Source: Streptomyces sp. NBC_01723
GTDB taxonomy: Bacteria > Actinomycetota > Actinomycetes > Streptomycetales > Streptomycetaceae
Length of the DNA stretch: 64,000 bases
NCBI RefSeq assembly: GCF_036246005.1
Contig: NZ_CP109171.1
Location: 6,064,001-6,128,000 of the forward strand
Direction: 5' to 3'
Each line of letters starts with the position of its first letter. The stretch's first letter is position 1. The position numbers were made by a program, and so were the translations under genes. Shown one piece after another: positions 1-64,000 of the stretch. The notes beneath the pieces were generated by a model. That model was not told the origin of the DNA. It worked only from the letters and a program-made list of their open reading frames with translations, and did not search any database.

Positions 1-1020
1 GACATCTCCGGCACGGCCTCCGCGCTACTTCTGGCCCTGCTCGCGGCGCACGGCCAGCAGGCCGTCTACGTTCCCGGCCGCACGGTCAACCGGATGGCCG
101 GGGCCTACCGGGGCGAGGCGAAAACCGATGCCCGTGACGCCTACATCATCGCCGAGACCGCCCGGCACCGCCGGGACTTTGCGACCATCGATGTGCCCGC
201 CCAACTGGCGGCCGAACTAGCCCTGTTGACCGCCCATCGCTCTGACCTGGTTGCAGACAGGGTGAGGATGATCAACCGTCTCCGCGATGTCCTGACCGGC
301 GTCTTTCCCGCTCTGGAACGGTCTTTCGACTACTCGGCTCACAAAGGTGCCCTGGTGCTGTTGACCGGCTACCAGACCCCCGCCGCGATCCGCCGCCGCG
401 GCCGAGCCCGGCTCACGGCCTGGCTGGCCAACCGGGGCGTGCGCAGCGCTGACGCCGTCGCGGTCACTGCTCTGGAGGCTGCCCGGACCCAGCAGACCGC
501 GCTGCCCGGCGAGGAGGTCGCCGCCCAAATCGTCGCTGACCTAGCCGAACAGATCCTGGCCCTGGATGAGCGGCTCAAGCGCATCGAGAAGCGTATCCGC
601 GAGACCTTCCGCAGCCATCCACAAGCGGAGATCATCGAGTCGCTGCCCGGCATGGGGCCCATGCTCGGGGCCGAGTTCGTCGTGGCGGCAGGCGACCTGA
701 CCGCCTACGCGGACGCTGGTCACCTGGCGTCAGCGGCCGGACTTGTACCTGTGCCACGCGACTCCGGCCGGCGGACTGGGAACCTGCACCGGCCCAAGCG
801 TTACAGCCGCCGTCTGCGAAGGGTGTTCTACCTGTCCGCGCAGACCAGCATCATCCGCGAGGGCCCTAATCGGGACTTCTACCTCAAGAAGCGTGGCGAG
901 GGGTGCAAGCACGTCCAAGCCATCATCGCCCTGGCTCGCCGACGAGCGAGCGTGTTGTGGGCATTACTTCGTGACGGACGAATGTTCACGACCGCCCCGC
1001 CAGTCACGCAGACGGCTTGA
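1..1020 (+). CDS. IS110-family transposase, 5' end cut by window edge
   Basis: The frame is open from base 1 to the TGA at 1018-1020, so the N-terminus with the first acidic residue lies outside the window. The RuvC-like DEDD half shows the family signature GEAKTDARDAYIIAETAR near the start. The C-terminal Transposase_20 half shows IIESLPGMGPMLGAEF followed by a GLVPVPRDSGR segment that carries the serine expected for IS110 enzymes. IS110 transposases are known to act with a bridge RNA from the non-coding end of the element; the upstream end is not visible here. The first ATG is at 94, but homology upstream shows it is internal. The element ends within a few bases of the stop of the convergent gene at 1026. 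Confidence 0.92.
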   Translation, partial: DISGTASALLLALLAAHGQQAVYVPGRTVNRMAGAYRGEAKTDARDAYIIAETARHRRDFATIDVPAQLAAELALLTAHRSDLVADRVRMINRLRDVLTGVFPALERSFDYSAHKGALVLLTGYQTPAAIRRRGRARLTAWLANRGVRSADAVAVTALEAARTQQTALPGEEVAAQIVADLAEQILALDERLKRIEKRIRETFRSHPQAEIIESLPGMGPMLGAEFVVAAGDLTAYADAGHLASAAGLVPVPRDSGRRTGNLHRPKRYSRRLRRVFYLSAQTSIIREGPNRDFYLKKRGEGCKHVQAIIALARRRASVLWALLRDGRMFTTAPPVTQTA

Positions 1021-1025
1021 CTTCG
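1..1025 (+). mobile_element. IS110-family insertion sequence (right part only)
   Basis: This is defined by the transposase gene. The right border is not resolved: it must lie between the transposase stop at 1020 and the start of host sequence around 1026. IS110 elements usually lack terminal inverted repeats, and none is seen. The element abuts the last gene of a long minus-strand operon and may supply its stop codon. Confidence 0.6.
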
Positions 1026-1496
1026 TCATTGAGACTCCCACAGGGCGGTGTGGTGAGCGGCGGTCAGGGTGTGCTCCGGACCGTCGCCTGCTGCCGTCCC
1101 CTGGCGGCGTCGGATTTCGTAGGCGAGGGTGTTGGCGCAGCCCATCGCGGCTTCGGGTGCCAAGGCGGTCAGAGTGCGTGCCATCGGGAGCTGCTGGTCC
1201 GCGGAGGCACTGCTCAGGAAGGCGAGCTGCTCAAGGCGGACCACTGCGTCCGACAGGTCGGGACTGCGGAAGAGGCGTCCGTCGGTGACCGCTTTGAGGG
1301 CGGTGCGGGTCGCAGAAGCGAGTCGCTGGGCGGAGGCGGCGTGGGCGTTGGGCTCGGATGGCGGATGGGCCACCCGCAGGAGACGGTCGAGCATGTCGTT
1401 GTGCTGCACGTACTGGTCTGCGAGCAGCAGCAGGCGCTCAACCGGCGTCGGCGGGGCGGCCACGTCGAACAGGAAGCCCTCGGGCGGCGTCGTCAT
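1026..1496 (-). CDS. Small helical protein, last gene of the distal operon
   Basis: This 156-residue protein is of unknown function. It is predicted almost entirely helical, with heptad-like Leu/Ala spacing (VERLLLLADQYVQHNDMLDRLL) and no recognised catalytic motif. Its ATG overlaps the stop of the upstream gene as ATGA (1493-1496), so translation is coupled. The TGA at 1026-1028 lies only 5 bp from the IS110 transposase stop on the other strand, so the C-terminus may have been altered by the insertion. It belongs to the group of small helix-bundle proteins spread through this element. Confidence 0.75.
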   Translation of the reverse strand: MTTPPEGFLFDVAAPPTPVERLLLLADQYVQHNDMLDRLLRVAHPPSEPNAHAASAQRLASATRTALKAVTDGRLFRSPDLSDAVVRLEQLAFLSSASADQQLPMARTLTALAPEAAMGCANTLAYEIRRRQGTAAGDGPEHTLTAAHHTALWESQ

Positions 1497-2128
1497 CCGC
1501 GGCGCCGGGCAGCGGGCGCGGGCGGCGTGGAGGGCGCCTTCTGCGAGCTGGGCCTTTGGGCCTCGGCGATGAGTTGCCGGTCTTCAGCGCGCGCCGAGAA
1601 TGAGGCGAGGCGTCGAGAGAGCCGTCGCGCTACGGCGCGATAAGTGGTGGCCGCTTGCTGCAGCTCGTCTCCGGCACGGCGGAGTTGATCGCGGCTGGTT
1701 GCGGGGGTGGGGTTGGCGTCCTCGTACAGCAGGATCTCGGTGCGGTGATGGATGGCGAGGTTGCACAGGGTTGCGGCCAGGGAGATCTGGGAGCAGGCGC
1801 CGGCGAGGAACGCCAGGTTGTCGGCCCCGTCCTTCATTGCGGGGTACTGGCTGACCGACAGGTCGTGCACCTGCCGCGTGCACTTCATCGCCAGCTCGTG
1901 CACTCGCAGGCTCAGGGGTGCGATCTCTCGGACGGGCTTGGTGATCTCGCCCTCCCGGATGCGTGCCGCCTCCGCGGACAGTTCCTTCAGGGCGGGGGCC
2001 ACCTCGCCGAGAAGGCGGGTGTGGTCGGTCAGGTCGGCGGTGTGCAGGACAACTCCGGGAGGACGAGGGCGGTACGGGGCAAGGTGAGGATGGTGGGTCC
2101 GTTGCTGTGTAGGGACGGGCTCGGTCAG
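1493..2128 (-). CDS. Helical protein of unknown function; CTG start likely
   Basis: This gene encodes about 211 residues. The N-terminal 35 are Pro/His rich; from HTADLTDHTRLLGEVAP onward the protein is helical. No ATG or TTG fits downstream of the previous gene. A CTG (2126-2128, reading CTG ACC GAG) overlaps the upstream TGA as CTGA, matching the coupling seen elsewhere here; an alternative GTG at 2140 would overlap by 16 bp. In the first 70 bp another frame also looks protein-like (PTILTLPRTALVLPEL), so a small frameshift near 2050 cannot be excluded. The function is not recognised. Confidence 0.65.
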   Translation of the reverse strand: MTEPVPTQQRTHHPHLAPYRPRPPGVVLHTADLTDHTRLLGEVAPALKELSAEAARIREGEITKPVREIAPLSLRVHELAMKCTRQVHDLSVSQYPAMKDGADNLAFLAGACSQISLAATLCNLAIHHRTEILLYEDANPTPATSRDQLRRAGDELQQAATTYRAVARRLSRRLASFSARAEDRQLIAEAQRPSSQKAPSTPPAPAARRRG

Positions 2129-2583
2129 AGGGCTTCCCACAGCAGGCGGCTGACGTGGTCGTTGCCGTGGCCGGTTCGTGGGCGGGACGGGGTGTGCCAT
2201 CCGGCGCGGGGCGGCCTGCTGGCGATGACGCGCCACCCGGCGCCGCGCAGTGATGCGCCGCTCTCGCCGTCCTGCGTGTAGGTGATCAGCCGTCGGTAGC
2301 CGAGGGCCTTCGCCGCCCGCCACGCGGCGCCGTAGAGCAGTGAGTTGGCGTTGCGGGCGCCGTCGGTGGCGGTCCGGGTGACTTCGAGGGTGGCGCCGTC
2401 GTCCAGGTGACGGGCCACCGGTCGGCCGACGATGGCCACGGCGCGCAGCGTGCCCCTCTCGTCGGCGGCGCCGACCGCGAAGATCTGTCCTGCGGGCGGC
2501 GGGTGGTGACGGTGCCAGGTGCGTACGAAGTCCTTCGCTTCACGGGAGCGGACCGGCACCAGGTGCAGCGGGGCGTCGCTCAC
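2125..2583 (-). CDS. XF1762-like (GNAT-like fold) protein
   Basis: This 152-residue protein resembles the XF1762 family found in phages and mobile elements. Recognisable segments are HLVPVRSREAKDFVRTWHRHH at the start, the central LEVTRTATDGARNANSLLYGAAWRAAKALGYRRLITYT and the end SGASLRGAGWRVI. The layout is GNAT-like, but no substrate is known. The GTG start overlaps the stop of the coupling-protein gene as GTGA, so it is the immediate translational partner of the VirD4-like gene. Family assignment rests on motif recall. Confidence 0.75.
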   Translation of the reverse strand: MSDAPLHLVPVRSREAKDFVRTWHRHHPPPAGQIFAVGAADERGTLRAVAIVGRPVARHLDDGATLEVTRTATDGARNANSLLYGAAWRAAKALGYRRLITYTQDGESGASLRGAGWRVIASRPPRAGWHTPSRPRTGHGNDHVSRLLWEAL

Positions 2584-4370
2584 GCGGCCGTCCCGAAGTC
2601 GGACTGTGTCGGCGCGTGCTTCGCGACGGCGCGAGCCGTGATTGCCTTCGACGCGCGGGCGGACGCCGCGGACAACTCCTGTGCTCCTGGCTCTCGGTAC
2701 CACGGCCGCAGGTCGAGCATGGCGGCGCGCATGCCGGTGGCGAAGCACAGGGCGGTGCCCTTGGGCAGGGCTCGGATCGCGTCGGCGGGCAGGATCCGTT
2801 CCTGCCGCATCGACACCGACGTGCTCTTGCCGGACTCCGAGTGCGAGGTCGATGTGGTCTCCACGTCGTGGTCGCCGATCAGGCGGGAGAGCTTGTCGGC
2901 GAAGTCGGGGTCGTCGATGCCGGAGCCGATGACCTTGACGGTCGAGGCGGACCACATGGCGTCCATGCCCGCGTCTCCCCAGACCTTCTGGCCCTGTCGG
3001 TAGGACTGGAGGATGGTGATCGGGATGATTCCGCGGGAGCCGAGGTGGGAGTACAGGTCCGGCAGGTCGCTGATCTTGCACACGTTGGCGGCCTCGTCGA
3101 GGATCGCCAGCATGGGCGGGTCCAGGCGTCCGCCGGCGCGTTCGGCCTGGGCGGTGGCCGCGCGCATGACGGAGTCCGCGCACGCGGCGATCAGTGCCGA
3201 GGCCCCGCCTCCGCCGTCCTTGCTCAGCAGGAACAGCGTGTCGGTGGAGGTGACGAACTCCGACGGGCGGAACTCGGGAACGTCCTTCTGGGGGGTGACC
3301 CAGGCGGCGATCTCGTTGTTCAGCAGGGCGGCGGCGTACTGGCGGGCGGTCTCGTAGATGCCGTCGCGGGTCTCCGGGGGGCCCTCGACGGTGCCCTTGA
3401 GCTGGGCGGCTACGGCGGCGAAGTTGTGGTCGCGGAGGATGTCGAGCGGGGTGCGGTCGGCGGGGAAGGCGAGCCACTGCATGATGTCGGTGATGGGCCG
3501 ATCGTCGAGCGCTGCGGCTAGCAGCAGTTGGGAGAGGATGTTGCTGCTGGCCTTGGACCAGAAGTCGCCCTGCTGGGAGGCGTCTACCGAGGCGGCGAGG
3601 AAGTGTCCGGCGAGCCGGTTCGCTCCGTCCAGGGTTGTCGCGCTGGCGAGGGGGTTCCACCACATCTCGCGTGCGGCGTGCGCGATCTGTTGTGGGTCCA
3701 TGGTCCACACCTGCCCGACGCGGGAGCGGGCCTCGTATGTGGCGGTGAATGCGTCTCCTGCGGCCTTGTTCGAGGTCAGGAGGACGGGGCCGGGCGCTGC
3801 GAGCATGGAGGGGATGGCGAGCGAGGTGGTCTTGCCCGAGCGGGGCGCCATGATGGCGACGGCCACATCTTCGTAGCCCATGCGCACCTCGTGCCGGGTG
3901 TTCTGCAGGTTGCCCAGGAGGATGCCGGTGTCGCGGGCTTCGATGTGCTTGGCGTCCTTGAGGCTGGGGCGCAGTGAGCGGGCCTTGTCGGTGATCGCTT
4001 TGGCCATCAAGGGTTCGATGTCCCGGGCCTTGGCCATGCCGGTGATCTTCTTCCGGCTGCCGCTGCGGTTCTTGTGCCGGATCCACAGGGCGAGCGCCGT
4101 CATCCCGAGAGCCAGGAGGAGCAGAACGGGAACGATGCGTGCCCCGATGAGCAGGGCATTCTCCCCGGCCTCGGGCCAGACCTGCTCGGGGCGGAGCAAG
4201 GCGTTGGTCGGCTGGTAGGGGGCCCAGCTGCCTCCGGCGAGGTAGGCGGTGAGGTTGCCGGACAGCCAGGCCAGGTGGGACAGGGGGACGACGACGGCGA
4301 GCACGCCGAGCAGGAGGCGCAGGACGAGGTCGTATCCGTCGGTGTTGCTGCTGGAGGAGGAGGGGGGCAA
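2580..4370 (-). CDS. VirD4/TraG-like coupling ATPase of the transfer system
   Basis: This 596-residue membrane ATPase is likely to link the relaxase-DNA complex to the secretion channel. Two membrane segments lie at about residues 15-35 and 73-97. A P-loop (APRSGKTT) is at about 175-182 and a Walker B (LAILDEAAN) at about 421-429. Between them are TraG-type features: WNPLA, then a Gln-rich ILQSYRQGQ sensor after Walker B. The TTG start at 4368-4370 is the only upstream option; its ribosome site is weak. This is a T4SS coupling protein rather than the hexameric FtsK-like TraB used by most Streptomyces plasmids. It lies 20 kb from the VirB4-like gene but on the same strand and in the same style of gene chain. 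Confidence 0.88.
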   Translation of the reverse strand: MPPSSSSSNTDGYDLVLRLLLGVLAVVVPLSHLAWLSGNLTAYLAGGSWAPYQPTNALLRPEQVWPEAGENALLIGARIVPVLLLLALGMTALALWIRHKNRSGSRKKITGMAKARDIEPLMAKAITDKARSLRPSLKDAKHIEARDTGILLGNLQNTRHEVRMGYEDVAVAIMAPRSGKTTSLAIPSMLAAPGPVLLTSNKAAGDAFTATYEARSRVGQVWTMDPQQIAHAAREMWWNPLASATTLDGANRLAGHFLAASVDASQQGDFWSKASSNILSQLLLAAALDDRPITDIMQWLAFPADRTPLDILRDHNFAAVAAQLKGTVEGPPETRDGIYETARQYAAALLNNEIAAWVTPQKDVPEFRPSEFVTSTDTLFLLSKDGGGGASALIAACADSVMRAATAQAERAGGRLDPPMLAILDEAANVCKISDLPDLYSHLGSRGIIPITILQSYRQGQKVWGDAGMDAMWSASTVKVIGSGIDDPDFADKLSRLIGDHDVETTSTSHSESGKSTSVSMRQERILPADAIRALPKGTALCFATGMRAAMLDLRPWYREPGAQELSAASARASKAITARAVAKHAPTQSDFGTAA

Positions 4371-4402
4371 GGGCTAGGTGCTTCCAGGCGGGGACGGAGG
4401 GA

Positions 4403-5179
4403 TCAGCGCAGGCGGTGGCGCTCGGTCTGCGGCCGTTGCGGAGGATGCGTGCTCGTCGCCGGCGGGCCGGATCGGCGTGCGGCGAGGGAGCGGACGCGTT
4501 CTTCCAGGGCGCCGGCGACCTGCTGGGCGGGTACTTCCCGGTGCGAGAGGGTGATGACGTCCGGGTTGCGAGTCGGGAGGCTGGAGGGGCCTGCGGTGCG
4601 CGGCACCGGTCGGGGGTCGGTGAGCGCGGTGGTGAACGCGGTGATCAGGTGCGGTGGGGTGTGCTCGCTGAAGTGGGCTTGCCACAGCAGAGTCCGGAAG
4701 TCGCGGAGGGCGGTGTCGACCCACCAGGCCCGAGTTGTCTCGTCGGCCTCGACGCGGACGGTGCCGTCGGGCGAGGCGAGCCGGTGGTGGTTGTAGGCCG
4801 GAATCCAGCCTGATGTGAGAAGCGGCTCTTGCGGATCCCAGTTGTCTGCTGGATCGGCAGTGGGATCGGTCAGCGCATCGGTGAACGTCGCGATCATTTC
4901 GACGGGGGTGCGGGCATCGAAGCTGGCGAACCAGGCGGGCCGGTCCGGCGCGGGGGCGTGCTGCAGAGTCCACCACCGTCCGTCGGGGTCGGGCTCCAGC
5001 CGCAGGAGGGCCTTCTGGTCGGGGCTGGAAAGCAGGACGCGGGGCATCAGGGGGTCGTGACCGTAGCTCCAGCCGCAGGCACGGTGGAGGGGGACGGTGA
5101 TCCAGGCGGGGTCACCGCCGCCGGCCAGGTGGCGCGGGGCGACGTAGTCGATGTCGACGTTGACGGGGACCTCGGGCAT
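4403..5179 (-). CDS. DUF317 protein (two repeats)
   Basis: This 258-residue protein has two DUF317 units. The family hallmark YVAPRHLAGGGD opens the protein, followed by a W-rich strand set (GRWWTLQHAPAPDRPAWFASFDARTPVEMIATFTDALTD) and a second copy (WWVDTALRDFRTLLWQAHFSEHTPPHLITAFTTALTD). DUF317 is common on Streptomyces plasmids and islands and has no known function. The ATG at 5177-5179 sits 2 bp after the upstream stop. The longer open frame upstream is compositional only. Confidence 0.85.
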   Translation of the reverse strand: MPEVPVNVDIDYVAPRHLAGGGDPAWITVPLHRACGWSYGHDPLMPRVLLSSPDQKALLRLEPDPDGRWWTLQHAPAPDRPAWFASFDARTPVEMIATFTDALTDPTADPADNWDPQEPLLTSGWIPAYNHHRLASPDGTVRVEADETTRAWWVDTALRDFRTLLWQAHFSEHTPPHLITAFTTALTDPRPVPRTAGPSSLPTRNPDVITLSHREVPAQQVAGALEERVRSLAARRSGPPATSTHPPQRPQTERHRLR

Positions 5180-5181
5180 GG

Positions 5182-5784
5182 TCACCGCCCCCTCGCGCCG
5201 TGTCCGCTGCGCCGGGACGTCAGGGCGGGGAGCTGCGGGCGCTTCGGCCGGGACGGTGCGCGGCGTGCGGCGGCCTGGATGTCGAGGATGACGCGGCCGT
5301 GGCAGGTCCAGTCGTCCAGATAGCTCCAGCACTCTGCGTGGTGCGCGTCGAGCGCGTCGACGTACGCGTCGCTGCCCGGACCGGCACCCTCGGGGAGCTG
5401 GGCCCGGGTCTGGCGCCACTGCGCGTCCAGGGCGTCGAGGTGGCTCAGTGCCTCCTCCAGGATGGTCAGCTGCCCGGGCCAGCTGTCCCGCGTGAGGTGT
5501 GCGGGCAGGTGCTGGAGCTGGAGCCGGGCGGTGGCCAGCAATTGGCGGGCGCCAGGACGGATGCCGTCGAACGCTGCGGCGGTGTCTGCGTCACGGACGG
5601 CGGCCGGGCGGCCGTAGGCGTCCTGGTCGAAGGGCCAGCCGTCCAGGTCCGTGTTGAACGCGGTGAAGGCGTCCCAGGACGCCAGGATCCGTTCACTGTG
5701 GCGCAGGTAGCGGTTGAGGCGCCGCAGCGAGGTGCGGCGGCCGTGGTTCGTGGTGCGGGAGATGAGAGCATCCTTTGAGGTCAG
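5182..5784 (-). CDS. Helical protein of unknown function with CTG start
   Basis: This 200-residue helical protein begins (from the proposed start) with TSKDALISRTTNHGRRTS and continues through DSWPGQLTILEEALSHLDALDAQW. The only conventional start in frame is a TTG at 5541, which would remove 81 residues of clearly coding sequence. A CTG at 5782-5784 (CTG ACC TCA) overlaps the TGA of the upstream DUF317 gene as CTGA and is the best start; an AAAGGA followed by ATC at 5763 is the alternative. No catalytic motif is visible. Confidence 0.72.
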   Translation of the reverse strand: MTSKDALISRTTNHGRRTSLRRLNRYLRHSERILASWDAFTAFNTDLDGWPFDQDAYGRPAAVRDADTAAAFDGIRPGARQLLATARLQLQHLPAHLTRDSWPGQLTILEEALSHLDALDAQWRQTRAQLPEGAGPGSDAYVDALDAHHAECWSYLDDWTCHGRVILDIQAAARRAPSRPKRPQLPALTSRRSGHGARGR

Positions 5785-6602
5785 CGGCGGGCGGCCGGCT
5801 GGACGGCGGTCGTGGGCGCCGGGGGTGTCGCGGGGGTGGTCTGCTGACGGCGCACGGCGCGGGCCTGTGCGCGGAGCGTCTTCACCCGGGCGGTGTGCGC
5901 GTCGACTACCTGCTGCGGGCGCAGCGGGCTCGGCTCTTTTACGGCGCTGTAGTGGGCGGTGCGGTCGAACATGCCGCGCTGCAGCGGGCTCTGGTCGGTC
6001 AGCGCGCCCAGGAAGGCACCGGCGAGCCGATCGGGAACGTGCTCGTCGAGGAAGGCGTGCCAGATCCGCGGGCCCGGGAATGATTCGTCGCTGCTTGTCC
6101 TGACCTCGATGTGCCAGGACGGGCGTTCATGGAACTCACTCATGGGGCGGTGCTCGATCCGGCACAGTGAGTCCGGAGAGAGCGCTCTTCCGGCATCCTC
6201 GTACTGCCAGCCTGCGCTGGTCACGGGCTGCCAGGGGTCCGGTTGCGATGAGGGCGGTGTGATGAGGGCATCGGTGAGGCCGGCGAGGACCTCGGCCGGC
6301 ACGAGTTCACCGAACTCGGCGTACCAGCCATGGTCGTTGTCGCCGGGGGCGGCCCGCAGCCGCCACCAGGCGGAGGTGGCGGACTGCGGGTCGAACTGCA
6401 GGCGGTAGCGGTGATCGGGGCTGGCCATCACGATCTCGGCGCTGAGCGGGTCGGAGACCGTGGCCCATCCGGCCGCGGCCAGGCCGTGGGTGACGTGGCG
6501 GGCGTCGCCCGGGCCGGCGAGGTGGCGGGGGCTGGTGTCGAAGGGGATCTGCCCGGCGTGCTTGTCGGCGAAGGCGTCGAGCTGGCGCTTGCTCAACGGC
6601 AC
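5781..6602 (-). CDS. DUF317 protein (two repeats)
   Basis: This 273-residue protein carries the DUF317 signature DTSPRHLAGPGDARHVTHGLAAAGW, a WWRLRAAPGDNDHGWYAEFGELVPAEVLAGLTDAL unit and a second W-rich unit ending IWHAFLDEHVPDRLAGAFLGALTD. The basic, Pro-rich tail is disordered. The GTG start at 6600-6602 lies inside the end of the upstream gene (10-bp overlap), so expression is coupled. Its role is unknown; it is one of several DUF317 paralogues here. Confidence 0.85.
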   Translation of the reverse strand: MPLSKRQLDAFADKHAGQIPFDTSPRHLAGPGDARHVTHGLAAAGWATVSDPLSAEIVMASPDHRYRLQFDPQSATSAWWRLRAAPGDNDHGWYAEFGELVPAEVLAGLTDALITPPSSQPDPWQPVTSAGWQYEDAGRALSPDSLCRIEHRPMSEFHERPSWHIEVRTSSDESFPGPRIWHAFLDEHVPDRLAGAFLGALTDQSPLQRGMFDRTAHYSAVKEPSPLRPQQVVDAHTARVKTLRAQARAVRRQQTTPATPPAPTTAVQPAARR

Positions 6603-6946
6603 CGGCTGCACCCCTGCTCGCTCTCGGCGTCGTCGTGCAGCGCACGCAGCTCGTCCAGGACGTAGTGGAGGGTGTGCTGGTCGGTCTGTTCCCAGGCGGC
6701 TGAACGCAGCTCGGCGATCAGGACGTTGACGTGCGCGGTACGTGGGATGGCCTGGTGTTCCTGGATGGTGCGGGCGAGGGCACGCAGGGTGTCGGCGAGC
6801 TGGACGGGCAGGCCCGTGTACTCGTCGAGGAGCGGCTCGACGAGGGCGAGGGCTTCGGCGGGGTCGGGATTCTCGCGCAGGTACTCGGTGACGTCCGACA
6901 GCGTTTCGGTCAGGGTGCGCAGGGTTTCCGGGGTGGGGGCGGGCAT
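6593..6946 (-). CDS. Small helical protein of unknown function
   Basis: This 117-residue protein is strongly helical (TLRTLTETLSDVTEYLRENPDPAEALALVEPLLDEY, then QLADTLRALARTIQEH). The short tail ends CSRCR. ATG at 6944-6946. It lies between two DUF317 genes and overlaps the downstream one by 10 bp. No catalytic residues are apparent; a helix-bundle adaptor is a reasonable guess only. Confidence 0.75.
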   Translation of the reverse strand: MPAPTPETLRTLTETLSDVTEYLRENPDPAEALALVEPLLDEYTGLPVQLADTLRALARTIQEHQAIPRTAHVNVLIAELRSAAWEQTDQHTLHYVLDELRALHDDAESEQGCSRCR

Positions 6947-6972
6947 CGGGCTCCTTGAGACGGGGATTCAGG

Positions 6973-7776
6973 TCAGCGGCGGGTCCGGGCACCGCCGGAC
7001 GGGGCGTAGGGACGGGCGGTGGTGTGTGGCCGGGTGCTTCGGGCGCTGTTGCGGGCCCAGGTGGCGGCGTGGGCAGCTGTGATCCGGGTCTGCTGCCAGG
7101 CGCTGAGCTGGGAGGGCTTGACGGAGACCGACCAGGTCCGGATCTGGGCGCTGTGCGGGACACGTCCGCGGGGGCGCATCACCGGGTCCGGGCCGGCAAG
7201 TTCGGTGGAGAAGGCTTGGACCAGGTGCATCGGCGTGTTCGGCGTGAAGGTGGCCGTCCAGCCGTTGCCCTGCTTGTCCTGCGCTCCGGTCCACCACATC
7301 GCCGAGCCATCGACGCCCTGGCGGTACTGCATCCACGCGGTGCCGTCGGGGCTGCTCGCCGAATAGTCTTGGCCCTCGAACCGCGTGTGCCAGTTCTGCT
7401 CCTGCAGAGGTGCCCAGACGTTGGGGGCGTGTGCGGAGCGGGGGCGGGTGAGGGCGTCGGTAAGACCGGCGACGATCTCCACCGGAGTCTGCCGGCCCAG
7501 GTGCGCAGACCATTCACCGGTCGCGCCGCCTGCCCGGCCGTGGATGGTCCATCCGCCCGGCAGGATGTAGGGGTCGTAGGCGACGCGGACGGTGCGGTCC
7601 GGGCTCTCCATGAGCAGCGGGCCGCCCTTCTTGGACTTCTCCCGCCAGCCCGAGGCGCGCAGGAACTCCGAGACGTGCCGGACGTCACCGCCGCCGGCCA
7701 GGGCACGGGGCTGGACCAGGTAGTGCTGCTCGGCCTGCTCGCCCGGCCCCCAGCCCTGCCACTGCTTCTTCTTCAC
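6973..7776 (-). CDS. DUF317 protein (two repeats)
   Basis: This 267-residue protein contains YLVQPRALAGGGDVRHVSEFLRASGW, the N-terminal DUF317 signature. Two W-rich units follow (GGWTIHGRAGGATGEWSAHLGRQTPVEIVAGLTDALT and SAMWWTGAQDKQGNGWTATFTPNTPMHLVQAFSTEL) and then a basic tail. The GTG start overlaps the upstream stop as GTGA (7773-7776). The N-terminus VKKKQWQGWGPG is basic. Function unknown. Confidence 0.85.
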   Translation of the reverse strand: MKKKQWQGWGPGEQAEQHYLVQPRALAGGGDVRHVSEFLRASGWREKSKKGGPLLMESPDRTVRVAYDPYILPGGWTIHGRAGGATGEWSAHLGRQTPVEIVAGLTDALTRPRSAHAPNVWAPLQEQNWHTRFEGQDYSASSPDGTAWMQYRQGVDGSAMWWTGAQDKQGNGWTATFTPNTPMHLVQAFSTELAGPDPVMRPRGRVPHSAQIRTWSVSVKPSQLSAWQQTRITAAHAATWARNSARSTRPHTTARPYAPSGGARTRR

Positions 7777-8156
7777 CGGCGCCGCCGTACGACGAGCGGG
7801 GCAGGAGCCGGAGGCTTCGCCGCGCTGGTGGCCGGTCTGGTGCCGAGGTGCTGGAGGAGGTCCTGGTGCTCGTCCAGGTCCAGGCTGATGTCGTGCAGTT
7901 CGTTGGCGGCACGGCCCAAGGCGAGCCATACCTCCGCTGGCAGGGCGCCTCGTTCTGCCTCACTCTTGGCGAAGTGGCTGCCGGTGATGACGAGGTGAGT
8001 GACGCCGCCAAGGACTCCGTTGTCCGGGTCGAGGACGCGGGCGATGACCTGCGCTGCCTGGGGCGGGGGAAGCTGAGAGAGGTGGTCGGAGAGCTGGCCG
8101 AGCTGGCGGGTGATCTCGTCGGCCAGTCTCACCGGGTAGGGGGCGGGGTGGGACAT
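7773..8156 (-). CDS. Small helical protein of unknown function
   Basis: This 127-residue protein has a helical core: LADEITRQLGQLSDHLSQLPPPQAAQVIARVLDPDNGVLGGVTHLV and AEVWLALGRAANELHDISLDLDEHQDLLQHLG. It shares the general pattern of a helical pair around a DxxxGVL turn with other small proteins of the chain. Starts at ATG 8154-8156; its stop is coupled to the DUF317 gene downstream. Confidence 0.72.
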   Translation of the reverse strand: MSHPAPYPVRLADEITRQLGQLSDHLSQLPPPQAAQVIARVLDPDNGVLGGVTHLVITGSHFAKSEAERGALPAEVWLALGRAANELHDISLDLDEHQDLLQHLGTRPATSAAKPPAPAPLVVRRRR

Positions 8157-8178
8157 GCTCCTCCGGGTGCGTGGACGG

Positions 8179-8436
8179 TCAGTGGTGGTGGCGCTGCCCG
8201 ATGCGTTGCGCCTCGGTGGGGACGGCGTCCGGGCGGGCGCCGGCCAGTGGGGAGGCGCGGTCGGGGCCGGCCGTGATGCAGGCGCGTAGATAGCGGCGGA
8301 ACAGGGCGGTTGCGAGCCGGGGTTTGAGCCGATGGCTGATCGGTGCGGGTGTGCGTTCTGCTACGGGTTTCTCCGGGGAATCGGGCGGCGGGGCGGTGGG
8401 CGGCCCCGGCGTGGTGCCGGGGCCGCCCGGGCTCAC
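8179..8436 (-). CDS. Small basic protein of unknown function
   Basis: This 85-residue protein has a Pro-rich first half and a short helical basic segment (HRLKPRLATALFRRYLRACITAGPD). The GTG at 8434-8436 overlaps the upstream TGA as GTGA, the coupling pattern of this operon, which is the main reason to accept so short a gene. Nothing about its role can be inferred. Confidence 0.55.
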   Translation of the reverse strand: MSPGGPGTTPGPPTAPPPDSPEKPVAERTPAPISHRLKPRLATALFRRYLRACITAGPDRASPLAGARPDAVPTEAQRIGQRHHH

Positions 8437-8840
8437 GGGGCGCGGCGGGCCGGTGCGGAGTACGAGGGGGGACTGGCGGGCGCCGGTTGCTGCGGGGCGG
8501 GTCGGGCCGCGCGCGCCTGGAGGCGGTGCACGGCCTGCTGGTAGAGGGCCTCGTCGAAGACCTCGGGGTCGCAGTTGACCGTGTATCCGGCCAGGAGCAG
8601 GGCGGGGATGGCGCGGTTCGCCAGGCGTTTCTGCTCCTCGGCACCGAGGTGATCGGGCACGGTGTGCCAGACGTAGAGCGGCTCGCCTGTGGGGTATGCG
8701 TGGCGTTCGAGGCCGAGCTGTTCCAGCAGGTCGTGGAGGCCGGCGGGGGCGCCGGTGGGAGTGTCGGCGTGGATGGTGGTCGTCAGGGCCTTGATGTAGA
8801 TCTCGACGTCTGTGCCGTACTCGTCGGCCAGATTGGCCAT
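8433..8840 (-). CDS. Small protein with the recurrent GY-V-D domain
   Basis: This 135-residue protein contains a compact unit (HDLLEQLGLERHAYPTGEPLYVWHTVP...ANRAIPALLLAGYTVNCDPEVF) that recurs, diverged, in at least four other proteins of this operon. The unit looks like helix-strand-strand-helix-strand. The tail is Pro/Ala rich. ATG at 8838-8840. Function unknown. Confidence 0.75.
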   Translation of the reverse strand: MANLADEYGTDVEIYIKALTTTIHADTPTGAPAGLHDLLEQLGLERHAYPTGEPLYVWHTVPDHLGAEEQKRLANRAIPALLLAGYTVNCDPEVFDEALYQQAVHRLQARAARPAPQQPAPASPPSYSAPARRAP

Positions 8841-8857
8841 ACGCTTCTTCCCCGAGG

Positions 8858-9517
8858 TCAGCGGCGGCGGGAAACCGGGGACTGTGCACGGCCCGCTGCC
8901 GGTGTCGGGGCCGGTGCGGTCGCTGGCGGCTGCGCCGGGCGGGCGGCGTGGTTGCGGGCGCGCAGGATGACGCGGGCGGCATCGCTCAGGGAGTTGGCCG
9001 TGCTGCCGAGCCGTGCGATCGGCTCGGGTTCCTCGCCGGGCGCGGCGCCGTGGAGATCACTGGCGGCGATCCAGGCGCGGACGATCACTTCTCTGGTCAG
9101 GGGCAGCAGCCCGTGCACGGGCCCAGCGACCTCGGTCAGGACCTCGGCCACCTCGCTACTGGTCTCGGCGGCCGAGACCCGCTCGGCGAGTTGGGTCAGG
9201 TAGCGCACGGCTGCGTCACGGTCGCCGTCGGGTGTGGCCAGCATGTTCAGGGCGGGATCGAGGTGGACGCTGTGGCCGGCGGCGAGCAGGGCGTGCGAGG
9301 CGGTGGTCGCCTTCAGGCGCTGCTGCTCGATGGGCAGGCCGTGCGGAAGACGGTGGTAGTCCCCGCGGGGTCCGGGAGAGGTGAGGAAGCCGCCGGTCCG
9401 CTGAAGGATGTCCGCTGCCTGCTCGGTGCCGCCGATGGCCACCACCAGACCGGTACGGGGGTCCTTGGTGATGGTGACGTACTCCAGGACCCAGAAGTCG
9501 GGCTCCGTCTGGTTCAT
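8858..9517 (-). CDS. Two-domain protein: recurrent GH-V-D domain plus helical bundle
   Basis: In this 219-residue protein, residues about 30-90 hold the recurrent small domain (ADILQRTGGF, GDYHRLPHGLP, ALLAAGHSVHLDPAL). Residues 100-195 form a helical unit (EVAEVLTEVAGPVHGLLPLTREVI). The gene at 10298-11002 has the same architecture, so they are paralogues. The ATG overlaps the upstream stop as ATGA (9514-9517). No function is known. Confidence 0.78.
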   Translation of the reverse strand: MNQTEPDFWVLEYVTITKDPRTGLVVAIGGTEQAADILQRTGGFLTSPGPRGDYHRLPHGLPIEQQRLKATTASHALLAAGHSVHLDPALNMLATPDGDRDAAVRYLTQLAERVSAAETSSEVAEVLTEVAGPVHGLLPLTREVIVRAWIAASDLHGAAPGEEPEPIARLGSTANSLSDAARVILRARNHAARPAQPPATAPAPTPAAGRAQSPVSRRR

Positions 9518-10272
9518 CGCGTCCTGGCGGTGGGTGTGCGGGCGCCGGCGGGGGCCGGCGGCATGGAGGCCGGGGCGGAGGTGGGCGCGTGACGTCCGGC
9601 GGGGTGCTGGAGGGCGGTGCCGATGCCGAGCGCGTCGAGCTGCGGGCCGATCTCGCGCAGCGCGCGGGCCTGGGCCTGGGTGTCGTCGCCACTCAGGCGG
9701 TAGATGCCGCTGTGCGGGTCCTGGATGAAGCCGTGGGCGGCGAGGATGGTGCCGGCCCGGTCGTCGGCGGGGGCGGTGGCGACGCTGCCGTCCGGCTGCC
9801 AGGTCAGGACGACCCGGTCCGGCTGGGAGGGCTGGATGCCGTCCAGGGCGTTGTGCCGGACCTGGGCGAGCGCACGGTCGTAGCGGACGAGGAGATCGCC
9901 GGCGACCTGCTCGGCGCCGAGGAACGGGTCGTCCGTCAGGGCTATGCCGTTGGGCTCGGGGACGCCGCGGTACGCCTCGTCCGGCAGGGCGTGCGGGGCG
10001 ACGGCGGCGAGGAGGAAGCCGTCGCGTTCGTCGTGCCGGTCGATCAGGACGAGCTGCGCGCCGTCGGGGCGGCTGAGGACGGCGGCCTGCTGCAGGGGAT
10101 GTTCGGCCAGCAAGGCGGCGACCAGGTCCAGGTCCCAGATGCGGTCGGTGAGTTCGGCGAGGTCGTCCTTCGCGTCGGCCGCCAGGTGCGTGCTGGTCCA
10201 GGTGTCGGGAAGTTCGCCGGCGAGGACGTCGGCGTAGGAGGCAAGGCGCTCGGAGGCGCTGTGGTCGTGCAT
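9514..10272 (-). CDS. Hypothetical protein with a C-terminal recurrent domain
   Basis: This 252-residue protein starts at ATG 10270-10272 (MHDHSASERLASYADVLAGELPDTWTST). The N-terminal half looks globular and mixed alpha/beta (DLVAALLAEHPLQQAAVLSRPDGAQLVLIDRHDERDGFLLAAVAPHALPD). Residues 180-225 (ILAAHGFIQDPHSGIYRLSGDDTQAQARALREIGPQLDALGIGT) match the recurrent element domain. The tail is disordered. Not recognised. Confidence 0.75.
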   Translation of the reverse strand: MHDHSASERLASYADVLAGELPDTWTSTHLAADAKDDLAELTDRIWDLDLVAALLAEHPLQQAAVLSRPDGAQLVLIDRHDERDGFLLAAVAPHALPDEAYRGVPEPNGIALTDDPFLGAEQVAGDLLVRYDRALAQVRHNALDGIQPSQPDRVVLTWQPDGSVATAPADDRAGTILAAHGFIQDPHSGIYRLSGDDTQAQARALREIGPQLDALGIGTALQHPAGRHAPTSAPASMPPAPAGARTPTARTR

Positions 10273-10297
10273 GGTGTCCTTGGGCAGTTGCAGGGGC

Positions 10298-11002
10298 TCA
10301 GCGGCGCAGTCGGGTGGCACCGACGGGTGGCGGTGCCGGGGCCGGCAGGGCACGCGGCGGGGGCGGGCAGGCGCACACCGCGGAGCGTTCGGTCTCATGG
10401 TCGGGAACCTGCTCGGTGCAGGCGCGGCGGCCGGGGTGAGGGGCGTGCCGGTCGGCCAGCCGTCCGCGGGTGTGCGCGAGGTCGGAGCGGATGACGCGGA
10501 CGTATTCGTCGGCGAGGTAGCGCAGGCGCCCGGCGGTGTACGGATCGCTCGCGTCACCGAGGCCGTCGAAGAACTGGGCCAGGGCGCCGAGGGTTTCCTC
10601 GAACCCGGCGAGGACGCCGTCGTGGGGCGCGGTGAGTTCGGTGAGGACGTCGGCTGCCTCGGCGGTGTCGGTGGCCTCGCGCAGGCGTTCGGCGAGGTGG
10701 GCGACCGAGGCGCCGAGTGTGGGATAGCTGGCGGGGCGGGCGTCGGTGTCGAAGCGCTCGTCGCAGTCGACGTGGTACCCGACGGCCCGCAGGCGCCCTA
10801 CGGCATCGGTGGCGAGACGGGACTCCTCGTCCTCGGTCAGGCCGGCGGGGGCGCGGTGGTAGCTCTCGTGGAGGCGGACGACCGCGACGAATCCCGCGCG
10901 CTGGAGGATGCTGTGTGCCTCAACGTCGCCGCCGCGGGCGAGGAGTTCGTCGGAGTGCGGGTCACGGCGGATGTCCAGCAAGCGGCCGGTGGTGCGGGGC
11001 AA
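10298..11002 (-). CDS. Two-domain protein, paralogue of the 8858-9517 gene
   Basis: This 234-residue protein has the recurrent domain (HSILQRAGFVAVVRLHESYHRAPAGLTEDEE...LRAVGYHVDCDERF) in the first 90 residues. A helical unit follows (AADVLTELTAPHDGVLAGFEETLGALAQFFDGLGD). It is collinear with the protein encoded at 8858-9517, which indicates duplication inside the operon. ATG at 11000-11002. Function unknown. Confidence 0.78.
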   Translation of the reverse strand: MPRTTGRLLDIRRDPHSDELLARGGDVEAHSILQRAGFVAVVRLHESYHRAPAGLTEDEESRLATDAVGRLRAVGYHVDCDERFDTDARPASYPTLGASVAHLAERLREATDTAEAADVLTELTAPHDGVLAGFEETLGALAQFFDGLGDASDPYTAGRLRYLADEYVRVIRSDLAHTRGRLADRHAPHPGRRACTEQVPDHETERSAVCACPPPPRALPAPAPPPVGATRLRR

Positions 11003-11015
11003 AGAGACGTTTCTC

Positions 11016-11864
11016 CTACAAAGATCGGTGGATGGTGCGCCGGGCCGCGGCCGGTGCGGCGGCGGCCCGGGGCTGGGCCAGATGGGCCGCAGTGGCGTCC
11101 AGGTCCTGCTGAATCGCGTGGAGGCGGCGGGCGATCAGCTCCAGACGGTGCGCCGTGTCCGTGCCGGCAGCCCCCGGTTGGCGGGCGATCCGGTAAGCGG
11201 TGTGCTCGACCAGTCCGCGGACCGTGGCCAGCGGGCCGGCCTGTTCGTCGGCGAGCTGCGTGAGGACGCCGGCGAGCTGCGCCGTTGCGGTCGGGACCGT
11301 ACGGGCAGCGGACCGCGTCGTGGGGCCGGTGCGGACGGGGATCAGGTGCAGGTCCTGCTCGATGCGGCGTGCTTCGTCCGCAAGCCGTCGCAGGATGTCG
11401 GCGGGCGGGGTGCGCCAGGTGCCGTCGAGGTGGATCAGGTTGGCGATCAGATCCAGACGTCCGGGCTGGCCCTGGACAGCGATCCACCGCCACCCGTGCT
11501 CTGCGGCGCCGGGCACCTCGATACCAGCGGCCCGCGCGAACCGGTGGGCGGTTTCGGACCACTCGGGGCCGGTCAGCTCCCGGTCGTCCGGGTGGAGCCG
11601 GACGTCGAGATGGAGGATCGCGTGCCGGTCGTCGTCCGGGCTGGCAGCGAACGGGTGCTCCAGGTACGGATCTTCGAGGTGCTCGGCCCACTCAACGGAC
11701 GTCCAGGTCCTCTGCTCGTCGTCCGGGGTGTAGTAGTCCAGGCCCGGCCAGTGGGCGACCACGGTGTACTCCGTCAGGCCCTCGTTCGGGGAAAGGGGCC
11801 GCCCGAGCGCCTCGGCCAGCGGCTCGCGCGGCGAGTGGGCCCTCGGGTGCAGGCGGGGGATTAT
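11016..11864 (-). CDS. Relaxase-like protein without metal-binding histidines; ATA start
   Basis: This protein of about 282 residues has an N-terminal 150 residues that align with the relaxase encoded at 60067-61809. IIPRLHPR matches MIPRIQKR, HAILHLDVRLHPDDRELTGPEW matches HVWHLSVRNGSEDRILSDAEW, and WRWIAVQGQPGRLDLIANLI matches CRWAAVRHADDHIHIVATLV. The HxxxHxH triad is replaced (GRLDL), so nicking is unlikely. The relaxase start ATG corresponds here to ATA (11862-11864), which overlaps the upstream TAA as ATAA; no ATG/GTG/TTG lies near. The rest is helical. A regulatory or DNA-binding role without cleavage is inference. Confidence 0.7.
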   Translation of the reverse strand: MIPRLHPRAHSPREPLAEALGRPLSPNEGLTEYTVVAHWPGLDYYTPDDEQRTWTSVEWAEHLEDPYLEHPFAASPDDDRHAILHLDVRLHPDDRELTGPEWSETAHRFARAAGIEVPGAAEHGWRWIAVQGQPGRLDLIANLIHLDGTWRTPPADILRRLADEARRIEQDLHLIPVRTGPTTRSAARTVPTATAQLAGVLTQLADEQAGPLATVRGLVEHTAYRIARQPGAAGTDTAHRLELIARRLHAIQQDLDATAAHLAQPRAAAAPAAARRTIHRSL

Positions 11865-12649
11865 GACGGCACCCCGCTCGACGTGCGGGTGGGCGACCGG
11901 TGCTGATGAAGGTCGCGGGCTGCACAGAGCAGCGAGCGCTCGCGCACCAGGTCGGCGTGGACCGAGATGTCTCCCGGCGGAAGACAGTCGATCGCCCTGT
12001 CGATGGCGCTCAGCCCCTCGTCGTACCGGCCCAGCCGGCGCAGGGCACCCGCCGTGCGGAAGAGGACGATCGGGTCGGTGCCGGTGGCGAGGGCGGGCCG
12101 GGAGCTGAGGGCCAACAGACGCTCCGCACCCTCGTTCAGGTCCTGGCCGAGCCACAGCCCGTGCAGCAGGACGTGCAGGGTCTTGGGGTGCTCCTCGGCC
12201 GTGGCGAGGACCTCGTCCATGACCGTCAGGCCCTCGGGGCGGGACTGGCCAAGCAGCGCGAAGGCGTACAGGGCGCGGGTGTAGCAGTCCAGCGGCTGAC
12301 GTGCGGTCTGCGCGAGCTGTTCGACGACGTGCTGGAGGGTGGGGCAGCGGAAGTCGAACCGCAGGGCGCTCAGGTACAGATGCGCCAACGTGCGGGTGGT
12401 GATCGGATCACGGTGCGTCGCGAGGACATCCTCCGGGGACAGCAGGCCCAGGACGCTGAGGCCGGCTGACCGTGCCGCCCAGGCGGCATCCGCGCACACC
12501 TCGGCTGAGGTTTTCCAGTCGGCCCGGATGCCGTGGAGGTCTTCGGCCAGGCGCAGCGGCCAGGAAGCATCGTCCGTAGTTGCGGTGGCTCGGGCCCTGG
12601 CCTTGCGGAGCGCAGCGGCACGGTCGGGGCGGTTCGTGGGGGAAGTCAC
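11861..12649 (-). CDS. TPR-like helical repeat protein
   Basis: This 262-residue protein has several helix-turn-helix repeats of TPR type: TRTLAHLYLSALRFDFRCPTLQHV, CYTRALYAFALLGQSRPEGLTVMDEVLATAEEHP and LFRTAGALRRLGRYDEGLSAIDRAIDCLPPG. The last is close to the TPR consensus. It is likely a protein-interaction scaffold. The ATG at 12647-12649 overlaps the upstream TGA (12646) as ATGA. It precedes the relaxase-like gene, so a partnership between them is possible but unproven. Confidence 0.72.
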   Translation of the reverse strand: MTSPTNRPDRAAALRKARARATATTDDASWPLRLAEDLHGIRADWKTSAEVCADAAWAARSAGLSVLGLLSPEDVLATHRDPITTRTLAHLYLSALRFDFRCPTLQHVVEQLAQTARQPLDCYTRALYAFALLGQSRPEGLTVMDEVLATAEEHPKTLHVLLHGLWLGQDLNEGAERLLALSSRPALATGTDPIVLFRTAGALRRLGRYDEGLSAIDRAIDCLPPGDISVHADLVRERSLLCAARDLHQHRSPTRTSSGVPS

Positions 12650-13083
12650 CGGCCGCCCCTGCTGTCTGCGGTGTGCACGAGCTGGCCCAGAGCGGTGGTG
12701 GTGTACCAGCCGCAGTCGATCAGCTCGTCGCGGCCGGCGAACCGCGTAAGGAGGGCGTCTTCCATGGCCCGCAGGTAGATCAGGCAGTCCGGGCAGCGGC
12801 GCGAGAGGTGCACGAGGTAGCGGGGGTGAGCGGTGACGTAGGACTGGGCACCACCGGTGGGATCACGCAGTCGCCATCCGTCCTCGTCGGTGGGGGTGTG
12901 CCAGGAGGGGGCGACGATGCGCATGGAGTCTCCCCACAGCTCTCCGCCGGCCACCCCCTTGAGGACGACGACGGTGTCCCCGGTCTGAAAATGGGCGTGG
13001 GTGATATCTCGGGTGGGAGTGAGCGGGTCGGGGGTGAGGGCGGTGACGGGGGCGGGTTGATGGTCCCAGGACGGAGGGAGCAC
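12646..13083 (-). CDS. Hypothetical protein with CPDC motif, first gene of the distal operon
   Basis: This 145-residue protein starts at GTG 13081-13083, chosen because GGAAGGAA lies a few bases upstream. The middle is beta-rich (ITHAHFQTGDTVVVLKG, SMRIVAPSWHTPTDEDGWRLRDPTGGAQSYVTAHPRYLVHL) and is followed by CPDCLIYLRAMEDALL. One CxxC pair could bind metal. It is the first gene after the palindromic operator at 13126-13173 and so probably reports its promoter activity. Confidence 0.75.
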   Translation of the reverse strand: MLPPSWDHQPAPVTALTPDPLTPTRDITHAHFQTGDTVVVLKGVAGGELWGDSMRIVAPSWHTPTDEDGWRLRDPTGGAQSYVTAHPRYLVHLSRRCPDCLIYLRAMEDALLTRFAGRDELIDCGWYTTTALGQLVHTADSRGGR

Positions 13084-13125
13084 GCGGTTCCTTCCACGCG
13101 ATGGCTGTCGGGGTGGGAGCATCAA

Positions 13126-13173
13126 TAGTCCGGAGGAACGCCGGTTTGGCTAACCGGCGTTTCCCGGCTATGT
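13126..13173 (-). promoter_or_regulatory. Palindromic operator/promoter, copy 1
   Basis: On the minus strand this reads GCAACATAGCCG, 4 nt, then a perfect inverted repeat CGCCGGTT / AACCGGCG with the 5-nt spacer AGCCA (13139-13159), then CTCCGGACT and an AT-rich ATTGAT. The same 48-bp arrangement occurs on the plus strand at 36529-36580. It sits upstream of the GTG at 13083. Conservation over the whole block at two divergent operon heads argues for a promoter plus binding site of one regulator. Confidence 0.8.
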
Positions 13174-13183
13174 TGCCCCGCCG

Positions 13184-13738
13184 TCAGCGGAACGGATTCT
13201 CCGTCCCGCGGTCCGCCTCGGTGGCTGCGTCGAGGAGTTCGAGCAGGTCAGTGCCTTCGGCGTCACGCTGGTCGATCCACCAACCGGCACGGGTTATGGA
13301 GCGGGCCTTCTCCTCCAGCTCCGCCCAGTCCGCCTCGTCCCAACTGCCCTCGACGACCAGGGCGGTGTGCGCGGCCATCATCAGCTGATGACGGGAGCGC
13401 TCACCCCAGTCCAGGGCCTTGGCCGGGCCCTCCAGCTGCGGCATGTCGAACTGCTTGGCCCAGGTGGCGGCTGCCTCTAGCTCCTCGGCGCGCTTCTCCG
13501 CGAGCCACTTCTCCTTGGACGCGGAGTCGGCGTCGCGCGCCGCCTTCCAGCAGTCGGTGCAGTCCTTCGACGCGAGCCAACGGGCGAAGCCGGCCCGCTT
13601 GTCGGCGGGGCGGTTGGACAGGTCGTGATCTACCCGGTGGGAGCAGGCGTGCTCCACGGTCCAGTGCGTACTCACCCCCGGGGAACTCCGTTTGATGGGC
13701 GTTACGTTCGAGGTCGGGCTGCTGGTCTGGGACTTCAA
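13184..13738 (-). CDS. Hypothetical acidic helical protein
   Basis: This 184-residue protein has one CxxC-like pair (KDCTDCWKAARDADSASKEKWLAEKRAEELEAA) and a Trp-rich helical C-terminus (SWDEADWAELEEKARSITRAGWWIDQRDAEGTDLLELLDAA). The TTG at 13736-13738 follows GAAAGG by 8 bp; a GTG at 13675 after GGAG is an equally good start. It is the last gene before the operator at 13126, so it ends the upstream transcription unit. Confidence 0.72.
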   Translation of the reverse strand: MKSQTSSPTSNVTPIKRSSPGVSTHWTVEHACSHRVDHDLSNRPADKRAGFARWLASKDCTDCWKAARDADSASKEKWLAEKRAEELEAAATWAKQFDMPQLEGPAKALDWGERSRHQLMMAAHTALVVEGSWDEADWAELEEKARSITRAGWWIDQRDAEGTDLLELLDAATEADRGTENPFR

Positions 13739-13847
13739 ATCGAGGGCCTTTCGTTGACGGTTGGGGTTGCACGAGTCATGCGACGGACGGGGGTGGTCTG
13801 GAGTGCTTGGCGGTGGTCTCGGGGACGCTTCCGCCTTCTGCGTCGTC

Positions 13848-15638
13848 TCAGCGGGTCCTGCGGATGGCGTCTGTGGCCGCCTTGGCGATGGCGGCGGGAG
13901 CGCTGGAGGGCTGGGGCAGGTGCAGCAAGGTGGTCCCCGGCAAGTGGCGGGATTCCGCGGTGAGGGTGAGCTGGAGTACGGCGCAGCCGGCGGTCGTGAG
14001 CTGCTTGACGCGGGTGACGGCTTGAGCGGTTTCGTCGCTGCCGTAGTGGGCGTCGGTAACGATCACGAGGAGGCGGCCGGCGCCGGGGCGGCTGAGTTCG
14101 AGGCCGTGGTCGAGTGCGTCGATGGCGTGGGCGAGGTTGTGGTGGCCGCCGGTGGCATCGAACGTCGTCACGCGCTCGGGTGCTCGGTGGGTGGGCCGGG
14201 TCAGTGCGGTCAAGTGCCTGTCGTAGGCGATGGTGGCGGTACGGGAGTCGGGGTCGGTCAGGGCTGCTGCGCGTGCCACGATCCAGGCAGCGGAGGCGAC
14301 GGGCTTGCAGGCGGCACGCATGGAGCCGGAGACGTCGACGGCGATCCCCACACGCAGCGGTGGGGTGGGAGAGTTCCGGCGGCGGGTGTGGGTGAACGGT
14401 TCCGCGGTGGGGACCGACCCGGCCGCGCGCTGAGCGTCGCGGGCGAGGGCCGCGCGCATGTTGAGGCGGCCGGGCGGGGTGGGGCTGGTGGTCCGCTCCT
14501 CGGTCCGCTCGCGGTAGGCGGCGGCACGCAGGGCGCGGCTCAGGCGCGCGGCGGCACTCTGCTCGGCGGCGGTGGGCCTGCGGGTGCCGGTGACCGGGTT
14601 GCCGGAGGGTGCCGGTGTGCCGTCGGGGTGGACGGTGGTGCTACGGGCGTTGAAGACCGACTTGGCGGTGGCGGCGGCTTTGCGTCGCTGGCGGGCCCGC
14701 TGGGCGCGGTCCTGAGCCTGCGCCTTGGACCGTGACGCCATGGCGTTGGCCGCTGCGTCCTGTGCCGCGAGGTCGGCCGCGTCGGTGGCTGCCGCGTGGT
14801 CCATGACGACCTTCACGGCGCCGGTCAGCAGATCGGAGAGGCCCTCCGGCACGGGCAGGGCGGGGGCCGCGGCATCCAGAGCGTCGCACCATTCTTGACC
14901 GTGAGCGAGCATGGTCGTGGCGTCGTGGTCGGCGCACTCGTGAGCTGCTGTCCAGATGCTGGTGAGGGTGGTCAGCAGGTCTTGGCCCAGCACCTTTTCG
15001 CACAGTTCGGCGACGGCCCGGGTCTCGTCGGCGTCCAGGATGCCGACGTCACGGCGGCCGAGGATCAGGGCCGCCGCGGCGGCGGCCTGCTCGATGCCCT
15101 CGAGGGTGGGGTGGGCGATGTCGGGCATGACCAGGGTTCGGGCGCTGGTGCGCAGGTACGAGCGGTCCGTGGGCCACGTGATCAGGTGCGCGCCTTCGAC
15201 GCGGCTCTCCTCCAGCAGGAGCGCGGCCTCGACGACGCGGGGGTCCGCTCCGGCAGGCTGTGTCCAGACGGAGTGGGCGGCGTGCGCGGCCTCGTGGACG
15301 AACACTCCCCAAGCGGCGGGATACCGCTCCTCGTCGCCCACGATCCGCGGATGGATCTCGTGGGGCTTCAGGGGGGCGAACAGGCCGGCGTCGAACTCGA
15401 CCTCGCCCAGCGTGGGGAAGAACGCGGCCGGTGCGCCGCTGCGCGTGCCGGGGCGGCAGGTGACGAGGAGGTCCTGGCGGCCGGAGAGGGCGACCAGCCG
15501 GTCGCCGAGTTCGGCTCCCACGCGCAGCCACGCGGCCGGGGAGGAGCGGGGTTGCGCGGGCGGCGCGCCGTCGTCGTCCCAGCGCGCGAGGTCGGCGTCG
15601 TCGTCCGGCATGGACTGGATGTGGTGGTGGGCACTCAT
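13848..15638 (-). CDS. VWA-domain protein with a metalloprotease-like N-terminal half
   Basis: This 596-residue protein resembles cobaltochelatase/ViaA-type partners of MoxR ATPases. An HEAAH zinc-protease-like motif is at residues 115-119. A C-terminal VWA domain begins at about residue 430 with the MIDAS motif DVSGSM, followed by ATGGHHN and VTDAHYGSDE. A basic coiled linker (SKAQAQDRAQRARQRRKAAATAK) joins them. Starts at ATG 15636-15638, overlapping the stop of the AAA+ gene upstream. The pair probably acts as a remodelling machine; whether HEAAH is catalytic is not known. Confidence 0.82.
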   Translation of the reverse strand: MSAHHHIQSMPDDDADLARWDDDGAPPAQPRSSPAAWLRVGAELGDRLVALSGRQDLLVTCRPGTRSGAPAAFFPTLGEVEFDAGLFAPLKPHEIHPRIVGDEERYPAAWGVFVHEAAHAAHSVWTQPAGADPRVVEAALLLEESRVEGAHLITWPTDRSYLRTSARTLVMPDIAHPTLEGIEQAAAAAALILGRRDVGILDADETRAVAELCEKVLGQDLLTTLTSIWTAAHECADHDATTMLAHGQEWCDALDAAAPALPVPEGLSDLLTGAVKVVMDHAAATDAADLAAQDAAANAMASRSKAQAQDRAQRARQRRKAAATAKSVFNARSTTVHPDGTPAPSGNPVTGTRRPTAAEQSAAARLSRALRAAAYRERTEERTTSPTPPGRLNMRAALARDAQRAAGSVPTAEPFTHTRRRNSPTPPLRVGIAVDVSGSMRAACKPVASAAWIVARAAALTDPDSRTATIAYDRHLTALTRPTHRAPERVTTFDATGGHHNLAHAIDALDHGLELSRPGAGRLLVIVTDAHYGSDETAQAVTRVKQLTTAGCAVLQLTLTAESRHLPGTTLLHLPQPSSAPAAIAKAATDAIRRTR

Positions 15639-16837
15639 CGCGGGCGGCCCCGGTGTGCGGAGCCGGTGCTGCCCGGAGGCTGCCGGGCGGCTGAGGCGGG
15701 GAGCTGCTTGCCGAGGGTGAGAGGTGCGATCTTCTTGATGCCGACAGCCTTCGTGACGGCGTCGGCGACGGCGTCACGATCCTCCACAGGAGCGATGCCG
15801 ACGAGGTTCGCGAGCGCGGCTTTGGTGCCGAGAACGGCCTCGGTCTTCTGGTAGCTGAGCAGTTCCCGCAGTTGGGGGGCCCAGCCCAGCTCGCCGAGTT
15901 CGACCTGCTGGGCGAGGTGTCGGGCGACCCGGACCACCCGGGCATCGATCCTCAAGGCCAGGGCGAGGTCGTAGTCCGTGCCGATCTGGATCTGCACGCT
16001 GAACCGGCTCGCGAGCGCCTCCGTCAACACCGCGCCGTGGACGCCGGGATTGTGGCCCGCCACCACGTAGAAGCCCGGCTCGGCCTTGATGGTCTCGCCC
16101 TTGTGGGCCTTGACCTGGATCTGCCGGCGCCCGTCCATCGCGGGATACAGCGCCGCCAGGACCTTCGGTGAGATCAAGGTGGCATCGTCGATCAGCAGGG
16201 CGCGGCCCTCGGTCATCGCGGTGACCAGCGGACCGTACTGGAAGACGTAGGCTCCCGCGTCGTCCTGTGTGTACTCGCCGATCAAGTCGCCGACCGTGGT
16301 GTCGCCGTCACCGGCGACGGTGAGCAGGTCCGGGAACGCCGCCTCGACCAAACTCGTCTTGCCGGTGCCCGGAGGGCCGTACAGCAGCACGGGCACGTCG
16401 GCGTCGCGCAAGCGGTTCAACGCCTCGACGTCGGGCAGATCGGCCAGCTCCCGGGGGTGGTAGAGCTGGCCCCCCGCGCGGCGGATCGGGCCGGTCTGCT
16501 TGGGCGCGGCTGCTGCGGTGTAGGTCGTACGGGTCGTGGCCGCCTGGGCGCGGGGAGAGTGGGTGCCCGGTGGGCTGATCACAGCCCTCTGCGCGGCTGC
16601 GGCAGTTTTCGCGTTCGCGCGGAACTGCGGTTGTCCGGTCCCGCTTTGGTCGGCCTCGCCGCGTCGCACCAGGGTGAGGGCGGCGTTGCGGACGGCGCCG
16701 TGGGAGTGGCCCAGCTGCCTGGCCATGTCCCCGATGGTGAGCTTGTCCGCCGGCCGGTCGGCCAGCAGTCGGGCCACCTTGGCCCGTAGTTCGCCGCCCT
16801 TGGTGCGCGCTGATCTGGTAGGCCCGGATGTGGTCAA
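15635..16837 (-). CDS. MoxR-type AAA+ ATPase with N-terminal winged helix
   Basis: This 400-residue protein has a winged helix at residues 15-75 (ELRAKVARLLADRPADKLTIGDMARQLGHSHGAVRNAALTLVRRG), a Walker A GPPGTGKT at 154-161 and a Walker B ALLIDDA at about 213-219. The usual catalytic Glu of Walker B is Asp here. GHNPGVHGAVLTEALASRF matches the sensor/arginine-finger region of MoxR proteins. The TTG start follows AAGGG by 8 bp. It is coupled to the VWA gene downstream. The fused DNA-binding-like domain is unusual for MoxR and suggests targeting to DNA or a nucleoprotein complex. Confidence 0.85.
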   Translation of the reverse strand: MTTSGPTRSARTKGGELRAKVARLLADRPADKLTIGDMARQLGHSHGAVRNAALTLVRRGEADQSGTGQPQFRANAKTAAAAQRAVISPPGTHSPRAQAATTRTTYTAAAAPKQTGPIRRAGGQLYHPRELADLPDVEALNRLRDADVPVLLYGPPGTGKTSLVEAAFPDLLTVAGDGDTTVGDLIGEYTQDDAGAYVFQYGPLVTAMTEGRALLIDDATLISPKVLAALYPAMDGRRQIQVKAHKGETIKAEPGFYVVAGHNPGVHGAVLTEALASRFSVQIQIGTDYDLALALRIDARVVRVARHLAQQVELGELGWAPQLRELLSYQKTEAVLGTKAALANLVGIAPVEDRDAVADAVTKAVGIKKIAPLTLGKQLPASAARQPPGSTGSAHRGRPR

Positions 16838-16968
16838 AACGAGAACCCTTCAACAGGTGTGGGTGGGGGCGGGGTGGGCGATGCGCTAAAGAGGCCGGCC
16901 GCTCTCGGAGGGGATCACGGGCTGTGCCGACATCGGCGAGCGGGCCAACCGGGGCGTACCGTCGGCGC

Positions 16969-17217
16969 TCACCGGCCGGCCGAGGGCTCGGTCCAGGGGC
17001 ACGGGACGGCCGGCGACGAGCAGCTAGCCGGTTGCCGGGCAGCCCCGTGCGCCTGCTCCGTACCGAGTTCCGTCACTCGGCAGGCGCAGCCGGGCGTCTC
17101 TTCGAAGCCGTCCTGGAGCAGGATCCGCCGGGCGGCGGCGTTGTAGCCGGTGGTGGTGATCTCGCCGGTGATGGTGTGCCGGATCGGCATGAACGGCTCT
17201 GCTGCTGCTTCGAGCAA
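16969..17217 (-). CDS. Small hypothetical protein
   Basis: This 82-residue protein starts at TTG 17215-17217, preceded by AGGAG at 7 bp. The N-terminal half (FMPIRHTITGEITTTGYNAAARRILLQDGFEETP) looks folded; the tail is rich in Ser, Pro and Cys. It sits 10 bp downstream of the preceding gene. Not recognised. Confidence 0.6.
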   Translation of the reverse strand: MLEAAAEPFMPIRHTITGEITTTGYNAAARRILLQDGFEETPGCACRVTELGTEQAHGAARQPASCSSPAVPCPWTEPSAGR

Positions 17218-17227
17218 AGCGGATCTC

Positions 17228-18166
17228 CTAACGGTGGCGGGCGGTCATGCTGGCGCGGGGCGGCGGCGCCGGCGGTGTGGTGTCCACGGCCGGGCGCGGG
17301 CGGGCGCGCAGCACGGGGGTGCGGTGCGGAGGCAGGACGGCGACGGTCGCACCGAGGTCCTCGCCTGCCTCTTCGACTTCGCGGGTGAGGAACTCGATCT
17401 GCCGGCCCAGCGCGGAGAGGCGGGCGGCGATCTGGCGGCCCTGCACGGTCTCCAGGGCGCTGGCGAACTGGCTGGTCGTCTCCAGAAGTTCTTGCAGGCG
17501 GACCATCGGGCCGGCGGCGTAGCCGCGCTGGACAGCTCCCAGGAGAGCGTTCGAGGCGTCACCGGCACTGTGGCCTTCGACGACGTCGCGGATGAGGTCC
17601 TGCAGGGACAGCTCCGGGGCCGGTGCCGGGCGGTTGAACCGGGAGATGTCCGAGCGCAGCACGCCGGGCGGGACCGGAGCGGGCAGGGCCTTGCCCGCCT
17701 CGTACTCGTGGGCGAAGTGCCCGATCACCTGCCAGCCCGGTACGCCCGGGTCGCCGCGCAGCGCGACCACGGTGGAGTCGTCGTCCTCGACCAGGTAAGC
17801 GAGGGTGATCGGCTGTCCGTCGGCGGCATACCACGACTCGGTCAGCTCCAGCGCACCACGTATCTGTGCGGCCCGGGCCCTGTCGGTCCACAGCTGCTGT
17901 TCCTCGTCGGTCAGCGGAGCCTGGTGGTGCTGGCCCTCGCGCTGGTCGGCGAGGTTGCTGGCGATCGGGCTGTGGTCCGCCCAGGCGGTGAGATGCGGCC
18001 ACAGAGCCGCGTGCTGAGCACGTTCGGCTGGAGAGCCGGGCGCGGCCGGCCGGTCGAGGGCCCGGCGGATCTCGGCGGCGGAGGATTCCAGGCCGTCCAG
18101 GACGGCCCGCCACCCGGTCAGGTGCTGGGCGGGGACGCAACTCGTCGAGCGCGAGTCGGGCGGCAT
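17228..18166 (-). CDS. Large C-terminal part of a frameshifted hypothetical gene
   Basis: Coding signal is strong from VPAQHLTGWRAVLDGLESSAAEIRRALDR to the end: a beta-rich middle (YAADGQPITLAYLVEDDDSTVVALRGDPGVPGWQVIGHF) and a long helical C-terminus (MVRLQELLETTSQFASALETVQGRQIAARLSALGRQIEFLTREVEEA). The first ATG (18164-18166) is inside a stretch where the upstream frame is the real one. The natural gene most likely starts at 18419 and shifts frame near 18141. Function unknown. Confidence 0.65.
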   Translation of the reverse strand: MPPDSRSTSCVPAQHLTGWRAVLDGLESSAAEIRRALDRPAAPGSPAERAQHAALWPHLTAWADHSPIASNLADQREGQHHQAPLTDEEQQLWTDRARAAQIRGALELTESWYAADGQPITLAYLVEDDDSTVVALRGDPGVPGWQVIGHFAHEYEAGKALPAPVPPGVLRSDISRFNRPAPAPELSLQDLIRDVVEGHSAGDASNALLGAVQRGYAAGPMVRLQELLETTSQFASALETVQGRQIAARLSALGRQIEFLTREVEEAGEDLGATVAVLPPHRTPVLRARPRPAVDTTPPAPPPRASMTARHR

Positions 18167-18419
18167 CGAGGAGAGCCTCGGCGTGCGGGGCGAGGTGGGT
18201 GGCGTACGCCTCCAGCGCCGCCTTGTCACGGTGGGCTCGTGCGGCTGCGGCGGCGTCTGCGTGGACGGTGCGGCCGTGGCGGTCGCGTGTCCTGTCGAGG
18301 GCGGCATCGGTCTCGCAGTCGATGACGGCCATCCGCAGCCGGAAGTCGCGTGCCTTGCTGGCCAGTGCGGACGCTGTCGGCAACGGGCTGTCGGGGGCCG
18401 GGCTGCTGCTGCGGGTCAT
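18140..18419 (-). pseudogene. N-terminal part of the frameshifted gene
   Basis: From ATG 18417-18419 (ATGA overlap with the upstream stop) the frame encodes DFRLRMAVIDCETDAALDRTRDRHGRTVHADAAAAARAHRDKAALEAYATHL and LLDAARLALDEL, a helical domain. Coding character then jumps to the frame of the 17228-18166 part. A one-base indel at about 18141 (in CGAGTTGCGTCCCC) would restore a single protein of about 395 residues. It may be a sequencing error, a true mutation or a programmed shift. Confidence 0.55.
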
Positions 18420-18910
18420 CGGGACCGCCCGCTGGCTGCGGCCGTCAGGTGGACGGTGGGAGCGAAGGTGGGCTTCGGCGGGATCGGCCGGGCCGACGGT
18501 GGGGAGGTGGAGGGCGTGGTGGAGCGCTGCGTCGTTCGGCTGGCGGCGGCCTGGGCTAGCCGGCTGCGGCGCTCCTGGAGTCCGTGGGGCCGGACGGGGC
18601 GCGGCGGGCCGGTGGAGAGGGCCGGGTTGAGGCGGATGTCGGCCTGCACGGTGTAGCCGTGGCGGCGCAGGTCGTGGACGGCCTGGCGGGTGCGACGGAC
18701 TCCGTCGCGCTCGGGCTCGCTGAGGCGGTACAGCCCGGGTTCACCGGGAACGGGCTCGAACTGCTCGCGCTCCAGGAACCAGTGGGCGAGGTGGCTGGGG
18801 AGGGCGGAGGTGAAGGAGGCGACGAAGCCGTGTTCCTTGTGGTCGCCGAAGGAGAAGTGGGTGCCGGGTTGCAAGGGGGCGGAAGTCTCCAGACGTTGTC
18901 GGGGTGGCAC
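18416..18910 (-). CDS. Hypothetical protein with recurrent GY-V-D domain
   Basis: This 164-residue protein starts at GTG 18908-18910, just after the upstream stop at 18913. The N-terminal part (GTHFSFGDHKEHGFVASFTSALPSHLAHWFLEREQFEPVPGEPGLYRLSEP) runs into RTRQAVHDLRRHGYTVQADIRLNPA, which fits the small domain repeated in the 8-11 kb genes. The tail is basic and disordered. Function unknown. Confidence 0.75.
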   Translation of the reverse strand: MPPRQRLETSAPLQPGTHFSFGDHKEHGFVASFTSALPSHLAHWFLEREQFEPVPGEPGLYRLSEPERDGVRRTRQAVHDLRRHGYTVQADIRLNPALSTGPPRPVRPHGLQERRSRLAQAAASRTTQRSTTPSTSPPSARPIPPKPTFAPTVHLTAAASGRSR

Positions 18911-18912
18911 GG

Positions 18913-20019
18913 TCAGTGGCTGCGGTACGCGGGCCGGGCCGCAGGGAGGGGGCGGGCTGGGGCTGTGACGGGGAGGGCCGGGCGGCGGTGGGGTGCGCTC
19001 AGGCGGGCCTGGCGCAAGAACGCGTGGCCGTCGGTGAGCCAGGTCTCGATGGCCGGCCACGCGCGTGCTCGGCGCTCCTGCTCTGCCACAGCACAACCGT
19101 GGACGAGGTCGTCGAGCAGGGCTTCGGCATCGCTCACGGCGTCGGCCAGACGGGAGAGGGCTGTAGCGTCGTCGGGCCACGGGCTGTTCGCGGGCCGGCA
19201 CCGGTCGAGCAGCGTCGGGGCGTGGTCGACGACGGTCAGGAAACGGCGCCAGGCGTGGTCGAGGAACAGCTCCGTCGAGGCGCCGAGGGCGGCGGTGCTC
19301 AGCGGGGTGGCGTCGCTGTAGCGGCCGGAGGCGTTCATGGCCTGCCACGTGTCGTACTCGGAGCGGATGTCTGCGAGCACGCTGGCGATGGCCGCCGTCT
19401 GGCGGGCATGGACGGCCTGCTCGTAGGTGGGAAGGTACCGGTCGGTGAGGGCCTGAGCAGCCCGCCCGGGAAACGGCGGCAGGACGATGCTGCGCGGAGC
19501 GTGGGGATCGCCGTAGCCCCCTTCGAGCCCTTCCGGCGAGAAGGCGCCCACCAGGTAGCCGAGATGACGGCCGGGCCGCTCGACGAACAACAGCGTGGTG
19601 CCCTGCGCCGCGTCGGTGAGGACCGCGGCGTAAGGGATCCGCTCGCTCCGGACGACGCGGCCGAGTTCGCCGCTGTCCCAGATCCACGGGGCCAGGTCCT
19701 CCTGCCAGGCCGGGCGCGCATAGACCTCGACCGAGGCATGCCACTGGCCGGGCAGCAGGCGCGCGAGGTCACGGGCGGCGTCGCCGATGTACCGCCGGCT
19801 GCTCGTGTGCACGCTGGCGCGGTGCCGCTTCGCGCACGTGACCAGATCGACCACAGTGGTCTGGGCGCCGCCCGCGGGCAGGTGCCACACGCCGTCGTCG
19901 GCCCGCTGGAAGCCACTCTCCGCGAGGGCGGTGTGCGCCCACGGATACTGCTCGCCCGAGGCGATGGCGACGATCCCCGACTCCCGGCTGTGCGACAGGA
20001 TGATCTGCGCCTCAGCCAC
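18913..20019 (-). CDS. Hypothetical protein, 368 residues
   Basis: The gene starts at GTG 20017-20019 (VAEAQIILSHSRESGIVAIASG), overlapping the end of the glycosyltransferase gene by 8 bp. Residues 20-75 resemble the recurrent domain (TALAESGFQRADDGVWHLPAG). The middle is mixed alpha/beta and the last 170 residues are helical (QALTDRYLPTYEQAVHARQTAAIASVLADIRSEYDTW). The tail is basic. No motif identifies a reaction. Confidence 0.75.
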   Translation of the reverse strand: MAEAQIILSHSRESGIVAIASGEQYPWAHTALAESGFQRADDGVWHLPAGGAQTTVVDLVTCAKRHRASVHTSSRRYIGDAARDLARLLPGQWHASVEVYARPAWQEDLAPWIWDSGELGRVVRSERIPYAAVLTDAAQGTTLLFVERPGRHLGYLVGAFSPEGLEGGYGDPHAPRSIVLPPFPGRAAQALTDRYLPTYEQAVHARQTAAIASVLADIRSEYDTWQAMNASGRYSDATPLSTAALGASTELFLDHAWRRFLTVVDHAPTLLDRCRPANSPWPDDATALSRLADAVSDAEALLDDLVHGCAVAEQERRARAWPAIETWLTDGHAFLRQARLSAPHRRPALPVTAPARPLPAARPAYRSH

Positions 20020-20767
20020 GGACCAGGTCCTCGCCACCCTGCAGGACGGCACGCAGGCTGCGCCCGTACGCCCAGGCGTGCTCCCGGGCCGCCGCCTCCA
20101 GCTGGTCGTATCCGTCCTGGGCTGTCATCTGCCCGGGGTGCTTGCGGTACCGGTACACCGGCACCGGAAGCAGGATCCCGGGCGCCAGCGAGGTCACGCC
20201 GAGGGCCGCGCAGTAGTCCTCGCCCTGGACGAGGCCGCCCATGGGGGCGGCGCGCACGAGGTCGGTGCGAGCGAGGATCGTGGTCGGCCCGATGGGGATG
20301 GTGTCCGCAGGCGACTTCCAGTACGTCCACACCTCCCCGGCCTGGTGCCGGCCGGGAGGCGTGGGGCAGCACCAGAGGGTGGTCGAGCCGTCGGGATGCT
20401 GGTCCTGGCTCCAGCCGGCGCACCAGCCGACGCCGGTCGACTCCAGGATGTCTAGCCGCACGGACATCGCGTCGTCCGCGAACTCGTCATCGTCATCCGC
20501 CCAGTTGACGTAGCGGGTACGGACGTGGGTGAGGGCGAGGTTGCGGGCGCAGGCGGCGCCGACCGGCCGGGGCAGGGCCAGCGTGAGGACCCGGGGATCC
20601 TGCGCGAGCGGGGCCGGTAGGCGGTCCGGGGAGGCGCCGTCGAGCGCGATCACGGCCTCCCACGGTACGGACTGCCGGGTGAGGCTGGCGTGCATGGCGG
20701 TTAGGTAGTCGAGGCGGTCGTCGCGCAGGCGGGTGGCGATGACGACCGTAATCAGGGGAGCGGGCAG
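20012..20767 (-). CDS. Family 2 glycosyltransferase
   Basis: This is a GT-A fold enzyme that would transfer a sugar from a nucleotide donor. The N-terminal strand LITVVIATRLRDDRLDYLTAMHASLTRQ is typical, then GAACARNLAL, and the metal-binding DxD-type motif WADDDDEF. GEDYCAALGVTSLAPG and YRYRKHPGQMT fit the acceptor side. No conventional start lies at the right place. A CTG (20765-20767) sits 6 bp after GGAG and is preferred; a GTG at 20839 would overlap the upstream gene by 41 bp. A glycosyltransferase inside a transfer operon could modify the cell surface or a pilin. Confidence 0.85.
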   Translation of the reverse strand: MPAPLITVVIATRLRDDRLDYLTAMHASLTRQSVPWEAVIALDGASPDRLPAPLAQDPRVLTLALPRPVGAACARNLALTHVRTRYVNWADDDDEFADDAMSVRLDILESTGVGWCAGWSQDQHPDGSTTLWCCPTPPGRHQAGEVWTYWKSPADTIPIGPTTILARTDLVRAAPMGGLVQGEDYCAALGVTSLAPGILLPVPVYRYRKHPGQMTAQDGYDQLEAAAREHAWAYGRSLRAVLQGGEDLVRG

Positions 20768-20798
20768 GGAAGTCTCCGGCAGTGAGAGGCGGTGAGGG

Positions 20799-21383
20799 TC
20801 AGCGGCGGGCAGCCGTGCGGGGTCCGGTCGGCGCTGCACCGGCAGCGGGCCGCGGTGGGCGCGCGGTGCGCGAGGTGTTGGGCGTCCGGCGTGTGGTGAT
20901 GGCGGGCCAGTGCGCCGGGTGGTCGCTGAAGGGGGTGCTGGGGTCGGTGTCCCAGGCCACGAGGGGGCCCGCGCCTGTGTGAGCCATGCTGATCACTTCG
21001 ATGCCCTGCGGATGCAGGATGTAGCCCCACTGCATGCCCAGTTCGCCGGCGGTGGTGTCGGTGACCGTCATGCGCACCGGGGGTGAGCCGTCCGGAGTGA
21101 TCAGGTGATCGAGGGTCCGGCTGGGCCAGTGTTCGCCGCCGGTCAGCGCGGCCACGAGCGTGGGCGGGGCGCCGTCGAGGAGATCGGTGCCGAGTTCGTC
21201 CCAGCCGACGGCGATGTCGTCGATGAGGTGCTGGGCCATGGCCTCGATGTCGCGTCCGAACTTGTACTGGTAGGCGGCCAGGAGGAGCGGGAGGTGGTTG
21301 CTGGGCACGCCGTCGAGCTGGACGTGGATGCCGCTGTACCCCGTGCCGGCGGTGGGGCGGGCGATGAAGGAGTGTGTGGACAG
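20799..21383 (-). CDS. Hypothetical protein with CTG start
   Basis: About 194 residues. From the proposed CTG (21381-21383, GGAG 6 bp upstream) it reads STHSFIARPTAGTGYSG, then IHVQLDGVPSNHLPLLLAAYQYKFGRDIEAMAQHLIDDIAVGWDELGTDLL. A GTG at 21308 is the first conventional start but would lose obviously coding sequence. The body is mixed alpha/beta (MTVTDTTAGELGMQWGYILHPQGIEVISM) with a disordered basic tail. Not recognised. Confidence 0.72.
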   Translation of the reverse strand: MSTHSFIARPTAGTGYSGIHVQLDGVPSNHLPLLLAAYQYKFGRDIEAMAQHLIDDIAVGWDELGTDLLDGAPPTLVAALTGGEHWPSRTLDHLITPDGSPPVRMTVTDTTAGELGMQWGYILHPQGIEVISMAHTGAGPLVAWDTDPSTPFSDHPAHWPAITTRRTPNTSRTARPPRPAAGAAPTGPRTAARR

Positions 21384-21452
21384 GGAGTTCTCCGGAGCGA
21401 GCAGGGGGCGGGGGATGTCCTCGGTGGCCGTCGAAGTGGCGGGCGGGTGCGG

Positions 21453-22535
21453 CTACGCGCGGTGTGACCAGGAGGGGACCGGGGGGCCGGAGGCGTCGGT
21501 GCGGGCGCAGGTGTAGCCGATCAGGCGGGAGGGCTCGGCCTTCGCGGGGACGGTGGCGGCGTCGTTGCACACGAACGTGTACTGGATGGACATGCGGGGC
21601 ACGTCGTGGAGCCAGGCCCGGTCTTCCTTGCCGGGGTTGATCTGCAGGCCGGAGTGCGCGACGGCGTCGGTCTGGGTGTGCGTGTGGGAGAAGAGGACCA
21701 GCGCGCCGCCGTCTGCCGTCTTGAGGGCGTAGGCGTCCGTGAAGCGGTTGTCGGCTCCGTCGAAGACGCTGGTGCCCTTGTCGCCGAAGCGTGTTGCGGC
21801 ATCGCTGTTGACCTTGACCTGCCGCTTGCTGGCCTTGGTCGGCGCGAACACCTTGCTTCCGGTGTTCGTGCCTCCGGTGGTGAAGTTGTCCAGCACGGCA
21901 GTACGCAGCAGGTCGGCGTCGGCGGCCAGCTGCTTGTTGTCGTTGGCGGCGACGGCCGTCGCGTATCCCTCGCGGTCGAGGGCGACGTCGGGCAGCTTGT
22001 GGTTGTCCAGGTCGACGACGGAGACCATCTCCCAGCGCTTGTGCTGGGGCTGTTCGGCGAACACGGCCAGGCGGGAGGGGGCCTTGCCCTTCTCGCTGGA
22101 GAGGGCTGCAGCGAACCAGCGGTCCTGCCCGGAATCCAGGCGGGGGATGTACAGCATGGCGCTGGCGAGGTCGTAGGACCACGCCTCGTACGGCTCGCGG
22201 TCCGCCGCGGGGAGTCCTTCGGTCTCGGTGTAGTCCGAGACGGACATCGCGTACAGCGGTCCGTCCTCGACGGTGTCGAGGAGGCGCCGGTCGCGGTCGG
22301 CGTTGGCCTCGTTGTTGATCTTGGAATAGCGGGTGATGACGTCGCGGGCCTGGGCGGCGGTGAGAGCGGGCGCGGGCTTCGGGGCGGTGCTGGCGGTGGG
22401 CGTCTGCCGGGCCTGGGCGGGGCCGTCTTCGCCGGAGCACCCGGTGAGGGCCAGGGTGAGGCAGGCGGCGCCGGTGATCAGCGGCAGGGTACGGCGGGCG
22501 GTGCGGATGGAGGCTCCAAGGGTTCGCGGAATCAG
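21453..22535 (-). CDS. Exported lipoprotein
   Basis: About 360 residues. Arginines (RTARR) precede a hydrophobic segment LPLITGAACLTLALTGC, whose Cys is a lipobox. The mature part has two similar alpha/beta halves (RDVITRYSKINNEANADRDRRLLDTVEDGPLY is the first helix set), reminiscent of NTF2-like lobes. The CTG at 22533-22535 overlaps the upstream TGA as CTGA; an ATC after GGAG at 22508 is the alternative. It is probably anchored outside the membrane as an accessory of the transfer machine; that role is inferred from position. Confidence 0.8.
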   Translation of the reverse strand: MIPRTLGASIRTARRTLPLITGAACLTLALTGCSGEDGPAQARQTPTASTAPKPAPALTAAQARDVITRYSKINNEANADRDRRLLDTVEDGPLYAMSVSDYTETEGLPAADREPYEAWSYDLASAMLYIPRLDSGQDRWFAAALSSEKGKAPSRLAVFAEQPQHKRWEMVSVVDLDNHKLPDVALDREGYATAVAANDNKQLAADADLLRTAVLDNFTTGGTNTGSKVFAPTKASKRQVKVNSDAATRFGDKGTSVFDGADNRFTDAYALKTADGGALVLFSHTHTQTDAVAHSGLQINPGKEDRAWLHDVPRMSIQYTFVCNDAATVPAKAEPSRLIGYTCARTDASGPPVPSWSHRA

Positions 22536-23077
22536 GCAGTGCGCCTGGCCGGTGGGGCGGCTTGCGGCGATGCCGGCGGGAGGGCCCGGGCTGGGGGCAC
22601 GTGTGAGTTTTCGTGGGGCAAGACGGGGTGCGGTAGCAGCCCGAGCTGGGCGAGGCGGTGGTCGATCGCCTCGATCAGAGGTTGGGCGCTGCCGCCGTGG
22701 CGGGCTTCGGGCCGCTGGGGAGCACTGGGGTCGTTGGAGGGCGCCGAGTCGTAGATGACCTCGAACAGCGTCTGGTCGTCGGGGTGCGCGCGAGTGGCGA
22801 TCCAGCCCTCCGGGTCTCCGGGCGGTCGCTCGGAGGGCGGGTCGTGCGGCGGACTGATGACCAGGTAGCTGTCGTCGGGGAGCGAGACGCGCACGTTGTA
22901 GGTGCTGAGGCCGAATTCGATGTCGCACTGCAGTCCGCGTGCCCGAAGCGGCGTGATGACGTGTGCGTGGCGACGCCACAGCTCCTGCCACCACGGCGTG
23001 TGCACGTTGCGGTGGTCGGGCAGCGGCGCGAGCGGTACCGGCCGGGGTTCCGGGGTTCTCGTTTCGTCAGCGGCCAT
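22532..23077 (-). CDS. Hypothetical protein, 181 residues
   Basis: The gene starts at ATG 23075-23077. Residues 25-100 look like one folded domain (HTPWWQELWRRHAHVITPLRARGLQCDIEFGLSTYNVRVSLPDDSYLVISPP). It resembles proteins that end with a short helix and a Pro-rich tail. The start codon lies inside the last codons of a 28-codon leader (23067-23153), so translation may depend on that leader. Function unknown. Confidence 0.75.
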   Translation of the reverse strand: MAADETRTPEPRPVPLAPLPDHRNVHTPWWQELWRRHAHVITPLRARGLQCDIEFGLSTYNVRVSLPDDSYLVISPPHDPPSERPPGDPEGWIATRAHPDDQTLFEVIYDSAPSNDPSAPQRPEARHGGSAQPLIEAIDHRLAQLGLLPHPVLPHENSHVPPARALPPASPQAAPPARRTA

Positions 23078-23153
23078 GGCTTCTCCTGCGGCTGCCGCCG
23101 TTTGCGGCCCGGAGGTAGGTGTGCGGGTCGTCGGGGCGTGGAGGAGAGGTCAA
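23067..23153 (-). other. Leader ORF, truncated copy of the 26035-26499 gene start
   Basis: From TTG 23151-23153 this encodes 28 residues beginning TSPPRPDDPHTYLRAAN, nearly identical to the N-terminus of the 154-residue protein at 26035-26499 (TSPPRPDDAHPYLRAAS). It ends across the ATG of the next gene. The 5' flanks of both genes are also duplicated, so this is a remnant of a segmental copy that may now act as a coupling leader. Confidence 0.55.
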
Positions 23154-23242
23154 AGGGTGTGCTCCTTCCTGCCGGCGGGCAGAGCGGTGACGGCTGTGGC
23201 GTCGGGGTGATCCGGAGTGCAGTGGGTCAGGGCGCGCACGGG
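23105..23242. repeat. Direct repeat, copy 1 (about 138 bp)
   Basis: It matches 26451-26590 in the same orientation with a few substitutions and small indels. Blocks shared exactly include GAGAGGTCAAAGG, CCTTCCTGCCGG and GTGATCCGGAGTGCAGTGGG followed by TCAGGGCGCGCACGGG. It covers the 5' end of a small gene plus its upstream flank. Confidence 0.8.
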
Positions 23243-23261
23243 CACGGCCGGTGGAGAAGAG

Positions 23262-23891
23262 CTAACGGCGAGGCGCGGGGCCGGTGGAGGGGGGAGTGGG
23301 CGGCAGGCTCGCGGTAGCTCCACGCGAGGCGTTGGTCGGCGCGGTGGGGGCGGGGGCCGGGTCGTAGGCGGCGCGCAGCCTGTTGAGACCGGCTTCGTCG
23401 GCGAGAGCGAGGGCGGACAGCGCCCGGCTGGCCGCTGTCATCAGCAGGTGCGAAGGCGACCCCGTGGCCGCGTCGCGGTTCTCCTGCTTCCACCGGGCGG
23501 CGGCGACGAGGTAGGTACTCAGGGCTCGCAGTGCGGGTTCGGCGGCGTCCAGGACGTGGTCGGTGACCGCGTCGATCTCCGCCGGAGTCTGGGCCGCGGT
23601 GAGGGCGTCCAGGTACGGGCCGAGGTGGGGTGCGGCCCAGGGCTGGTCGGGCAGCGGGTGTGCGTCACGGAAGGCCCGTGCGTCGCGTCGTGCCCACCGC
23701 TTCAGGTCGTTGTCGGTGGCGAGGTTGTACCGGGCGGCTTGGATCTGGTCGGCGTCGCGGCCGACGTTGTCGTAGAGCTCGAAGTCTGGGTCGCGGGGGG
23801 ATGATGCAGGAGTCCTTCGGGGCTGGTGCGGGCTGCGGGTCGTTGCGGGTGGACTGCACCGGGGTGGCGATCTGTTGCACGAGCAGTTCAC
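23262..23891 (-). CDS. Hypothetical helical protein
   Basis: This 209-residue protein begins at GTG 23889-23891 with a Cys/Pro-rich leader. A helical body follows from DFELYDNVGRDADQIQAARYNLATDNDLKRWARRDARAFRDAHPLPDQPW through HVLDAAEPALRALSTYLVAAARWKQENRD. No catalytic signature. It lies 13 bp downstream of the preceding gene. Confidence 0.72.
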   Translation of the reverse strand: MNCSCNRSPPRCSPPATTRSPHQPRRTPASSPRDPDFELYDNVGRDADQIQAARYNLATDNDLKRWARRDARAFRDAHPLPDQPWAAPHLGPYLDALTAAQTPAEIDAVTDHVLDAAEPALRALSTYLVAAARWKQENRDAATGSPSHLLMTAASRALSALALADEAGLNRLRAAYDPAPAPTAPTNASRGATASLPPTPPSTGPAPRR

Positions 23892-23904
23892 GGCTCTGGT
23901 GCGG

Positions 23905-24477
23905 TCAGCGGTGGAGACCGCCAGGCCGGGACGGCGGTGGTTCCGGCGGTCCCTCCCGGCGGGTCAGAGGTGCAAGGAAGCGCTGGACGCCGAGGTGGTC
24001 GTTGAGTTCCTTGGCTGCGTCGCGGAGGGCTTCCGAGGCCCGCCGCAGAAAGGCTCGCGCTAAGGCGTGGTCGATGACCATGCGATTCGTGAGGTAGTGC
24101 CGGTCGGTGGGGTTGGTGGTCCGGGGCAGGGTCAGGGCGGCCTCTGCGGTCTCGGTGAAGTGCGGGGCTGCGTGGCTGGAGATGGTTGCGGCCGTGGCGA
24201 GGTGCTTCAGGACGGTCCGGCCGGTCCGGGTGGTGTGGTGAGGGCTCCGGGCGAAGGCGTCGGCCAGGTGGAGGACCTCGCGTGAGAGGTCCTGAGCGTC
24301 GGTGGCGTGCTGGAGCAGCGCGGTGTAGGACGGCGCGGCCGGAACGTGCCCGTTCTCGTCGAGTAGCTCCCACCGCTGGGCGGCGTCGTGCAGTTTGTCC
24401 TTCATGGCGTTGAGTGCGCCGATAAGGTGGAGCGCGTCGTCGCGCGGTATCAGGTCGCGTTGAAAATCGGGCTTCAC
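23905..24477 (-). CDS. Hypothetical helical protein, coupled to the VirB4-like gene
   Basis: This 190-residue, all-helical protein (DALHLIGALNAMKDKLHDAAQRWELLD; VLHLADAFARSPHHTTRTGRTVLKHLATAA; AFLRRASEALRDAAKELNDHLG) starts at GTG 24475-24477 with AAAGG upstream. It directly follows the VirB4-like ATPase gene, which makes a role as a transfer accessory plausible. Not recognised. Confidence 0.75.
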   Translation of the reverse strand: MKPDFQRDLIPRDDALHLIGALNAMKDKLHDAAQRWELLDENGHVPAAPSYTALLQHATDAQDLSREVLHLADAFARSPHHTTRTGRTVLKHLATAATISSHAAPHFTETAEAALTLPRTTNPTDRHYLTNRMVIDHALARAFLRRASEALRDAAKELNDHLGVQRFLAPLTRREGPPEPPPSRPGGLHR

Positions 24478-24491
24478 GGGCCTTTTGCTCC

Positions 24492-26006
24492 TCAGTGCAT
24501 ACGGGCGTCGGTGTCGAAGAGCGCTAGTTCGTGGCTGTGCAGGAGGTGCTGCACGATGAAGGATCGGCCGGCGACCTTCCACAGGCCGCGCCCTCGGTTG
24601 AGGTGGGCGATGGCGTCCATTTCGACGGAGGTCAGGCCGAGCAGGGAGGCTGCGGCGTGGAGCTGGTCGGTCTCCTGGCGGTAGATGATCCGGGTGGAGC
24701 AGTCGGCGAGGAGACCCTCGGCCAGGGCGCGGCCCTGTGATCCGGCGTCGCCGGCGGTGAGCAGGTCGGACAGCCGATGGATCACCATGAGGTTGGCGAT
24801 GCCGAGTCCGCGGGAGAGTTTCCACTGGGCCTGCATGCGCTGGAGGAGGCCGACGTGCCGCATCAGGCGCCATGCCTCGTCGTACACGATCCAGCGCCGG
24901 CCGCCGTTCGGGTCGGAGAGGGCGGATTCCATCCAGGCGGACGCGCAGGTCATCGCGAGGACGAGGGCGGTGTCGTCCCCGGAACCGCCGAGGCGGGAGA
25001 GGTCGATGGTGAGCATCGGCGCGCTCGGGTCGAAGCTCACGGTGGAGGGAGCGTCGAACATGCCGGCCAGGTCGCCGTGGACCAGGCGCCGCATGGCGTG
25101 GGCCAGGTCGCGGGCTGCGTCGCCGAGTTGGCCCGACATCATCCCGGCGGCCTCGTCGAGCGCGGTCGGGTTGTTGAGGGTGGCGGCGATGTCGCCGAGG
25201 AGCGGGGTGCGGTGTGTGTCGGCGGCGCGGGTGACGACGGCGTCGAGGGCGACGTCCAGGGCGGTGTGCTCCATGGGCATCAGGTCCCGGCCCAGTACGG
25301 TCCGGGCCAGGGAGCCGAGCAGGAGCAGGCGCCGCTTGCGGATCTCGCCGACCCAGTCGGCCTCGGCCACGCTGTCCGGGCGCGGGGCTGCGTCCAGGGG
25401 GTTCAGGCGTCCGGGCAGTCCGGGCCCGAGGGCGACGGACCGGCCGCCGAGGGCTTCGGCCACCGGCGTCCACTCGCCCTTCGGGTCGCACGGGACGTAG
25501 ACGCGGTGCCCGAAGGCGACCGACCGCAGCGCGAAGGACTTGGCCAGCGCGCTCTTGCCCTGGCCGATCACACCGGCGAGGAGCAGGTTCGGGTTGGTGA
25601 ACCCCTCGACCTTGCCGTACAGAGCGAACGGGTCGAAGACGAAGGACGCCTCGGCGTGGACGTCGCGGCCGATGTAGATGCCCTCGGCGCCGAGTCCGCC
25701 TTCGGCGAGGAAGGGATAGGCGCCGGCCGCGACGGCGGTGGTCATGCGGTGGGCGGGGAGCTTTAGCCGGTTCCCGCGAGCGGAGGCAGGCCCGGGGCGT
25801 CCGCTCGGTGGGTAGAGCGCGGCGGGCATCTGCTGCTCAGGGCGGGTGCTTTCGCTCGGGTGGGCGCTGACTTCGGCGCGGGCTTTTGCGGCGGCCTCGG
25901 CGAGCTGACGGCGGGCGGCCTTGCGGCTGGCGCGGTCGGTGCCGTGGGGGGTGAACAGCGGGCTGGCGGACGCGCGGCGGGCGCGACGGGCGGGCCGGTG
26001 GCTCAT
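24492..26006 (-). CDS. VirB4/TraC-like conjugation ATPase
   Basis: This 504-residue protein is expected to energise assembly and substrate passage of the T4SS-like channel. The Walker A GVIGQGKSAL is at about 145-154, preceded by NPNLLLA. Walker B RRWIVYDEAWRLM lies near residue 365. VIHRLSDLL and the RIIYRQETDQLHAAASLLGL region are typical of VirB4 C-terminal domains. It is shorter than VirB4 of Gram-negatives and lacks most of the N-terminal part, which may be supplied by the SCO6880-like protein. Starts at ATG 26004-26006. Confidence 0.9.
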   Translation of the reverse strand: MSHRPARRARRASASPLFTPHGTDRASRKAARRQLAEAAAKARAEVSAHPSESTRPEQQMPAALYPPSGRPGPASARGNRLKLPAHRMTTAVAAGAYPFLAEGGLGAEGIYIGRDVHAEASFVFDPFALYGKVEGFTNPNLLLAGVIGQGKSALAKSFALRSVAFGHRVYVPCDPKGEWTPVAEALGGRSVALGPGLPGRLNPLDAAPRPDSVAEADWVGEIRKRRLLLLGSLARTVLGRDLMPMEHTALDVALDAVVTRAADTHRTPLLGDIAATLNNPTALDEAAGMMSGQLGDAARDLAHAMRRLVHGDLAGMFDAPSTVSFDPSAPMLTIDLSRLGGSGDDTALVLAMTCASAWMESALSDPNGGRRWIVYDEAWRLMRHVGLLQRMQAQWKLSRGLGIANLMVIHRLSDLLTAGDAGSQGRALAEGLLADCSTRIIYRQETDQLHAAASLLGLTSVEMDAIAHLNRGRGLWKVAGRSFIVQHLLHSHELALFDTDARMH

Positions 26007-26034
26007 CGGGGGCCCTCGATTCTGCGGGTGGTGC

Positions 26035-26499
26035 TCATCGCACGCAGGCCGTGGCGTGCGGGCGGAGGTCGGTGGGGGTGGTCTTGCGGCGGACGACGCG
26101 TCCGGCAGCGAGGTGGCGCTGGCAGATCGTCAGCACGGGCGGCCCCTCGGGAAGCCGCTCTGGATGGCAGGCGCTTGTCTCGGCGTCGGCCTGGGGTGTG
26201 CCGGGCAGCAGGTGGAAGGCGGCGTGGACTTCGGTGGTGGCCTGCCAGAGCCTGGTGTGGGCGGTGGCCAGGTGACGTCCGGCGGCCGGGTGCGGGGGCC
26301 GGGTGTGGTCGGCGAGCCGGTCCAGAAGCTGGAGCAGAGCGGTGAGGTGGGCGTGCAGTACGTCGAGGTGCAGACGGTCGTCCACGGGCCTGGGCGGGTC
26401 TGCGTCCGAGGGCGTGAGGGCGCGTGTGTGGTGGCGGATGCCGGCGCTCGCGGCGCGGAGGTAGGGGTGCGCGTCGTCGGGGCGCGGGGGAGAGGTCAA
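26035..26499 (-). CDS. Small helical protein between SCO6880-like and VirB4-like genes
   Basis: This 154-residue protein starts at TTG 26497-26499, about 9 bp after AAGGA. His-rich helices (DDRLHLDVLHAHLTALLQLLDRLADHTRPPHPAAGRHLATAHTRLWQATTEVHAAFHLLPG) precede a C-terminal segment with two Cys. Its first 17 codons and upstream flank are duplicated at 23.1 kb. Its position suggests a transfer accessory. Confidence 0.7.
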   Translation of the reverse strand: MTSPPRPDDAHPYLRAASAGIRHHTRALTPSDADPPRPVDDRLHLDVLHAHLTALLQLLDRLADHTRPPHPAAGRHLATAHTRLWQATTEVHAAFHLLPGTPQADAETSACHPERLPEGPPVLTICQRHLAAGRVVRRKTTPTDLRPHATACVR

Positions 26500-26590
26500 A
26501 GGTAGTGGTCCTTCCTGCCGGTCGGCAGGGTGGTGATGGGGCGTCCCGTCGCGGGTGATCCGGAGTGCAGTGGGTCAGGGCGCGCACGGG
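26451..26590. repeat. Direct repeat, copy 2 (about 140 bp)
   Basis: This is the partner of 23105-23242 and carries the intact gene start (26499). It includes the intergenic interval after the SCO6880-like gene and a short CTGCC/GGCAG inverted repeat that overlaps the ribosome-binding region. Confidence 0.8.
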
Positions 26591-26600
26591 AGCTGCTGGT

Positions 26601-28073
26601 TCACAGGGCGGTGCGGGCGAGCGGGAGCGCGGAGAGGGCGAAGGCGTCCGGCTGCTGGTAGTTGAGCCTGCGGAGATCGACGCCGGAGGTGACGGCGTGG
26701 GTCTCGATCTGTGCGCAGGCGGCGTCCAGGAGGGCGTCGGTCTCGGCGGTGACGGTGACCAGGCCGGTCAGGGCCACGTCCGCGTGCCCGGCGATGAGCT
26801 GGCGTTCGCGGGTCTTGACGTCGGCGTACTCGACGGAATCCTCTTCGGAGTCGACCTGCCCGCGGCGGGCGCGCTCGTTGGCGTCGGCGATGATCGCGGC
26901 CTTCTTGCGCTGGACGTCCCGCAGTGCGGACTCGAGCCCCTGCGGCACGTAGATGAGGGAGAGGCTGCGGCGCACGCCGGCCGTGAACATGATCCCGTGC
27001 AGGAACCCGGCCCCCATCTCGGTGCGCGGCCAGTTCTCCACCCAGTACGTCGCGTGCCGGGCACTGTCGGTGGCGAGGCGGTCGTACTCCTCGAACTGCA
27101 CGACGGGACCGGCGGCTGCGGGGTCGGCCTCGGCACGGCCGGTCTCGGACCACTGCTGGAGCGCGGCGAGAGCCTTCGGGTCGTAGGCGGTGCGGATGAC
27201 GGCGGCGATCTCGCGCGCGCTCAGCCATCCGGTGACCATCAGGCCGGCGTTGCGGGCGGCCTGGGCGATGGAGGCCGTGGTCTGCTCCATGACGGTGAAC
27301 GCGCCCGGCAGCCCACCGCCGGCCTGCGAGATCAGGCGTCGGGCGGCCTTGAGGTCGAGGGAGATGGAGAGGTACGTCTCGTGCGGCGCGGCGGCCGGGC
27401 CGGCCGAGGCGACCAGCTCGGAGTAGATCTGTCCGGCGACGGGGGCCTGGGGCTGCCCGTTCTGGCTCCAGTGACGGGTGAGCGTGTCACCGCTGTCGGG
27501 CACGGTGCGCTCCAGTACCTGGACGGTGGCTACATGCCCGGTGCGGGCGATGCCGGCGAGGGCGCGTCCCCAGCTGGCGACGTTGTGGTTCTGGGTGGCC
27601 GGGTCGAGGAGGGCGAAGGCGCGGCTGGTGACGCGGGCGATGGCGGTCAGGGTCTGCTGGTGCGGGTCATGGACGGCCGCAGCCTGGTTGGCGGAGTCGC
27701 CGGGGGTGACGACCTTGAGGGAGGCGGCGGTGCCGGGCAGGTGGAGGACGCCGTCCTGCCGGGGCCGGGTGACGGGCCGGGCGAGCCAGAGGGTCTGGCC
27801 GGTGCGGCGGCGGTGCGCGTACCGGGTGACGACCGGTGCCCAGTCGATGAGGGAGCGGCCGTGGCGGCGGATCGCGACCAGTGCACCGGACGTGGCCCAC
27901 AGCGGTGCCAGGGCGATGGCGCCAAGCAGTCCGGTGGAGATCACCGTCATCAGCAGCAGGGCCAGCGTGCAGGAGACGAGGACGAGCTGGGGCAGGGAGA
28001 GGCCGAGGAGGATGCCGCGGCGGCTGCGGTGCGGGAACTTCACCGTGACCGGAGCGACAGAAAGATCAGTCAT
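26601..28073 (-). CDS. SCO6880-like membrane protein of the transfer apparatus
   Basis: This 490-residue protein fits the SCO6880 family found with VirB4-like ATPases in actinobacterial elements. An N-terminal PrgI/VirB3-like part has two hydrophobic segments (ILLGLSLPQLVLVSCTLALLLMTVISTGLLGAIALAPLWA, residues 20-60). A large cytoplasmic domain follows, with the conserved WNQNGQP-like stretch and LDLKAARRLISQAGG. No P-loop is present; it probably equals VirB3 plus the missing N-terminal half of VirB4. The ATG (28071-28073) was chosen because homology begins there, not at 28127. Confidence 0.85.
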   Translation of the reverse strand: MTDLSVAPVTVKFPHRSRRGILLGLSLPQLVLVSCTLALLLMTVISTGLLGAIALAPLWATSGALVAIRRHGRSLIDWAPVVTRYAHRRRTGQTLWLARPVTRPRQDGVLHLPGTAASLKVVTPGDSANQAAAVHDPHQQTLTAIARVTSRAFALLDPATQNHNVASWGRALAGIARTGHVATVQVLERTVPDSGDTLTRHWSQNGQPQAPVAGQIYSELVASAGPAAAPHETYLSISLDLKAARRLISQAGGGLPGAFTVMEQTTASIAQAARNAGLMVTGWLSAREIAAVIRTAYDPKALAALQQWSETGRAEADPAAAGPVVQFEEYDRLATDSARHATYWVENWPRTEMGAGFLHGIMFTAGVRRSLSLIYVPQGLESALRDVQRKKAAIIADANERARRGQVDSEEDSVEYADVKTRERQLIAGHADVALTGLVTVTAETDALLDAACAQIETHAVTSGVDLRRLNYQQPDAFALSALPLARTAL

Positions 28074-28154
28074 GGGGGCGGGTCCTGGAGGCGCGGGTGG
28101 AGCCCGGGGGCGGGAGGTGGTGCGCACGTCCCGCCCCCGGGAGTCGGACAGGGA

Positions 28155-29540
28155 TCAGAGGCCGGTCGGAGGCGGCGGCGGAGCCGACCCGCTCGACGCG
28201 GCATCCTGCGAGCCGGAGGACGGGGGTGCGCCCTGCGGAGGCGGTGTCGTCGTCGGCGGAGTGGCCTGCCACCCGCCGCCCTGGCCCGACGCGGCATTCG
28301 CGCCGGATCCGCCAGAACCTGGGGCGCCTCCCACCTGGCCGCTGGTGTCGTCGGACACGCTGGTCGGCGCGGGCTGGACGGCCTTCTCCAGGCCGGACCT
28401 GACGGCATCGCCGCCGGGCGAGCCTCCCGTACCACCGCCCTGCGAACCGTCCTTGCCTTCGCCGCCGCCAGTCGGGTTGGTGGCGACGTCGCCGGGGAAT
28501 CCGCCGCCGTCGGGGCCTTGCGGTGCGGCACTCCCCATGGCGGCAGCGCCACCTGCTCCGGCTGCGGCGCCTCCGGTTCCGGCGGTGGCCGCGGCTGCGG
28601 CAGCCTTGCGGGCGGCCTTTTCTGCGTGGGCCTTGGCGATCTGGGCCCCGGCGCCACCGGCACGGTGGATGGACTCGCCGTCGGTGCCGTCGGCTGCCCA
28701 GTGCACGAATTTGAAGACGGCGTACGGGCACAGCAGCACCAGGACCATGATCACGATGCCGGACATGACGTCGGCGAGCGCGGCGATGCCGTCCTTGGCT
28801 TCGGTCTTGCCCATGGCGGCGATACCGAGGACGAAGATGACGGTCATCAGGAGCTTGGAGACGACGAGGGTGGCGGTGGCTTCGATCCAGCCCTTGCGCC
28901 AACGTCGGGCGACTTCCCAGCCTCCGCCGGCGGAGGCGAAGACGGCCAACGTGACCATGACGAGGATGCCGACCTTGCGGACCATCATTACGCACCAGTA
29001 CAGGACGGCGCCGATGGCGGCACCCAGACCGGCGACGACCGCCACGAGCCAGCCGAGGCCGGCCAGACCGGGGATCTGGTTGACCTTCACGATGCGCCGT
29101 ACGGCGGAGGCGATATCCAGCTTCGCGGCGCGGAACAGTCCGTCGGAGAGCGCATCGACCACTTCGATGGCGACTGTGGTCAGGGCGATGGCGCAGAAAG
29201 CGAACAGGACACCGCTCATGGTGCCGGTGAATGCTTGGGTGAGGGCTTGTCCGTCGCGTCGGATGGCGGCCCGGACGAGTTGCGCGCAGAAAGTGGCGAC
29301 CAGCAGAACCAGGCCCAGTGGCAGCAACATCTCGTAGTTGTCGCGGAACCATCCGGCGTTGAGGTCCACCCTCGTGGTGGTGTTGACCGCCTCGGCGGCC
29401 AGATCGGCTGAAGCGGCTGCCAGTTCACCGGCAGACTTCGCCATCCAGTCACCGATGGCCTTGCCGGGGTCCGAGGCGAAATCGACGGCGTCGCCGACGG
29501 CGCACAGCTTGCCGGCCAGGGGGATGTCACAGAAACCCAC
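28155..29540 (-). CDS. TrbL/VirB6-like polytopic membrane protein
   Basis: In this 461-residue protein, residues 70-330 contain about six hydrophobic segments (LLPLGLVLLVATFCAQLV, FTGTMSGVLFAFCAIALTTVAIEVV, GLGWLVAVVAGLGAAIGAVLYWCVMMV, VGILVMVTLAVFASAG, VSKLLMTVIFVLGIAAM, MSGIVIMVLVLLCPYAVFKF). The last 130 residues are a Gly/Pro/Ser-rich disordered tail. This is the layout of VirB6/TrbL inner-membrane channel proteins. GTG start at 29538-29540 with AAAGGAGG upstream. Confidence 0.85.
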   Translation of the reverse strand: MGFCDIPLAGKLCAVGDAVDFASDPGKAIGDWMAKSAGELAAASADLAAEAVNTTTRVDLNAGWFRDNYEMLLPLGLVLLVATFCAQLVRAAIRRDGQALTQAFTGTMSGVLFAFCAIALTTVAIEVVDALSDGLFRAAKLDIASAVRRIVKVNQIPGLAGLGWLVAVVAGLGAAIGAVLYWCVMMVRKVGILVMVTLAVFASAGGGWEVARRWRKGWIEATATLVVSKLLMTVIFVLGIAAMGKTEAKDGIAALADVMSGIVIMVLVLLCPYAVFKFVHWAADGTDGESIHRAGGAGAQIAKAHAEKAARKAAAAAATAGTGGAAAGAGGAAAMGSAAPQGPDGGGFPGDVATNPTGGGEGKDGSQGGGTGGSPGGDAVRSGLEKAVQPAPTSVSDDTSGQVGGAPGSGGSGANAASGQGGGWQATPPTTTPPPQGAPPSSGSQDAASSGSAPPPPPTGL

Positions 29541-29576
29541 GGGGAGTTACGCCTCCTTTCCTGTCTCAGGTGCGGG

Positions 29577-30269
29577 TCACTGCGTGACGCTGGGGGCGAT
29601 GGCGGCCAGGGTGCAGTCGTGGTTGGGGCGGCACTGGACGGCGAGGGTCACGGCTCGTTCCTCGGCTCCGCCACCGCCCTTCTTCCAGCTGAGGGTCTGC
29701 TTGCCGTTGACGGTGACGACGTAGACGTACGCCTCGGTGATCGCGGAAGGGTCCTCGGCCAGCGCCTGTTTGAACGCGCCGGGGTAGTGGCCCTCGCTGA
29801 TGTGGGCGGTGGCGTGCTGGTCCTGGTCGGCCATCCGTGACCACAGCACCGGGTCGGGGACCTGGCCGGCGACCGAGGCCCAGTCGGCGTACTTGGTCTC
29901 GGTGGTCATCCAGGCACGCATGCCGGCGAGCTGCTCGTCGCGGCTGGTGTCGCGGGTGTCGTAGGACCACAGCATCTGGGCCGCCGCCTTGGCGTAGGCG
30001 ACCGGTTCGGCGATCTGCGGAGGCTTGGGCACCGATCCGGATCCGGCGGAAGGCTTCGGGGCGGCCTCGGAGGAGGACGGGCTGCCGGTCGGGGCGGGCG
30101 CGGCACTGTCCGGCGCATGGTGGCCGTTGCCGCCGCCGGTCATCAGGGCGACGATCACGGCGAGGGCGAGCAGGCCGGCGACGGCAACAGCGACGATCGC
30201 GATGCGACGGGTGGCAGACCATCCCGCGCCGTATGAGGACAGCGAAAGGGAAGGGAAGCGGTTTCGCAT
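29577..30269 (-). CDS. VirB8/TcpC-like single-pass membrane protein
   Basis: This 230-residue protein has a short basic N-terminus, one membrane helix (IAIVAVAVAGLLALAVIVALM, residues 23-43), a Ser/Pro linker and a C-terminal extracytoplasmic domain. That domain (VAYAKAAAQMLWSYDTRDTSRDEQLAGMRAWMT ... AYVYVVTVNGKQTLSW) has the NTF2-like pattern of VirB8 and TcpC. It contains two Cys near the end. ATG at 30267-30269 overlaps the upstream stop. The assignment is structural inference from pattern and neighbours. Confidence 0.75.
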   Translation of the reverse strand: MRNRFPSLSLSSYGAGWSATRRIAIVAVAVAGLLALAVIVALMTGGGNGHHAPDSAAPAPTGSPSSSEAAPKPSAGSGSVPKPPQIAEPVAYAKAAAQMLWSYDTRDTSRDEQLAGMRAWMTTETKYADWASVAGQVPDPVLWSRMADQDQHATAHISEGHYPGAFKQALAEDPSAITEAYVYVVTVNGKQTLSWKKGGGGAEERAVTLAVQCRPNHDCTLAAIAPSVTQ

Positions 30270-30583
30270 CAGTGGACCTGCGACCCCAGGCCGGAGAAGA
30301 AGGCCACGATGCCGTTGGCGGCACCCAGACCGAGGGCGGCGCCCGCGGCGACGACGGCGCCCTTCTTTCCGTTGGCCTCGGCCTGGTGGCCGCCGGTGTG
30401 GTGGCCCCAGGCCCATACGCCGAGCGAGACGGCGAGGGCGCCGACGACGGCGATGATCCCGAACATGTTGATGCTGTTGACCACGTTCTTCAGCACGGCG
30501 AGGCCAGGCAACCCGCCGCCCTTGGGTGAGATGCCTGGGTCGTAGGCGAGCTGTATGACGCGGTCTGCGAGAGGGACGGACAT
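30269..30583 (-). CDS. DUF6112-like small membrane protein (pilin-like)
   Basis: This 104-residue protein has two hydrophobic helices (FGIIAVVGALAVSLGVWAW, residues 41-59; KGAVVAAGAALGLGAANGIVAFF, residues 74-96) joined by a polar loop. The size and topology match VirB2/TrbC-type pilins and the DUF6112 proteins found beside SCO6880-like genes. ATG at 30581-30583. A pilin role is inference. Confidence 0.75.
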   Translation of the reverse strand: MSVPLADRVIQLAYDPGISPKGGGLPGLAVLKNVVNSINMFGIIAVVGALAVSLGVWAWGHHTGGHQAEANGKKGAVVAAGAALGLGAANGIVAFFSGLGSQVH

Positions 30584-30795
30584 AGGTGTGGCGGGCTCCT
30601 TGCATACGCGGGCCAGGTGAGGGCCGGCGGGAAAAGCGAAGCGGAGGGGGACGTGCGCTCGGGGCGCGACAGTGGCCGCGGCGGCGGCTTGCCCGGACCT
30701 GGGGCGGGCAGAGGCGGGGGGCCACTCCTCGGGTCCGGGGTGCGGCTTCGAAGCCGCCCTTGCTGCCCGGGGCCAGGGAGGGATGCCGGGGCGTG

Positions 30796-31161
30796 CTACT
30801 TCGGAATCGGCGGCTTCGGTGCCGGGTTCGACGCGTACGGGTTGGCGCAGTCGTAGATCATGAATCCGCGGATCCTCTTGCCGTCGGACTTCCGAGTCAC
30901 GGTGCCGCGGGTGTACCAGGTCTTCTCTGCGCGCTTGTACGCGAACTGGTTATAGGCGACCTTGTCGTGCCGGTAGGCGATGCCCACGACGGCGGACTTC
31001 TTCGACGGATCCTTGTGGACCTTGACCGCCTTGCACGAGATCGTCGTGTGGCCGGTGTCGTACGCCTGGGCTGTGGAGGCGCTGGCCAGGCCGCCGGCGG
31101 CAACTACGAGGCCGATCGAGCTGGCCGCGAGGGCGCGCCGGACGCGGGAGGGGATGGTCAC
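30796..31161 (-). CDS. Secreted SH3-like protein with two cysteines
   Basis: This 121-residue protein has a signal peptide (VRRALAASSIGLVVAAGGLASASTAQA) and a mature SH3-type barrel (CKAVKVHKDPSKKSAVVGIAYRHDKVAYNQFAYKRAEKTWYTRGTVT). One Cys lies at each end (ISCKAV and YDCANPY), a probable disulfide. GTG at 31159-31161 follows GGAG by 8 bp. It lies between the wall hydrolase and the pilin-like gene, so it may bind peptidoglycan at the transfer site. A similar secreted protein is encoded at 36654. Confidence 0.82.
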   Translation of the reverse strand: MTIPSRVRRALAASSIGLVVAAGGLASASTAQAYDTGHTTISCKAVKVHKDPSKKSAVVGIAYRHDKVAYNQFAYKRAEKTWYTRGTVTRKSDGKRIRGFMIYDCANPYASNPAPKPPIPK

Positions 31162-31336
31162 GTGGATGCTCCGGGAGGTGGGGAGATAGGGAGTGGGCCG
31201 TTCGACTCGTCCTGCTGGGCGGTTCGTCGGGCGAGACGGCGGGCGCGGAGGGGGTTGGCCTCCGCGCCCGGCTCTCGGGCAGACCACTGGCGAGGTCCTG
31301 GCGACGGCGACTCGCGGGCCTGGGGGCTGACCGGGG

Positions 31337-32467
31337 TCAGAGGACGCGGCGGGCGGCGAGAATGTCCCAGTCCTTGATCGGGGTGATCCGGACCGGTTTG
31401 GTGGTGCGCGGAGCCTCGATGACGAGGCCCTCGCCCATGTACATGCCGACGTGTTCGGGCCGTGCGGCGGTGCCGCGGCTGAAGATCAGGTCGCCGGGCT
31501 TGAGGTGAGCGGGGGAGACCGCCTTGCCTTCGCCCACCTGCGTGTACGTGGTGCGGGTGAGCGTGATGCCGGCATGGGCGTACGCCTGCTGCATCAGGCT
31601 GGAGCAGTCGCAGCGGCCCATGGGGTCGGGGCCGTGCGCGTTCGTGCAGGATCCGCCCCACTGGTAGAGCGTGCCGAGTTGGCGCATCGCCCACTCGATG
31701 GCCTTTCGGGCCTTCGGGTCGGCGTCCTTGGGGATCGCATAGCCCTTGGGGACGCTCCCCTCGGGGATGCGGCCAAAGCCCGACCCGTCCTGGCCCGGCG
31801 CGCAGCCGGTCGTGCTGGTCGACGGCTTCTCGCCCTGGTTCGTGTCCTTGCCGTCCGCGTCGCCGGCGCCGGGGAAGGTCTTGGCGATGGCGCTCTGCAG
31901 CGCGGTGGCCAGGTTCTCCCACTGCGCGTACGCGTCCGGAAGACCAGACTTCTGCACGGCTTGCGCGGCCTGGGTGACGGTCATCTGCTGCCAGCCGTCC
32001 ACCTTGAGCAAGTGCTTGTAGAACTGCTCGGAGGCGTAGACCGGATCGTGGATCTGCTGGGCGCTGCCCCAGCCCTGGGAGGGTCGCTGCTGGAACAGGC
32101 CGAGGGAGTCACGGTCGCCGTAGCCCAGGTTGCGCAGCCGGCTCTCCTGCATCGCCGTGGCGAGCGCGATGATCTGTCCCTTCTTGGGGACGTTGAGGGA
32201 GATGCCGGTGGCCACGATCGTCTGGGCGTTGGGGACCTGCTCGGCGGGCAGGTCCAGGCCCTCGACGTGCACGTCCTTGCCGGAAGCGCCGTCGAGGATC
32301 TTGGTGACCTGTTCGGCGATCTTGTCGCTGTCGATGCCGGTCAGGCAGCCGCTGAAGGAGCCGCTGCTTTGCACGGCGTCGGCGGAGGAGGCCAGCATCA
32401 TGCCGGTGCCGGCGATCAGGATCGGGGAGAGGAAGACGACGCCGATGCCGGCGGCGAGCGCCTTCAA
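31337..32467 (-). CDS. Bifunctional wall hydrolase: lysozyme-like plus NlpC/P60
   Basis: This 376-residue protein has an N-terminal membrane/signal helix (ALAAGIGVVFLSPILIAGTGMMLA). A lytic-transglycosylase-type domain (ALATAMQESRLRNLGYGDRDSLGLFQQRPSQGWGS) follows, then a linker and a C-terminal NlpC/P60 peptidase domain with catalytic Cys in RCDCSSLMQQAYAHAG and His in PEHVGMYMG. This is the VirB1-like enzyme that opens the wall for the channel. The start is TTG at 32465-32467; it overlaps the stop of a 20-codon leader that has the good ribosome site. Confidence 0.9.
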   Translation of the reverse strand: MKALAAGIGVVFLSPILIAGTGMMLASSADAVQSSGSFSGCLTGIDSDKIAEQVTKILDGASGKDVHVEGLDLPAEQVPNAQTIVATGISLNVPKKGQIIALATAMQESRLRNLGYGDRDSLGLFQQRPSQGWGSAQQIHDPVYASEQFYKHLLKVDGWQQMTVTQAAQAVQKSGLPDAYAQWENLATALQSAIAKTFPGAGDADGKDTNQGEKPSTSTTGCAPGQDGSGFGRIPEGSVPKGYAIPKDADPKARKAIEWAMRQLGTLYQWGGSCTNAHGPDPMGRCDCSSLMQQAYAHAGITLTRTTYTQVGEGKAVSPAHLKPGDLIFSRGTAARPEHVGMYMGEGLVIEAPRTTKPVRITPIKDWDILAARRVL

Positions 32468-32526
32468 CCTGAGCGGACCGCTCGCCGGTCAGCGGTGTCG
32501 GGCATGGGTGGGTAGCGAGACGTCAT
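32464..32526 (-). other. 20-codon leader ORF before the wall hydrolase
   Basis: ATG at 32524-32526 is preceded by AAGGAG at 6 bp. The peptide (TSRYPPMPDTADRRAVRSG after Met) ends in TGA that overlaps the TTG of the hydrolase (TTGA). It probably serves to deliver ribosomes to the weak TTG start. Confidence 0.5.
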
Positions 32527-32983
32527 GAACGGCTCCTTGAGGGGTGCGGTGTCCGGCGTGCCGCGGTCGTGAGGTGTGGTGGAAGGGCGCGGCGGCCGGG
32601 GTGGGCGATCGGAGGCGGGCCGGTGTGGGCGAGTTGCCGCTCGCGCCGTGTGTGGCCGTGCCGTGAGCTAGGCATGCCGGGGCAGGGGGGTACCTCCGTG
32701 AGGTGTGGCAGGGGAGTAGCCAGCGGCGGTGTGCGCCGGGCGGTTCAAAAACAGTAGGCCCGGATCGGCGGTTGACCAAAAAGTCGTCGTGAGGTGCCGG
32801 AAACCGATACCCCGGCCGGGCGCTTCTTGGTCGTCGGCGCTTTCGCCTCTACAGTTTTTGGACTCCCCTCGCCTTCCTCGGTTTGCGGCCCTGGGCTTCT
32901 GCATGCCCATTTCCGGCCCGTGAGGACTTCTGCGCGAGGCGGAGTTTCCCTCCGTGTTTTCGCACCCGAATAGGGGTTCCTCT
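32527..32983. promoter_or_regulatory. Divergent control region between the transfer operon and the methyltransferase gene
   Basis: No gene is convincing in this stretch. It is less GC-rich in the centre. It holds two inverted copies of a CAAAAAC(A/T)GTAG motif at 32744-32758 and 32847-32862, and a TTGACC box near 32772. This is where the leftward transfer operon and the rightward gene set must start. Confidence 0.55.
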
Positions 32984-33739
32984 TTGCCTTTTTCCCTGCA
33001 CCAGGGCGACGCTCTGGCCGTTCTCTCCGGTCTCCCGGACGGCTGCGTCGACTCCGTCATCACCGACCCGCCGTACAACTCCGGCGGCCGGACCGCGAAG
33101 GAGCGCACCACCCGCTCCGCGAAGCAGAAGTACACCTCCGCAGACGCCAAGAACGATCTCGCCGACTTCACCGGCGAGAACATGGACCAGCGATCCTACG
33201 GCTTCTGGCTCACCCAGATCATGACCGAAGCGCACCGGCTGACGAAGACCGGCGGGACCGCGCTGCTGTTCACCGACTGGCGCCAGCTCCCGACCACCAC
33301 GGACGCGATCCAGGCGGCCGGGTGGCTGTGGCGGGGTGTGCTGGCCTGGCACAAGCCGCAGGCCAGGCCCCAGAAGGGCCGGTTCACCCAGAACTGCGAA
33401 TTCATCGTCTGGGCGTCCAAGGGGCCGATCGACGGCTCCCGGAACCCGGTCTACCTGCCGGGTATGTACTCGGCTTCGCAGCCCTCGGGGTCCAAGCGCC
33501 AGCACATCACGCAGAAGCCGGTCGAGGTGATGCGCACCTTGGTCAAGATCAGCCCCGAAGGCGGCACGGTCCTCGACTTCTGCGCCGGCTCCGGCTCCAC
33601 GGGCGTCGCCGCCCTGCTGGAAGGCCGGGACTTCATCGGCGTGGAGAAGACCGAGCACTACGCGTCGATCGCGGCCGACCGGCTCACCGAGACGATCCGC
33701 GCAACCCTCACCAAGGACGACGTGGTTCTCACCGTCTGA
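32984..33739 (+). CDS. DNA methyltransferase (N6-adenine/N4-cytosine, beta-type order)
   Basis: In this protein of about 251 residues, motif IV DPPYNSGG comes first (VITDPPYNS). The FCAGSGSTG motif I comes near the C-terminus (GTVLDFCAGSGSTGVAALLEGRDFIGVEKTEHYASIAADRL). This order is that of beta-class enzymes; QKPVEVMRTLV precedes motif I. No restriction endonuclease is adjacent, so it is an orphan that may protect the element from host restriction. TTG 32984 follows AGGGG by 7 bp; a GTG at 32954 is possible. Confidence 0.92.
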   Translation: MPFSLHQGDALAVLSGLPDGCVDSVITDPPYNSGGRTAKERTTRSAKQKYTSADAKNDLADFTGENMDQRSYGFWLTQIMTEAHRLTKTGGTALLFTDWRQLPTTTDAIQAAGWLWRGVLAWHKPQARPQKGRFTQNCEFIVWASKGPIDGSRNPVYLPGMYSASQPSGSKRQHITQKPVEVMRTLVKISPEGGTVLDFCAGSGSTGVAALLEGRDFIGVEKTEHYASIAADRLTETIRATLTKDDVVLTV

Positions 33740-33890
33740 TCCGGGTCCTCTCCTGCCGCCAACGCAACCGGCTCCCTGCTGAGCCTCCGGCGGAGCGCCG
33801 CCGCAGCGGACGCGCGATTCGCTGTCCGGTCCGTTCAAGGACGCTTTCGCCCATCTCTTATCCCGTGTCTCGTAGGAGGCCGAACTTTCA

Positions 33891-34541
33891 ATGTCCGAAT
33901 CCGCAATGCCCTCTGACGATCGGAAGCTGGAGCCGGTTCGTATTCCGGATCCGCAGCTGGAGGGAATCGAGGCGAGCGTGCGGCGGCTCATGGAGCAGTC
34001 GGCGCAACAGGCTCAGCAACTCGACCACCTCGCATCCGCACCGGCGCCGAGCGGGTCACCGTTCGCCGCGTTCGGCATGCCGGGACTCGGCGGGCCTCCG
34101 GCCGCCGCTCCGCCGGAGCCCCGCCCGATCCTGGAACTCGACGGGGAGGAACGGGAAGACGAACTCGACGCCCTCTCGGACTGGGTCGACGACTTCTTCC
34201 TCCCGGTCTACGGGGCGGAGGTCACCACCGCGGCACCCTGGTGCCTGCAGTGGCAGGAACACGACGACGTCGTGGCCTGGCTCCACGCCCTGTGGCTCGC
34301 CTACCAGCAGCACAAGGACCCCGAAGCCGGGCTCTCCGGGCTGTTCGTGTGGCACCGGGACTTCCTCACCCACGCCGTCGCCGCGATCCGCGCGCCGGGC
34401 GGACCGCTGTCGGCCTGCATGACCTCCCCCGACCGGCCCGCGCACCGTCTCCTGCCCGGCCCGCCGCCGTCCGTACGCACCGAGACGGCGGCCACGGCGG
34501 ATGGCGCCGGCACTGCCGAGCCGGGCGAGCCGACGCCATGA
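33891..34541 (+). CDS. DUF4913 protein
   Basis: This 216-residue protein has a short coiled N-terminus (EGIEASVRRLMEQSAQQAQQLDHLAS), a Pro/Gly linker and the DUF4913 core (LSDWVDDFFLPVYGAEVTTAAPWCLQWQEHDDVVAWLHALWLAYQQHKDPEAGLSGLFVWHRDFL). DUF4913 proteins are common on actinobacterial plasmids, near transfer genes, with no known activity. ATG 33891 after GGAGG. The stop overlaps the next start as ATGA. Confidence 0.85.
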   Translation: MSESAMPSDDRKLEPVRIPDPQLEGIEASVRRLMEQSAQQAQQLDHLASAPAPSGSPFAAFGMPGLGGPPAAAPPEPRPILELDGEEREDELDALSDWVDDFFLPVYGAEVTTAAPWCLQWQEHDDVVAWLHALWLAYQQHKDPEAGLSGLFVWHRDFLTHAVAAIRAPGGPLSACMTSPDRPAHRLLPGPPPSVRTETAATADGAGTAEPGEPTP

Positions 34542-35023
34542 GCGCGGGAGCGGGACAGCCCGCCTTCGCCCTGAGCTTCGACCCTCGCGCGCTGACCGAT
34601 CTCCTCCAGGCCCCCAGCGATATCCGCGACCTCACCCTCGCCCACCTGCAGGAAGTCGTGAACGCACAGCGCTTCGGACAGCGCCTCGACGGCGACCTGG
34701 AGGGATTCCGGAAGCTGTTCGTGGACCGCCGCAAGGACTGGCGCGTCGTCTACGGCGTCCGTCCGGCGCCCGCGGAATCCGCCCACCCCAAGGAGATCCA
34801 CGTCGTCGCGATCCGGCCGCGTGCGGGCAACGACGTCTACGACGAGGTCGGCCGCCGCCTGGGGATGACCCGCCGGCCGCTCAGCGCGCGGACGCACGCG
34901 GCCCGCTCACGTTCCCCGCAGCTGACCACCCGTCCTCCCGTGCCCCGGCCCGGTCCGCCGCCTACCGGACTGCCGGGTCTGCCCCGTCCCGCACTCAACC
35001 CCGCGCACCATCCCACCCGCTGA
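34538..35023 (+). CDS. RelE/ParE-like protein
   Basis: In this 161-residue protein, residues 10-110 fit the RelE fold: FDPRALTDLLQAPSDIRDLTLAHLQEVVNAQRFGQRLDGDLEGFRKLFVDRRKDWRVVYGV, then EIHVVAIRPRAGNDVYDEVGRRLG. RelE toxins cleave mRNA on ribosomes. A Pro-rich tail of 50 residues is unusual. No short antitoxin gene is next to it; it is coupled to DUF4913 instead, so a toxin role is uncertain. Confidence 0.7.
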   Translation: MSAGAGQPAFALSFDPRALTDLLQAPSDIRDLTLAHLQEVVNAQRFGQRLDGDLEGFRKLFVDRRKDWRVVYGVRPAPAESAHPKEIHVVAIRPRAGNDVYDEVGRRLGMTRRPLSARTHAARSRSPQLTTRPPVPRPGPPPTGLPGLPRPALNPAHHPTR

Positions 35024-35041
35024 ACGCACGGAGCGTCGCCC

Positions 35042-35740
35042 ATGCCCCCTCAACCCGCGCCGACACCCGCCCGGCGTGCGGTCACGCAGCTCGACCACCG
35101 CCTCGAAGCGGTCACCGGCCACGACATCGACACCCTGTGGGCCTACCGCGACCGCGGCGTCCTCGACGACCCGCACGCCCAGCTGGTCGACCGGCACCGC
35201 ACCCTGGCCAACGCCCAGATCGGCGTCACCTTCTACCTCAAGCTCCTCAACCGCCTCACGAGCGGTGAGTTCCCTGTCGACGGCGCCCTCTTCCTACGTA
35301 TCGACCGCACCGTGGACCAGCTGGAGGAAGCCGCCAACGCGCGCGACGCCGCAGCCCAAAAGGTGCTCGCCGCCCTGGAGCCCATCGAGGCCGCCGCCGC
35401 AGCCTCGACGCCCGACGGAGGACGGCTCTCGACCGACGACCGGGCGGCACTGCTCGCCATCGCCGGCGGTGCCAAGCTCCACGAACACCTGCTGACAGGC
35501 CGACTGTCCGTGACCGCCTCCTCCGGCACCCGCATCCCCTACCCCCAGATGCAGCAGCTGGAACGCGCTGGCCTCACCGTCCGGGACACCAGCCACCCTG
35601 TGCACGCCGGCCAGCCCGTCTCCCTCACCGACGCCGGACGAGCCGCACTGCTCGATGCCCGCCGGACTCCCACGACGCATGCGCCGAAGAGCCCAGCTCC
35701 CCCCGGCGTCTCGCCGTCCACTCCCGCGAAGCGGCGCTGA
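35042..35740 (+). CDS. Helical protein with C-terminal winged-helix-like region
   Basis: In this 232-residue protein the N-terminal half is a helical bundle (AVTQLDHRLEAVTGHDIDTLWAYRDRGVLDD). A helical centre follows, then IPYPQMQQLERAGLTVRDTSHPVHAGQPVSLTDAGRAALLDARR, which resembles the recognition helix and wing of transcription factors. ATG 35042. Not assigned to a family. Confidence 0.72.
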   Translation: MPPQPAPTPARRAVTQLDHRLEAVTGHDIDTLWAYRDRGVLDDPHAQLVDRHRTLANAQIGVTFYLKLLNRLTSGEFPVDGALFLRIDRTVDQLEEAANARDAAAQKVLAALEPIEAAAAASTPDGGRLSTDDRAALLAIAGGAKLHEHLLTGRLSVTASSGTRIPYPQMQQLERAGLTVRDTSHPVHAGQPVSLTDAGRAALLDARRTPTTHAPKSPAPPGVSPSTPAKRR

Positions 35741-35768
35741 ACTGCACCGATCCACCGAAAGGCTCTTG

Positions 35769-36506
35769 TTGTCCCCCACCGAACCGGCGCCGGTCCGGAA
35801 GTCAATCCCCCACGTCGACTTCGCATTGGACGACCTCGACTCCGACGAGGAGAGGTACTTCGACTTCTACCGCAAGGTCGCTGTCCACGAGGACATGCTC
35901 GTCCCCCTCGCCGAACACCACGACGGCCCGAACAGTTACTACGTGCTGTTCGACCGCGCCGCCACTTGGGGCCCCGGCATGCCCCAGGTCTTGGCCGTTC
36001 ACCTGCAACGAGACCAGGAGAAGCAGACGTTCAGCTTCGAGCAGGCTCCACTGCCGCTGCCCGCGATGGCACAGTCCTGGCTCATCCACCGCGGCTGCCC
36101 ACCCGACGCCATCAGTCTCGACCCCGAACTGGGCCCGCCACCAGCAGACGAGGCCACGCGAGCACTGGAGCGTCGCCTCGTCCGTGACGGGGACCGCTAC
36201 GCCATGAACTACTCCTACACCAGCGACGACCCCGACGACAGGGTCATCGTCGTGGTTCTGCAGACCCGGGACGAGCACACCCCCAGCCCGTTCCGCGTGG
36301 TGGTCGAGGAGGTCGATACCGAGACGTGGACGCACACCCTCCGGGAGGGCGGCTTCGACACGGCAGACGAGGCCCTGCAGTGGTGCGACGATCGCCTCAC
36401 CGGCGAGGCCGGCCTTCTACCGCCAGTGCGTCCGGCAGCCACCGCCAGCCGCTCGGCTGGTGTCGCCAAGGCCGCTGCCCCGCGCCCGCCCGGCCGTTCT
36501 CGCTGA
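35769..36506 (+). CDS. Hypothetical acidic protein
   Basis: About 245 residues, starting at TTG 35769, 6 bp after GAAAGG. The fold is mixed alpha/beta: DEERYFDFYRKVAVHEDMLVPLAEHHDGPNSYYVLFDRAATWGPGMPQVLAVHLQ, later DRYAMNYSYTSDDPDDRVIVVVLQTRDEHTPSPFRVVVEEVD. Basic tail. No catalytic motif is seen. It ends 23 bp before the second operator copy. Confidence 0.75.
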   Translation: MSPTEPAPVRKSIPHVDFALDDLDSDEERYFDFYRKVAVHEDMLVPLAEHHDGPNSYYVLFDRAATWGPGMPQVLAVHLQRDQEKQTFSFEQAPLPLPAMAQSWLIHRGCPPDAISLDPELGPPPADEATRALERRLVRDGDRYAMNYSYTSDDPDDRVIVVVLQTRDEHTPSPFRVVVEEVDTETWTHTLREGGFDTADEALQWCDDRLTGEAGLLPPVRPAATASRSAGVAKAAAPRPPGRSR

Positions 36507-36528
36507 ACGCTATTCCAGTCGCGGGCGG

Positions 36529-36580
36529 CGCAACATAGCCGACGATCGCCGGTTAGCCAAACCGGCGATTCTCCGGACTC
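36529..36580 (+). promoter_or_regulatory. Palindromic operator/promoter, copy 2
   Basis: Read on the plus strand it repeats copy 1 (13126-13173): GCAACATAGCCG, 4 nt, the inverted repeat CGCCGGTT / AACCGGCG with spacer AGCCA (36547-36567), then CTCCGGACT and TTATAC (36581-36586, a possible -10). The SH3-protein gene begins 73 bp downstream. Together the two copies mark oppositely oriented operons under one regulator. Confidence 0.8.
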
Positions 36581-36653
36581 TTATACAGCCGCCGGGACAA
36601 CTCCCGCGGCCCCTTCCCCGCATTTCCTGTGCCTTCACGGAGGTTTCATCCGC

Positions 36654-37007
36654 ATGCGCTCCACCCGAATCGCCATATCCGCGGCGATGCTCGGCGCGCT
36701 CGCGCTGCCGGCGCTGTCCGCCACCCCCGCCAGCGCCGCGACCGTACCCACCGCAGCAACCGCCACCCGTGCCGTGAGCTGCCACAACCTGCCGCCGCTC
36801 CCGTACGCGGTGCACACCAAGGCCGTGACCATCCGGTCCAAGGCCAGCTCGAAGTCCACCGCGCTCGGCGTGCTCTACAAGAGCCACAAGTTCAGCGTGG
36901 CCAAGAAGAGCGGCAACTGGCTCTACATCACGGACAAGACGACCGGCGTCAAGGGCTGGGTCTCCGGCACGTACGTCTACCGCGACGTCCGCATGTGCCT
37001 GGACTGA
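36654..37007 (+). CDS. Secreted SH3b-like protein
   Basis: This 117-residue protein has a signal peptide (RIAISAAMLGALALPALSATPASA). The mature bacterial SH3 domain is VTIRSKASSKSTALGVLYKSHKFSVAKKSGNWLYITDKTTGVKGWVSGTYV, with one Cys on each side (VSCHNL, RMCLD). SH3b domains bind cell-wall peptides. It is the counterpart of the 30796-31161 protein and the first gene after operator copy 2. ATG 36654 after GGAGG. Confidence 0.85.
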   Translation: MRSTRIAISAAMLGALALPALSATPASAATVPTAATATRAVSCHNLPPLPYAVHTKAVTIRSKASSKSTALGVLYKSHKFSVAKKSGNWLYITDKTTGVKGWVSGTYVYRDVRMCLD

Positions 37008-37107
37008 CCGACCGGATCCAACATGTCTCGCCAAGCAGCGCGGGCGCCGAATGCAGCCGCCCCTCACATTTCCCAGGCACCGGCCTTTCCAGAACAGGAG
37101 ATCTCTT

Positions 37108-37590
37108 TTGACTGACGGCATATCCGAGGAGTCTGTGGATGTCGTGGGCGTGCTCACCGAACGGATCGAGGCCCGCTTCGACATGGGCATGGACCAGTTG
37201 ACGGCCGCGGTCGCCGCCGCTCCGACCGCGAACCCCGACGCCACCGACGTCGTCAAGTGGCACGGCCTTTTCGTCGAGGCCCAGTCCGTGCTGGAGCGCG
37301 CGGAGGACGATCTCCTCGCGGCCCTGGAGACCCAGCCCAGCGAGGTCGACGACCCGACGATGGGCCTGGCCCACCGGGTGAACGCCGCCGTCACCGCCCG
37401 CGACGGCCGGGCCATGGTCGTGCGGTGGCTCCTCGACCCGGACGCCCCGGGGAAGAAGGACCTCGCCGCAGAGCGCCTGGCCCGCCTCCGGCCCCGAAGC
37501 GGCCCGGCGGTGCAGACCAGCGCCCCCAACCGGCCGGCAGGGACACCCGCGCCGGCGTCGGCGTGGCGACCGGCACGGTCCGCCCGATGA
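37108..37590 (+). CDS. Hypothetical helical protein
   Basis: This 160-residue protein starts at TTG 37108 (GGAG 9 bp upstream): TDGISEESVDVVGVLTERIEARFDMGMDQLTAAVAAAPTANPDATDVVKWHGLFVEAQSVLERAEDDLLAALE. It is a helical bundle with a disordered tail. Its stop overlaps the next ATG. Unknown function. Confidence 0.72.
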   Translation: MTDGISEESVDVVGVLTERIEARFDMGMDQLTAAVAAAPTANPDATDVVKWHGLFVEAQSVLERAEDDLLAALETQPSEVDDPTMGLAHRVNAAVTARDGRAMVVRWLLDPDAPGKKDLAAERLARLRPRSGPAVQTSAPNRPAGTPAPASAWRPARSAR

Positions 37591-38030
37591 GCCGGAACAA
37601 GGCCAGCACCATGGACACCGACCTGCAGAAGGTCTTCGGGAACCCGGTACCCGAGCTGTACGAGGCGGCGTCCGGCCACGATGCTCCACCCGCGCTCGCG
37701 CGCGCTCTGGAGCTGCGCTCGTTCCTGGCGCTCACCGAGGAGCAGGTCGCCCGCGTCCGCGACCGCGTCCACGCCGACATGGATCCCGCCCGCGACATGG
37801 GCGAACTGTCGGCGGACACGCTCCGCTTCGACGCGCAGTGGCTGGAAGCGGCACTGGAGGCCCGCGACGGCTACCGCGCCGCACTCGGCGAGGTGCTGCG
37901 CACCGTGCGCCCGCCTGCTCAGCAGGCCCGGCCTGTCCGTACGGCACAGCTAAGGGCCACCGCCACCCTGCACCCGCCTGCCGCCCCGGCACCTCAGCGT
38001 GCCGGGGCGGCCCGGGCCCGCCGACCGTGA
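37587..38030 (+). CDS. Hypothetical helical protein
   Basis: This 147-residue protein starts at ATG 37587, overlapping the previous stop (ATGA). The core is ALELRSFLALTEEQVARVRDRVHADMDPARDMGELSADTLRFDAQWLEAALEARDGYRAALGEVLRTVR, a helical hairpin. The tail is basic. Similar in size and style to the genes on both sides. Confidence 0.72.
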   Translation: MSRNKASTMDTDLQKVFGNPVPELYEAASGHDAPPALARALELRSFLALTEEQVARVRDRVHADMDPARDMGELSADTLRFDAQWLEAALEARDGYRAALGEVLRTVRPPAQQARPVRTAQLRATATLHPPAAPAPQRAGAARARRP

Positions 38031-38040
38031 AAGCCCCCGA

Positions 38041-38454
38041 TTGCCCCACCTCACGTCCACCGACATAGCCGGACAGATCGAGGACCTGTACGGCGCACCG
38101 CTCGCCGACCTCGAAGCCCACGCACAGGACCAGCCCCCCGGCATGCTCTCCGCCCTGCTCGGCATGCACGACACCCTCGCCCTGGCCGAGCGCAGCATCG
38201 ACTTCCACCGCGACCACCTCGCCCGCCTCATCCACCCCGAGCGGCAGATCGGCCCGCACGAGGTCTCCCACCTCCTCGACGGCACCCGCCGGCTCACCGA
38301 AGCCGTCGCCATCCGCGAGACCCAGGCCAAGTCGGCCGCCGCCGTCCTGCAGAGCCTGGCCCGCGTGCCGGCCCCGACCTCTGCCTCCCCGGCTCCCACG
38401 CTGCCTGCCCCGGCCGCGCCCCTTGCGGCGCAGAGCGCGGCACACAGCCGCTGA
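38041..38454 (+). CDS. Hypothetical helical protein
   Basis: This 137-residue protein starts at TTG 38041. Helical: DIAGQIEDLYGAPLADLEAHAQDQPPGMLSALLGMHDTLALAERSIDFHRDHLARLIHP, then SHLLDGTRRLTEAVAIRETQAKSAAAVLQSLARV. No known family. Confidence 0.7.
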   Translation: MPHLTSTDIAGQIEDLYGAPLADLEAHAQDQPPGMLSALLGMHDTLALAERSIDFHRDHLARLIHPERQIGPHEVSHLLDGTRRLTEAVAIRETQAKSAAAVLQSLARVPAPTSASPAPTLPAPAAPLAAQSAAHSR

Positions 38455-38496
38455 CCCCCAGGCACCCCCCCTTCCTTTCACCCAGGAGTTCCTCCC

Positions 38497-39339
38497 TTGG
38501 CCATCACTGCTCTGCCCCCGGACACCGAGGCCGACATCGCCCGGGTCACCGAGGCCCTCGCCATGATCACCCCGCGCTGGAACGTGAGGATCCTGCTGGC
38601 CCTCTCCGGACCGCCGCTGCGCTACAGCGAGCTGGCGGCCAAGGTGTCCTGGCTGCAGAACGGCCAGCTCCACCCCAAGCTCAAGTCGCTGTGCGACGCC
38701 GGCCTCGTCGAGCGCACCGAACACACCGCACGGCACGTCACCTACGGCCACACCGAGCGGGCCACTGCCCTGCTGCCGATCCTGCCGATGATCGTCACCT
38801 GGGCCGAAGAGCACTTGGAGAAGGCGGAACGCCCGCTGGCCGCGATCGAGCAGATCGAGGACAGCCTCACCCTGCTCACCCGGCGCCACGCCGCCGCCAT
38901 CCTGTGGGTGCTCAAGTCGCGCGAGGAGGTCAGCGGCCGGGTTCTGGCCCGGATCGTGATGCCCAGCAGTGACTGGACCAACATCTACCCGCCGTTGCGC
39001 CAGCTCGTTGCCGACGGCTTGGCCGACACCGAGGGGAACGGCCGGCCCTACCGGCTGTCCGCCGCCGGCGACGCCCTGGGCCCCGTCCTCGGCACGCTCT
39101 CCGCATGGTCCGCCGGACAACCCCTCGACCAGGCGGCCCACCACCCCGTCTGGGGCCAGCCGCAGGCCAAGAGCAAGCCGAGGCCGTGGGTCAGCAGCCC
39201 GTCACGGCCGGCGCCTGCGGCGCTGCCACCCGCTCGGGCGGTTGGGTCGTCCCCGGCGTGGCACCACCGCGACCTCTTCTCGCATGCCGCCGCCGGCCGC
39301 CCGACGGCAGCCATCCCGGCGGGAGGCCCGCGCCGATGA
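38497..39339 (+). CDS. HxlR-like transcriptional regulator with two winged helices
   Basis: In this 280-residue protein, residues 10-110 fit HxlR (VTEALAMITPRWNVRILLALSGPPLRYSELAAKVSWLQNGQLHPKLKSLCDAGLVERTEHTARHVTYGHTERATALLPILPMIVTWAEEHL). A second helix-turn-helix unit follows (LTRRHAAAILWVLKSREEVSGRVLARIVM ... LVADGLADTEGNGRPYRLSAAGDAL). The typical redox Cys of HxlR is absent from the N-terminus. TTG 38497 after AGGAG. It leads the cargo operon and may control it. Confidence 0.82.
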   Translation: MAITALPPDTEADIARVTEALAMITPRWNVRILLALSGPPLRYSELAAKVSWLQNGQLHPKLKSLCDAGLVERTEHTARHVTYGHTERATALLPILPMIVTWAEEHLEKAERPLAAIEQIEDSLTLLTRRHAAAILWVLKSREEVSGRVLARIVMPSSDWTNIYPPLRQLVADGLADTEGNGRPYRLSAAGDALGPVLGTLSAWSAGQPLDQAAHHPVWGQPQAKSKPRPWVSSPSRPAPAALPPARAVGSSPAWHHRDLFSHAAAGRPTAAIPAGGPRR

Positions 39340-39851
39340 GCAGCTTCTTCGCCTCTGCCGCAGCGCGCCACGCTGTCGACGTGCTCGCCTCGCGCTCCTT
39401 GATCCGTCTGGTCACCGAGATCGACGACAACGGCGCCATACCGCCGCGACGGCTCGCCGGGACTCTGTCCGACCTCTCCCCGCACCAGCTGCGAAGCGCC
39501 TCCGACACGGCCCGCACCTACGGTCTCGTCCGGGTCGCGCCCGGCGCCGGCCTGGAACTGACCGAATCCGGGCGGGAACTGGCTGACCTGTACGACGCGC
39601 TAGCCCGGTGGGCGCGGCGTCACTCGGTCCCCGCCGCCGTCTGCGAGTTCAGCAGCCGTGTCCGGCATGTCCTCGGTCTGCTGGCACCATCGCTCACTCC
39701 TGGGAATGCCGACCGCCCCGGCCCTCTGGCCGATGTGCGCCCCATCAGTGTGGAGGCTGAGGCGGAGCTGGCCTGTGCCCGCACGTCTCTGATCCAGTGG
39801 CTGGTTGGCAACCCCCAGGTGGCCAGGGCCGAGCCCGAGCGGGCCGCGTGA
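39336..39851 (+). CDS. Winged-helix regulator, second of the pair
   Basis: This 171-residue protein starts at ATG 39336, overlapping the previous stop. ASAAARHAVDVLASRSLIRLVTEIDDNGAIPPRRLAGTLSDLSPHQLRSASDTARTYGLVRVAPGAGLELTESGRELADLYDALARWARRH reads as a winged helix of HxlR/MarR style. A second helical part follows. It is coupled to the MFS transporter. Confidence 0.75.
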   Translation: MSSFFASAAARHAVDVLASRSLIRLVTEIDDNGAIPPRRLAGTLSDLSPHQLRSASDTARTYGLVRVAPGAGLELTESGRELADLYDALARWARRHSVPAAVCEFSSRVRHVLGLLAPSLTPGNADRPGPLADVRPISVEAEAELACARTSLIQWLVGNPQVARAEPERAA

Positions 39852-41083
39852 GGGCAGCGGTCGCACCCCGGCACGCACGCCACACGGCCGGGCTGATGAG
39901 CAGCATCTACCTGCCGCGCACGGCGGACGCGTTGGCGTTCGCGATGTCCACCTACGGCATCCCGTTGCTCGTCTTGGCCACTACTGGCTCCGCCGTGCTG
40001 ACGGGTGCCGCCTTCGCCCTGGAGTGGATCCCGCGCTTGGCTGCCTTCGGGTGGGCCGGATCGATCGTCGACCGGCGTGGCGCCTCGGTGGTCTTCCACC
40101 TGGCCTCCCTGGGGCGGGCGTTGGTTCTCGCCGCCGGCGCGGTGCTGCTGTACCTCTACCCCTCCGGCACCGTGGCGAGCGCGACAGCGATGGTGCTCGC
40201 GGCGGCGACCGGCGTGCTCACCGAGTTCAGCTACATCGCGACCGAGACCGCCGGAGCCGCCGCCGGCCGACGAGCCGGACCTCGGGCCCACCGTGTCCAG
40301 GCCGTCCTGCTCGGCATCGACCAGACCGCGACCTTGGCCGGACCGGCGCTCGCCGGCGTGCTGCTGCTCGCCGGGCCGCCCTCGATGCTCGCAGTGGTCA
40401 CGGTGTTCTCGCTGCTCGCCGCGCTGCTCGCCCTGCGCACCCCGCCCTCGCCCGTTGCCCCGGCCCGCGCGCCGAAGGGGCGGCCTGGCGCCGGGCTCGT
40501 CACGGGGTGGCGCACCATCCGCGCGCTTCCGGCGCTCGGCTGGTTGGTGGCCGGGCTGACCCTGTCCAACCTGTCTGTCGGCCTTCTCCAAGCAGCTGGT
40601 CCGGTGATCGTCGTCCAGCACTTCGGGCAGTCCACTACGGCTGTCGGCCTGGTGTGGTCCGCCGCAGCGGCGGCCACCCTGGTGGCCGTCACCGTCTGTC
40701 GGTTCGTGTTGGACCGCCTGGGCCTGTGGCCGGTGGGAGCAGCCTGCTCCGTCATCGCTTCGCTCGCCTGTCTCGCTGCCGCCCTGGCCCCCGACTACCT
40801 GTCCTACCTGGTCATGGTCGCGGTCTTGATGGCAGCCGATGGTGGCCTGGCGGTCGTCCTGCGCACCCTGCGCTCCCGCCTGATCCCTCCAGAGGCGTTC
40901 GGCAGCACCCTGTCGGCCACCATCCTCATCCTCCTGCTGCCCTTCCCCGTCGCCGGCGTGCTCACCGCGCTCACCCCGCCCGACGCGCTGGGCCGCGTCA
41001 TCACCGCCTGCGCCGTTTTGCAAACACTCGGTCTGTTCTGTGCCTTCGCCCGCCTGCGCAACGACCCCGCCCTGCGCACCTGA
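39848..41083 (+). CDS. MFS transporter
   Basis: This 411-residue protein has about 12 hydrophobic segments. Motif A is present as GWAGSIVDRRG between helices 2 and 3. The style (MSSIYLPRTADALAFAMSTYGIPLLVLATTGSAVLTGAAF) is that of drug or siderophore exporters. GTG 39848 overlaps the previous TGA as GTGA. It lies in the cargo operon upstream of the ATP-grasp gene; export of that product is a reasonable inference. Confidence 0.85.
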   Translation: MRAAVAPRHARHTAGLMSSIYLPRTADALAFAMSTYGIPLLVLATTGSAVLTGAAFALEWIPRLAAFGWAGSIVDRRGASVVFHLASLGRALVLAAGAVLLYLYPSGTVASATAMVLAAATGVLTEFSYIATETAGAAAGRRAGPRAHRVQAVLLGIDQTATLAGPALAGVLLLAGPPSMLAVVTVFSLLAALLALRTPPSPVAPARAPKGRPGAGLVTGWRTIRALPALGWLVAGLTLSNLSVGLLQAAGPVIVVQHFGQSTTAVGLVWSAAAAATLVAVTVCRFVLDRLGLWPVGAACSVIASLACLAAALAPDYLSYLVMVAVLMAADGGLAVVLRTLRSRLIPPEAFGSTLSATILILLLPFPVAGVLTALTPPDALGRVITACAVLQTLGLFCAFARLRNDPALRT

Positions 41084-41114
41084 CCCTGCTGTCCCCAGCC
41101 TGTGGAGAACCCTC

Positions 41115-41417
41115 ATGGCCATCGCCGCCCTCGGGTCGCACCGAGCGACCGGCCGCACCATCACCGAGCAGTTCCACGCCTTCGATGCCCGCAACCCGCA
41201 CGTATACCGCGCTATGGAGCGCATGGCCGCACGCCGCCTGGCCGCCGGTGCCACCCGGATCAGCCTCAAGGACCTCTTCGAAGACCTTCGCCGCCAACTC
41301 CCGTACGCCATCGCCGGACTGAACAACAACTTCACCGCTCTCTACGCCCGTCGCCTCATCGACGACCACCCCCACTGGGCCCACGCGTTCGAGCTGCGGC
41401 GGCGCCGCGCCGCCTGA
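41115..41417 (+). CDS. Small phage-type protein
   Basis: In this 100-residue protein, the pattern FHAFDARNPHVYRAMERMAARRLAAGATRISLKDLFEDLRRQLP and LNNNFTALYARRLIDDHPHWAHAFELRRRRAA is that of a small family found in phages and prophages, of unknown function. It interrupts an otherwise metabolic operon. ATG 41115. Confidence 0.72.
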   Translation: MAIAALGSHRATGRTITEQFHAFDARNPHVYRAMERMAARRLAAGATRISLKDLFEDLRRQLPYAIAGLNNNFTALYARRLIDDHPHWAHAFELRRRRAA

Positions 41418-41466
41418 GACACCCCCTTTCCCTGCCCTGCCGTCCCTCGATACGGAGAATTCCCTC

Positions 41467-42711
41467 TTGTCCGCTCGCCCTGTTGTACTTGTCGTTGCTC
41501 CCGGAGATGAGAACTACCGCGGCTACTGCCTTGAGCAGGTCGCCGACGCCTACGATGTCGTGCTGCTCACCGGCACCGAACCCGCCTGGGAGAAGCCGCA
41601 CATCACAGATCACGCCGTCGTGGACCCAAGCGATCCTGCCGCGCTGCTGGCGGGGGGCCGGGCCCTGGCCGCACGCCACGACCTCGCCGGTGTCATGACC
41701 TGGGACGAGTGGAGCGTGGTCCCGACCGCCCGCCTCGCCCGCCAGCTCGGCTTGCCCACCACCGCGCCCGAAGTGATGCAGGGGTGCCGCAACAAGGCCA
41801 CCGCTCGGTCGCTGTTCGCCCGCCACGGCGTGCCCTCGGCCGCTTCGGTGAGCGTACGTACCCGGCAGGAGGCCGAAGCCGCCGCCGAACGGATCGGCTA
41901 CCCCGTGGTGCTGAAGCCCGCCTCACACGCGGGTGCCATCGGCGTGCGCCGCGTCGATGACCGCGACCAGCTCACGGCCGCCTACCGGGCAGCCGAACGG
42001 ACGGCCGGTCAGGGCACCGAGAGCACCAGCGTCCTCGTCGAAGAGTTCCTCGACGGGCCGGAGATCTCCGTGGAGTGCGTCACCTACCGCGGCGCCACCA
42101 CGGTGGTCGCGGTCAACCGCAAGACCATTAGCCCTCCGCCGCACTTCGAGCAGCTGGCCCACAGCGTGGACGCCGACGACCCGCTCCGGGAGGCCGTCGC
42201 GCCGGCCGCCCGGGCGGCGATCAGTGCCCTCGGCATCACCGACGGCGTCAGTCACATAGAGATGCGCCTCGTCGAGGGCAGGCCCCGCCTCATCGAGGTC
42301 AACGCCCGCCTGGCCGGAGACATGATCGGCCACCTCGTGCGTCTCGCCACCGGCATCGACCTGGTCCGTGCCGCCGCCGACATCGCCTGCGACCGCACCC
42401 CCGACCTCACGCCCACTAGGTCCTCGGCCGCCGCCATCCGGCTCCTCTACCCGGACACCTCCGGCACCCTCACCCGCCTCACCTACGACGGGCCCCGCCC
42501 GCATTGGCTGGACCGGGTGCACTTCCAGTGCCGCCCCGGCGACCAGCTCCTCCTCCCCGCTGACGGAGGAAACCTGTACACCGGCCGGATCGGCTACCTC
42601 ATCACCACCGCCACCACCGGCCAGCAGGCGCGTGCACGCGCTGACCGGGCCGCTCGTGCCGTCACCGCGGGCCTCGACCGGACATCCGGCACCCGCAGCA
42701 CTGCGGCGTGA
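41467..42711 (+). CDS. ATP-grasp ligase
   Basis: In this 414-residue protein, the N-terminal PurK/BtrJ-like part is followed by the ATP-grasp domain: RNKATARSLFARHGVPSA, IGYPVVLKPASHAGAIGV (ATP-binding loop), VLVEEFLDGPEISVECV, and the metal site HIEMRLVEGRPRLIEVNARLAGDMIGHLV. Such enzymes join a carboxylate to an amine with ATP, often two amino acids. TTG 41467 after GGAG. Flanked by two MFS transporters and a HAD gene, so a small-molecule pathway is likely; the substrate is unknown. Confidence 0.88.
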   Translation: MSARPVVLVVAPGDENYRGYCLEQVADAYDVVLLTGTEPAWEKPHITDHAVVDPSDPAALLAGGRALAARHDLAGVMTWDEWSVVPTARLARQLGLPTTAPEVMQGCRNKATARSLFARHGVPSAASVSVRTRQEAEAAAERIGYPVVLKPASHAGAIGVRRVDDRDQLTAAYRAAERTAGQGTESTSVLVEEFLDGPEISVECVTYRGATTVVAVNRKTISPPPHFEQLAHSVDADDPLREAVAPAARAAISALGITDGVSHIEMRLVEGRPRLIEVNARLAGDMIGHLVRLATGIDLVRAAADIACDRTPDLTPTRSSAAAIRLLYPDTSGTLTRLTYDGPRPHWLDRVHFQCRPGDQLLLPADGGNLYTGRIGYLITTATTGQQARARADRAARAVTAGLDRTSGTRSTAA

Positions 42712-43859
42712 GCACGGTGTCTGCGGCTGACCGGCATAGCCGGGCGTTGCTGACCGGCTACTTCCTCGGCCTCGGGGCCATCATGGCGGTGTGGGGCGCC
42801 CGGATGCCCGCCGTGCAGCAGACTGCCCACCTCGGCACCGCAGGGCTGGCCCTGGTCCTGCTGGCCGCCGCCGTCGGCATGGTCGCCGGACTGCAGCTCG
42901 GAGGCCGCTACGCCCGCCCGGCGCGGCTACCGGCCCTGCTCACCACTGGGTCCCTTGCCCTGGCTGGATGCCTCGTTCTCGTGGGCCACAGCGAGAGCCT
43001 GTCTGAGTTGCTGGCGGCGGCTCTCGCGTTCGGCCTCGCCCACGGCGTCCTTGATGTAGCCGCTAACTCAGCGGCCGTCCGCTGCCAGAACGCCTTCGGC
43101 CGCCCCATTATGTCTGGTCTTCACGCCGCCTACTCCCTCGGCGCCCTGGCCGGCGCCGCCCTGGCGGCTCTCACCGCCCAGGCCCCGCATATCACTCTCT
43201 TCACCGCAACAGGCGCCCTCCTGGCCGGCGTCGCGGTCGCTGCGGTGCCGGTCACCCGAAGCCTGAGCGGCGCAGACCGCCCGACTGCACGCGTCGGCGC
43301 CGGGCAGCTGCCTCTGCTTCCGTCGCCGGGAAAGCTCTGGCTTCTGGCTGCGCTGGCCGCTGCGAGCCTGCTGGGGGAGGGAGCCGCCGCCGACTGGGCC
43401 GCCGTGCACCTGCACACCCTGGGCGCCCCGACGGCCGCGAGCGCCACCGCGTTCGCGCTGTACAGCGCGGCCATGGCCGCGGGACGGCTGACCGGAGACC
43501 GGCTCACCGCCGCCTTCGGCGCCCCGACGGTCGTACGGGCCGGAGCCGTTCTCGCCACGGCCGGACTGACCATCGGCGTCATCGGGAGCAGTACCCCTCT
43601 GGCGCTGGCCGGGTGGGCGGTCTTCGGACTCGGCCTGTCCACCACCGTCCCCTCGCTCATCACCGCGGCCGGAGCCGGAGGCGCCAAGGCCGTGGCCACG
43701 GTCACCGCCACCGGCTACCTCGGCCTCCTCGCCGGACCGGCCCTCATCGGTGCCCTGGCCAGCGCCACCACCCTGTCCACGGCCCTGCTGCTGCCCGCCC
43801 TCCTCGCAGCCGCCGTCGCCGCCCTCGCCCACCGCGCCCTGGAGAACACCACCCCTTGA
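42708..43859 (+). CDS. MFS transporter, YbjJ-like
   Basis: This 383-residue protein has 12 hydrophobic segments. GAIMAVWGARMPAVQQTAHLGTAGLALVLLAAAVGMVAG at the start is characteristic of the YbjJ/FucP-like group. HGVLDVAANSAAVRCQNAFGRPIMSGLHAAYSLGALAGA lies in the middle. GTG 42708 overlaps the ATP-grasp stop; its own stop overlaps the HAD start. Its direction of transport is not known. Confidence 0.85.
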   Translation: MSTVSAADRHSRALLTGYFLGLGAIMAVWGARMPAVQQTAHLGTAGLALVLLAAAVGMVAGLQLGGRYARPARLPALLTTGSLALAGCLVLVGHSESLSELLAAALAFGLAHGVLDVAANSAAVRCQNAFGRPIMSGLHAAYSLGALAGAALAALTAQAPHITLFTATGALLAGVAVAAVPVTRSLSGADRPTARVGAGQLPLLPSPGKLWLLAALAAASLLGEGAAADWAAVHLHTLGAPTAASATAFALYSAAMAAGRLTGDRLTAAFGAPTVVRAGAVLATAGLTIGVIGSSTPLALAGWAVFGLGLSTTVPSLITAAGAGGAKAVATVTATGYLGLLAGPALIGALASATTLSTALLLPALLAAAVAALAHRALENTTP

Positions 43860-44482
43860 CACCCACCACTGCCCACGCGGGCCAGGACGCCGCCATCCTC
43901 GACTACAACGGCGTCATCGGCCTGCAACCCACCCCCGACCAGTGGCTCCGCCTGGCCCACACCGCCCTGTGGCCCGACGACCTCCCCGCCTTCCAGAACG
44001 CCTTCTGGACCGCCCGCCCCGCATACGACGCAGGCCAGCTCAGCGACCTCGCGTACTGGGCCACGGTCCTCGGCCACCACCCCGGCGCCCGCCGGCTGCG
44101 TGAACTCCGCGATGCCGATACCGACATGTGGACGTCCATCGACGATCACGTCATCGATGTTCTCCACCAGGCCCACGAGTCCGGTCTGCCGCTGGTCTTG
44201 CTGTCGAACGCACCCCGCCACCTCAGCGATGTCCTCGACCGCCGCCCGTGGCGCCGCCTGATGACCCACGCCTTCTACTCGGCCCGGCTCCAGGTCTGCA
44301 AACCCGACCCGGCCGCCTACCAGCACGCGATGAACGCCACCGGTGCCGCAGACCCCGACCGCGTCCTCTTCGTGGACGACCGGGCCGACAACTGCCATGC
44401 AGCCCGCCACCTGGGCCTGCGCACCCTGCACTACACCGGCCGCCCCACCGACCTCGCAGCCGCCCTGCAGCCCCCGAACTGA
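43856..44482 (+). CDS. HAD-superfamily hydrolase
   Basis: This 208-residue protein has HAD motif I AILDYNGVIG (the first Asp is the nucleophile; the usual second Asp is Asn), motif II LVLLSNAP, motif III CKPDPAAYQ and motif IV VLFVDDRADN. The cap sits after motif I, as in subfamily IA. Loss of the second Asp of motif I (DYN in place of DxD) may alter phosphatase activity. TTG 43856 overlaps the MFS stop as TTGA. It is the last gene of the cargo operon. Confidence 0.85.
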   Translation: MTPTTAHAGQDAAILDYNGVIGLQPTPDQWLRLAHTALWPDDLPAFQNAFWTARPAYDAGQLSDLAYWATVLGHHPGARRLRELRDADTDMWTSIDDHVIDVLHQAHESGLPLVLLSNAPRHLSDVLDRRPWRRLMTHAFYSARLQVCKPDPAAYQHAMNATGAADPDRVLFVDDRADNCHAARHLGLRTLHYTGRPTDLAAALQPPN

Positions 44483-44509
44483 CCCGCTTCCTCCTCCCCC
44501 CAGGATTCA

Positions 44510-45375
44510 GTGCCTCACGACGACCACGACACCATCGACGGCGACGTCTACGTCTCCCCACGCCACCTGGCCCGCTCCACCGCGGTCAGCGACCCCGGCC
44601 TCGACCCGCTACGCGACCTCGGCTGGGACCTGCACCACGACCACCTCGGCAACGCCTACCTCACGGCCCCCGACGGCAAGGTCCGCCTCGGCTACCTCCC
44701 CGAAGGCGACGACGACGGACTGTGGCGCATCAACGCCTACAAGGACGCCTTCGGCCCACCGGCCTGGGGCGTCTGCTTCAACGACGCCGCACCCACCGAA
44801 TTCGTCACCGCCTTCACCACCGCACTTGCCGAGGCGTACCAGCAGGGCCCGGACCATACCTCGCCCGCCCGCTCGCCGGAAGCGCCGACCGCGACCCGTT
44901 CCAAGCCGTCGACCCGCTCATCAACCGAGGCTGGCAGCTCAACCGCCCGCACCGGAGCACCTTCGCCATCACCGCACCCGACGGGCTCGCCACGCTGGAA
45001 TACACCACTGGCGACCTCGACCCAGCCATCGAACTGGACACTCGCGACGCGCGCTGGCACCTGTGGGCCGGCACCTCCTCAGCCCGGCCCTTCTGGTACG
45101 CCACGGCCAGCACCGACACCCCCGCTGCCCTCCTGCGGGCCGTGACCGAAGCCGTGGCCGACCCCGCACCCCTGCCTCGATGGCGGGACGACACTTCCAG
45201 CTACGTCAAGGACCACGCCCGGCTCTCCCCGGTCCTCCCGCCGAGTTCGCCGTCGCCCACCCCGCTCGACGTCCGGCGGGCCGCCGCGTCCCGCCGCCCG
45301 GCCGCGCTACCGGCGGCCAGCGTCCCGCGCTGGAGCACCACCAGTCGGCCCGCCCTGTCCGGCTCACGCCGCTGA
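44510..45375 (+). pseudogene. DUF317 gene with a frameshift near 44855
   Basis: From GTG 44510 (AGGA upstream) the frame encodes VYVSPRHLARSTAVSDPGLDPLRDLGWDLHHDH through WGVCFNDAAPTEFVTAFTTALAEAYQQG, the first DUF317 unit. Around 44855 the coding character moves to the next frame, which gives RDPFQAVDPLINRGWQLNRP, ARWHLWAGTSSARPFWYATAS and a basic tail to 45375. A one-base indel would restore a protein of about 288 residues. It may be a mutation, a sequence error or, less likely, programmed. Confidence 0.78.
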
Positions 45376-45403
45376 CCGCAGCCCAACCCGACCGGAGACT
45401 CTC

Positions 45404-45892
45404 GTGTCCCTGCAGGCCCCCGAGTTCTTCACCGAGCTGTGCCTTCCTTTCCACGACCACGCCGTCGTGGGCAACACCTACTACGCCGCTCCCGTGCCGG
45501 GCGCGCCGCTGCGTTTGCGGATTGACTTCACCCGCACCATCCACGCGGACACCTACGGCGGGCTGCGTGTCGCAGTCGTCCACCCGGAACGCGGGGAGAT
45601 CGACGCGGTGGCGCTCAGCTTCGTGGACCACGGAACCTTCCACCGCCGCGACGAAGCCACCAACACCCGTCCGAACACCAAGCATTACGGCACCTTCGGC
45701 ACCTACCACCGCCCCGGTCGCCCGCCGTGGGAAGGGGCCGTCACCACCGGGCTGCGCGATGCCATCGAGCAGTACACGGCCGTCTGGTTCCCCGGCGCCT
45801 GGGCCGCCTCCGCGCCCAAGCGTGCGGCCGGCCCCACGCCGCGCAGCACTCCAGCTCCGCCGACCGTCCCCGCCGGGGCCCGCACCCGCTGA
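45404..45892 (+). CDS. Hypothetical protein, 162 residues
   Basis: The gene starts at GTG 45404 after GGAG. A beta-rich domain (FFTELCLPFHDHAVVGNTYYAAPVPGAPLRLRIDFTRTIHADTYGGLRVAVVHPERGEIDAVALSFVDHGTFHRRDE) is followed by a helix (GLRDAIEQYTAVWFPGAW) and a disordered tail. It sits between two DUF317 genes. Not recognised. Confidence 0.75.
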   Translation: MSLQAPEFFTELCLPFHDHAVVGNTYYAAPVPGAPLRLRIDFTRTIHADTYGGLRVAVVHPERGEIDAVALSFVDHGTFHRRDEATNTRPNTKHYGTFGTYHRPGRPPWEGAVTTGLRDAIEQYTAVWFPGAWAASAPKRAAGPTPRSTPAPPTVPAGARTR

Positions 45893-45939
45893 GCCTCGTC
45901 CCGATCCCCGCGCCACCTACTCAGCAGGAGCATCTCCTC

Positions 45940-46740
45940 GTGTTGCCCGACCCGCCACGCGACCCCTTCAACAATCTCGACCCTGCCCAGACCGCGAGAG
46001 TTCTCCCGCGTCACCTCGCCGGTCCCGGCCAGGCAGACCTGGAGACGATCTGGACCTTCCCCTTCGACGACGGATGGCACCTTCACCAGGGACTCGAAGG
46101 GATGGTGTTCGCCATCAGCCCCTGCGCCCGGCTGTGGACCCGCTTCGCTCCCAAGCCCGAGGAGCGAGGCGCAGACACGTGGACCATCGGCATGGACCGT
46201 GCCCCCTTCGGCCCGCGGGCCTGGGAGATCACCTTCGACGCCACCACCCCCGCCGAACTCCTGCGCGACGTCCACACCGAACTGCTCGACCTGTATCTCG
46301 AAGACCGCCACAGCGACAAGAACCACCTGGTCGAGGATCCGACGGCCCCGCACGAGGTGTACACGCCGCTCCTCACCCGCGGCTGGAGCCACAGCGTCAA
46401 AACGGACGGCACACAGACCTTCCTCCCACCGGACGGCCTCGGCGGCGTGCGCCACCAGTACGCCACCACCGGTTCCGACGGCCCGATCTGGCACGCCTGG
46501 GGCGGATACCCGAGCGAACCGCACTGGCAGGCCCGGTTCTCCGCCGCCGCGCCCACCACCCTCGCCGCGGCCTTCACCGCCTCGCTGATCTCCACCGAAC
46601 CGCTGCACCGGGCCGTGAAACAGATCCCGTTCCACACCCGTCGGCACCTCTACGTCGCACCCGCTGGGGCCCCGCAGCCACTCAACCGTCCGACCCCTGC
46701 GATGCCGCCCACCGGCCATACGACTGGCCGCACCCGCTGA
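45940..46740 (+). CDS. DUF317 protein (two repeats)
   Basis: This 266-residue protein has ARVLPRHLAGPGQADLETIW as the entry signature. Unit 1 ends RAWEITFDATTPAELLRDVHTELLDLYL and unit 2 contains PIWHAWGGYPSEPHWQARFSAAAPTTLAAAFTASLI. GTG 45940 follows AGGAG. It is intact, unlike the neighbour at 44510. Confidence 0.85.
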   Translation: MLPDPPRDPFNNLDPAQTARVLPRHLAGPGQADLETIWTFPFDDGWHLHQGLEGMVFAISPCARLWTRFAPKPEERGADTWTIGMDRAPFGPRAWEITFDATTPAELLRDVHTELLDLYLEDRHSDKNHLVEDPTAPHEVYTPLLTRGWSHSVKTDGTQTFLPPDGLGGVRHQYATTGSDGPIWHAWGGYPSEPHWQARFSAAAPTTLAAAFTASLISTEPLHRAVKQIPFHTRRHLYVAPAGAPQPLNRPTPAMPPTGHTTGRTR

Positions 46741-46769
46741 CCCCGACCGATCAAGGAGTCTTCTTCCTC

Positions 46770-47780
46770 GTGCACGCACGTCTCGTCCGATCCGCCGCCG
46801 CCCTCGCCGTCGCCGCGGCTGGCACCCTCACCTGGGCGCCGGCCGCGAGCGCCGAGCCCTCCGAACCGACCCCCTCGGCCTCCGCCGAGACTCCGGCCCC
46901 AGACGCGGGCAGCGTCGAGATCACCACCAAGGACACGGCCGGAGACGCCCTGCCCGGCGCCGTGTTCCTGCTGCTCGACGCGTCCGGCCAGGAGGCCGGA
47001 CGCGGGGAGACCGACGCACAGGGGAAACTGGCCTTCTCCGACCTCGCGCCCGGCGTCTACCGGCTCAAGGAGACGGCCTCCGGCAGCCCGCTCCACGAGG
47101 TCGTCGCCGACCAGGACGTCATCGTCACCCCGGGCGCGACCACCCGGCTGACGATCACCGACCCCTTCAAGGCCGCCAAGGTCCTCCTGCAGGCCAAGGA
47201 CGACAAGACCGGCAAGCTCCTGCCCGGCGCGACCGTGAACATCGGCACCGGCACCTCGACGCTGCTCACCCTGACCACGGGAGCCAAGGGCACGGCCTCC
47301 GGAGAGCTGCCCATGTCGAGCCGCGAGGCCCAGTTCTGGGTCAAGGAGACCAAAGCCCCTGCCGGCTACGACCGGTACAAGGCGACCAAGACGTTCACCG
47401 CGGCTCCCGGCGACCCGGTGACCGTGACCGTCACCAACGCCAAGACCACCACCCCGAAGCCCGTACCCTCGGGCAAACCCACGCACACGCCCACCGACAC
47501 CCCCACCACCCCAGGCAAACCGAACAGCGGTACGGGAAGGGCCACGCCGTCCGCCGCGGACAGCGACACACCGGAACCCGACTCCTCCACCATTGCTGCC
47601 ACCCCGGCCGGCGACTCCACACCGAAGACGCCGACGGGCTCCCTCGCCCACACCGGCGCTGATGCCACACCGTGGCTGATCGGCGGAGCGGCCGTCCTCA
47701 TCGCGGCCGGTGGAGGCGCCCTCGCCGTGACACGCCGCAGTCGCACCAACAGCCACACAGAAGACTCCACCGGGAGCTGA
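46770..47780 (+). CDS. Wall-anchored SpaA/Cna_B-like surface protein with LAHTG signal
   Basis: This 336-residue protein has a signal peptide (LVRSAAALAVAAAGTLTWAPAASA). Two prealbumin-like repeats follow: VEITTKDTAGDALPGAVFLLLDASGQEAGRGETDAQGKLAFSDLAPGVYRLKETA and VLLQAKDDKTGKLLPGATVNIGTG...FWVKETKAPAGYDRY. In each, a Lys and a Glu could form an isopeptide bond. Then come a Thr/Pro stalk and LAHTG, a membrane helix and a basic tail. LAxTG is the signal for class E sortases of Streptomyces. It could hold mating cells together. GTG 46770 after AAGGAG. Confidence 0.88.
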   Translation: MHARLVRSAAALAVAAAGTLTWAPAASAEPSEPTPSASAETPAPDAGSVEITTKDTAGDALPGAVFLLLDASGQEAGRGETDAQGKLAFSDLAPGVYRLKETASGSPLHEVVADQDVIVTPGATTRLTITDPFKAAKVLLQAKDDKTGKLLPGATVNIGTGTSTLLTLTTGAKGTASGELPMSSREAQFWVKETKAPAGYDRYKATKTFTAAPGDPVTVTVTNAKTTTPKPVPSGKPTHTPTDTPTTPGKPNSGTGRATPSAADSDTPEPDSSTIAATPAGDSTPKTPTGSLAHTGADATPWLIGGAAVLIAAGGGALAVTRRSRTNSHTEDSTGS

Positions 47781-47801
47781 CTGCACCCACCCTTCTTCAC
47801 T

Positions 47802-47880
47802 GCACGGGCCCCCGCAGCCCAGATGGACACCCTGTTGGCGACCGCCAACAGCGTCCTCCCGGGTGCGGGGGCCTCCGTGC
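47802..47880 (+). terminator. Nested hairpin after the surface-protein gene
   Basis: The outer arms are GCCCCCGCA (47808-47816) and TGCGGGGGC (47864-47872), extended by GCACGG / CCGTGC. The inner hairpin is CTGTTGGCG (47832-47840) with CGCCAACAG (47843-47851). It starts 21 bp after the stop codon, so it probably ends the plus-strand operon. There is no long T run. Confidence 0.7.
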
Positions 47881-47982
47881 GTGCTTAGGCCGCGGTGCTG
47901 GCGATCAGCTCGTGGACTTCGGCCGGGCGTGGAGGAGCCGCTAGACGGCCCCGGCTGAAAATCGCCCTTTACAATCGAACTT

Positions 47983-48327
47983 GTGAGCGATAACCCGTCC
48001 CGTCTGGAACTGCTGCAGTTCACGCGCCGTGTGGTCGAGCAACAGGCGCGGGCGAGCCTTCGGCAGCTTGACCGGTGGATCGCAGACGAGGAGCGTCGGC
48101 AGGCCGAGCACCGGCGGGCCGAGGAGCGGCGGCCACCGCCCCCGGAGTGGCTGATAGAGCGGGGCCTGGACCGGACCAGCCTGGTGGCGGTGCACACAGG
48201 GGACTGCTGGGACCCGGGTAAGCACCTGATGCCAGCGACGCGGGAGCAGGCACGCGACGCGATACGTCAGCAGGTTCCGGCGTGCTCGAAGTGTCGGCCG
48301 GACACGCGGCTGGGCCTGCTGGAGTAG
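47983..48327 (+). CDS. DUF6233 protein
   Basis: This 114-residue protein starts at GTG 47983. A helical N-terminus (LLQFTRRVVEQQARASLRQLDRWIADEERRQAEHRRAEERRPPPPEWLIERGL) precedes VAVHTGDCWDPGKHLMPATREQARDAIRQQVPACSKCRPDTRLGLLE, the pattern of the DUF6233 proteins common in Streptomyces. CSKC could bind metal. Function unknown. Confidence 0.8.
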   Translation: MSDNPSRLELLQFTRRVVEQQARASLRQLDRWIADEERRQAEHRRAEERRPPPPEWLIERGLDRTSLVAVHTGDCWDPGKHLMPATREQARDAIRQQVPACSKCRPDTRLGLLE

Positions 48328-48369
48328 TCCGGCGCGCGGGCGGCCCGGGCGGCGTTCGAGGGTGGCGGG

Positions 48370-48977
48370 GTGGAGTTCCCTGTCGACGTCGCCCTGGCCG
48401 AGCTGGTGCCGCAACTGCCGACCGGGCCGCGCTGGTGGTATGAAGTGAAGCTCGACGGTCACCGGGCAGTTTTGTGGCGGCTGGCTGAGACAGTTCGACT
48501 TCAAGCGCGGTCGGGTCGGACGTGACGACGCCCTGGATGGATCTTGCCGTGGCGGGGATGGCCCTGCCGCCTGGTGTCGTCTTGGACGGCGAGGCCGTCG
48601 TCGTGGTTGACGGGCGGGTGTCGTTCGAGGCCGCTCAGGCTCGGGCGGCTTCCTCGCCTGCCCGGTCGCGGGAGCTGGCGGCGCGGCACCCTGCGCTGCT
48701 CATCGTGTGGGACGTCTTGTCGTTACCCACCGGGGACGTGAGGGGGCGTCCGTATGAGGAGCGGCGCGCCTTGATGCTGGACATGGTGGCCGGGCTGCCG
48801 GAGGGGTCGCCAATTCAGGCAGTGTCGGCGACGGAAGACGTGGAGGTCGCCCGGGTCTGGTACGAGACGCTGACCGGCTCCGGTGTGGAGGGGGTGGTGG
48901 CGAAATCGGGGCGGTCGCCGTACCGGGCGGGTCGGTCGTCGTCGTGGTGTGTTGACTGCACCATCTCAGCGAAGTGA
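48370..48977 (+). pseudogene. ATP-dependent DNA ligase, N-terminal part, frameshifted and truncated
   Basis: GTG 48370 opens VEFPVDVALAELVPQLPTGPRWWYEVKLDGHRAVLW, with the ligase motif KLDG (the Lys would be adenylated). The frame closes at a TGA after SGRT, at about 48525. Coding continues in the next frame from 48522 (VVLDGEAVVVVDGRVSFE, LLIVWDVLS, GVEGVVAKSGRSPYRAGRSSSW). Insertion of one base near 48518 restores the ligase. At 48948 the homology stops abruptly where the Tn554-like element begins. The missing C-terminus is at 54383-54675. Confidence 0.85.
48952..48963 (+). repeat. Left terminal repeat of the Tn554-like element
   Basis: It reads TTGACTGCACCA. The right end, read inward on the minus strand, is TTAACTGCACCA, one mismatch in 12. 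Confidence 0.65.
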
Positions 48978-49023
48978 GAGTGCAGCCTTCGAGCCCGACG
49001 ACGGCAAGGGGCGGTACTGGTCC

Positions 49024-50220
49024 ATGGATCTACGAGAACTTTTGACGACGGGGCAAGCGCGCCCAATGCAGGTGGGTGGGGTCGTGAGGACCGGCCGCGA
49101 GGACATTCCGTTCCTCGTGGTGGATGCCCAAGGCAACGCCCTTCCCGAGGTGGAGGTTTGGGTACGCGACCTGATGCGAGGGGACGCCCGCCCGAAGACC
49201 TGTCGTTCTTACTGCTATGCCCTGCTGACTTGGTACCGGGTGTTGTGGACGCTGGGGCGTCCTTGGGATCGGGCCACTGAGAATGACACGGCTGTGATGG
49301 TCGGTTGGCTTCGTGTTGCGCGCAACCCGCAGCGGCGTCGATGTCGGGTGGGTGCGGCTCCGGCGGGGTCGGTGAATGTACGGACGGGGAAGCGTGCTCT
49401 GCCCGAGGGATACAGCGCTTCGACGATCAACCTGACGCTGGCGGCGATGCGGGGCTTCTACGAGTTCCACGCCCATTTCGGGGAGGGGCCTGCGGTCAAC
49501 CCTGTGCCGGAGTCGCACCGTCAGCGTTTGCTCAACCGTCATCACGCGCCGGATGCCCCCTGGCAGGTGAGCCGTCGTAGTCGGCTGCGGCAGAAGACGG
49601 TGGAGCAGTCTCCTCGGTCCATCCCGGACATGCAGTGGGACGAGATGTTCGCCAGCCTGCGGTGCGACCGGGATCGTGCTCTGCTGGCCTGCTACGTCAG
49701 TTCGGGAGCGCGTGCCACAGAGTTGCTGAGAGTGCTCGGTGCGGATGTCGACTGGGCTGGGCAGCGCCTGTGGGTGATCTCCAAGGGGAGCACCGCTCGG
49801 CGGGCGGTGCCCATCTCGCCTGAGGCCGTGCGATGGCTGGCCCGGTACATCGCGGCCCGCGGGCCGCTCGATCTGCAGGAGGTGGTGTGGCGGACCCGGC
49901 GCGGTGAGTCACGGCCGCTGTCCTACTCGGCTATGCGGCGGGTGGTGCAGCGGGCGAACGAGGTGCTGAGCACGAACTGGACGCTGCACGACATGCGGCA
50001 CACCGCGGCGATCCGGATGGCCAATGACCAGGCCCTCAGTCTGACCGACGTGCAGACGATCCTCGGTCACCGCGATATCCGGACCACCACCCGCTACACC
50101 GTGCCTCGGGTAGAGGAGATGTTCGACCGCCTGCAGACGTTCTATACCCGGCCGAGGAACGAGCCGAGGCTGCCAGCCGGATACGACCCGCAGGACATGG
50201 AGGTCGTCTTCGGTGGCTAG
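49024..50220 (+). CDS. Tyrosine recombinase, TnpA-like
   Basis: This 398-residue protein has an N-terminal SAM-like core-binding domain (TCRSYCYALLTWYRVLWTLGRPW). The catalytic domain shows SSGARATELLRV (Arg I), SKGSTARRAVPIS (Lys strand), LHDMRHTAA (HxxR), LGHRDIRTTTRY (His and the Tyr nucleophile nearby). ATG 49024 is preferred over an earlier TTG/GTG because homology begins there. The downstream gene overlaps it by 8 bp, the tnpA-tnpB order of Tn554. Confidence 0.9.
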   Translation: MDLRELLTTGQARPMQVGGVVRTGREDIPFLVVDAQGNALPEVEVWVRDLMRGDARPKTCRSYCYALLTWYRVLWTLGRPWDRATENDTAVMVGWLRVARNPQRRRCRVGAAPAGSVNVRTGKRALPEGYSASTINLTLAAMRGFYEFHAHFGEGPAVNPVPESHRQRLLNRHHAPDAPWQVSRRSRLRQKTVEQSPRSIPDMQWDEMFASLRCDRDRALLACYVSSGARATELLRVLGADVDWAGQRLWVISKGSTARRAVPISPEAVRWLARYIAARGPLDLQEVVWRTRRGESRPLSYSAMRRVVQRANEVLSTNWTLHDMRHTAAIRMANDQALSLTDVQTILGHRDIRTTTRYTVPRVEEMFDRLQTFYTRPRNEPRLPAGYDPQDMEVVFGG

Positions 50221-52651
50221 GGCATTGTCGGAGACCACCAGCCGCACCCGCCGCCGGGCACTGCCTGCGCCGGATGTGCTGAACACCCGGTTCGTGGAGG
50301 GGGCCGGTGTGGTGCAGCCGGAGCCGGCCCCGCCGAACCCTCCGCAGCCGTTCGGGGACCTTGCGGCGGCTTCAGTGGAGGAGCTGTTCGAGGCGGCGGA
50401 CATGGTCGGGGACGGTGACGCGTCGTCGGTCCGGTCCAAGCGGCGGCAGTCGGTCAGCGCGATCACGCAGTATCTGTCGGCGTTCCCTGGCGGAACCTGG
50501 CAGGAGCGGTGGACCGCGTCGGAGCTGGACGACGCTGAGGATCCAATCCCATTCAGCCAGGTGCGCCGGCGCTGGGTGGAGACCGGGTCGATCGTGCAGG
50601 GCGTGACCTTGATGACGACGTTCCGCGCCATCCATCCGTCGCTGAGGGCCCTGCGCGCGAACATGCTGCCGAACTTCGCCGAAGTCTTCCTGACCGGGCA
50701 GGGCACCGCAGACATCGACGCGGCCCTCAGGGCCATCGAGTCATCTCCCTATTCAGGGCTGTCCCGACGACGCGCCCGCCACGACCTGGCTGCGGCGTTG
50801 GTTACCCAGAAGATCGCGATGAGCGACCTGACGCCATCGGCGCTGCTGCACTACGCCTGGGAATGGCGGCGTATCTGCACCACCATCGGCAACGGCGAAG
50901 TCTCCTTCGGAGCCCGGGTGCTGTGGGAGATTCTGTGCGAGACCGGCCACTTCCCGCCGACCACGCCCAACACCCTGCGCCGGGCCCTGAACGGAAATCC
51001 GCACGATCTGGCCGCACTGATCAGCAGATACGAGCTGCGGAACAAGGCTGTTGAGCGACTGCTGGTGGACTACATGCGCATCCGGGTCGCCGATGGTCTG
51101 GACTTCTCCAGTGCTTCGGCCCTCGCTCGCACGCTGGCGCGCAACTTCTGGCAGACGATCGAGTCTGTCAACCCGGACCAAAATGATCTTCGGCTCTCCC
51201 CAGAGACCTACAGAGCCTGGCTGGAGCGCATTTCGGTCAAGGCCGACGGACAGCCGCGGATCGACACCGACAACATCCAACTCGCCGTGCGGGCCTTCTA
51301 CCTGGACTTGTCTGCCTGGGCCACGGCCGAACCGGAACGGTGGGGCATGTGGGCCGCACCGAACCCCATTCCGCCCAGCGCCACCCGCGGCTACGCCGTC
51401 CGGCAGCGCCGCCGGCAGGAAGGTATCGCCGACCGCATCCGCGTCCTGCAGCCGCTGTTGCCCCGTCTGGTGCAGCACATCGACGATGAACTGGCTGCCG
51501 CCCGTCGGCTACTGGCCGCCACTCAGAAGGCACAGCCCGGCGAGCTCTTCACCTGCGAGAAAATCGCCTACCGCAGGATGTGGACCAAGTACGACAGCGA
51601 CCGGGCCCGCTGGGACGGCACCGCACCGGTGCGCGCACAGCGCCTGTCCGACGCGACGGTCACCAACGCCGAACTCACCGAGGACACCGCATTCTGGACC
51701 TGGGCCGTCATCCATACCCTGCGGCTGACCGGCGTCCGCATCGAGGAGCTACTGGAACTGAGCCATCTGAGCATCCGGCAGTACCAGCGCCCCAACGGCG
51801 AGGTCATCGGACTGCTGGTGATCGCCCCGTCCAAGACCGATCGCGAGCGGGTCATCCCCATGTCCGCCGAACTGTTCCACGTGATCGCCGAGATCATCCG
51901 TCGGCTCACCCGCACCGGCAGGCCGATCCGGCTCGTACGGCGGTGGGACCAGGCGGAGAAGCAGCTGAGTGAACCGCTGCCGTTCCTGTTCCAGCGCCAC
52001 AGCAACACCGCCAGCGGCTGCATCTCCGAGAACGTGGTCACACGCATGCTCCGCGGCGCCTGCCAGTCCCTCGCCCCTGCCGACCATCGCTTCAGCACCG
52101 CGAAATTCACCGCACACGACTTCCGACGCCTCTTTGCGACCGACCTCGTCAACAACGGTGTCCCCATCCACATCGGCGCCGCCCTCCTGGGCCACCTGAG
52201 CCTGCAGACCACCCGCGGTTACGTCGCCGTCTTCGACGAAGACGTAACCCGCCACTACCAGCAGTTCCTCGACAACCGCCGACACTTGCGGCCCCAGGCC
52301 GAGTACCGGCCCGCCACGACCGACGAGTGGTCCGCATTCGAGGACCACTTCGACACCCGCAAGGTCGAACTCGGAACCTGCGGTCGCCCCTACGGAAGCC
52401 CCTGCCAGCACGAGCACGCCTGCATCCGCTGTCCCGTCCTGCGGATCAACCCTGACATGATCCCCAGGCTGAAAGTGATCGAGCAGGACCTGGTTGACCG
52501 CCGGGCCCGTGCCGAACACGAAGGCTGGAAAGGCGAAATCGAAGGCATCGACCTGACTCTCTCCCTCCTGCGGCAAAAACATGCCGAGGCCCTGCGGCTG
52601 TCCGGTCACCCGCGCACTGTCCACCTGGGGATGCCCTCCGCCGCTCCCTGA
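50213..52651 (+). CDS. Large tyrosine recombinase, TnpB-like
   Basis: This 812-residue protein has its catalytic domain in residues 470-700: LRLTGVRIEELLELS (Arg I), SKTDRERVIPM, FTAHDFRRLFATDLV (HxxR), LGHLSLQTTRGYVAVF (Tyr). After it comes a Cys cluster CGRPYGSPCQHEHACIRC, a probable zinc knuckle typical of TnpB-type recombinases, and a C-terminal helix. GTG 50213 overlaps the tnpA-like stop. It is longer than Tn554 TnpB (about 630). Confidence 0.9.
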   Translation: MARALSETTSRTRRRALPAPDVLNTRFVEGAGVVQPEPAPPNPPQPFGDLAAASVEELFEAADMVGDGDASSVRSKRRQSVSAITQYLSAFPGGTWQERWTASELDDAEDPIPFSQVRRRWVETGSIVQGVTLMTTFRAIHPSLRALRANMLPNFAEVFLTGQGTADIDAALRAIESSPYSGLSRRRARHDLAAALVTQKIAMSDLTPSALLHYAWEWRRICTTIGNGEVSFGARVLWEILCETGHFPPTTPNTLRRALNGNPHDLAALISRYELRNKAVERLLVDYMRIRVADGLDFSSASALARTLARNFWQTIESVNPDQNDLRLSPETYRAWLERISVKADGQPRIDTDNIQLAVRAFYLDLSAWATAEPERWGMWAAPNPIPPSATRGYAVRQRRRQEGIADRIRVLQPLLPRLVQHIDDELAAARRLLAATQKAQPGELFTCEKIAYRRMWTKYDSDRARWDGTAPVRAQRLSDATVTNAELTEDTAFWTWAVIHTLRLTGVRIEELLELSHLSIRQYQRPNGEVIGLLVIAPSKTDRERVIPMSAELFHVIAEIIRRLTRTGRPIRLVRRWDQAEKQLSEPLPFLFQRHSNTASGCISENVVTRMLRGACQSLAPADHRFSTAKFTAHDFRRLFATDLVNNGVPIHIGAALLGHLSLQTTRGYVAVFDEDVTRHYQQFLDNRRHLRPQAEYRPATTDEWSAFEDHFDTRKVELGTCGRPYGSPCQHEHACIRCPVLRINPDMIPRLKVIEQDLVDRRARAEHEGWKGEIEGIDLTLSLLRQKHAEALRLSGHPRTVHLGMPSAAP

Positions 52652-52703
52652 CAGCCACTGCGCGCAGGTTGCCTGGCAGGGCGGATCATTGTCTCTGCGG
52701 AGC

Positions 52704-54020
52704 TCAGAAGCCGAAGGAGTTGTGCGGTTCGGGGTCGGCCCAGAACATTCGAGCAAGCTGTCCGATCGCGCCGTCGGTGTGCGGAGTGATATGGCCCGCA
52801 TACGCCAGGTGGTGCGCCGATATGCCACCGAAGTAGAGCGAGCTGAGCGCTGAGAGCCTGATAGTCAGGTCCGCCGCCTCGTCGGTCGGAACACACGTCG
52901 CCACGGGGCCATCTGCTCTCAGATGCCACGTCCTGTTGTTCGCCCGGCACATCTGGTCGTCGTCGATGGTGAACCTCAGCTCGCCGGGCGTGAGATACGA
53001 GCGTTGCGTCAGGGCTCGGGGGACATCGAGAAGGCGCGCCCAGAGGTTGTCCGTCTGGCGAGTGACGCGCATCGCCCGCGGGTTCGTGAGCATCCACCGC
53101 AGGGGTTCGTCGCGCGGACGACCGGCCGCCACGATGCTCTTGGTGAGGTCGAAGTCGATCAACAGTCCCCACAACGCGCGGTAGGCCACAGCATTCGTCG
53201 CCTCCAGGGCTTCCACCACGAGCGTTCCCGCACGATCCGCAGTCGGAGACCACGGCAGTCGGAAGTTGGCGATGCCGTCCACATCGCCGTGCTGGTCGCG
53301 GTGGGCGAGAAAGCGCAGCGGTCCGTTCGTGCCGTCCGCTTCGTCGGACAGCCCGTCCCAGCGCCCGGGGAGAGGACTCAGCTCCCCGACCCGGTGTGCA
53401 CGCACGTCCGCATGCACCGGGGGCCAGGCCTTCTTCGCCTGCGCGGCGTCGACCAGCTCCAGCGACCCAGGGTCCGGCTCCGCCGGAAGGAGGGCCGCTT
53501 CGTGACGGGCCAGCTCCCACCGGGTGCGGTAGGTCGCCGGCGAGAACCCGAACCGTCCATAGATGCCGCCCTCGCTCGCGCTGAGCATCGCCAACGGCTC
53601 GCCTCGCTGCAGGGCCGCGTCGAACATGGCCTGCATCATCTGGCGCAGGTAACCACGCCGGCGATGCGTCGCGATCACTCCGGTAGCAGTGACGCCAGCC
53701 ATCCTCCCCGTTCCCCCTCCGGGGACCGTCACCTCGAAGGAGATAGTCGCCGATGCACCGACACACCTGCCGTCGACGAATGTCGCGATCGGGTGGAAGG
53801 ACTCGTCCTTGATGTCGGCTGCCGCCAACTTCTCAAGCCGCTCCGCGCTCGCAGGCCTGCGCTGTGGGGGCCACGGCTCGGGGCCACCGTGCCACGCGGC
53901 GTCCGCAGGCTCCCAGCTCGGTAATCCGTTCGCGAACGGCAATGCCCGGTAGTACGCAGCCATCTCATCTGGCCGCGGCGGACGGACCTCAGTCATCATG
54001 CCGGACATTGCATCCGCCAT
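52704..54020 (-). CDS. Eis-like GNAT acetyltransferase
   Basis: About 438 residues. The N-terminal GNAT domain has MAGVTATGVIATHRRRGYLRQMMQAMF (acetyl-CoA loop RRRGYL) and LSASEGGIYGRFGFSPAT. A second GNAT-like part and a C-terminal SCP2-like domain (LRFTIDDDQMCRANNRTWHLRADG) end in the free carboxylate SFGF, as in Eis. Eis enzymes acetylate aminoglycosides or protein Lys. It is the only non-recombinase gene of the Tn554-like element, in the position where related transposons carry resistance. Start among several ATGs is uncertain. Confidence 0.85.
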   Translation of the reverse strand: MADAMSGMMTEVRPPRPDEMAAYYRALPFANGLPSWEPADAAWHGGPEPWPPQRRPASAERLEKLAAADIKDESFHPIATFVDGRCVGASATISFEVTVPGGGTGRMAGVTATGVIATHRRRGYLRQMMQAMFDAALQRGEPLAMLSASEGGIYGRFGFSPATYRTRWELARHEAALLPAEPDPGSLELVDAAQAKKAWPPVHADVRAHRVGELSPLPGRWDGLSDEADGTNGPLRFLAHRDQHGDVDGIANFRLPWSPTADRAGTLVVEALEATNAVAYRALWGLLIDFDLTKSIVAAGRPRDEPLRWMLTNPRAMRVTRQTDNLWARLLDVPRALTQRSYLTPGELRFTIDDDQMCRANNRTWHLRADGPVATCVPTDEAADLTIRLSALSSLYFGGISAHHLAYAGHITPHTDGAIGQLARMFWADPEPHNSFGF

Positions 54021-54366
54021 CCCCACAGGCGAGCAACCGAATATCCGCTCAGGGCTTGCCCTTCAGCAGCATAGCCATGGGCGGCCAGGGCGGGGGAGCA
54101 CGATTTGGAGCAGCCAGACCTTGAAGAACAAGCTGAGCCTGCGGCAGCCTCGTGCTGATCGTCGACACCATGTAGGGCCCCTACCTGGTCCCTCCTTACG
54201 TACTGCACTCCTACTGACCCGCGACGAGGGCGATCCACACCCGCCAGCAGCATCACAACCGGTTCTCGAACCGTCGGGAGCCGACGTCCGTCCCCGTCCT
54301 GCCCAGCCTGGGCAGGCCCAGATTTGCCCCTCCCGCTGGTACAGACACCGTCTTGAAGATCAATAG
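54021..54366. other. Non-coding right part of the Tn554-like element
   Basis: No gene with coding bias is seen in this 346-bp stretch. GC content is lower than around it. It ends in the right terminal repeat. It may contain the recombinase binding sites of the right end and the promoter of the leftward acetyltransferase. Confidence 0.5.
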
Positions 54367-54675
54367 TTGGTGCAGTTAAGGAAGAAGATCAGACACGCGG
54401 AGACGATCGACGCGGAGGTGGTGGGGTTCACGGGGGCGGCGGGTCGGCCGCGGGCGCTGGCGGTGCGGTTGCCTGACGGCCGTGTTGCATTGTCTCAGCG
54501 GCTCGGGGCGCAGCTGGCCGCGCAGGTCGCGGCGGCGCTGGTGGCCGTTGCCCCGGCCGGGCGAGGTCGGGCGGCTGGGGGCGAGTCGTTCACGGCGGCG
54601 GAGTCCGGACTGCTCGTCGAGGTGCTGGCGGGGACGACGAGGCATGCCGTGGTCACCGTGACGCGCGTGCGGTGA
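54367..54675 (+). pseudogene. ATP-dependent DNA ligase, C-terminal remnant
   Basis: From about 54386 the frame encodes KIRHAETIDAEVVGFTGAAGRPRALAVRLPDGRVALSQRLGAQLAAQVAAAL, the OB-fold end of actinobacterial ATP-dependent ligases. The first six codons (from TTG 54367) come from the transposon end. It is not expected to work alone. Confidence 0.85.
54368..54379 (-). repeat. Right terminal repeat of the Tn554-like element
   Basis: On the minus strand it reads TTAACTGCACCA, matching the left end with one mismatch. Confidence 0.65.
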
Positions 54676-54837
54676 GCTGCCGCGGACGAATCGGGAGGAA
54701 TAGCCAGACTTCGGCTCGGCGAAGGACCGCGGGTCCCAGCGCACGACCTGCTCGCTTCGGCGTGGGTGTGGGCACGCCGTCCCTGAGCTGGGGCTCCGTT
54801 ATCCACGAACGCGCGGACACCTCGTTACGCTGCGGCC

Positions 54838-55614
54838 GTGACCGAGCCCTCCCCGCTGCCAGGCGACCCCTCCGAGCTGCACCTGCGCATCTCCTACGAC
54901 GACGGACTCTGGGACACGCCCCAGGCGGACACGCTGGAGTGCTGGAACGTGGCCGTCCTGCACCGCCGGCGCGCTCATGGTGAACATCGCGAGCCGGTCA
55001 GCTCCAGCGGGTGTGCGGCTGCTGATTGCTCCTCGTGCTCGGTCGAGGACGTAGCCGTCGGCTCCATGACGTTCTACCGGGTTCACCTCGACCGGGGCCG
55101 CAACGCCTACTGGGCCATGGAGGAGGAGTCGGAGGAACTGTACGAGACCGCGCAGGTCCTCCTTGATCCCGAGACGGGTTCCTTCACCGACGAAGTCAGC
55201 GAGCGGCTGGAGTACGTCGGCTCTGCGCTGCTCGTCATGAATCGCGTGACGCTGGATCCGCCATGGCGCGGGCACGGCCTGGCGGCCGTGCTTGCCTGCG
55301 AGGTGATCACCCGGCTCATGGCCGGCTGCCGGGCCGTCGCCTGTTCGCCCGGCATCACCGATCTCAGCAGCCGTCGGCTGACGGCCAGAGCCGAGTGGGA
55401 CCGCGTGAACGCCAAAATTGCCCAGGGGTGGGAGAGCCTGGGTTTCCGTCCCTACCGAGACAATGTCTTTCTTCTGTCTCCCGCCTCGCAGGACCTTGAG
55501 GAGCAGCGCGGTGCCCTTCGCCAGCATCTTGCCGACCTTGGGGGGCTCTGGCGGACCGATGCTGCGAGATCCGTCTCGCTAGCGGGTGAGGCAGGCTCGC
55601 CAGAGAGCCTGTGA
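54838..55614 (+). CDS. GNAT-like protein
   Basis: This 258-residue protein starts at GTG 54838. In the centre, SALLVMNRVTLDPPWRGHGLAAVLACEVITRLMAGCRAVACSPG matches the acetyl-CoA-binding loop (PxxRGxGL) of GNAT enzymes; GWESLGFRPYRDNVFLL is the usual C-terminal part. The N-terminal 90 residues are beta-rich with several Cys. Substrate unknown. Confidence 0.78.
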   Translation: MTEPSPLPGDPSELHLRISYDDGLWDTPQADTLECWNVAVLHRRRAHGEHREPVSSSGCAAADCSSCSVEDVAVGSMTFYRVHLDRGRNAYWAMEEESEELYETAQVLLDPETGSFTDEVSERLEYVGSALLVMNRVTLDPPWRGHGLAAVLACEVITRLMAGCRAVACSPGITDLSSRRLTARAEWDRVNAKIAQGWESLGFRPYRDNVFLLSPASQDLEEQRGALRQHLADLGGLWRTDAARSVSLAGEAGSPESL

Positions 55615-55947
55615 AGCCCAGAGGGGGCGGTGTCCCTCCTCGGGCTGGTGACGCTTGGGGGAACCAGTAGCAAAGTCATCGTGGGATACCTGTCCCGAGT
55701 CGGGACACGCCGCGTGTCCCGACTCGGGACAAGGTCGCCGGCGGGCTGTACGGCGTAGTCCCCGGCGCGGGAGTGTGCCGGGGCAGCTGGTGTTACGGCC
55801 ACGGAATCGGAGATCCCATAGCTGTCGACGGACGGCAGTTCGCCGGGGGCAGACAGGAATGATCCGGGAAAGACTGGCCAACGGGCGCGAGGGCATGTCA
55901 ACGTAGACGACCTTGCAAGAAACCCCAGGTCAGAGAGGTGATTGCTC
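55615..55947. other. Intergenic stretch with a 41-bp palindrome
   Basis: No convincing gene. It carries the palindrome described separately (55691-55731). A GAGAGGTG ribosome site lies at its right end for the next gene. Confidence 0.6.
55691..55731. repeat. Perfect 41-bp palindrome built of two smaller palindromes
   Basis: Two 20-bp arms flank one central C (55711). Each arm contains its own palindrome: GTCCCGAGTCGGGAC on the left and GTCCCGACTCGGGAC on the right. This makes two tandem binding sites in perfect dyad symmetry, or a strong cruciform. There is no T run, so it is not a classical terminator. Confidence 0.85.
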
Positions 55948-56301
55948 GTGACCGTAGCCCCTGCGGGCCCCGGTTTCTCCACCACCGTCGAAGCCCTGCG
56001 GCCGCGGGAGTGGCAGCTCGGCCCCGGTCAGCCGACTCTGGTCATGGACCAGTTCTCCGCCGAGGACTTCCACCTGATCGTCGATGACCGCGCGGACGTG
56101 CACGTCAGCTCCAAGGACGGCCGGTTCTACCTCGGCTGGTTCCCTCACGGCCGACCCGGCACGGACGATGAGGGGTGGAAGATCGCTGTCACCGGCACCG
56201 CCCAGGTCCGCGGCTACCACCTGTCGTTCGACACCGAGACACCGGCCGACATCGTCGCCGCCACCGTGGCGAGGGTGCTGGAGACCTCACGCCGCCTCTG
56301 A
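55948..56301 (+). CDS. Small DUF317-like protein (single unit)
   Basis: This 117-residue protein starts at GTG 55948, 8 bp after GAGAGG. PTLVMDQFSAEDFHLIVDDRADVHVSSKDGRFYLGWFPHGRPGTDDEGWKIAVTGTAQVRGYHLSFDTETPADIVAATVARVLE has the strand pattern and the final ETPADIVAA helix of DUF317 units, in one copy. It lies near another DUF317 gene (57643). Confidence 0.75.
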   Translation: MTVAPAGPGFSTTVEALRPREWQLGPGQPTLVMDQFSAEDFHLIVDDRADVHVSSKDGRFYLGWFPHGRPGTDDEGWKIAVTGTAQVRGYHLSFDTETPADIVAATVARVLETSRRL

Positions 56302-56407
56302 CAGCGCGGCCACCGATACAAAGCGCCCGCCCTATGAGCGCTGGCGATGCCGTAGGCCGGCCCGGCTTCACTGCCCCCCGTTTCCCTCGCCCCCCAGGAG
56401 GCTGCCC

Positions 56408-56698
56408 GTGACGTCCCCGGAGATGACCGTCGGCGATCTCATCGACCTGTTGTCCGGATGCGACCGGAGCGCTCCGGTCCGCCAGGCCATGAACCCGTTC
56501 TTCCCGATGGCGCACCGACTGGCGCAGGTCCTGCAGTCGGTCGACGAGACCGGCCAGGCCGTCGTCTACCTCGCCGAAGGAGCCGAGCCGGAGGCACAGC
56601 TTGGCCACCTTCCGCCGGAGGTTGCCATCGCCCTGACCTGGCAGGGCCCCGTCCAGGCACCGCCGCGCCGTCCCCGCCGTCGTGCCGGCGGCAACTAG
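56408..56698 (+). CDS. Small hypothetical protein
   Basis: This 96-residue protein starts at GTG 56408 after AGGAGG. TVGDLIDLLSGCDRSAPVRQAMNPFFPMAHRLAQVLQSVDETGQAVVYLAEGAEPEAQLGHLPPEVAIALTW is a compact alpha/beta domain. Its stop codon TAG is part of the CTAG duplicated by the IS5-family insertion, so the gene is left intact. Confidence 0.75.
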   Translation: MTSPEMTVGDLIDLLSGCDRSAPVRQAMNPFFPMAHRLAQVLQSVDETGQAVVYLAEGAEPEAQLGHLPPEVAIALTWQGPVQAPPRRPRRRAGGN

Positions 56699-57611
56699 GG
56701 TCCGTCTTCAAAGATCACTGAGGTGGTGGATCATGGTGGGGTGATACGCCGCCATGAACTCACGGATGCGGAATGGGAGTTACTTGCTCCACTGATACCG
56801 CGGGCCGCCACGGGACGTCCGCGTGTGTCGGACCGCCAGGTCATCAACGGGATGGTCTACAAGATCCGCACCGGTATCTCCTGGCGTGACCTGCCGGAAC
56901 GCTACGGGCCGTGGAAGACGGTCTACACCCGGTTCCGCCGCTACGCCCTGGACGGCGTGTTCGCCCGAGCGCTTCAGCAGGTCCAAGCCGAAGCGGACGC
57001 GGCCGGCGACATCGACTGGTTGGTCCAGATCGACTCCACCATCGTCCGTGCCCACCAGCACGCTGCTGCCACCGGCCGAAAAGGGGAACCACCGGCAGGA
57101 CGAACCGGACGATCACGCCCTCGGCCGATCCCGAGGCGGACTGACCACCAAAATTCACCTCGCTTGCGACGGCCGCGGCCGGCCCCTCGCCATCCTGCTG
57201 ACACCCGGCCAACGGCACGACAGCATCTGCGCACGCCCGCTCCTCGAACGCATCCACGTCCCGCGAACCGGCGTCGGACGACCACGCTGCAGGCCCGACC
57301 AGGTCATCGCGGACAAGGCCTACAGCTCCCGCGGCTTCCGCGCCTACCTGCGCAAACGCGGCATCGCACACACCATCCCGGAGAAGACCGACCAGCGACG
57401 GCACCGTCACAACCGCGGACGTCACGGCGGCCGACCACCGGCATTCGACCGGCATCTCTACCGTCGCCGCAACGTCGTTGAGCGCTGCTTCAACCGTCTC
57501 AAGGGCTTCCGCGGCATCGCCACTCGATACGAGAAGACCGCCACTTCCTACGAAGCAGCGGTCAATCTCGCCTCATTCCTACTCTGGGCAAGATCCGTTT
57601 GAAGACGGACC
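56699..57611 (+). mobile_element. IS5-family insertion sequence (913 bp)
   Basis: Terminal inverted repeats GGTCCGTCTTCAAA (56699-56712) and its complement (57598-57611) bound one transposase gene in two frames. Flanking CTAG (56695-56698 and 57612-57615) is the target duplication. It separates two genes that otherwise would be about 40 bp apart. Confidence 0.88.
56723..57602 (+). CDS. IS5-family transposase made by frameshift
   Basis: The first frame (GTG 56723) encodes LTDAEWELLAPLIPRAATGRPRVSDRQVINGMVYKIRTGISWRDLPERYGPWKTVYTRFRRYALDGVF and the first catalytic Asp (VQIDSTIVRAHQH). After the AAAAGGGG run near 57082 the second frame continues: GLTTKIHLACDGRGRPLA, VIADKAYSSRGFRAYLRKRG (second Asp) and RRNVVERCFNRLKGFRGIATRYEK (Glu), to 57602. 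The two-frame arrangement is usual for this IS5 subgroup and the run is a plausible slippery site. Confidence 0.88.
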
Positions 57612-57642
57612 CTAGACCCACACCGAGCCCTTGGAGGCGCCC

Positions 57643-58452
57643 CTGTACCCCGACCTTCCGCCCGACCCGTCCGCCCCGCGCGGCGGCCAGCCCGCTTTCT
57701 GGGTCGGCCCCCGGCACTTGGCCGGTGACGATGGACGCCTCTACGACGTCGTCGCCGAGGCGCTCGCCGGCCTGGGCTGGACGAGCCTGACGATCGTCCG
57801 CGGACGGCAGGAGCCGGACGAGGAACCGGAGGACCGTCAGGTCCTGCGCAGCACCGTCCTGCACATCAGCCCCGACGCCTTGCGCTGGGCCCAGTGGGGC
57901 CTGGCGGACGAACCGTTCCACCTGGGTGGGCTGCCGATCGCCTGGCAGATCTCCGCCCGAGCCGAGGCGAGCAGCCCGCTCGCGCAGTGGTCGGCCTACT
58001 TCACCCGTGACGTCCCCGGCGAGGCGGTGGTCGACTTCCTCGTCGCGCTCGACGCAAGCGACCAGCCTGCCTCGCCGCTCGCCGGACCCGATCTGGTCCT
58101 TGACGCTGTCGCCGCCCACGGCTGGTTCCGCGACATCGACCAACCCCGGGCGGCGGCGACGGACCCGACGTTCACCTCGCACATCAGCCTCGGCGAGGTA
58201 CCACCCCTCATCCAGGACGCCGACCCGCGGGCCCTGTCCGCCGAGGACGACGAGACGGGACCGGCCGGATGGCAGGCGTGGGCCGAGCCCGTGCTCGGCG
58301 CCCCGCTTCTGTGGGTGGCCTCGTTCGCCGCCAGCGTCCCGCACGATCTCGTCGCCGCCTTCGCCGCCTCCCTCAGCTCGACCGCACCGGTCCTGCGGCG
58401 GGTCCTGCCCGAGGCAACCCAGGAGCGCCTCCTGCGCGCGCCGGCCATCTAA
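57643..58452 (+). CDS. DUF317 protein; CTG start likely
   Basis: About 269 residues. FWVGPRHLAGDDGRLYDVVAEALAGLGW is the DUF317 entry motif, then ISARAEASSPLAQWSAYFTRDVPGEAVVDFLVALDASD and a second unit WVASFAASVPHDLVAAFAASLSSTAPVLRRVLP. TTGGAGG at 57631 looks like the ribosome site of a CTG start at 57643; TTG 57631 itself would start inside that site. The IS5 copy upstream probably cut it off from its former operon. Confidence 0.8.
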   Translation: MYPDLPPDPSAPRGGQPAFWVGPRHLAGDDGRLYDVVAEALAGLGWTSLTIVRGRQEPDEEPEDRQVLRSTVLHISPDALRWAQWGLADEPFHLGGLPIAWQISARAEASSPLAQWSAYFTRDVPGEAVVDFLVALDASDQPASPLAGPDLVLDAVAAHGWFRDIDQPRAAATDPTFTSHISLGEVPPLIQDADPRALSAEDDETGPAGWQAWAEPVLGAPLLWVASFAASVPHDLVAAFAASLSSTAPVLRRVLPEATQERLLRAPAI

Positions 58453-58480
58453 CGTCCCGCGCACCACTCTCGACGATCGC

Positions 58481-58520
58481 AGTCCGGCATCCTCCCAGTT
58501 GGGGGTGCCGGACTTTCTTG
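58481..58520 (+). terminator. Rho-independent terminator after the DUF317 gene
   Basis: Stem AGTCCGGCA (58481-58489) with TGCCGGACT (58506-58514) is followed by TTCTT. It lies 29 bp after the stop codon. Confidence 0.8.
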
Positions 58521-58571
58521 CTTACCGGGTGAAGTGGCAGGTCGGGTCGTCCATGCACAGCCCATAACGCA

Positions 58572-58607
58572 CTGCTGCCCCCGACCAGCGGTGGTCGGAG
58601 GCAGCAG
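58572..58607 (-). terminator. Hairpin terminator of the leftward lipoprotein gene
   Basis: CTGCTGCC...CGACCA (58572-58587) pairs with TGGTCG...GGCAGCAG (58592-58607), with one mismatch near the middle. It lies just beyond the stop of the gene at 58623, in convergent position to the previous terminator. Confidence 0.65.
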
Positions 58608-58622
58608 CGTGACGCGCGCAGG

Positions 58623-59312
58623 TCAGCTCGTTGCCGTGGCCTTGGCAAGGGCCTTGTCGAGGTGGCGGTCGACGAGGGCCGGGGAGCCGGAGACGACCAG
58701 CAGCAGGTTGCCGTCGCGGATCGCGGTCTGCTTGACCACGGTGCTCCGTCCCCCGGCGATGAAGGTCAGGAGCAGGCTCCACCGCTCATCACCGCCGACG
58801 GTGGGTGCGGGCAGCTTCTGCGAAGACACGTCGACAGGGGTCCCACCGGAGACGACCTGATAGGCCGGGCAGCCGGCCATAGCGTCGAAGATCCGGCCGA
58901 CGCCGTCGGAGAGCTTCTTCGTGCTGTCGCTGTACAGCTCCTCGGAGATTTCCGAGGAGCTGCCGCCGTAGGTGAAGTCCACCTCCGCCTTGTGCGGGAA
59001 GGCGAGCGTGCCGCCAGTCGCCGCGTCGCCGCCCAGCTCGCTCAGTGCCGGGCAGCCGATGACGGTGACGTCGTCGTGCTGGGCCGGACGCTCCGGCTTG
59101 GGAAGGTAGCCGCTGCCGAGGTCGCTCTCATCGAGCAGGAGGGACTCGAGCGCGGCCGAGGAGAGCGCGGCCGGCTCCTGGGCGGCCTCGGTCGGCTTTC
59201 CCGTACGGGAGGAGGGCTGGTGCTTGGGCCCGGTGGTGTCGGGCGAGCAGGCGGGCAGGGCGAGGAGGGCGGCGGTGATGCCGAGTGCGGTGGTGGCGAC
59301 GCGAACGCGCAT
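58623..59312 (-). CDS. Lipoprotein of unknown function
   Basis: This 229-residue protein has a signal peptide MRVRVATTALGITAALLALPAC with lipobox LPAC. The mature part (LLLDESDLGSGYLPKPERPAQHDDVTVIGCPALSEL ... AEVDFTYGGSSSEISEELYSDSTKKLSDGVGRIFDAMAGCPAYQVV) resembles PknH-sensor/sensor-like lipoproteins of actinobacteria, with two conserved Cys. ATG 59310-59312. It has its own terminator. Confidence 0.82.
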   Translation of the reverse strand: MRVRVATTALGITAALLALPACSPDTTGPKHQPSSRTGKPTEAAQEPAALSSAALESLLLDESDLGSGYLPKPERPAQHDDVTVIGCPALSELGGDAATGGTLAFPHKAEVDFTYGGSSSEISEELYSDSTKKLSDGVGRIFDAMAGCPAYQVVSGGTPVDVSSQKLPAPTVGGDERWSLLLTFIAGGRSTVVKQTAIRDGNLLLVVSGSPALVDRHLDKALAKATATS

Positions 59313-59391
59313 GACGGAACTGACCCCTTGGTGCTAGGCGACGGGTGGTCAGTGCGGGCCCACGGGCCCGGTGGGGTCGTAGGAGTGGTGG

Positions 59392-59880
59392 TCAGTGCCC
59401 GAGGTGGCGCAGGCAGTCCTCGAACGTGGCGTGCGTCGAGTCCGCCGGCCCGGAGTGCCGGTTGTACCAGGCGGTGTCGATGCGGGTCTCCCGCTGCTGG
59501 TGGCCTGCCCGGCAGCGCAGCCAGATCTCACCGCGGGTGGAGAGGATGAGCCAGTCCCGGTACGCGCCGCACTCGATGCAGGCGGCCAGCTCACCGTCGA
59601 GAACCAGAGGCTGCTTCCACGGCATCATCTTGCCTTCGACCTGGTCGTGGCTCGGTACCCGCAGTTCCGGCGGGAGGAAGTCGTCCACGACGGCAGCCGG
59701 TTCGACGGACTGTGGCTCAGGCGCCGGCACGCCGAAGCCGGGCGGGACCTGGCCCTGCAGCTGTGCGTGCAGTTCGGCGAACTGTCGCTGAGCTTCGCTC
59801 GGCTCCTTGGCCCTGCGGCGTATCCGGTGAAACACCCTGGCGTCCTCCTCTACCTCGGCACCTCGTCCTGCGCGTTTCAT
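59392..59880 (-). CDS. Zinc-ribbon-like protein
   Basis: In this 162-residue protein a basic helical N-terminus (RVFHRIRRRAKEPSEAQRQFAELHAQLQGQ) is followed by CIECGAYRDWLILSTRGEIWLRCRAGH, a CxxC...CxxxH zinc ribbon, and a Trp/Tyr-rich end. ATG 59878-59880. It lies downstream of the relaxase gene on the same strand, after a 186-bp gap. Confidence 0.75.
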   Translation of the reverse strand: MKRAGRGAEVEEDARVFHRIRRRAKEPSEAQRQFAELHAQLQGQVPPGFGVPAPEPQSVEPAAVVDDFLPPELRVPSHDQVEGKMMPWKQPLVLDGELAACIECGAYRDWLILSTRGEIWLRCRAGHQQRETRIDTAWYNRHSGPADSTHATFEDCLRHLGH

Positions 59881-60066
59881 GATCGTGCCTCACGCCCCCC
59901 GTGGTTTCAATTCACAAACTCCACAGCCCCCTCCGACCAGGTCAGTAGGGGCACTCGACCGCTCGGCTGCCCGAATGACGCGTGGGCCACGATGCGTGCT
60001 TCGGTCGCCGTGGCGGCATCATCACGGCGGCGATGCGGTGAGACTGCGTGCCAGCATCCGGTGGGC

Positions 60067-61809
60067 TCACCGCGCCTGACGCGATGTCTCCTCTCCGCTG
60101 CGCCGCCTGCCGGGCGCGGAGGGTCTGGCGGCCATCCCGCGCGTCACGGACCGGTTCCCTGCGGTGCTGGTCTCGGGAAGCTGGGAGGCATCGGCGGGCA
60201 GATCGGCTGTCCGTCGCATCCGCCACACGAGCACGTCGCTGACGGAGTCCGCGGTGCCCAGTTCGCGCCGAGCGGCAACGTCGGACAGGAGAGCGGCCGG
60301 GTCGTGGCCGGCGGCTTCGGCTTCCGCAATGGTTGCAGCCAGGGCGTACCAGCCGGGTTCGGCAAGGATCTGCTCGGCCAGCTCCGGCAGCGCCTCGCGC
60401 AGCAGCACGGTCTGACGCTGGAGCATCGGTCGGCTCAGACGCCGACCACGCTGGTAGAGCACACCGAGCGGCTGGGCAGAGGCGGCCCGGTAGGCGGCGC
60501 TCAGGTGCTCGGCTGCTCGGGCGGCGGCTTCTGCCTGCTGGGCGTGGCCCTTCCTGGCGTGCCAGTGCGCGGTGGCGGTGATCAGGAAGAACAGCATGTC
60601 GATCGCCATTGCCGTGGTGGCTCCGTCCTCACTCCGGCCAAGGGCCGGACCGCCCTGGTCGAGGTCGCGGGCGGCCTGTCGCAGGGCGTGATCGTGCCCG
60701 CGTACGGCGCGGACGTGAGAGCGCGAGGCCCGTTCGAAAGCCGTTGCAGCGTCGCGCAGTTCGCGGCGTGTGTGGGCGGCGGACGTCTTCGCGAGGGCGT
60801 CCAGGACCTCGCCGACCGCGGCGATGTGGGCGGCGGCGACCCCGTCCTCGCCGTGTTCGACGACGAGCACGGCCTGCCACACGGCCGATGCCGTTCCGCG
60901 GCGCGCGGAGGCCGGACTGCCCGGCCCCGTACGAATTGCTTCCTCTCGCCGGGCCGCAGGGACATCCTGCGCATCACCGGACCACCGCTCGCGGATGCGA
61001 GGCAAGGACAGGTCGGGAGCCAGGCGTGCGCCGGGGTAGAACACCGGCTCGCCGTCCTTGTTCAGGTCGTCGGGCAGGGCGACCTTGTATCCGAGCAGGT
61101 CACCGGAGGGAGCGGCGCGCTTGCGGATCAGGAGGCCGGCGGCGGCGAGCCGGTCGAAGAACTCCTCGTCGCTCCGCGCTCCGCTCACCGCGCGTCGTAC
61201 GGTTTCGCGCAGTTCCTCGCGGGCGGTGCGCTCGCGGCCCTGCCGCTTCGCCTTGTGGCGTTCGGCGCTGGTGGGCCGCTTCGCTGCGGTGCCGTCTCCC
61301 TTGTTGAGGCGCCGCAGGCCCAGTTCCGCTTCGAGCGCCCGGGCCTGGGCCTGCACACGGTTGGCGTCGTTGTCGAGGTCGGGTTTGTATCCGTCTTCGC
61401 GGACCAGAGTGGCGACGATGTGGATGTGGTCGTCGGCGTGACGCACGGCAGCCCACCGGCAGCCCGCTCCTTCCTCGGGGTTGTCGATCCCTGCCGCGGC
61501 GACCATCCGGCGGGCCACGTCGCCCCATTCTGCGTCCGAGAGGATCCGGTCCTCGCTGCCGTTGCGCACGGACAGATGCCACACGTGCTTCTTCGGGCGC
61601 TGGGAGGGGTCGATGTTCTCGACGGGCTGGTCCAGGAGCTGCTGGAGCTGCTTGAGGGTCGCGGTGGTGTCGCGGCCGGGGTCGGGGGCGTTGTGGTCCC
61701 AGGAGGCGACGAGGTGGGGGTCGGTGTGCTCCTCGAACTTGCCTGGTCCGTAGAGGTAGTAGAGGAGGCCGATGGTGCGCTGTCCGCGCTTCTGGATCCT
61801 GGGGATCAT
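60067..61809 (-). CDS. Relaxase (mobilisation nuclease)
   Basis: This 580-residue protein nicks DNA at the transfer origin and leads the strand into the recipient. MIPRIQKRGQRTIGLLYYLYGPGK opens the nuclease domain. WHLSVRNGSEDRILSDAEW and the metal motif HADDHIHIV (His124, 128, 130) are intact. Tyr18 or Tyr20 may be the nucleophile. Residues 150-270 include a basic linker (KRPTSAERHKAKRQGRERTAREEL); the C-terminal 300 residues are helical. Starts at ATG 61807-61809, overlapping the MobC-like stop. Confidence 0.9.
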   Translation of the reverse strand: MIPRIQKRGQRTIGLLYYLYGPGKFEEHTDPHLVASWDHNAPDPGRDTTATLKQLQQLLDQPVENIDPSQRPKKHVWHLSVRNGSEDRILSDAEWGDVARRMVAAAGIDNPEEGAGCRWAAVRHADDHIHIVATLVREDGYKPDLDNDANRVQAQARALEAELGLRRLNKGDGTAAKRPTSAERHKAKRQGRERTAREELRETVRRAVSGARSDEEFFDRLAAAGLLIRKRAAPSGDLLGYKVALPDDLNKDGEPVFYPGARLAPDLSLPRIRERWSGDAQDVPAARREEAIRTGPGSPASARRGTASAVWQAVLVVEHGEDGVAAAHIAAVGEVLDALAKTSAAHTRRELRDAATAFERASRSHVRAVRGHDHALRQAARDLDQGGPALGRSEDGATTAMAIDMLFFLITATAHWHARKGHAQQAEAAARAAEHLSAAYRAASAQPLGVLYQRGRRLSRPMLQRQTVLLREALPELAEQILAEPGWYALAATIAEAEAAGHDPAALLSDVAARRELGTADSVSDVLVWRMRRTADLPADASQLPETSTAGNRSVTRGMAARPSAPGRRRSGEETSRQAR

Positions 61810-62435
61810 GGAGCTGATGAGTCCTGGTCCTGGTGGAGGAGCTGGTCGGTGGCGTGATGGACACGCTGGATCGCGCGGTCGGTGGCCGCGATGACCACGT
61901 CGAGTTCGCCCGGGTGTGCTCCGGCGTTGACTGCTCGGGCGATCTGGTTCAAGTTGTTGCCGATGTAGCCGAGGTGGCGGCGGGCGGCGAAGAATTCGGC
62001 GATTACCTCACGCTCGTCCGCGACGGCACTTGCGGTCCGTTCAAGGTCACGGGCGGCAGAGAGAGCAGCACGCGCGAGGAATCCGGCGAGGGTGAGGCCG
62101 GCAGCCTTCGCGCCGGCGGTCACGAGGATGAGTTCGTCATCACTGAAGCGGGTGTTGCGGACATGCGGACGCTGGCGACGCTGGTACTTGCGCCGGCGCG
62201 TACGCGGCTGCTCTCGTATGTCCTGTGCCCCTCCTGGCTGCGATCCGCCCCCGGTCGCAGCCTCCTCGTCTGGCGTCCCCCGGCGCCGGACGAGCCCCGT
62301 CCCCCCAGGGGCGGGGGAACCCTTGGATACTCCGCTCAAGGCGGAGTATCCAAGGGGATAACTTGCTCGCCCCGAGACCGAGTTGGAGCCGGGATCAGGT
62401 TCCGGGGTGGTGCCGTTCTTGGGTGCGTTCGTCAT
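61806..62435 (-). CDS. MobC-like relaxosome accessory protein
   Basis: This 209-residue protein has a disordered N-terminal half. The conserved C-terminal part (RNTRFSDDELILVTAGAKAAGLTLAGFLARAALSAAR, ribbon-helix-helix-like, then AARRHLGYIGNNLNQIARAVNAGAHPGELDVVIAATDRAIQRVHHATDQLL) matches MobC. MobC proteins bind at oriT and help nicking. ATG 62433-62435 overlaps the upstream stop as ATGA. The gene includes the inverted repeat at 62320-62356. Confidence 0.85.
   Translation of the reverse strand: MTNAPKNGTTPEPDPGSNSVSGRASYPLGYSALSGVSKGSPAPGGTGLVRRRGTPDEEAATGGGSQPGGAQDIREQPRTRRRKYQRRQRPHVRNTRFSDDELILVTAGAKAAGLTLAGFLARAALSAARDLERTASAVADEREVIAEFFAARRHLGYIGNNLNQIARAVNAGAHPGELDVVIAATDRAIQRVHHATDQLLHQDQDSSAP
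62320..62356. other. Candidate oriT hairpin inside the MobC-like gene
   Basis: A perfect 16-bp inverted repeat, CCCTTGGATACTCCGC and its complement, surrounds a 5-nt loop TCAAG (62336-62340). An AT-richer GATAACTTGC follows. It lies in the disordered, poorly conserved part of the protein, next to the relaxase gene, where nic-proximal repeats are usual. Confidence 0.6.
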
Positions 62436-62668
62436 CGGGATTCGGGCCTCGTAGAGCGGGTGCGTTGCTGGATGGTGGCGGCCAGCGCGAGGACATCGGC
62501 TGGGCTGGCAAGGACGCGGACCGGTTTGTTGGGACGGTTTTGGACGAGCCACTGCCCGGTCGGCGTGAGGACGACGGCGTGGAGGAGTTGCCGGCGGACG
62601 AGGACCTCCGCCCAGGCATCGGCCTCGGCAGTGGTGGGCCCGGAAAAGCGAGGGGGACGAGGAATCAT
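62432..62668 (-). CDS. Small wHTH-like protein of the mobilisation operon
   Basis: This 78-residue protein starts at ATG 62666-62668: FSGPTTAEADAWAEVLVRRQLLHAVVLTPTGQWLVQNRPNKPVRVLASPADVLALAATIQQ. Alpha/beta, possibly a small regulator. AGGAGGT lies upstream. Its stop overlaps the MobC-like start. Not recognised. Confidence 0.75.
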   Translation of the reverse strand: MIPRPPRFSGPTTAEADAWAEVLVRRQLLHAVVLTPTGQWLVQNRPNKPVRVLASPADVLALAATIQQRTRSTRPESR

Positions 62669-62689
62669 GGCGTACCTCCTAAGAGGGGC

Positions 62690-62715
62690 GGTGGCCCGGC
62701 TTCAGCCGGGCCACC
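62690..62715. terminator. GC-rich hairpin between two mobilisation genes
   Basis: GGTGGCCCGGC (62690-62700) and GCCGGGCCACC (62705-62715) form a perfect stem with loop TTCA. It lies after the stop of the 63-residue gene. With no T run on the minus strand it may attenuate rather than end transcription. Confidence 0.6.
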
Positions 62716-62752
62716 TTTACGGATACGGTCCTTGAGCTGGGGCTTTGCCGGT

Positions 62753-62944
62753 TCAACCGCACTCGGGGCAGCGCCCGACGTGACTGTTGAGCGCGCGGGC
62801 CATCCGCTGTTTCGCCGAGGCAGCCTGCTTCGCACTGGACTTCGCCGCCGGCCTGCCCGCATGCCGCTCGGAGTGAGCGAGCATGAATCCGATCTCTCGC
62901 TCGTACTCCGCACGGACCGTCTTGAACTGGTGGCAGGTCTTCAT
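62753..62944 (-). CDS. Small basic protein with CPECG end
   Basis: In this 63-residue protein, MKTCHQFKTVRAEYEREIGFMLAHSERHAGR leads to a Lys/Ala-rich helix and VGRCPECG. A Cys near the start and two at the end could bind one zinc. ATG overlaps the upstream TGA as ATGA (62941-62944). Confidence 0.75.
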   Translation of the reverse strand: MKTCHQFKTVRAEYEREIGFMLAHSERHAGRPAAKSSAKQAASAKQRMARALNSHVGRCPECG

Positions 62945-64000
62945 CGGGCGGTGCTCCTCGTCGTCGTGATGTCCTCGTTCCGCAGCTCCTGGAGGACCAG
63001 GCCGAGTCGGTCGTTACCGACTCCCGTCAGACCCTGGCGGCGGATGATTTCGCGCAGCTGCACTCGGGTGATCGCTCCGTTGCCGTCCCGTTCGAGCAGG
63101 GCGGGAACATGGGGGCGCACCTCACGGACAAGCTGGCGCTCGGATTCACCCAGCTCGCGTGCCTGGCGCTCCGTCTGCGGAGAGCGGGACCGGGCACGCT
63201 TGTCCTTGTTCTTCGTCCGGGACGTCCTGGTCGGCTTCCGGCGAAGCGGGACCTTGTGACCTCGGTCCTGGGTGGTCTCGGTCCCGGACGGTGGGGCGGT
63301 CGGTCCTCGGTCCTGGGTGGTCTCGGTCCCGGACGGTGGGGCGGTCGGTCCCCGGTCCTGGGTGGTCTCGGTCCCGGACGGTGGGGCGGTCGGTCCCCGG
63401 TCCTGGGTGGTCTCGGTCCCGGACGGTGGGGCGGTCGGTCCCCGGTCCTGGGTGGTCTCGGTCCCCGACTTTGCGATGCCCGGTCCCCGGTGAGAATCCG
63501 CGTCCTGAGCTGCTACTTCTCGCGTGTGGCGGTCGGTCCTCACGGCCGCCGCGTTCCGCGCTGCGGATTCCGGACCGGCGAGTTCGGTCCCCGGGACCGC
63601 ACCGTCTTCACAGGGCTTGCTCCCCGCGGCCGTTCCCGTTGCGTCGCCTTTGGTCCCCGCCCCGGCCTCGGCTTCCCGGTCCGCCTCCTCGGGAACCGGT
63701 CCCCGAGAAGTCCTCGATCCTCGGTCCCGGACCGGCTCGTCGGAACCGTCAGGACCGGGCACGGGGACTGGCACATTCGATGTCGGTTGTGCGGGGACCG
63801 TGGCCGCCGATGCGCTGCTGTGCGCCGGGGACCAGGGAGAGGGGAGCGGGACCGTGGCGAGCGCGAGTGCGTGTCGCCGGGCGGCGAGTTGGTCGAGCAG
63901 CTGCGCCCGCTGGAGGGGGTCGGTGCCGACCGAGGCCCTGCCGACCGCCTTTGACAGGCGTCGCGTCAGCCGCCGGCCGCGACGGTTCCGCTGCTGCTCG
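62941..64000 (-). CDS. DUF2637-type protein, N-terminus beyond window edge
   Basis: The frame is open from the window edge to TGA 62941-62943. The visible part begins RLTRRLSKAVGRASVGTDPLQRAQLLDQLAARRHALALATVPLPSPWSP, then a long disordered region with a 15-residue tandem repeat, then the conserved C-terminal winged-helix-like domain (HVPALLERDGNGAITRVQLREIIRRQGLTGVGNDRLGLVLQELRNE). That domain is typical of DUF2637 plasmid proteins, whose membrane part would lie off-window. The GTG at 63774 is internal. Confidence 0.75.
   Translation of the reverse strand, partial: EQQRNRRGRRLTRRLSKAVGRASVGTDPLQRAQLLDQLAARRHALALATVPLPSPWSPAHSSASAATVPAQPTSNVPVPVPGPDGSDEPVRDRGSRTSRGPVPEEADREAEAGAGTKGDATGTAAGSKPCEDGAVPGTELAGPESAARNAAAVRTDRHTREVAAQDADSHRGPGIAKSGTETTQDRGPTAPPSGTETTQDRGPTAPPSGTETTQDRGPTAPPSGTETTQDRGPTAPPSGTETTQDRGHKVPLRRKPTRTSRTKNKDKRARSRSPQTERQARELGESERQLVREVRPHVPALLERDGNGAITRVQLREIIRRQGLTGVGNDRLGLVLQELRNEDITTTRSTAR
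63258..63470 (-). repeat. 45-bp tandem repeat (4.7 copies) inside the DUF2637-type gene
   Basis: Each unit encodes SGTETTQDRGPTAPP on the minus strand. Four full copies and one partial copy (ending RGHKV) are nearly identical in DNA, so the array is recent or kept uniform. It lies in the disordered linker and its copy number probably varies. Confidence 0.9.

Follow-up and report, generated by a model that had tools for sequence, protein, structure and literature searches.

Positions 11,016 to 11,864 of the stretch analysed here, 64,000 nucleotides from Streptomyces sp. NBC_01723 (hereafter the window), raise a simple question: what is a protein with the fold of a conjugative relaxase for, when both the residues that cut DNA and the ATG are gone? 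The gene lies on the minus strand (11016..11864), has 282 codons and opens ATA ATC CCC CGC. When the sequence was read directly, the ATA was found at 11864-11862 and the stop at 11016-11018, with no interruption between them. The host genome (G000) is 8.85 Mb. An earlier note, made from the letters alone, described the product as a relaxase relative kept for a non-nicking role such as oriT binding, regulation or immunity; it is called the pseudorelaxase below.

The N-terminal relaxase-fold domain (11337..11867, minus strand) covers residues 1-177 of P0001, a translation that starts one codon before the ATA. BLASTP against the window's own relaxase at 60067-61809 gave E = 1e-10 and 33% across 101 residues, and a profile-profile comparison gave a probability of 99.4% and E = 9e-22 over residues 1-181, in keeping with the earlier alignment of about 150 N-terminal residues. 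The predicted domain also has the structural similarity that the earlier note expected, since the solved structures that match it best in VIA-align are relaxases. Foldseek placed MobM on top (E 0.03, probability 0.95), a result that is weak alone, and the fold claim rests on VIA-align and hhalign. Scaffold residues D87, W95, R118, W119, E160 and L165 (relaxase numbering) are common to the pseudorelaxase and the relaxases. The likeness to the window relaxase is beyond chance, and the relaxase fold is present.

At E 0.01, 514 relatives were found among 7994 scored candidates; the 120 matches listed have 78-100% identity and mostly 280-283 residues, and those among them that NCBI has named are mostly called 'relaxase/mobilization nuclease' of Streptomyces. 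The nuclease part of this name is probably wrong and might misdirect element-finding tools based on relaxase counts. P0001 had no family match in Pfam (E 1), NCBIfam or PHROGs, the NikA and MobC families PF21983 and PF05713 included at E 1, and PF03432 was matched by 0 of 30 scanned family members at E 0.1. No relative of P0001 was found in viral contigs or, at E 1e-5, in PLSDB plasmids. In a PDB sequence search, the family profile returned three coiled-coil designs and the relaxase nothing.

Profile-profile alignment sets V-R-H-A-D-D-H-I-H-I of the relaxase metal site against V-Q-G-Q-P-G-R-L-D-L of the pseudorelaxase, which agrees with the proposed change from HxxxHxH to GRLDL, as HADDHIHI lies against GQPGRLDL. 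The three metal histidines occur in 47, 47 and 47 of 47 active relaxases; the counts for the 97 family rows are 0, 2 and 3. Homologues that keep the histidines, which would have spoken against the earlier note, did not appear, as 0 of the 97 aligned rows hold the triad. The former histidine positions are occupied by A (79/97; A or G in 93/97), R (90/97) and D (93/97), so no HEN pattern is formed. The motif I tyrosine column holds Tyr in 44 of 47 active relaxases and 0 of 97 family rows; deletion or replacement has removed the LLYYLYGPG tyrosine motif. The alignment leaves out the short frames L043, L100 and L025, merges identical rows and keeps the divergent L026 apart. A pattern test had put L103 and L118 in the active class and L122, L124 and L128 in the other; the alignment showed otherwise.

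The rewritten block AVQGQPGRLDLIANLI (11433..11480, minus strand; residues 130-145 of P0001) has not become variable. Among all 16-residue windows of the domain, AVQxQPGRLDLIANLI is the best conserved (rank 1 of 162), both in the 97 rows and in a set of 55 rows below 85% identity. The equivalent stretch of active relaxases ranks 5 of 158, so part of this conservation may be structural; the family nevertheless holds its own letters there. Judged from the aligned sequences, the absence of catalytic residues is family-wide and the ATA is restricted to the local lineage.

The ATA codon (11862..11864, minus strand) overlaps the TAA stop of the upstream gene. The overlap reads ATAA in the window, GTGA in L037 and ATGA in L039 (L046 and L051 were left out of this reading). 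L039 is a close relative with ATG, and the stretch around its start is almost identical to that of the window; the upstream stop was thus retained despite the start change. Among 79 named loci, with the start of L093 not scored, the aligned start is GTG in 57, ATG in 19 and ATA in 3 (L035, L036 and L097). The reported loss of the ATG therefore holds for the window allele and not for the family, in which 76 of 79 other loci read ATG or GTG. The start region was detected in 8 of 392 genomes of the genus, with ATA in the host genome and G737, which may coincide with one of the named genomes. It had no match in G812, the only further genome of this species in the scan, which fits an element that comes and goes. 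Up to codon 80 there is a single alternative start codon, GTG at codon 35, and initiation there would leave the modelled fold without its initial strand and helix. P0003 is listed as beginning at the same position as the window's ATA. Downstream, the next gene, called from TTG, begins after a gap of 13 bases, so that the frame and the tight operon coupling described earlier are both borne out.

Selection was measured on 19 chosen intact copies, using the 155 of 171 pairs with dS between 0.1 and 1.5. The median dN/dS was 0.23 and the maximum 0.36. The frame is at least 272 residues long in 72 of 79 loci and shortened in 7. One of the shortened frames is L097, an ATA copy from a record titled Kitasatospora aureofaciens that is 99% identical to the window's copy in its best segment. 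L035 and L036, which both carry ATA, differ by 17 synonymous and 3 nonsynonymous changes. The window differs from L035 by 13 synonymous and 8 nonsynonymous changes and from L036 by 8 and 9 (dN/dS 0.41). The gene family is under purifying selection and not in decay; these counts among ATA carriers suggest that the protein is probably still made, though the window's own copy seems to be under weaker constraint.

The gene has a conserved place in a Streptomyces type IV secretion conjugation cluster, together with a coupling protein (T4CP) and a relaxase. In the window, all of the following genes are on the minus strand. The upstream gene (11861..12649; 25 of 66 loci) has weak TPR matches below the cut-off. 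The downstream neighbour g10298 (10298..11002; 63 of 66 loci) carries what is here called an X domain, a small alpha/beta domain with a helical module (model pLDDT 83), and g8858 (8858..9517; 43 of 66 loci after removal of cross-hits) is a second X-domain protein, aligned to g10298 by hhalign at 98.8%. The TraG/VirD4-type T4CP (2580..4370; PF12696, E 1.1e-34) lies about 8 kb downstream. The partner relaxase (60067..61809; PF03432) has HADDHIHI and LLYYLYG intact, and a NikA/MobC-like auxiliary protein whose true start is uncertain (61806..62552; PF21983, E 5e-10; PF05713, E 2.2e-7) is encoded beside it.

Of the 80 named loci, 66 exceed 20 kb, and neighbours were counted in these with paralogue cross-hits removed. 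In 66 of 66, the gene is co-stranded with g12646, g9514, g7773, a DUF317/SPDY protein and the T4CP about 7.9 kb downstream. An AAA/VWA pair is present in 27 of 66 and three separate SPDY places in 61 of 66. Linkage was then counted for 24 copies in 22 genomes, using 31 relaxase rows at 50% identity or more and 24 T4CP rows at 74% or more. The T4CP was downstream on the same strand in 22 of 24 copies; in 18, a relaxase of the window's type lay 34-107 kb upstream, also co-stranded, and in none did one lie downstream (in G094 this relaxase is split over two frames). In the reverse direction, across 150 genomes, the gene stood beside 21 of 24 testable T4CPs of at least 74% identity, including the divergent L026 of G014. 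G012, G035 and G060 have such a T4CP without the gene beside it. The testable set excludes three of 27 T4CP places, one with gene and T4CP on different contigs (G099) and two at contig ends (G033 and G130).

Other features of the region were also recorded. Three consecutive DUF317/SPDY proteins at 4403-7929 are basic, with net charges of +10 to +22, and have acidic neighbours. Two adjoining tyrosine recombinases (PF00589) at 48883-52651 separate the secretion genes from the relaxase. The acetyltransferase at 52704-54026 has PF13527, PF17668 and PF13530 (SCP2_2), the domain set of Eis-type enzymes. Elsewhere in the host genome (L171, C1:6870000-6888000), a second coupling protein (54%) has VirB4- and EccE-like neighbours at about 27%, and no relaxase-fold gene was detected within 18 kb of it.

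The C-terminal helical module (11076..11297, minus strand; residues 191-264 of P0001) resembles those of g10298 and g8858. In hhalign, it matched the C-terminal half of g10298 at 89.6% (E 1.9e-6), and at 29.3% (E 5.8e-4) with less diverse alignments. A module profile built from relatives of g10298 and g8858 matched only g10298, g8858 and the pseudorelaxase gene among the window's 599 open frames. The first two hits follow from the source of the profile; the pseudorelaxase hits and the misses among active relaxases do not. The module HMM matched 94 of 117 pseudorelaxase-family frames, a set that includes a few genes counted twice; among 46 active relaxases it matched none. A single frame in L022 and L023 encodes the pseudorelaxase together with a whole g10298-type protein. 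A helical module common to the pseudorelaxase and its X-domain neighbours is thus moderately supported. Its presence in g7773 was suggestive by eye and unsupported at 4-6%. A fold search with the X-domain protein returned no outstanding match, its N-terminal alpha/beta part being barely tested.

Relaxase-fold proteins without the triad also occur in a second cluster type. Family B1 has a relaxase domain near T4CPs of about 61-73% identity, in which LLxYLYGPG is kept, NQPRQVHV replaces the triad and the domain is fused to an X domain. Triad-less fusions of this kind were seen in L167, L168, L169, L183, L184, L185 (over two frames), L191, L193 and L194. Family B2 is a 169-residue protein with NQASGLDI or NRANGLDI that stands beside B1 in some second-type loci. 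The sample comprised 19 loci, namely 17 of 20 T4CP places at 61-71% and two more; L167-L169 were chosen for relaxase-like pieces, and the unbiased count is that of the 15 loci L182-L196. B1 was found in 6 of these 15 loci, fetched regardless of relaxases, and in 3 of the 4 others, and B2 in 5 of 19. B1 has 353 relatives at E 0.001, and HxxxHxH was found within the first 170 residues of none of the 120 listed. From these sequences, triad-less relaxase-fold proteins joined to an X domain recur near the T4CP, though not in every cluster.

In an unrooted tree with long branches that include L024, L026, L151 and L152, 55 family rows and the divergent L026 are split from 47 active relaxases by a branch with 100/100 support. 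This indicates an old separation and goes against the earlier wording, which implied a recent copy of the element's own relaxase. Without L026, the support for the family is just 66/75. When B1 and B2 were added, a 95/92 branch, whose bootstrap had not settled, separated active relaxases from all non-catalytic rows; one loss and several losses of the catalytic residues would both fit this tree. We infer that these residues were lost rather than never present, from parsimony and from the rows that keep one or two histidines (L024, L151 and L152).

Members above 300 bits were present in 6 of 394 genomes of the class, all in the same genus, and among 200 genomes of the bacterial family, high-scoring members were also found in a second genus. 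The 80 named loci come from records titled Streptomyces, the exceptions being a single Kitasatospora and a single 'Actinobacteria bacterium'. Two copies of the gene are present in at least five named genomes (L051 and L061; L037 and L048; L036 and L044; L046 and L062; L054 and L096).

The main rival explanation is a non-cutting protein that binds oriT or an operator, as a regulator or a DNA-bending relaxosome auxiliary. The relaxase fold is a DNA-binding fold, and the positions of relaxase arginines 82, 88, 101, 118, 151 and 157 are basic in 78-98% of rows. In contrast, the conserved arginine before the first histidine has become Q in 86 of 97 rows, the basic columns 46, 142 and 166 of active relaxases are lost, the window's domain has no lysine, and the domain net charge has a family median of -11 (range -16 to 12), compared with -1 for active relaxases. 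A perfect 16-nt hairpin (62320..62356, no strand assigned) stands beside GAGCAAGTT, upstream of the relaxase start by about 550 bases. In L199, L200 and L203 (3 of 9 other loci), AGCAAGTT precedes a different hairpin, at 546-582 bases, and the window's hairpin is a candidate oriT, possibly with a fast-changing stem. Its 23-base sequence was rejected as a family-wide target, since the pattern was found in 0 of 21 other genomes at up to 3 mismatches. In the host genome, it occurs once, beside mobC and away from the pseudorelaxase gene. The acidic domain and this single site make the oriT-binding role of the earlier note less likely, and DNA binding as a whole is considered rather improbable.

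The remaining alternatives are weaker still. An immunity or exclusion decoy, blocking the relaxase of an incoming second element, would suit an acidic relaxase lookalike, but the gene sits inside a run of transfer genes, and the two copies in several genomes (G110, G057 and the five named genomes) argue against strong exclusion; this role is quite unlikely. The idea of a decaying pseudogene, with ATA as a further step of decay, draws on the ATA of the window lineage, the shortened copies and the ratio between the window and L036. The low median dN/dS, the mostly synonymous differences between L035 and L036, the mostly full-length frames and the former active site being the most conserved block make it very improbable. 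It is equally hard to believe that DNA is still cut through another metal site or nucleophile: some relaxases do employ a HEN site or a histidine nucleophile (PMC12857230), but the residues that predominate in the family give no HEN and the tyrosine motif is deleted. Purifying selection, the conserved former active-site block and the fixed place in the transfer operon uphold the earlier view of a gene kept for a non-nicking role.

The reading favoured here, with modest confidence, is that the pseudorelaxase does not nick and serves the relaxosome and coupling-protein complex as a structural or adaptor subunit. The cutting site is rewritten to a different conserved sequence, which suggests that the protein probably helps to assemble the DNA-transfer machine and does not cut. 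According to this proposal, an old, separate family of relaxase-fold proteins in a Streptomyces type IV secretion conjugative element would have turned its former active site into a new conserved pocket. The relaxase-fold half may contact the real relaxase, the auxiliary protein or the coupling protein, the C-terminal module would link it to its X-domain neighbours, and the protein would thereby help to bring the relaxosome to the coupling protein. The fold, the missing catalytic residues, the constraint, the operon linkage and the natural fusions were computed, and from the operon, fusions, module and charge we infer the adaptor role and its partners. A wider proposal is held with more doubt than confidence: Streptomyces elements might carry recurrent pseudorelaxases in at least two cluster types, with the triad lost differently (GRLDL; NQPRQVHV with the tyrosine kept; NQASGLDI), a conserved interaction pocket, and operon-specific helical modules that mediate pairing with a distant, active relaxase. 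Cutting and docking would then be done by different relaxase-fold subunits of a split relaxosome.

Streptomyces is best known for another kind of transfer, of the TraB type. If the adaptor reading is true, a conjugation machine has retained a relaxase pseudoenzyme among its working parts, and this pseudoenzyme would offer a handle on how the relaxosome is handed over to the coupling protein in actinobacteria. The origin-binding domains of papillomavirus E1 and polyomavirus T antigen have an HUH-like fold in non-catalytic use. They resemble the pseudorelaxase in a fold of this kind without catalysis; they differ as origin binders from an unrelated system. The literature searched, which mostly excluded subscription journals and included passages of PMC9513070, PMC12857230 and PMC3218068, yielded no account of a Streptomyces relaxase family without catalytic activity. 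PF03432 (MobA/VirD2-like) HUH relaxases such as that at 60067-61809 share the fold, scaffold residues and T4CP linkage with the pseudorelaxase, which in contrast has no tyrosine and no histidine triad, is acidic and carries another C-terminal module. MOBHEN relaxases such as MbeA of ColE1 (PMC12857230) are similar in their altered motif III; HEN replaces HHH in them, whereas the pseudorelaxase has neither HEN nor the tyrosine. NikA and MobC differ in that the pseudorelaxase lacks a Pfam match and the window has its separate NikA/MobC-like protein. With these two, and with TraY, TraM and TrwA (PMC12857230), it would share the proposed role of a relaxosome component that has no catalytic activity and possibly contacts the T4CP.
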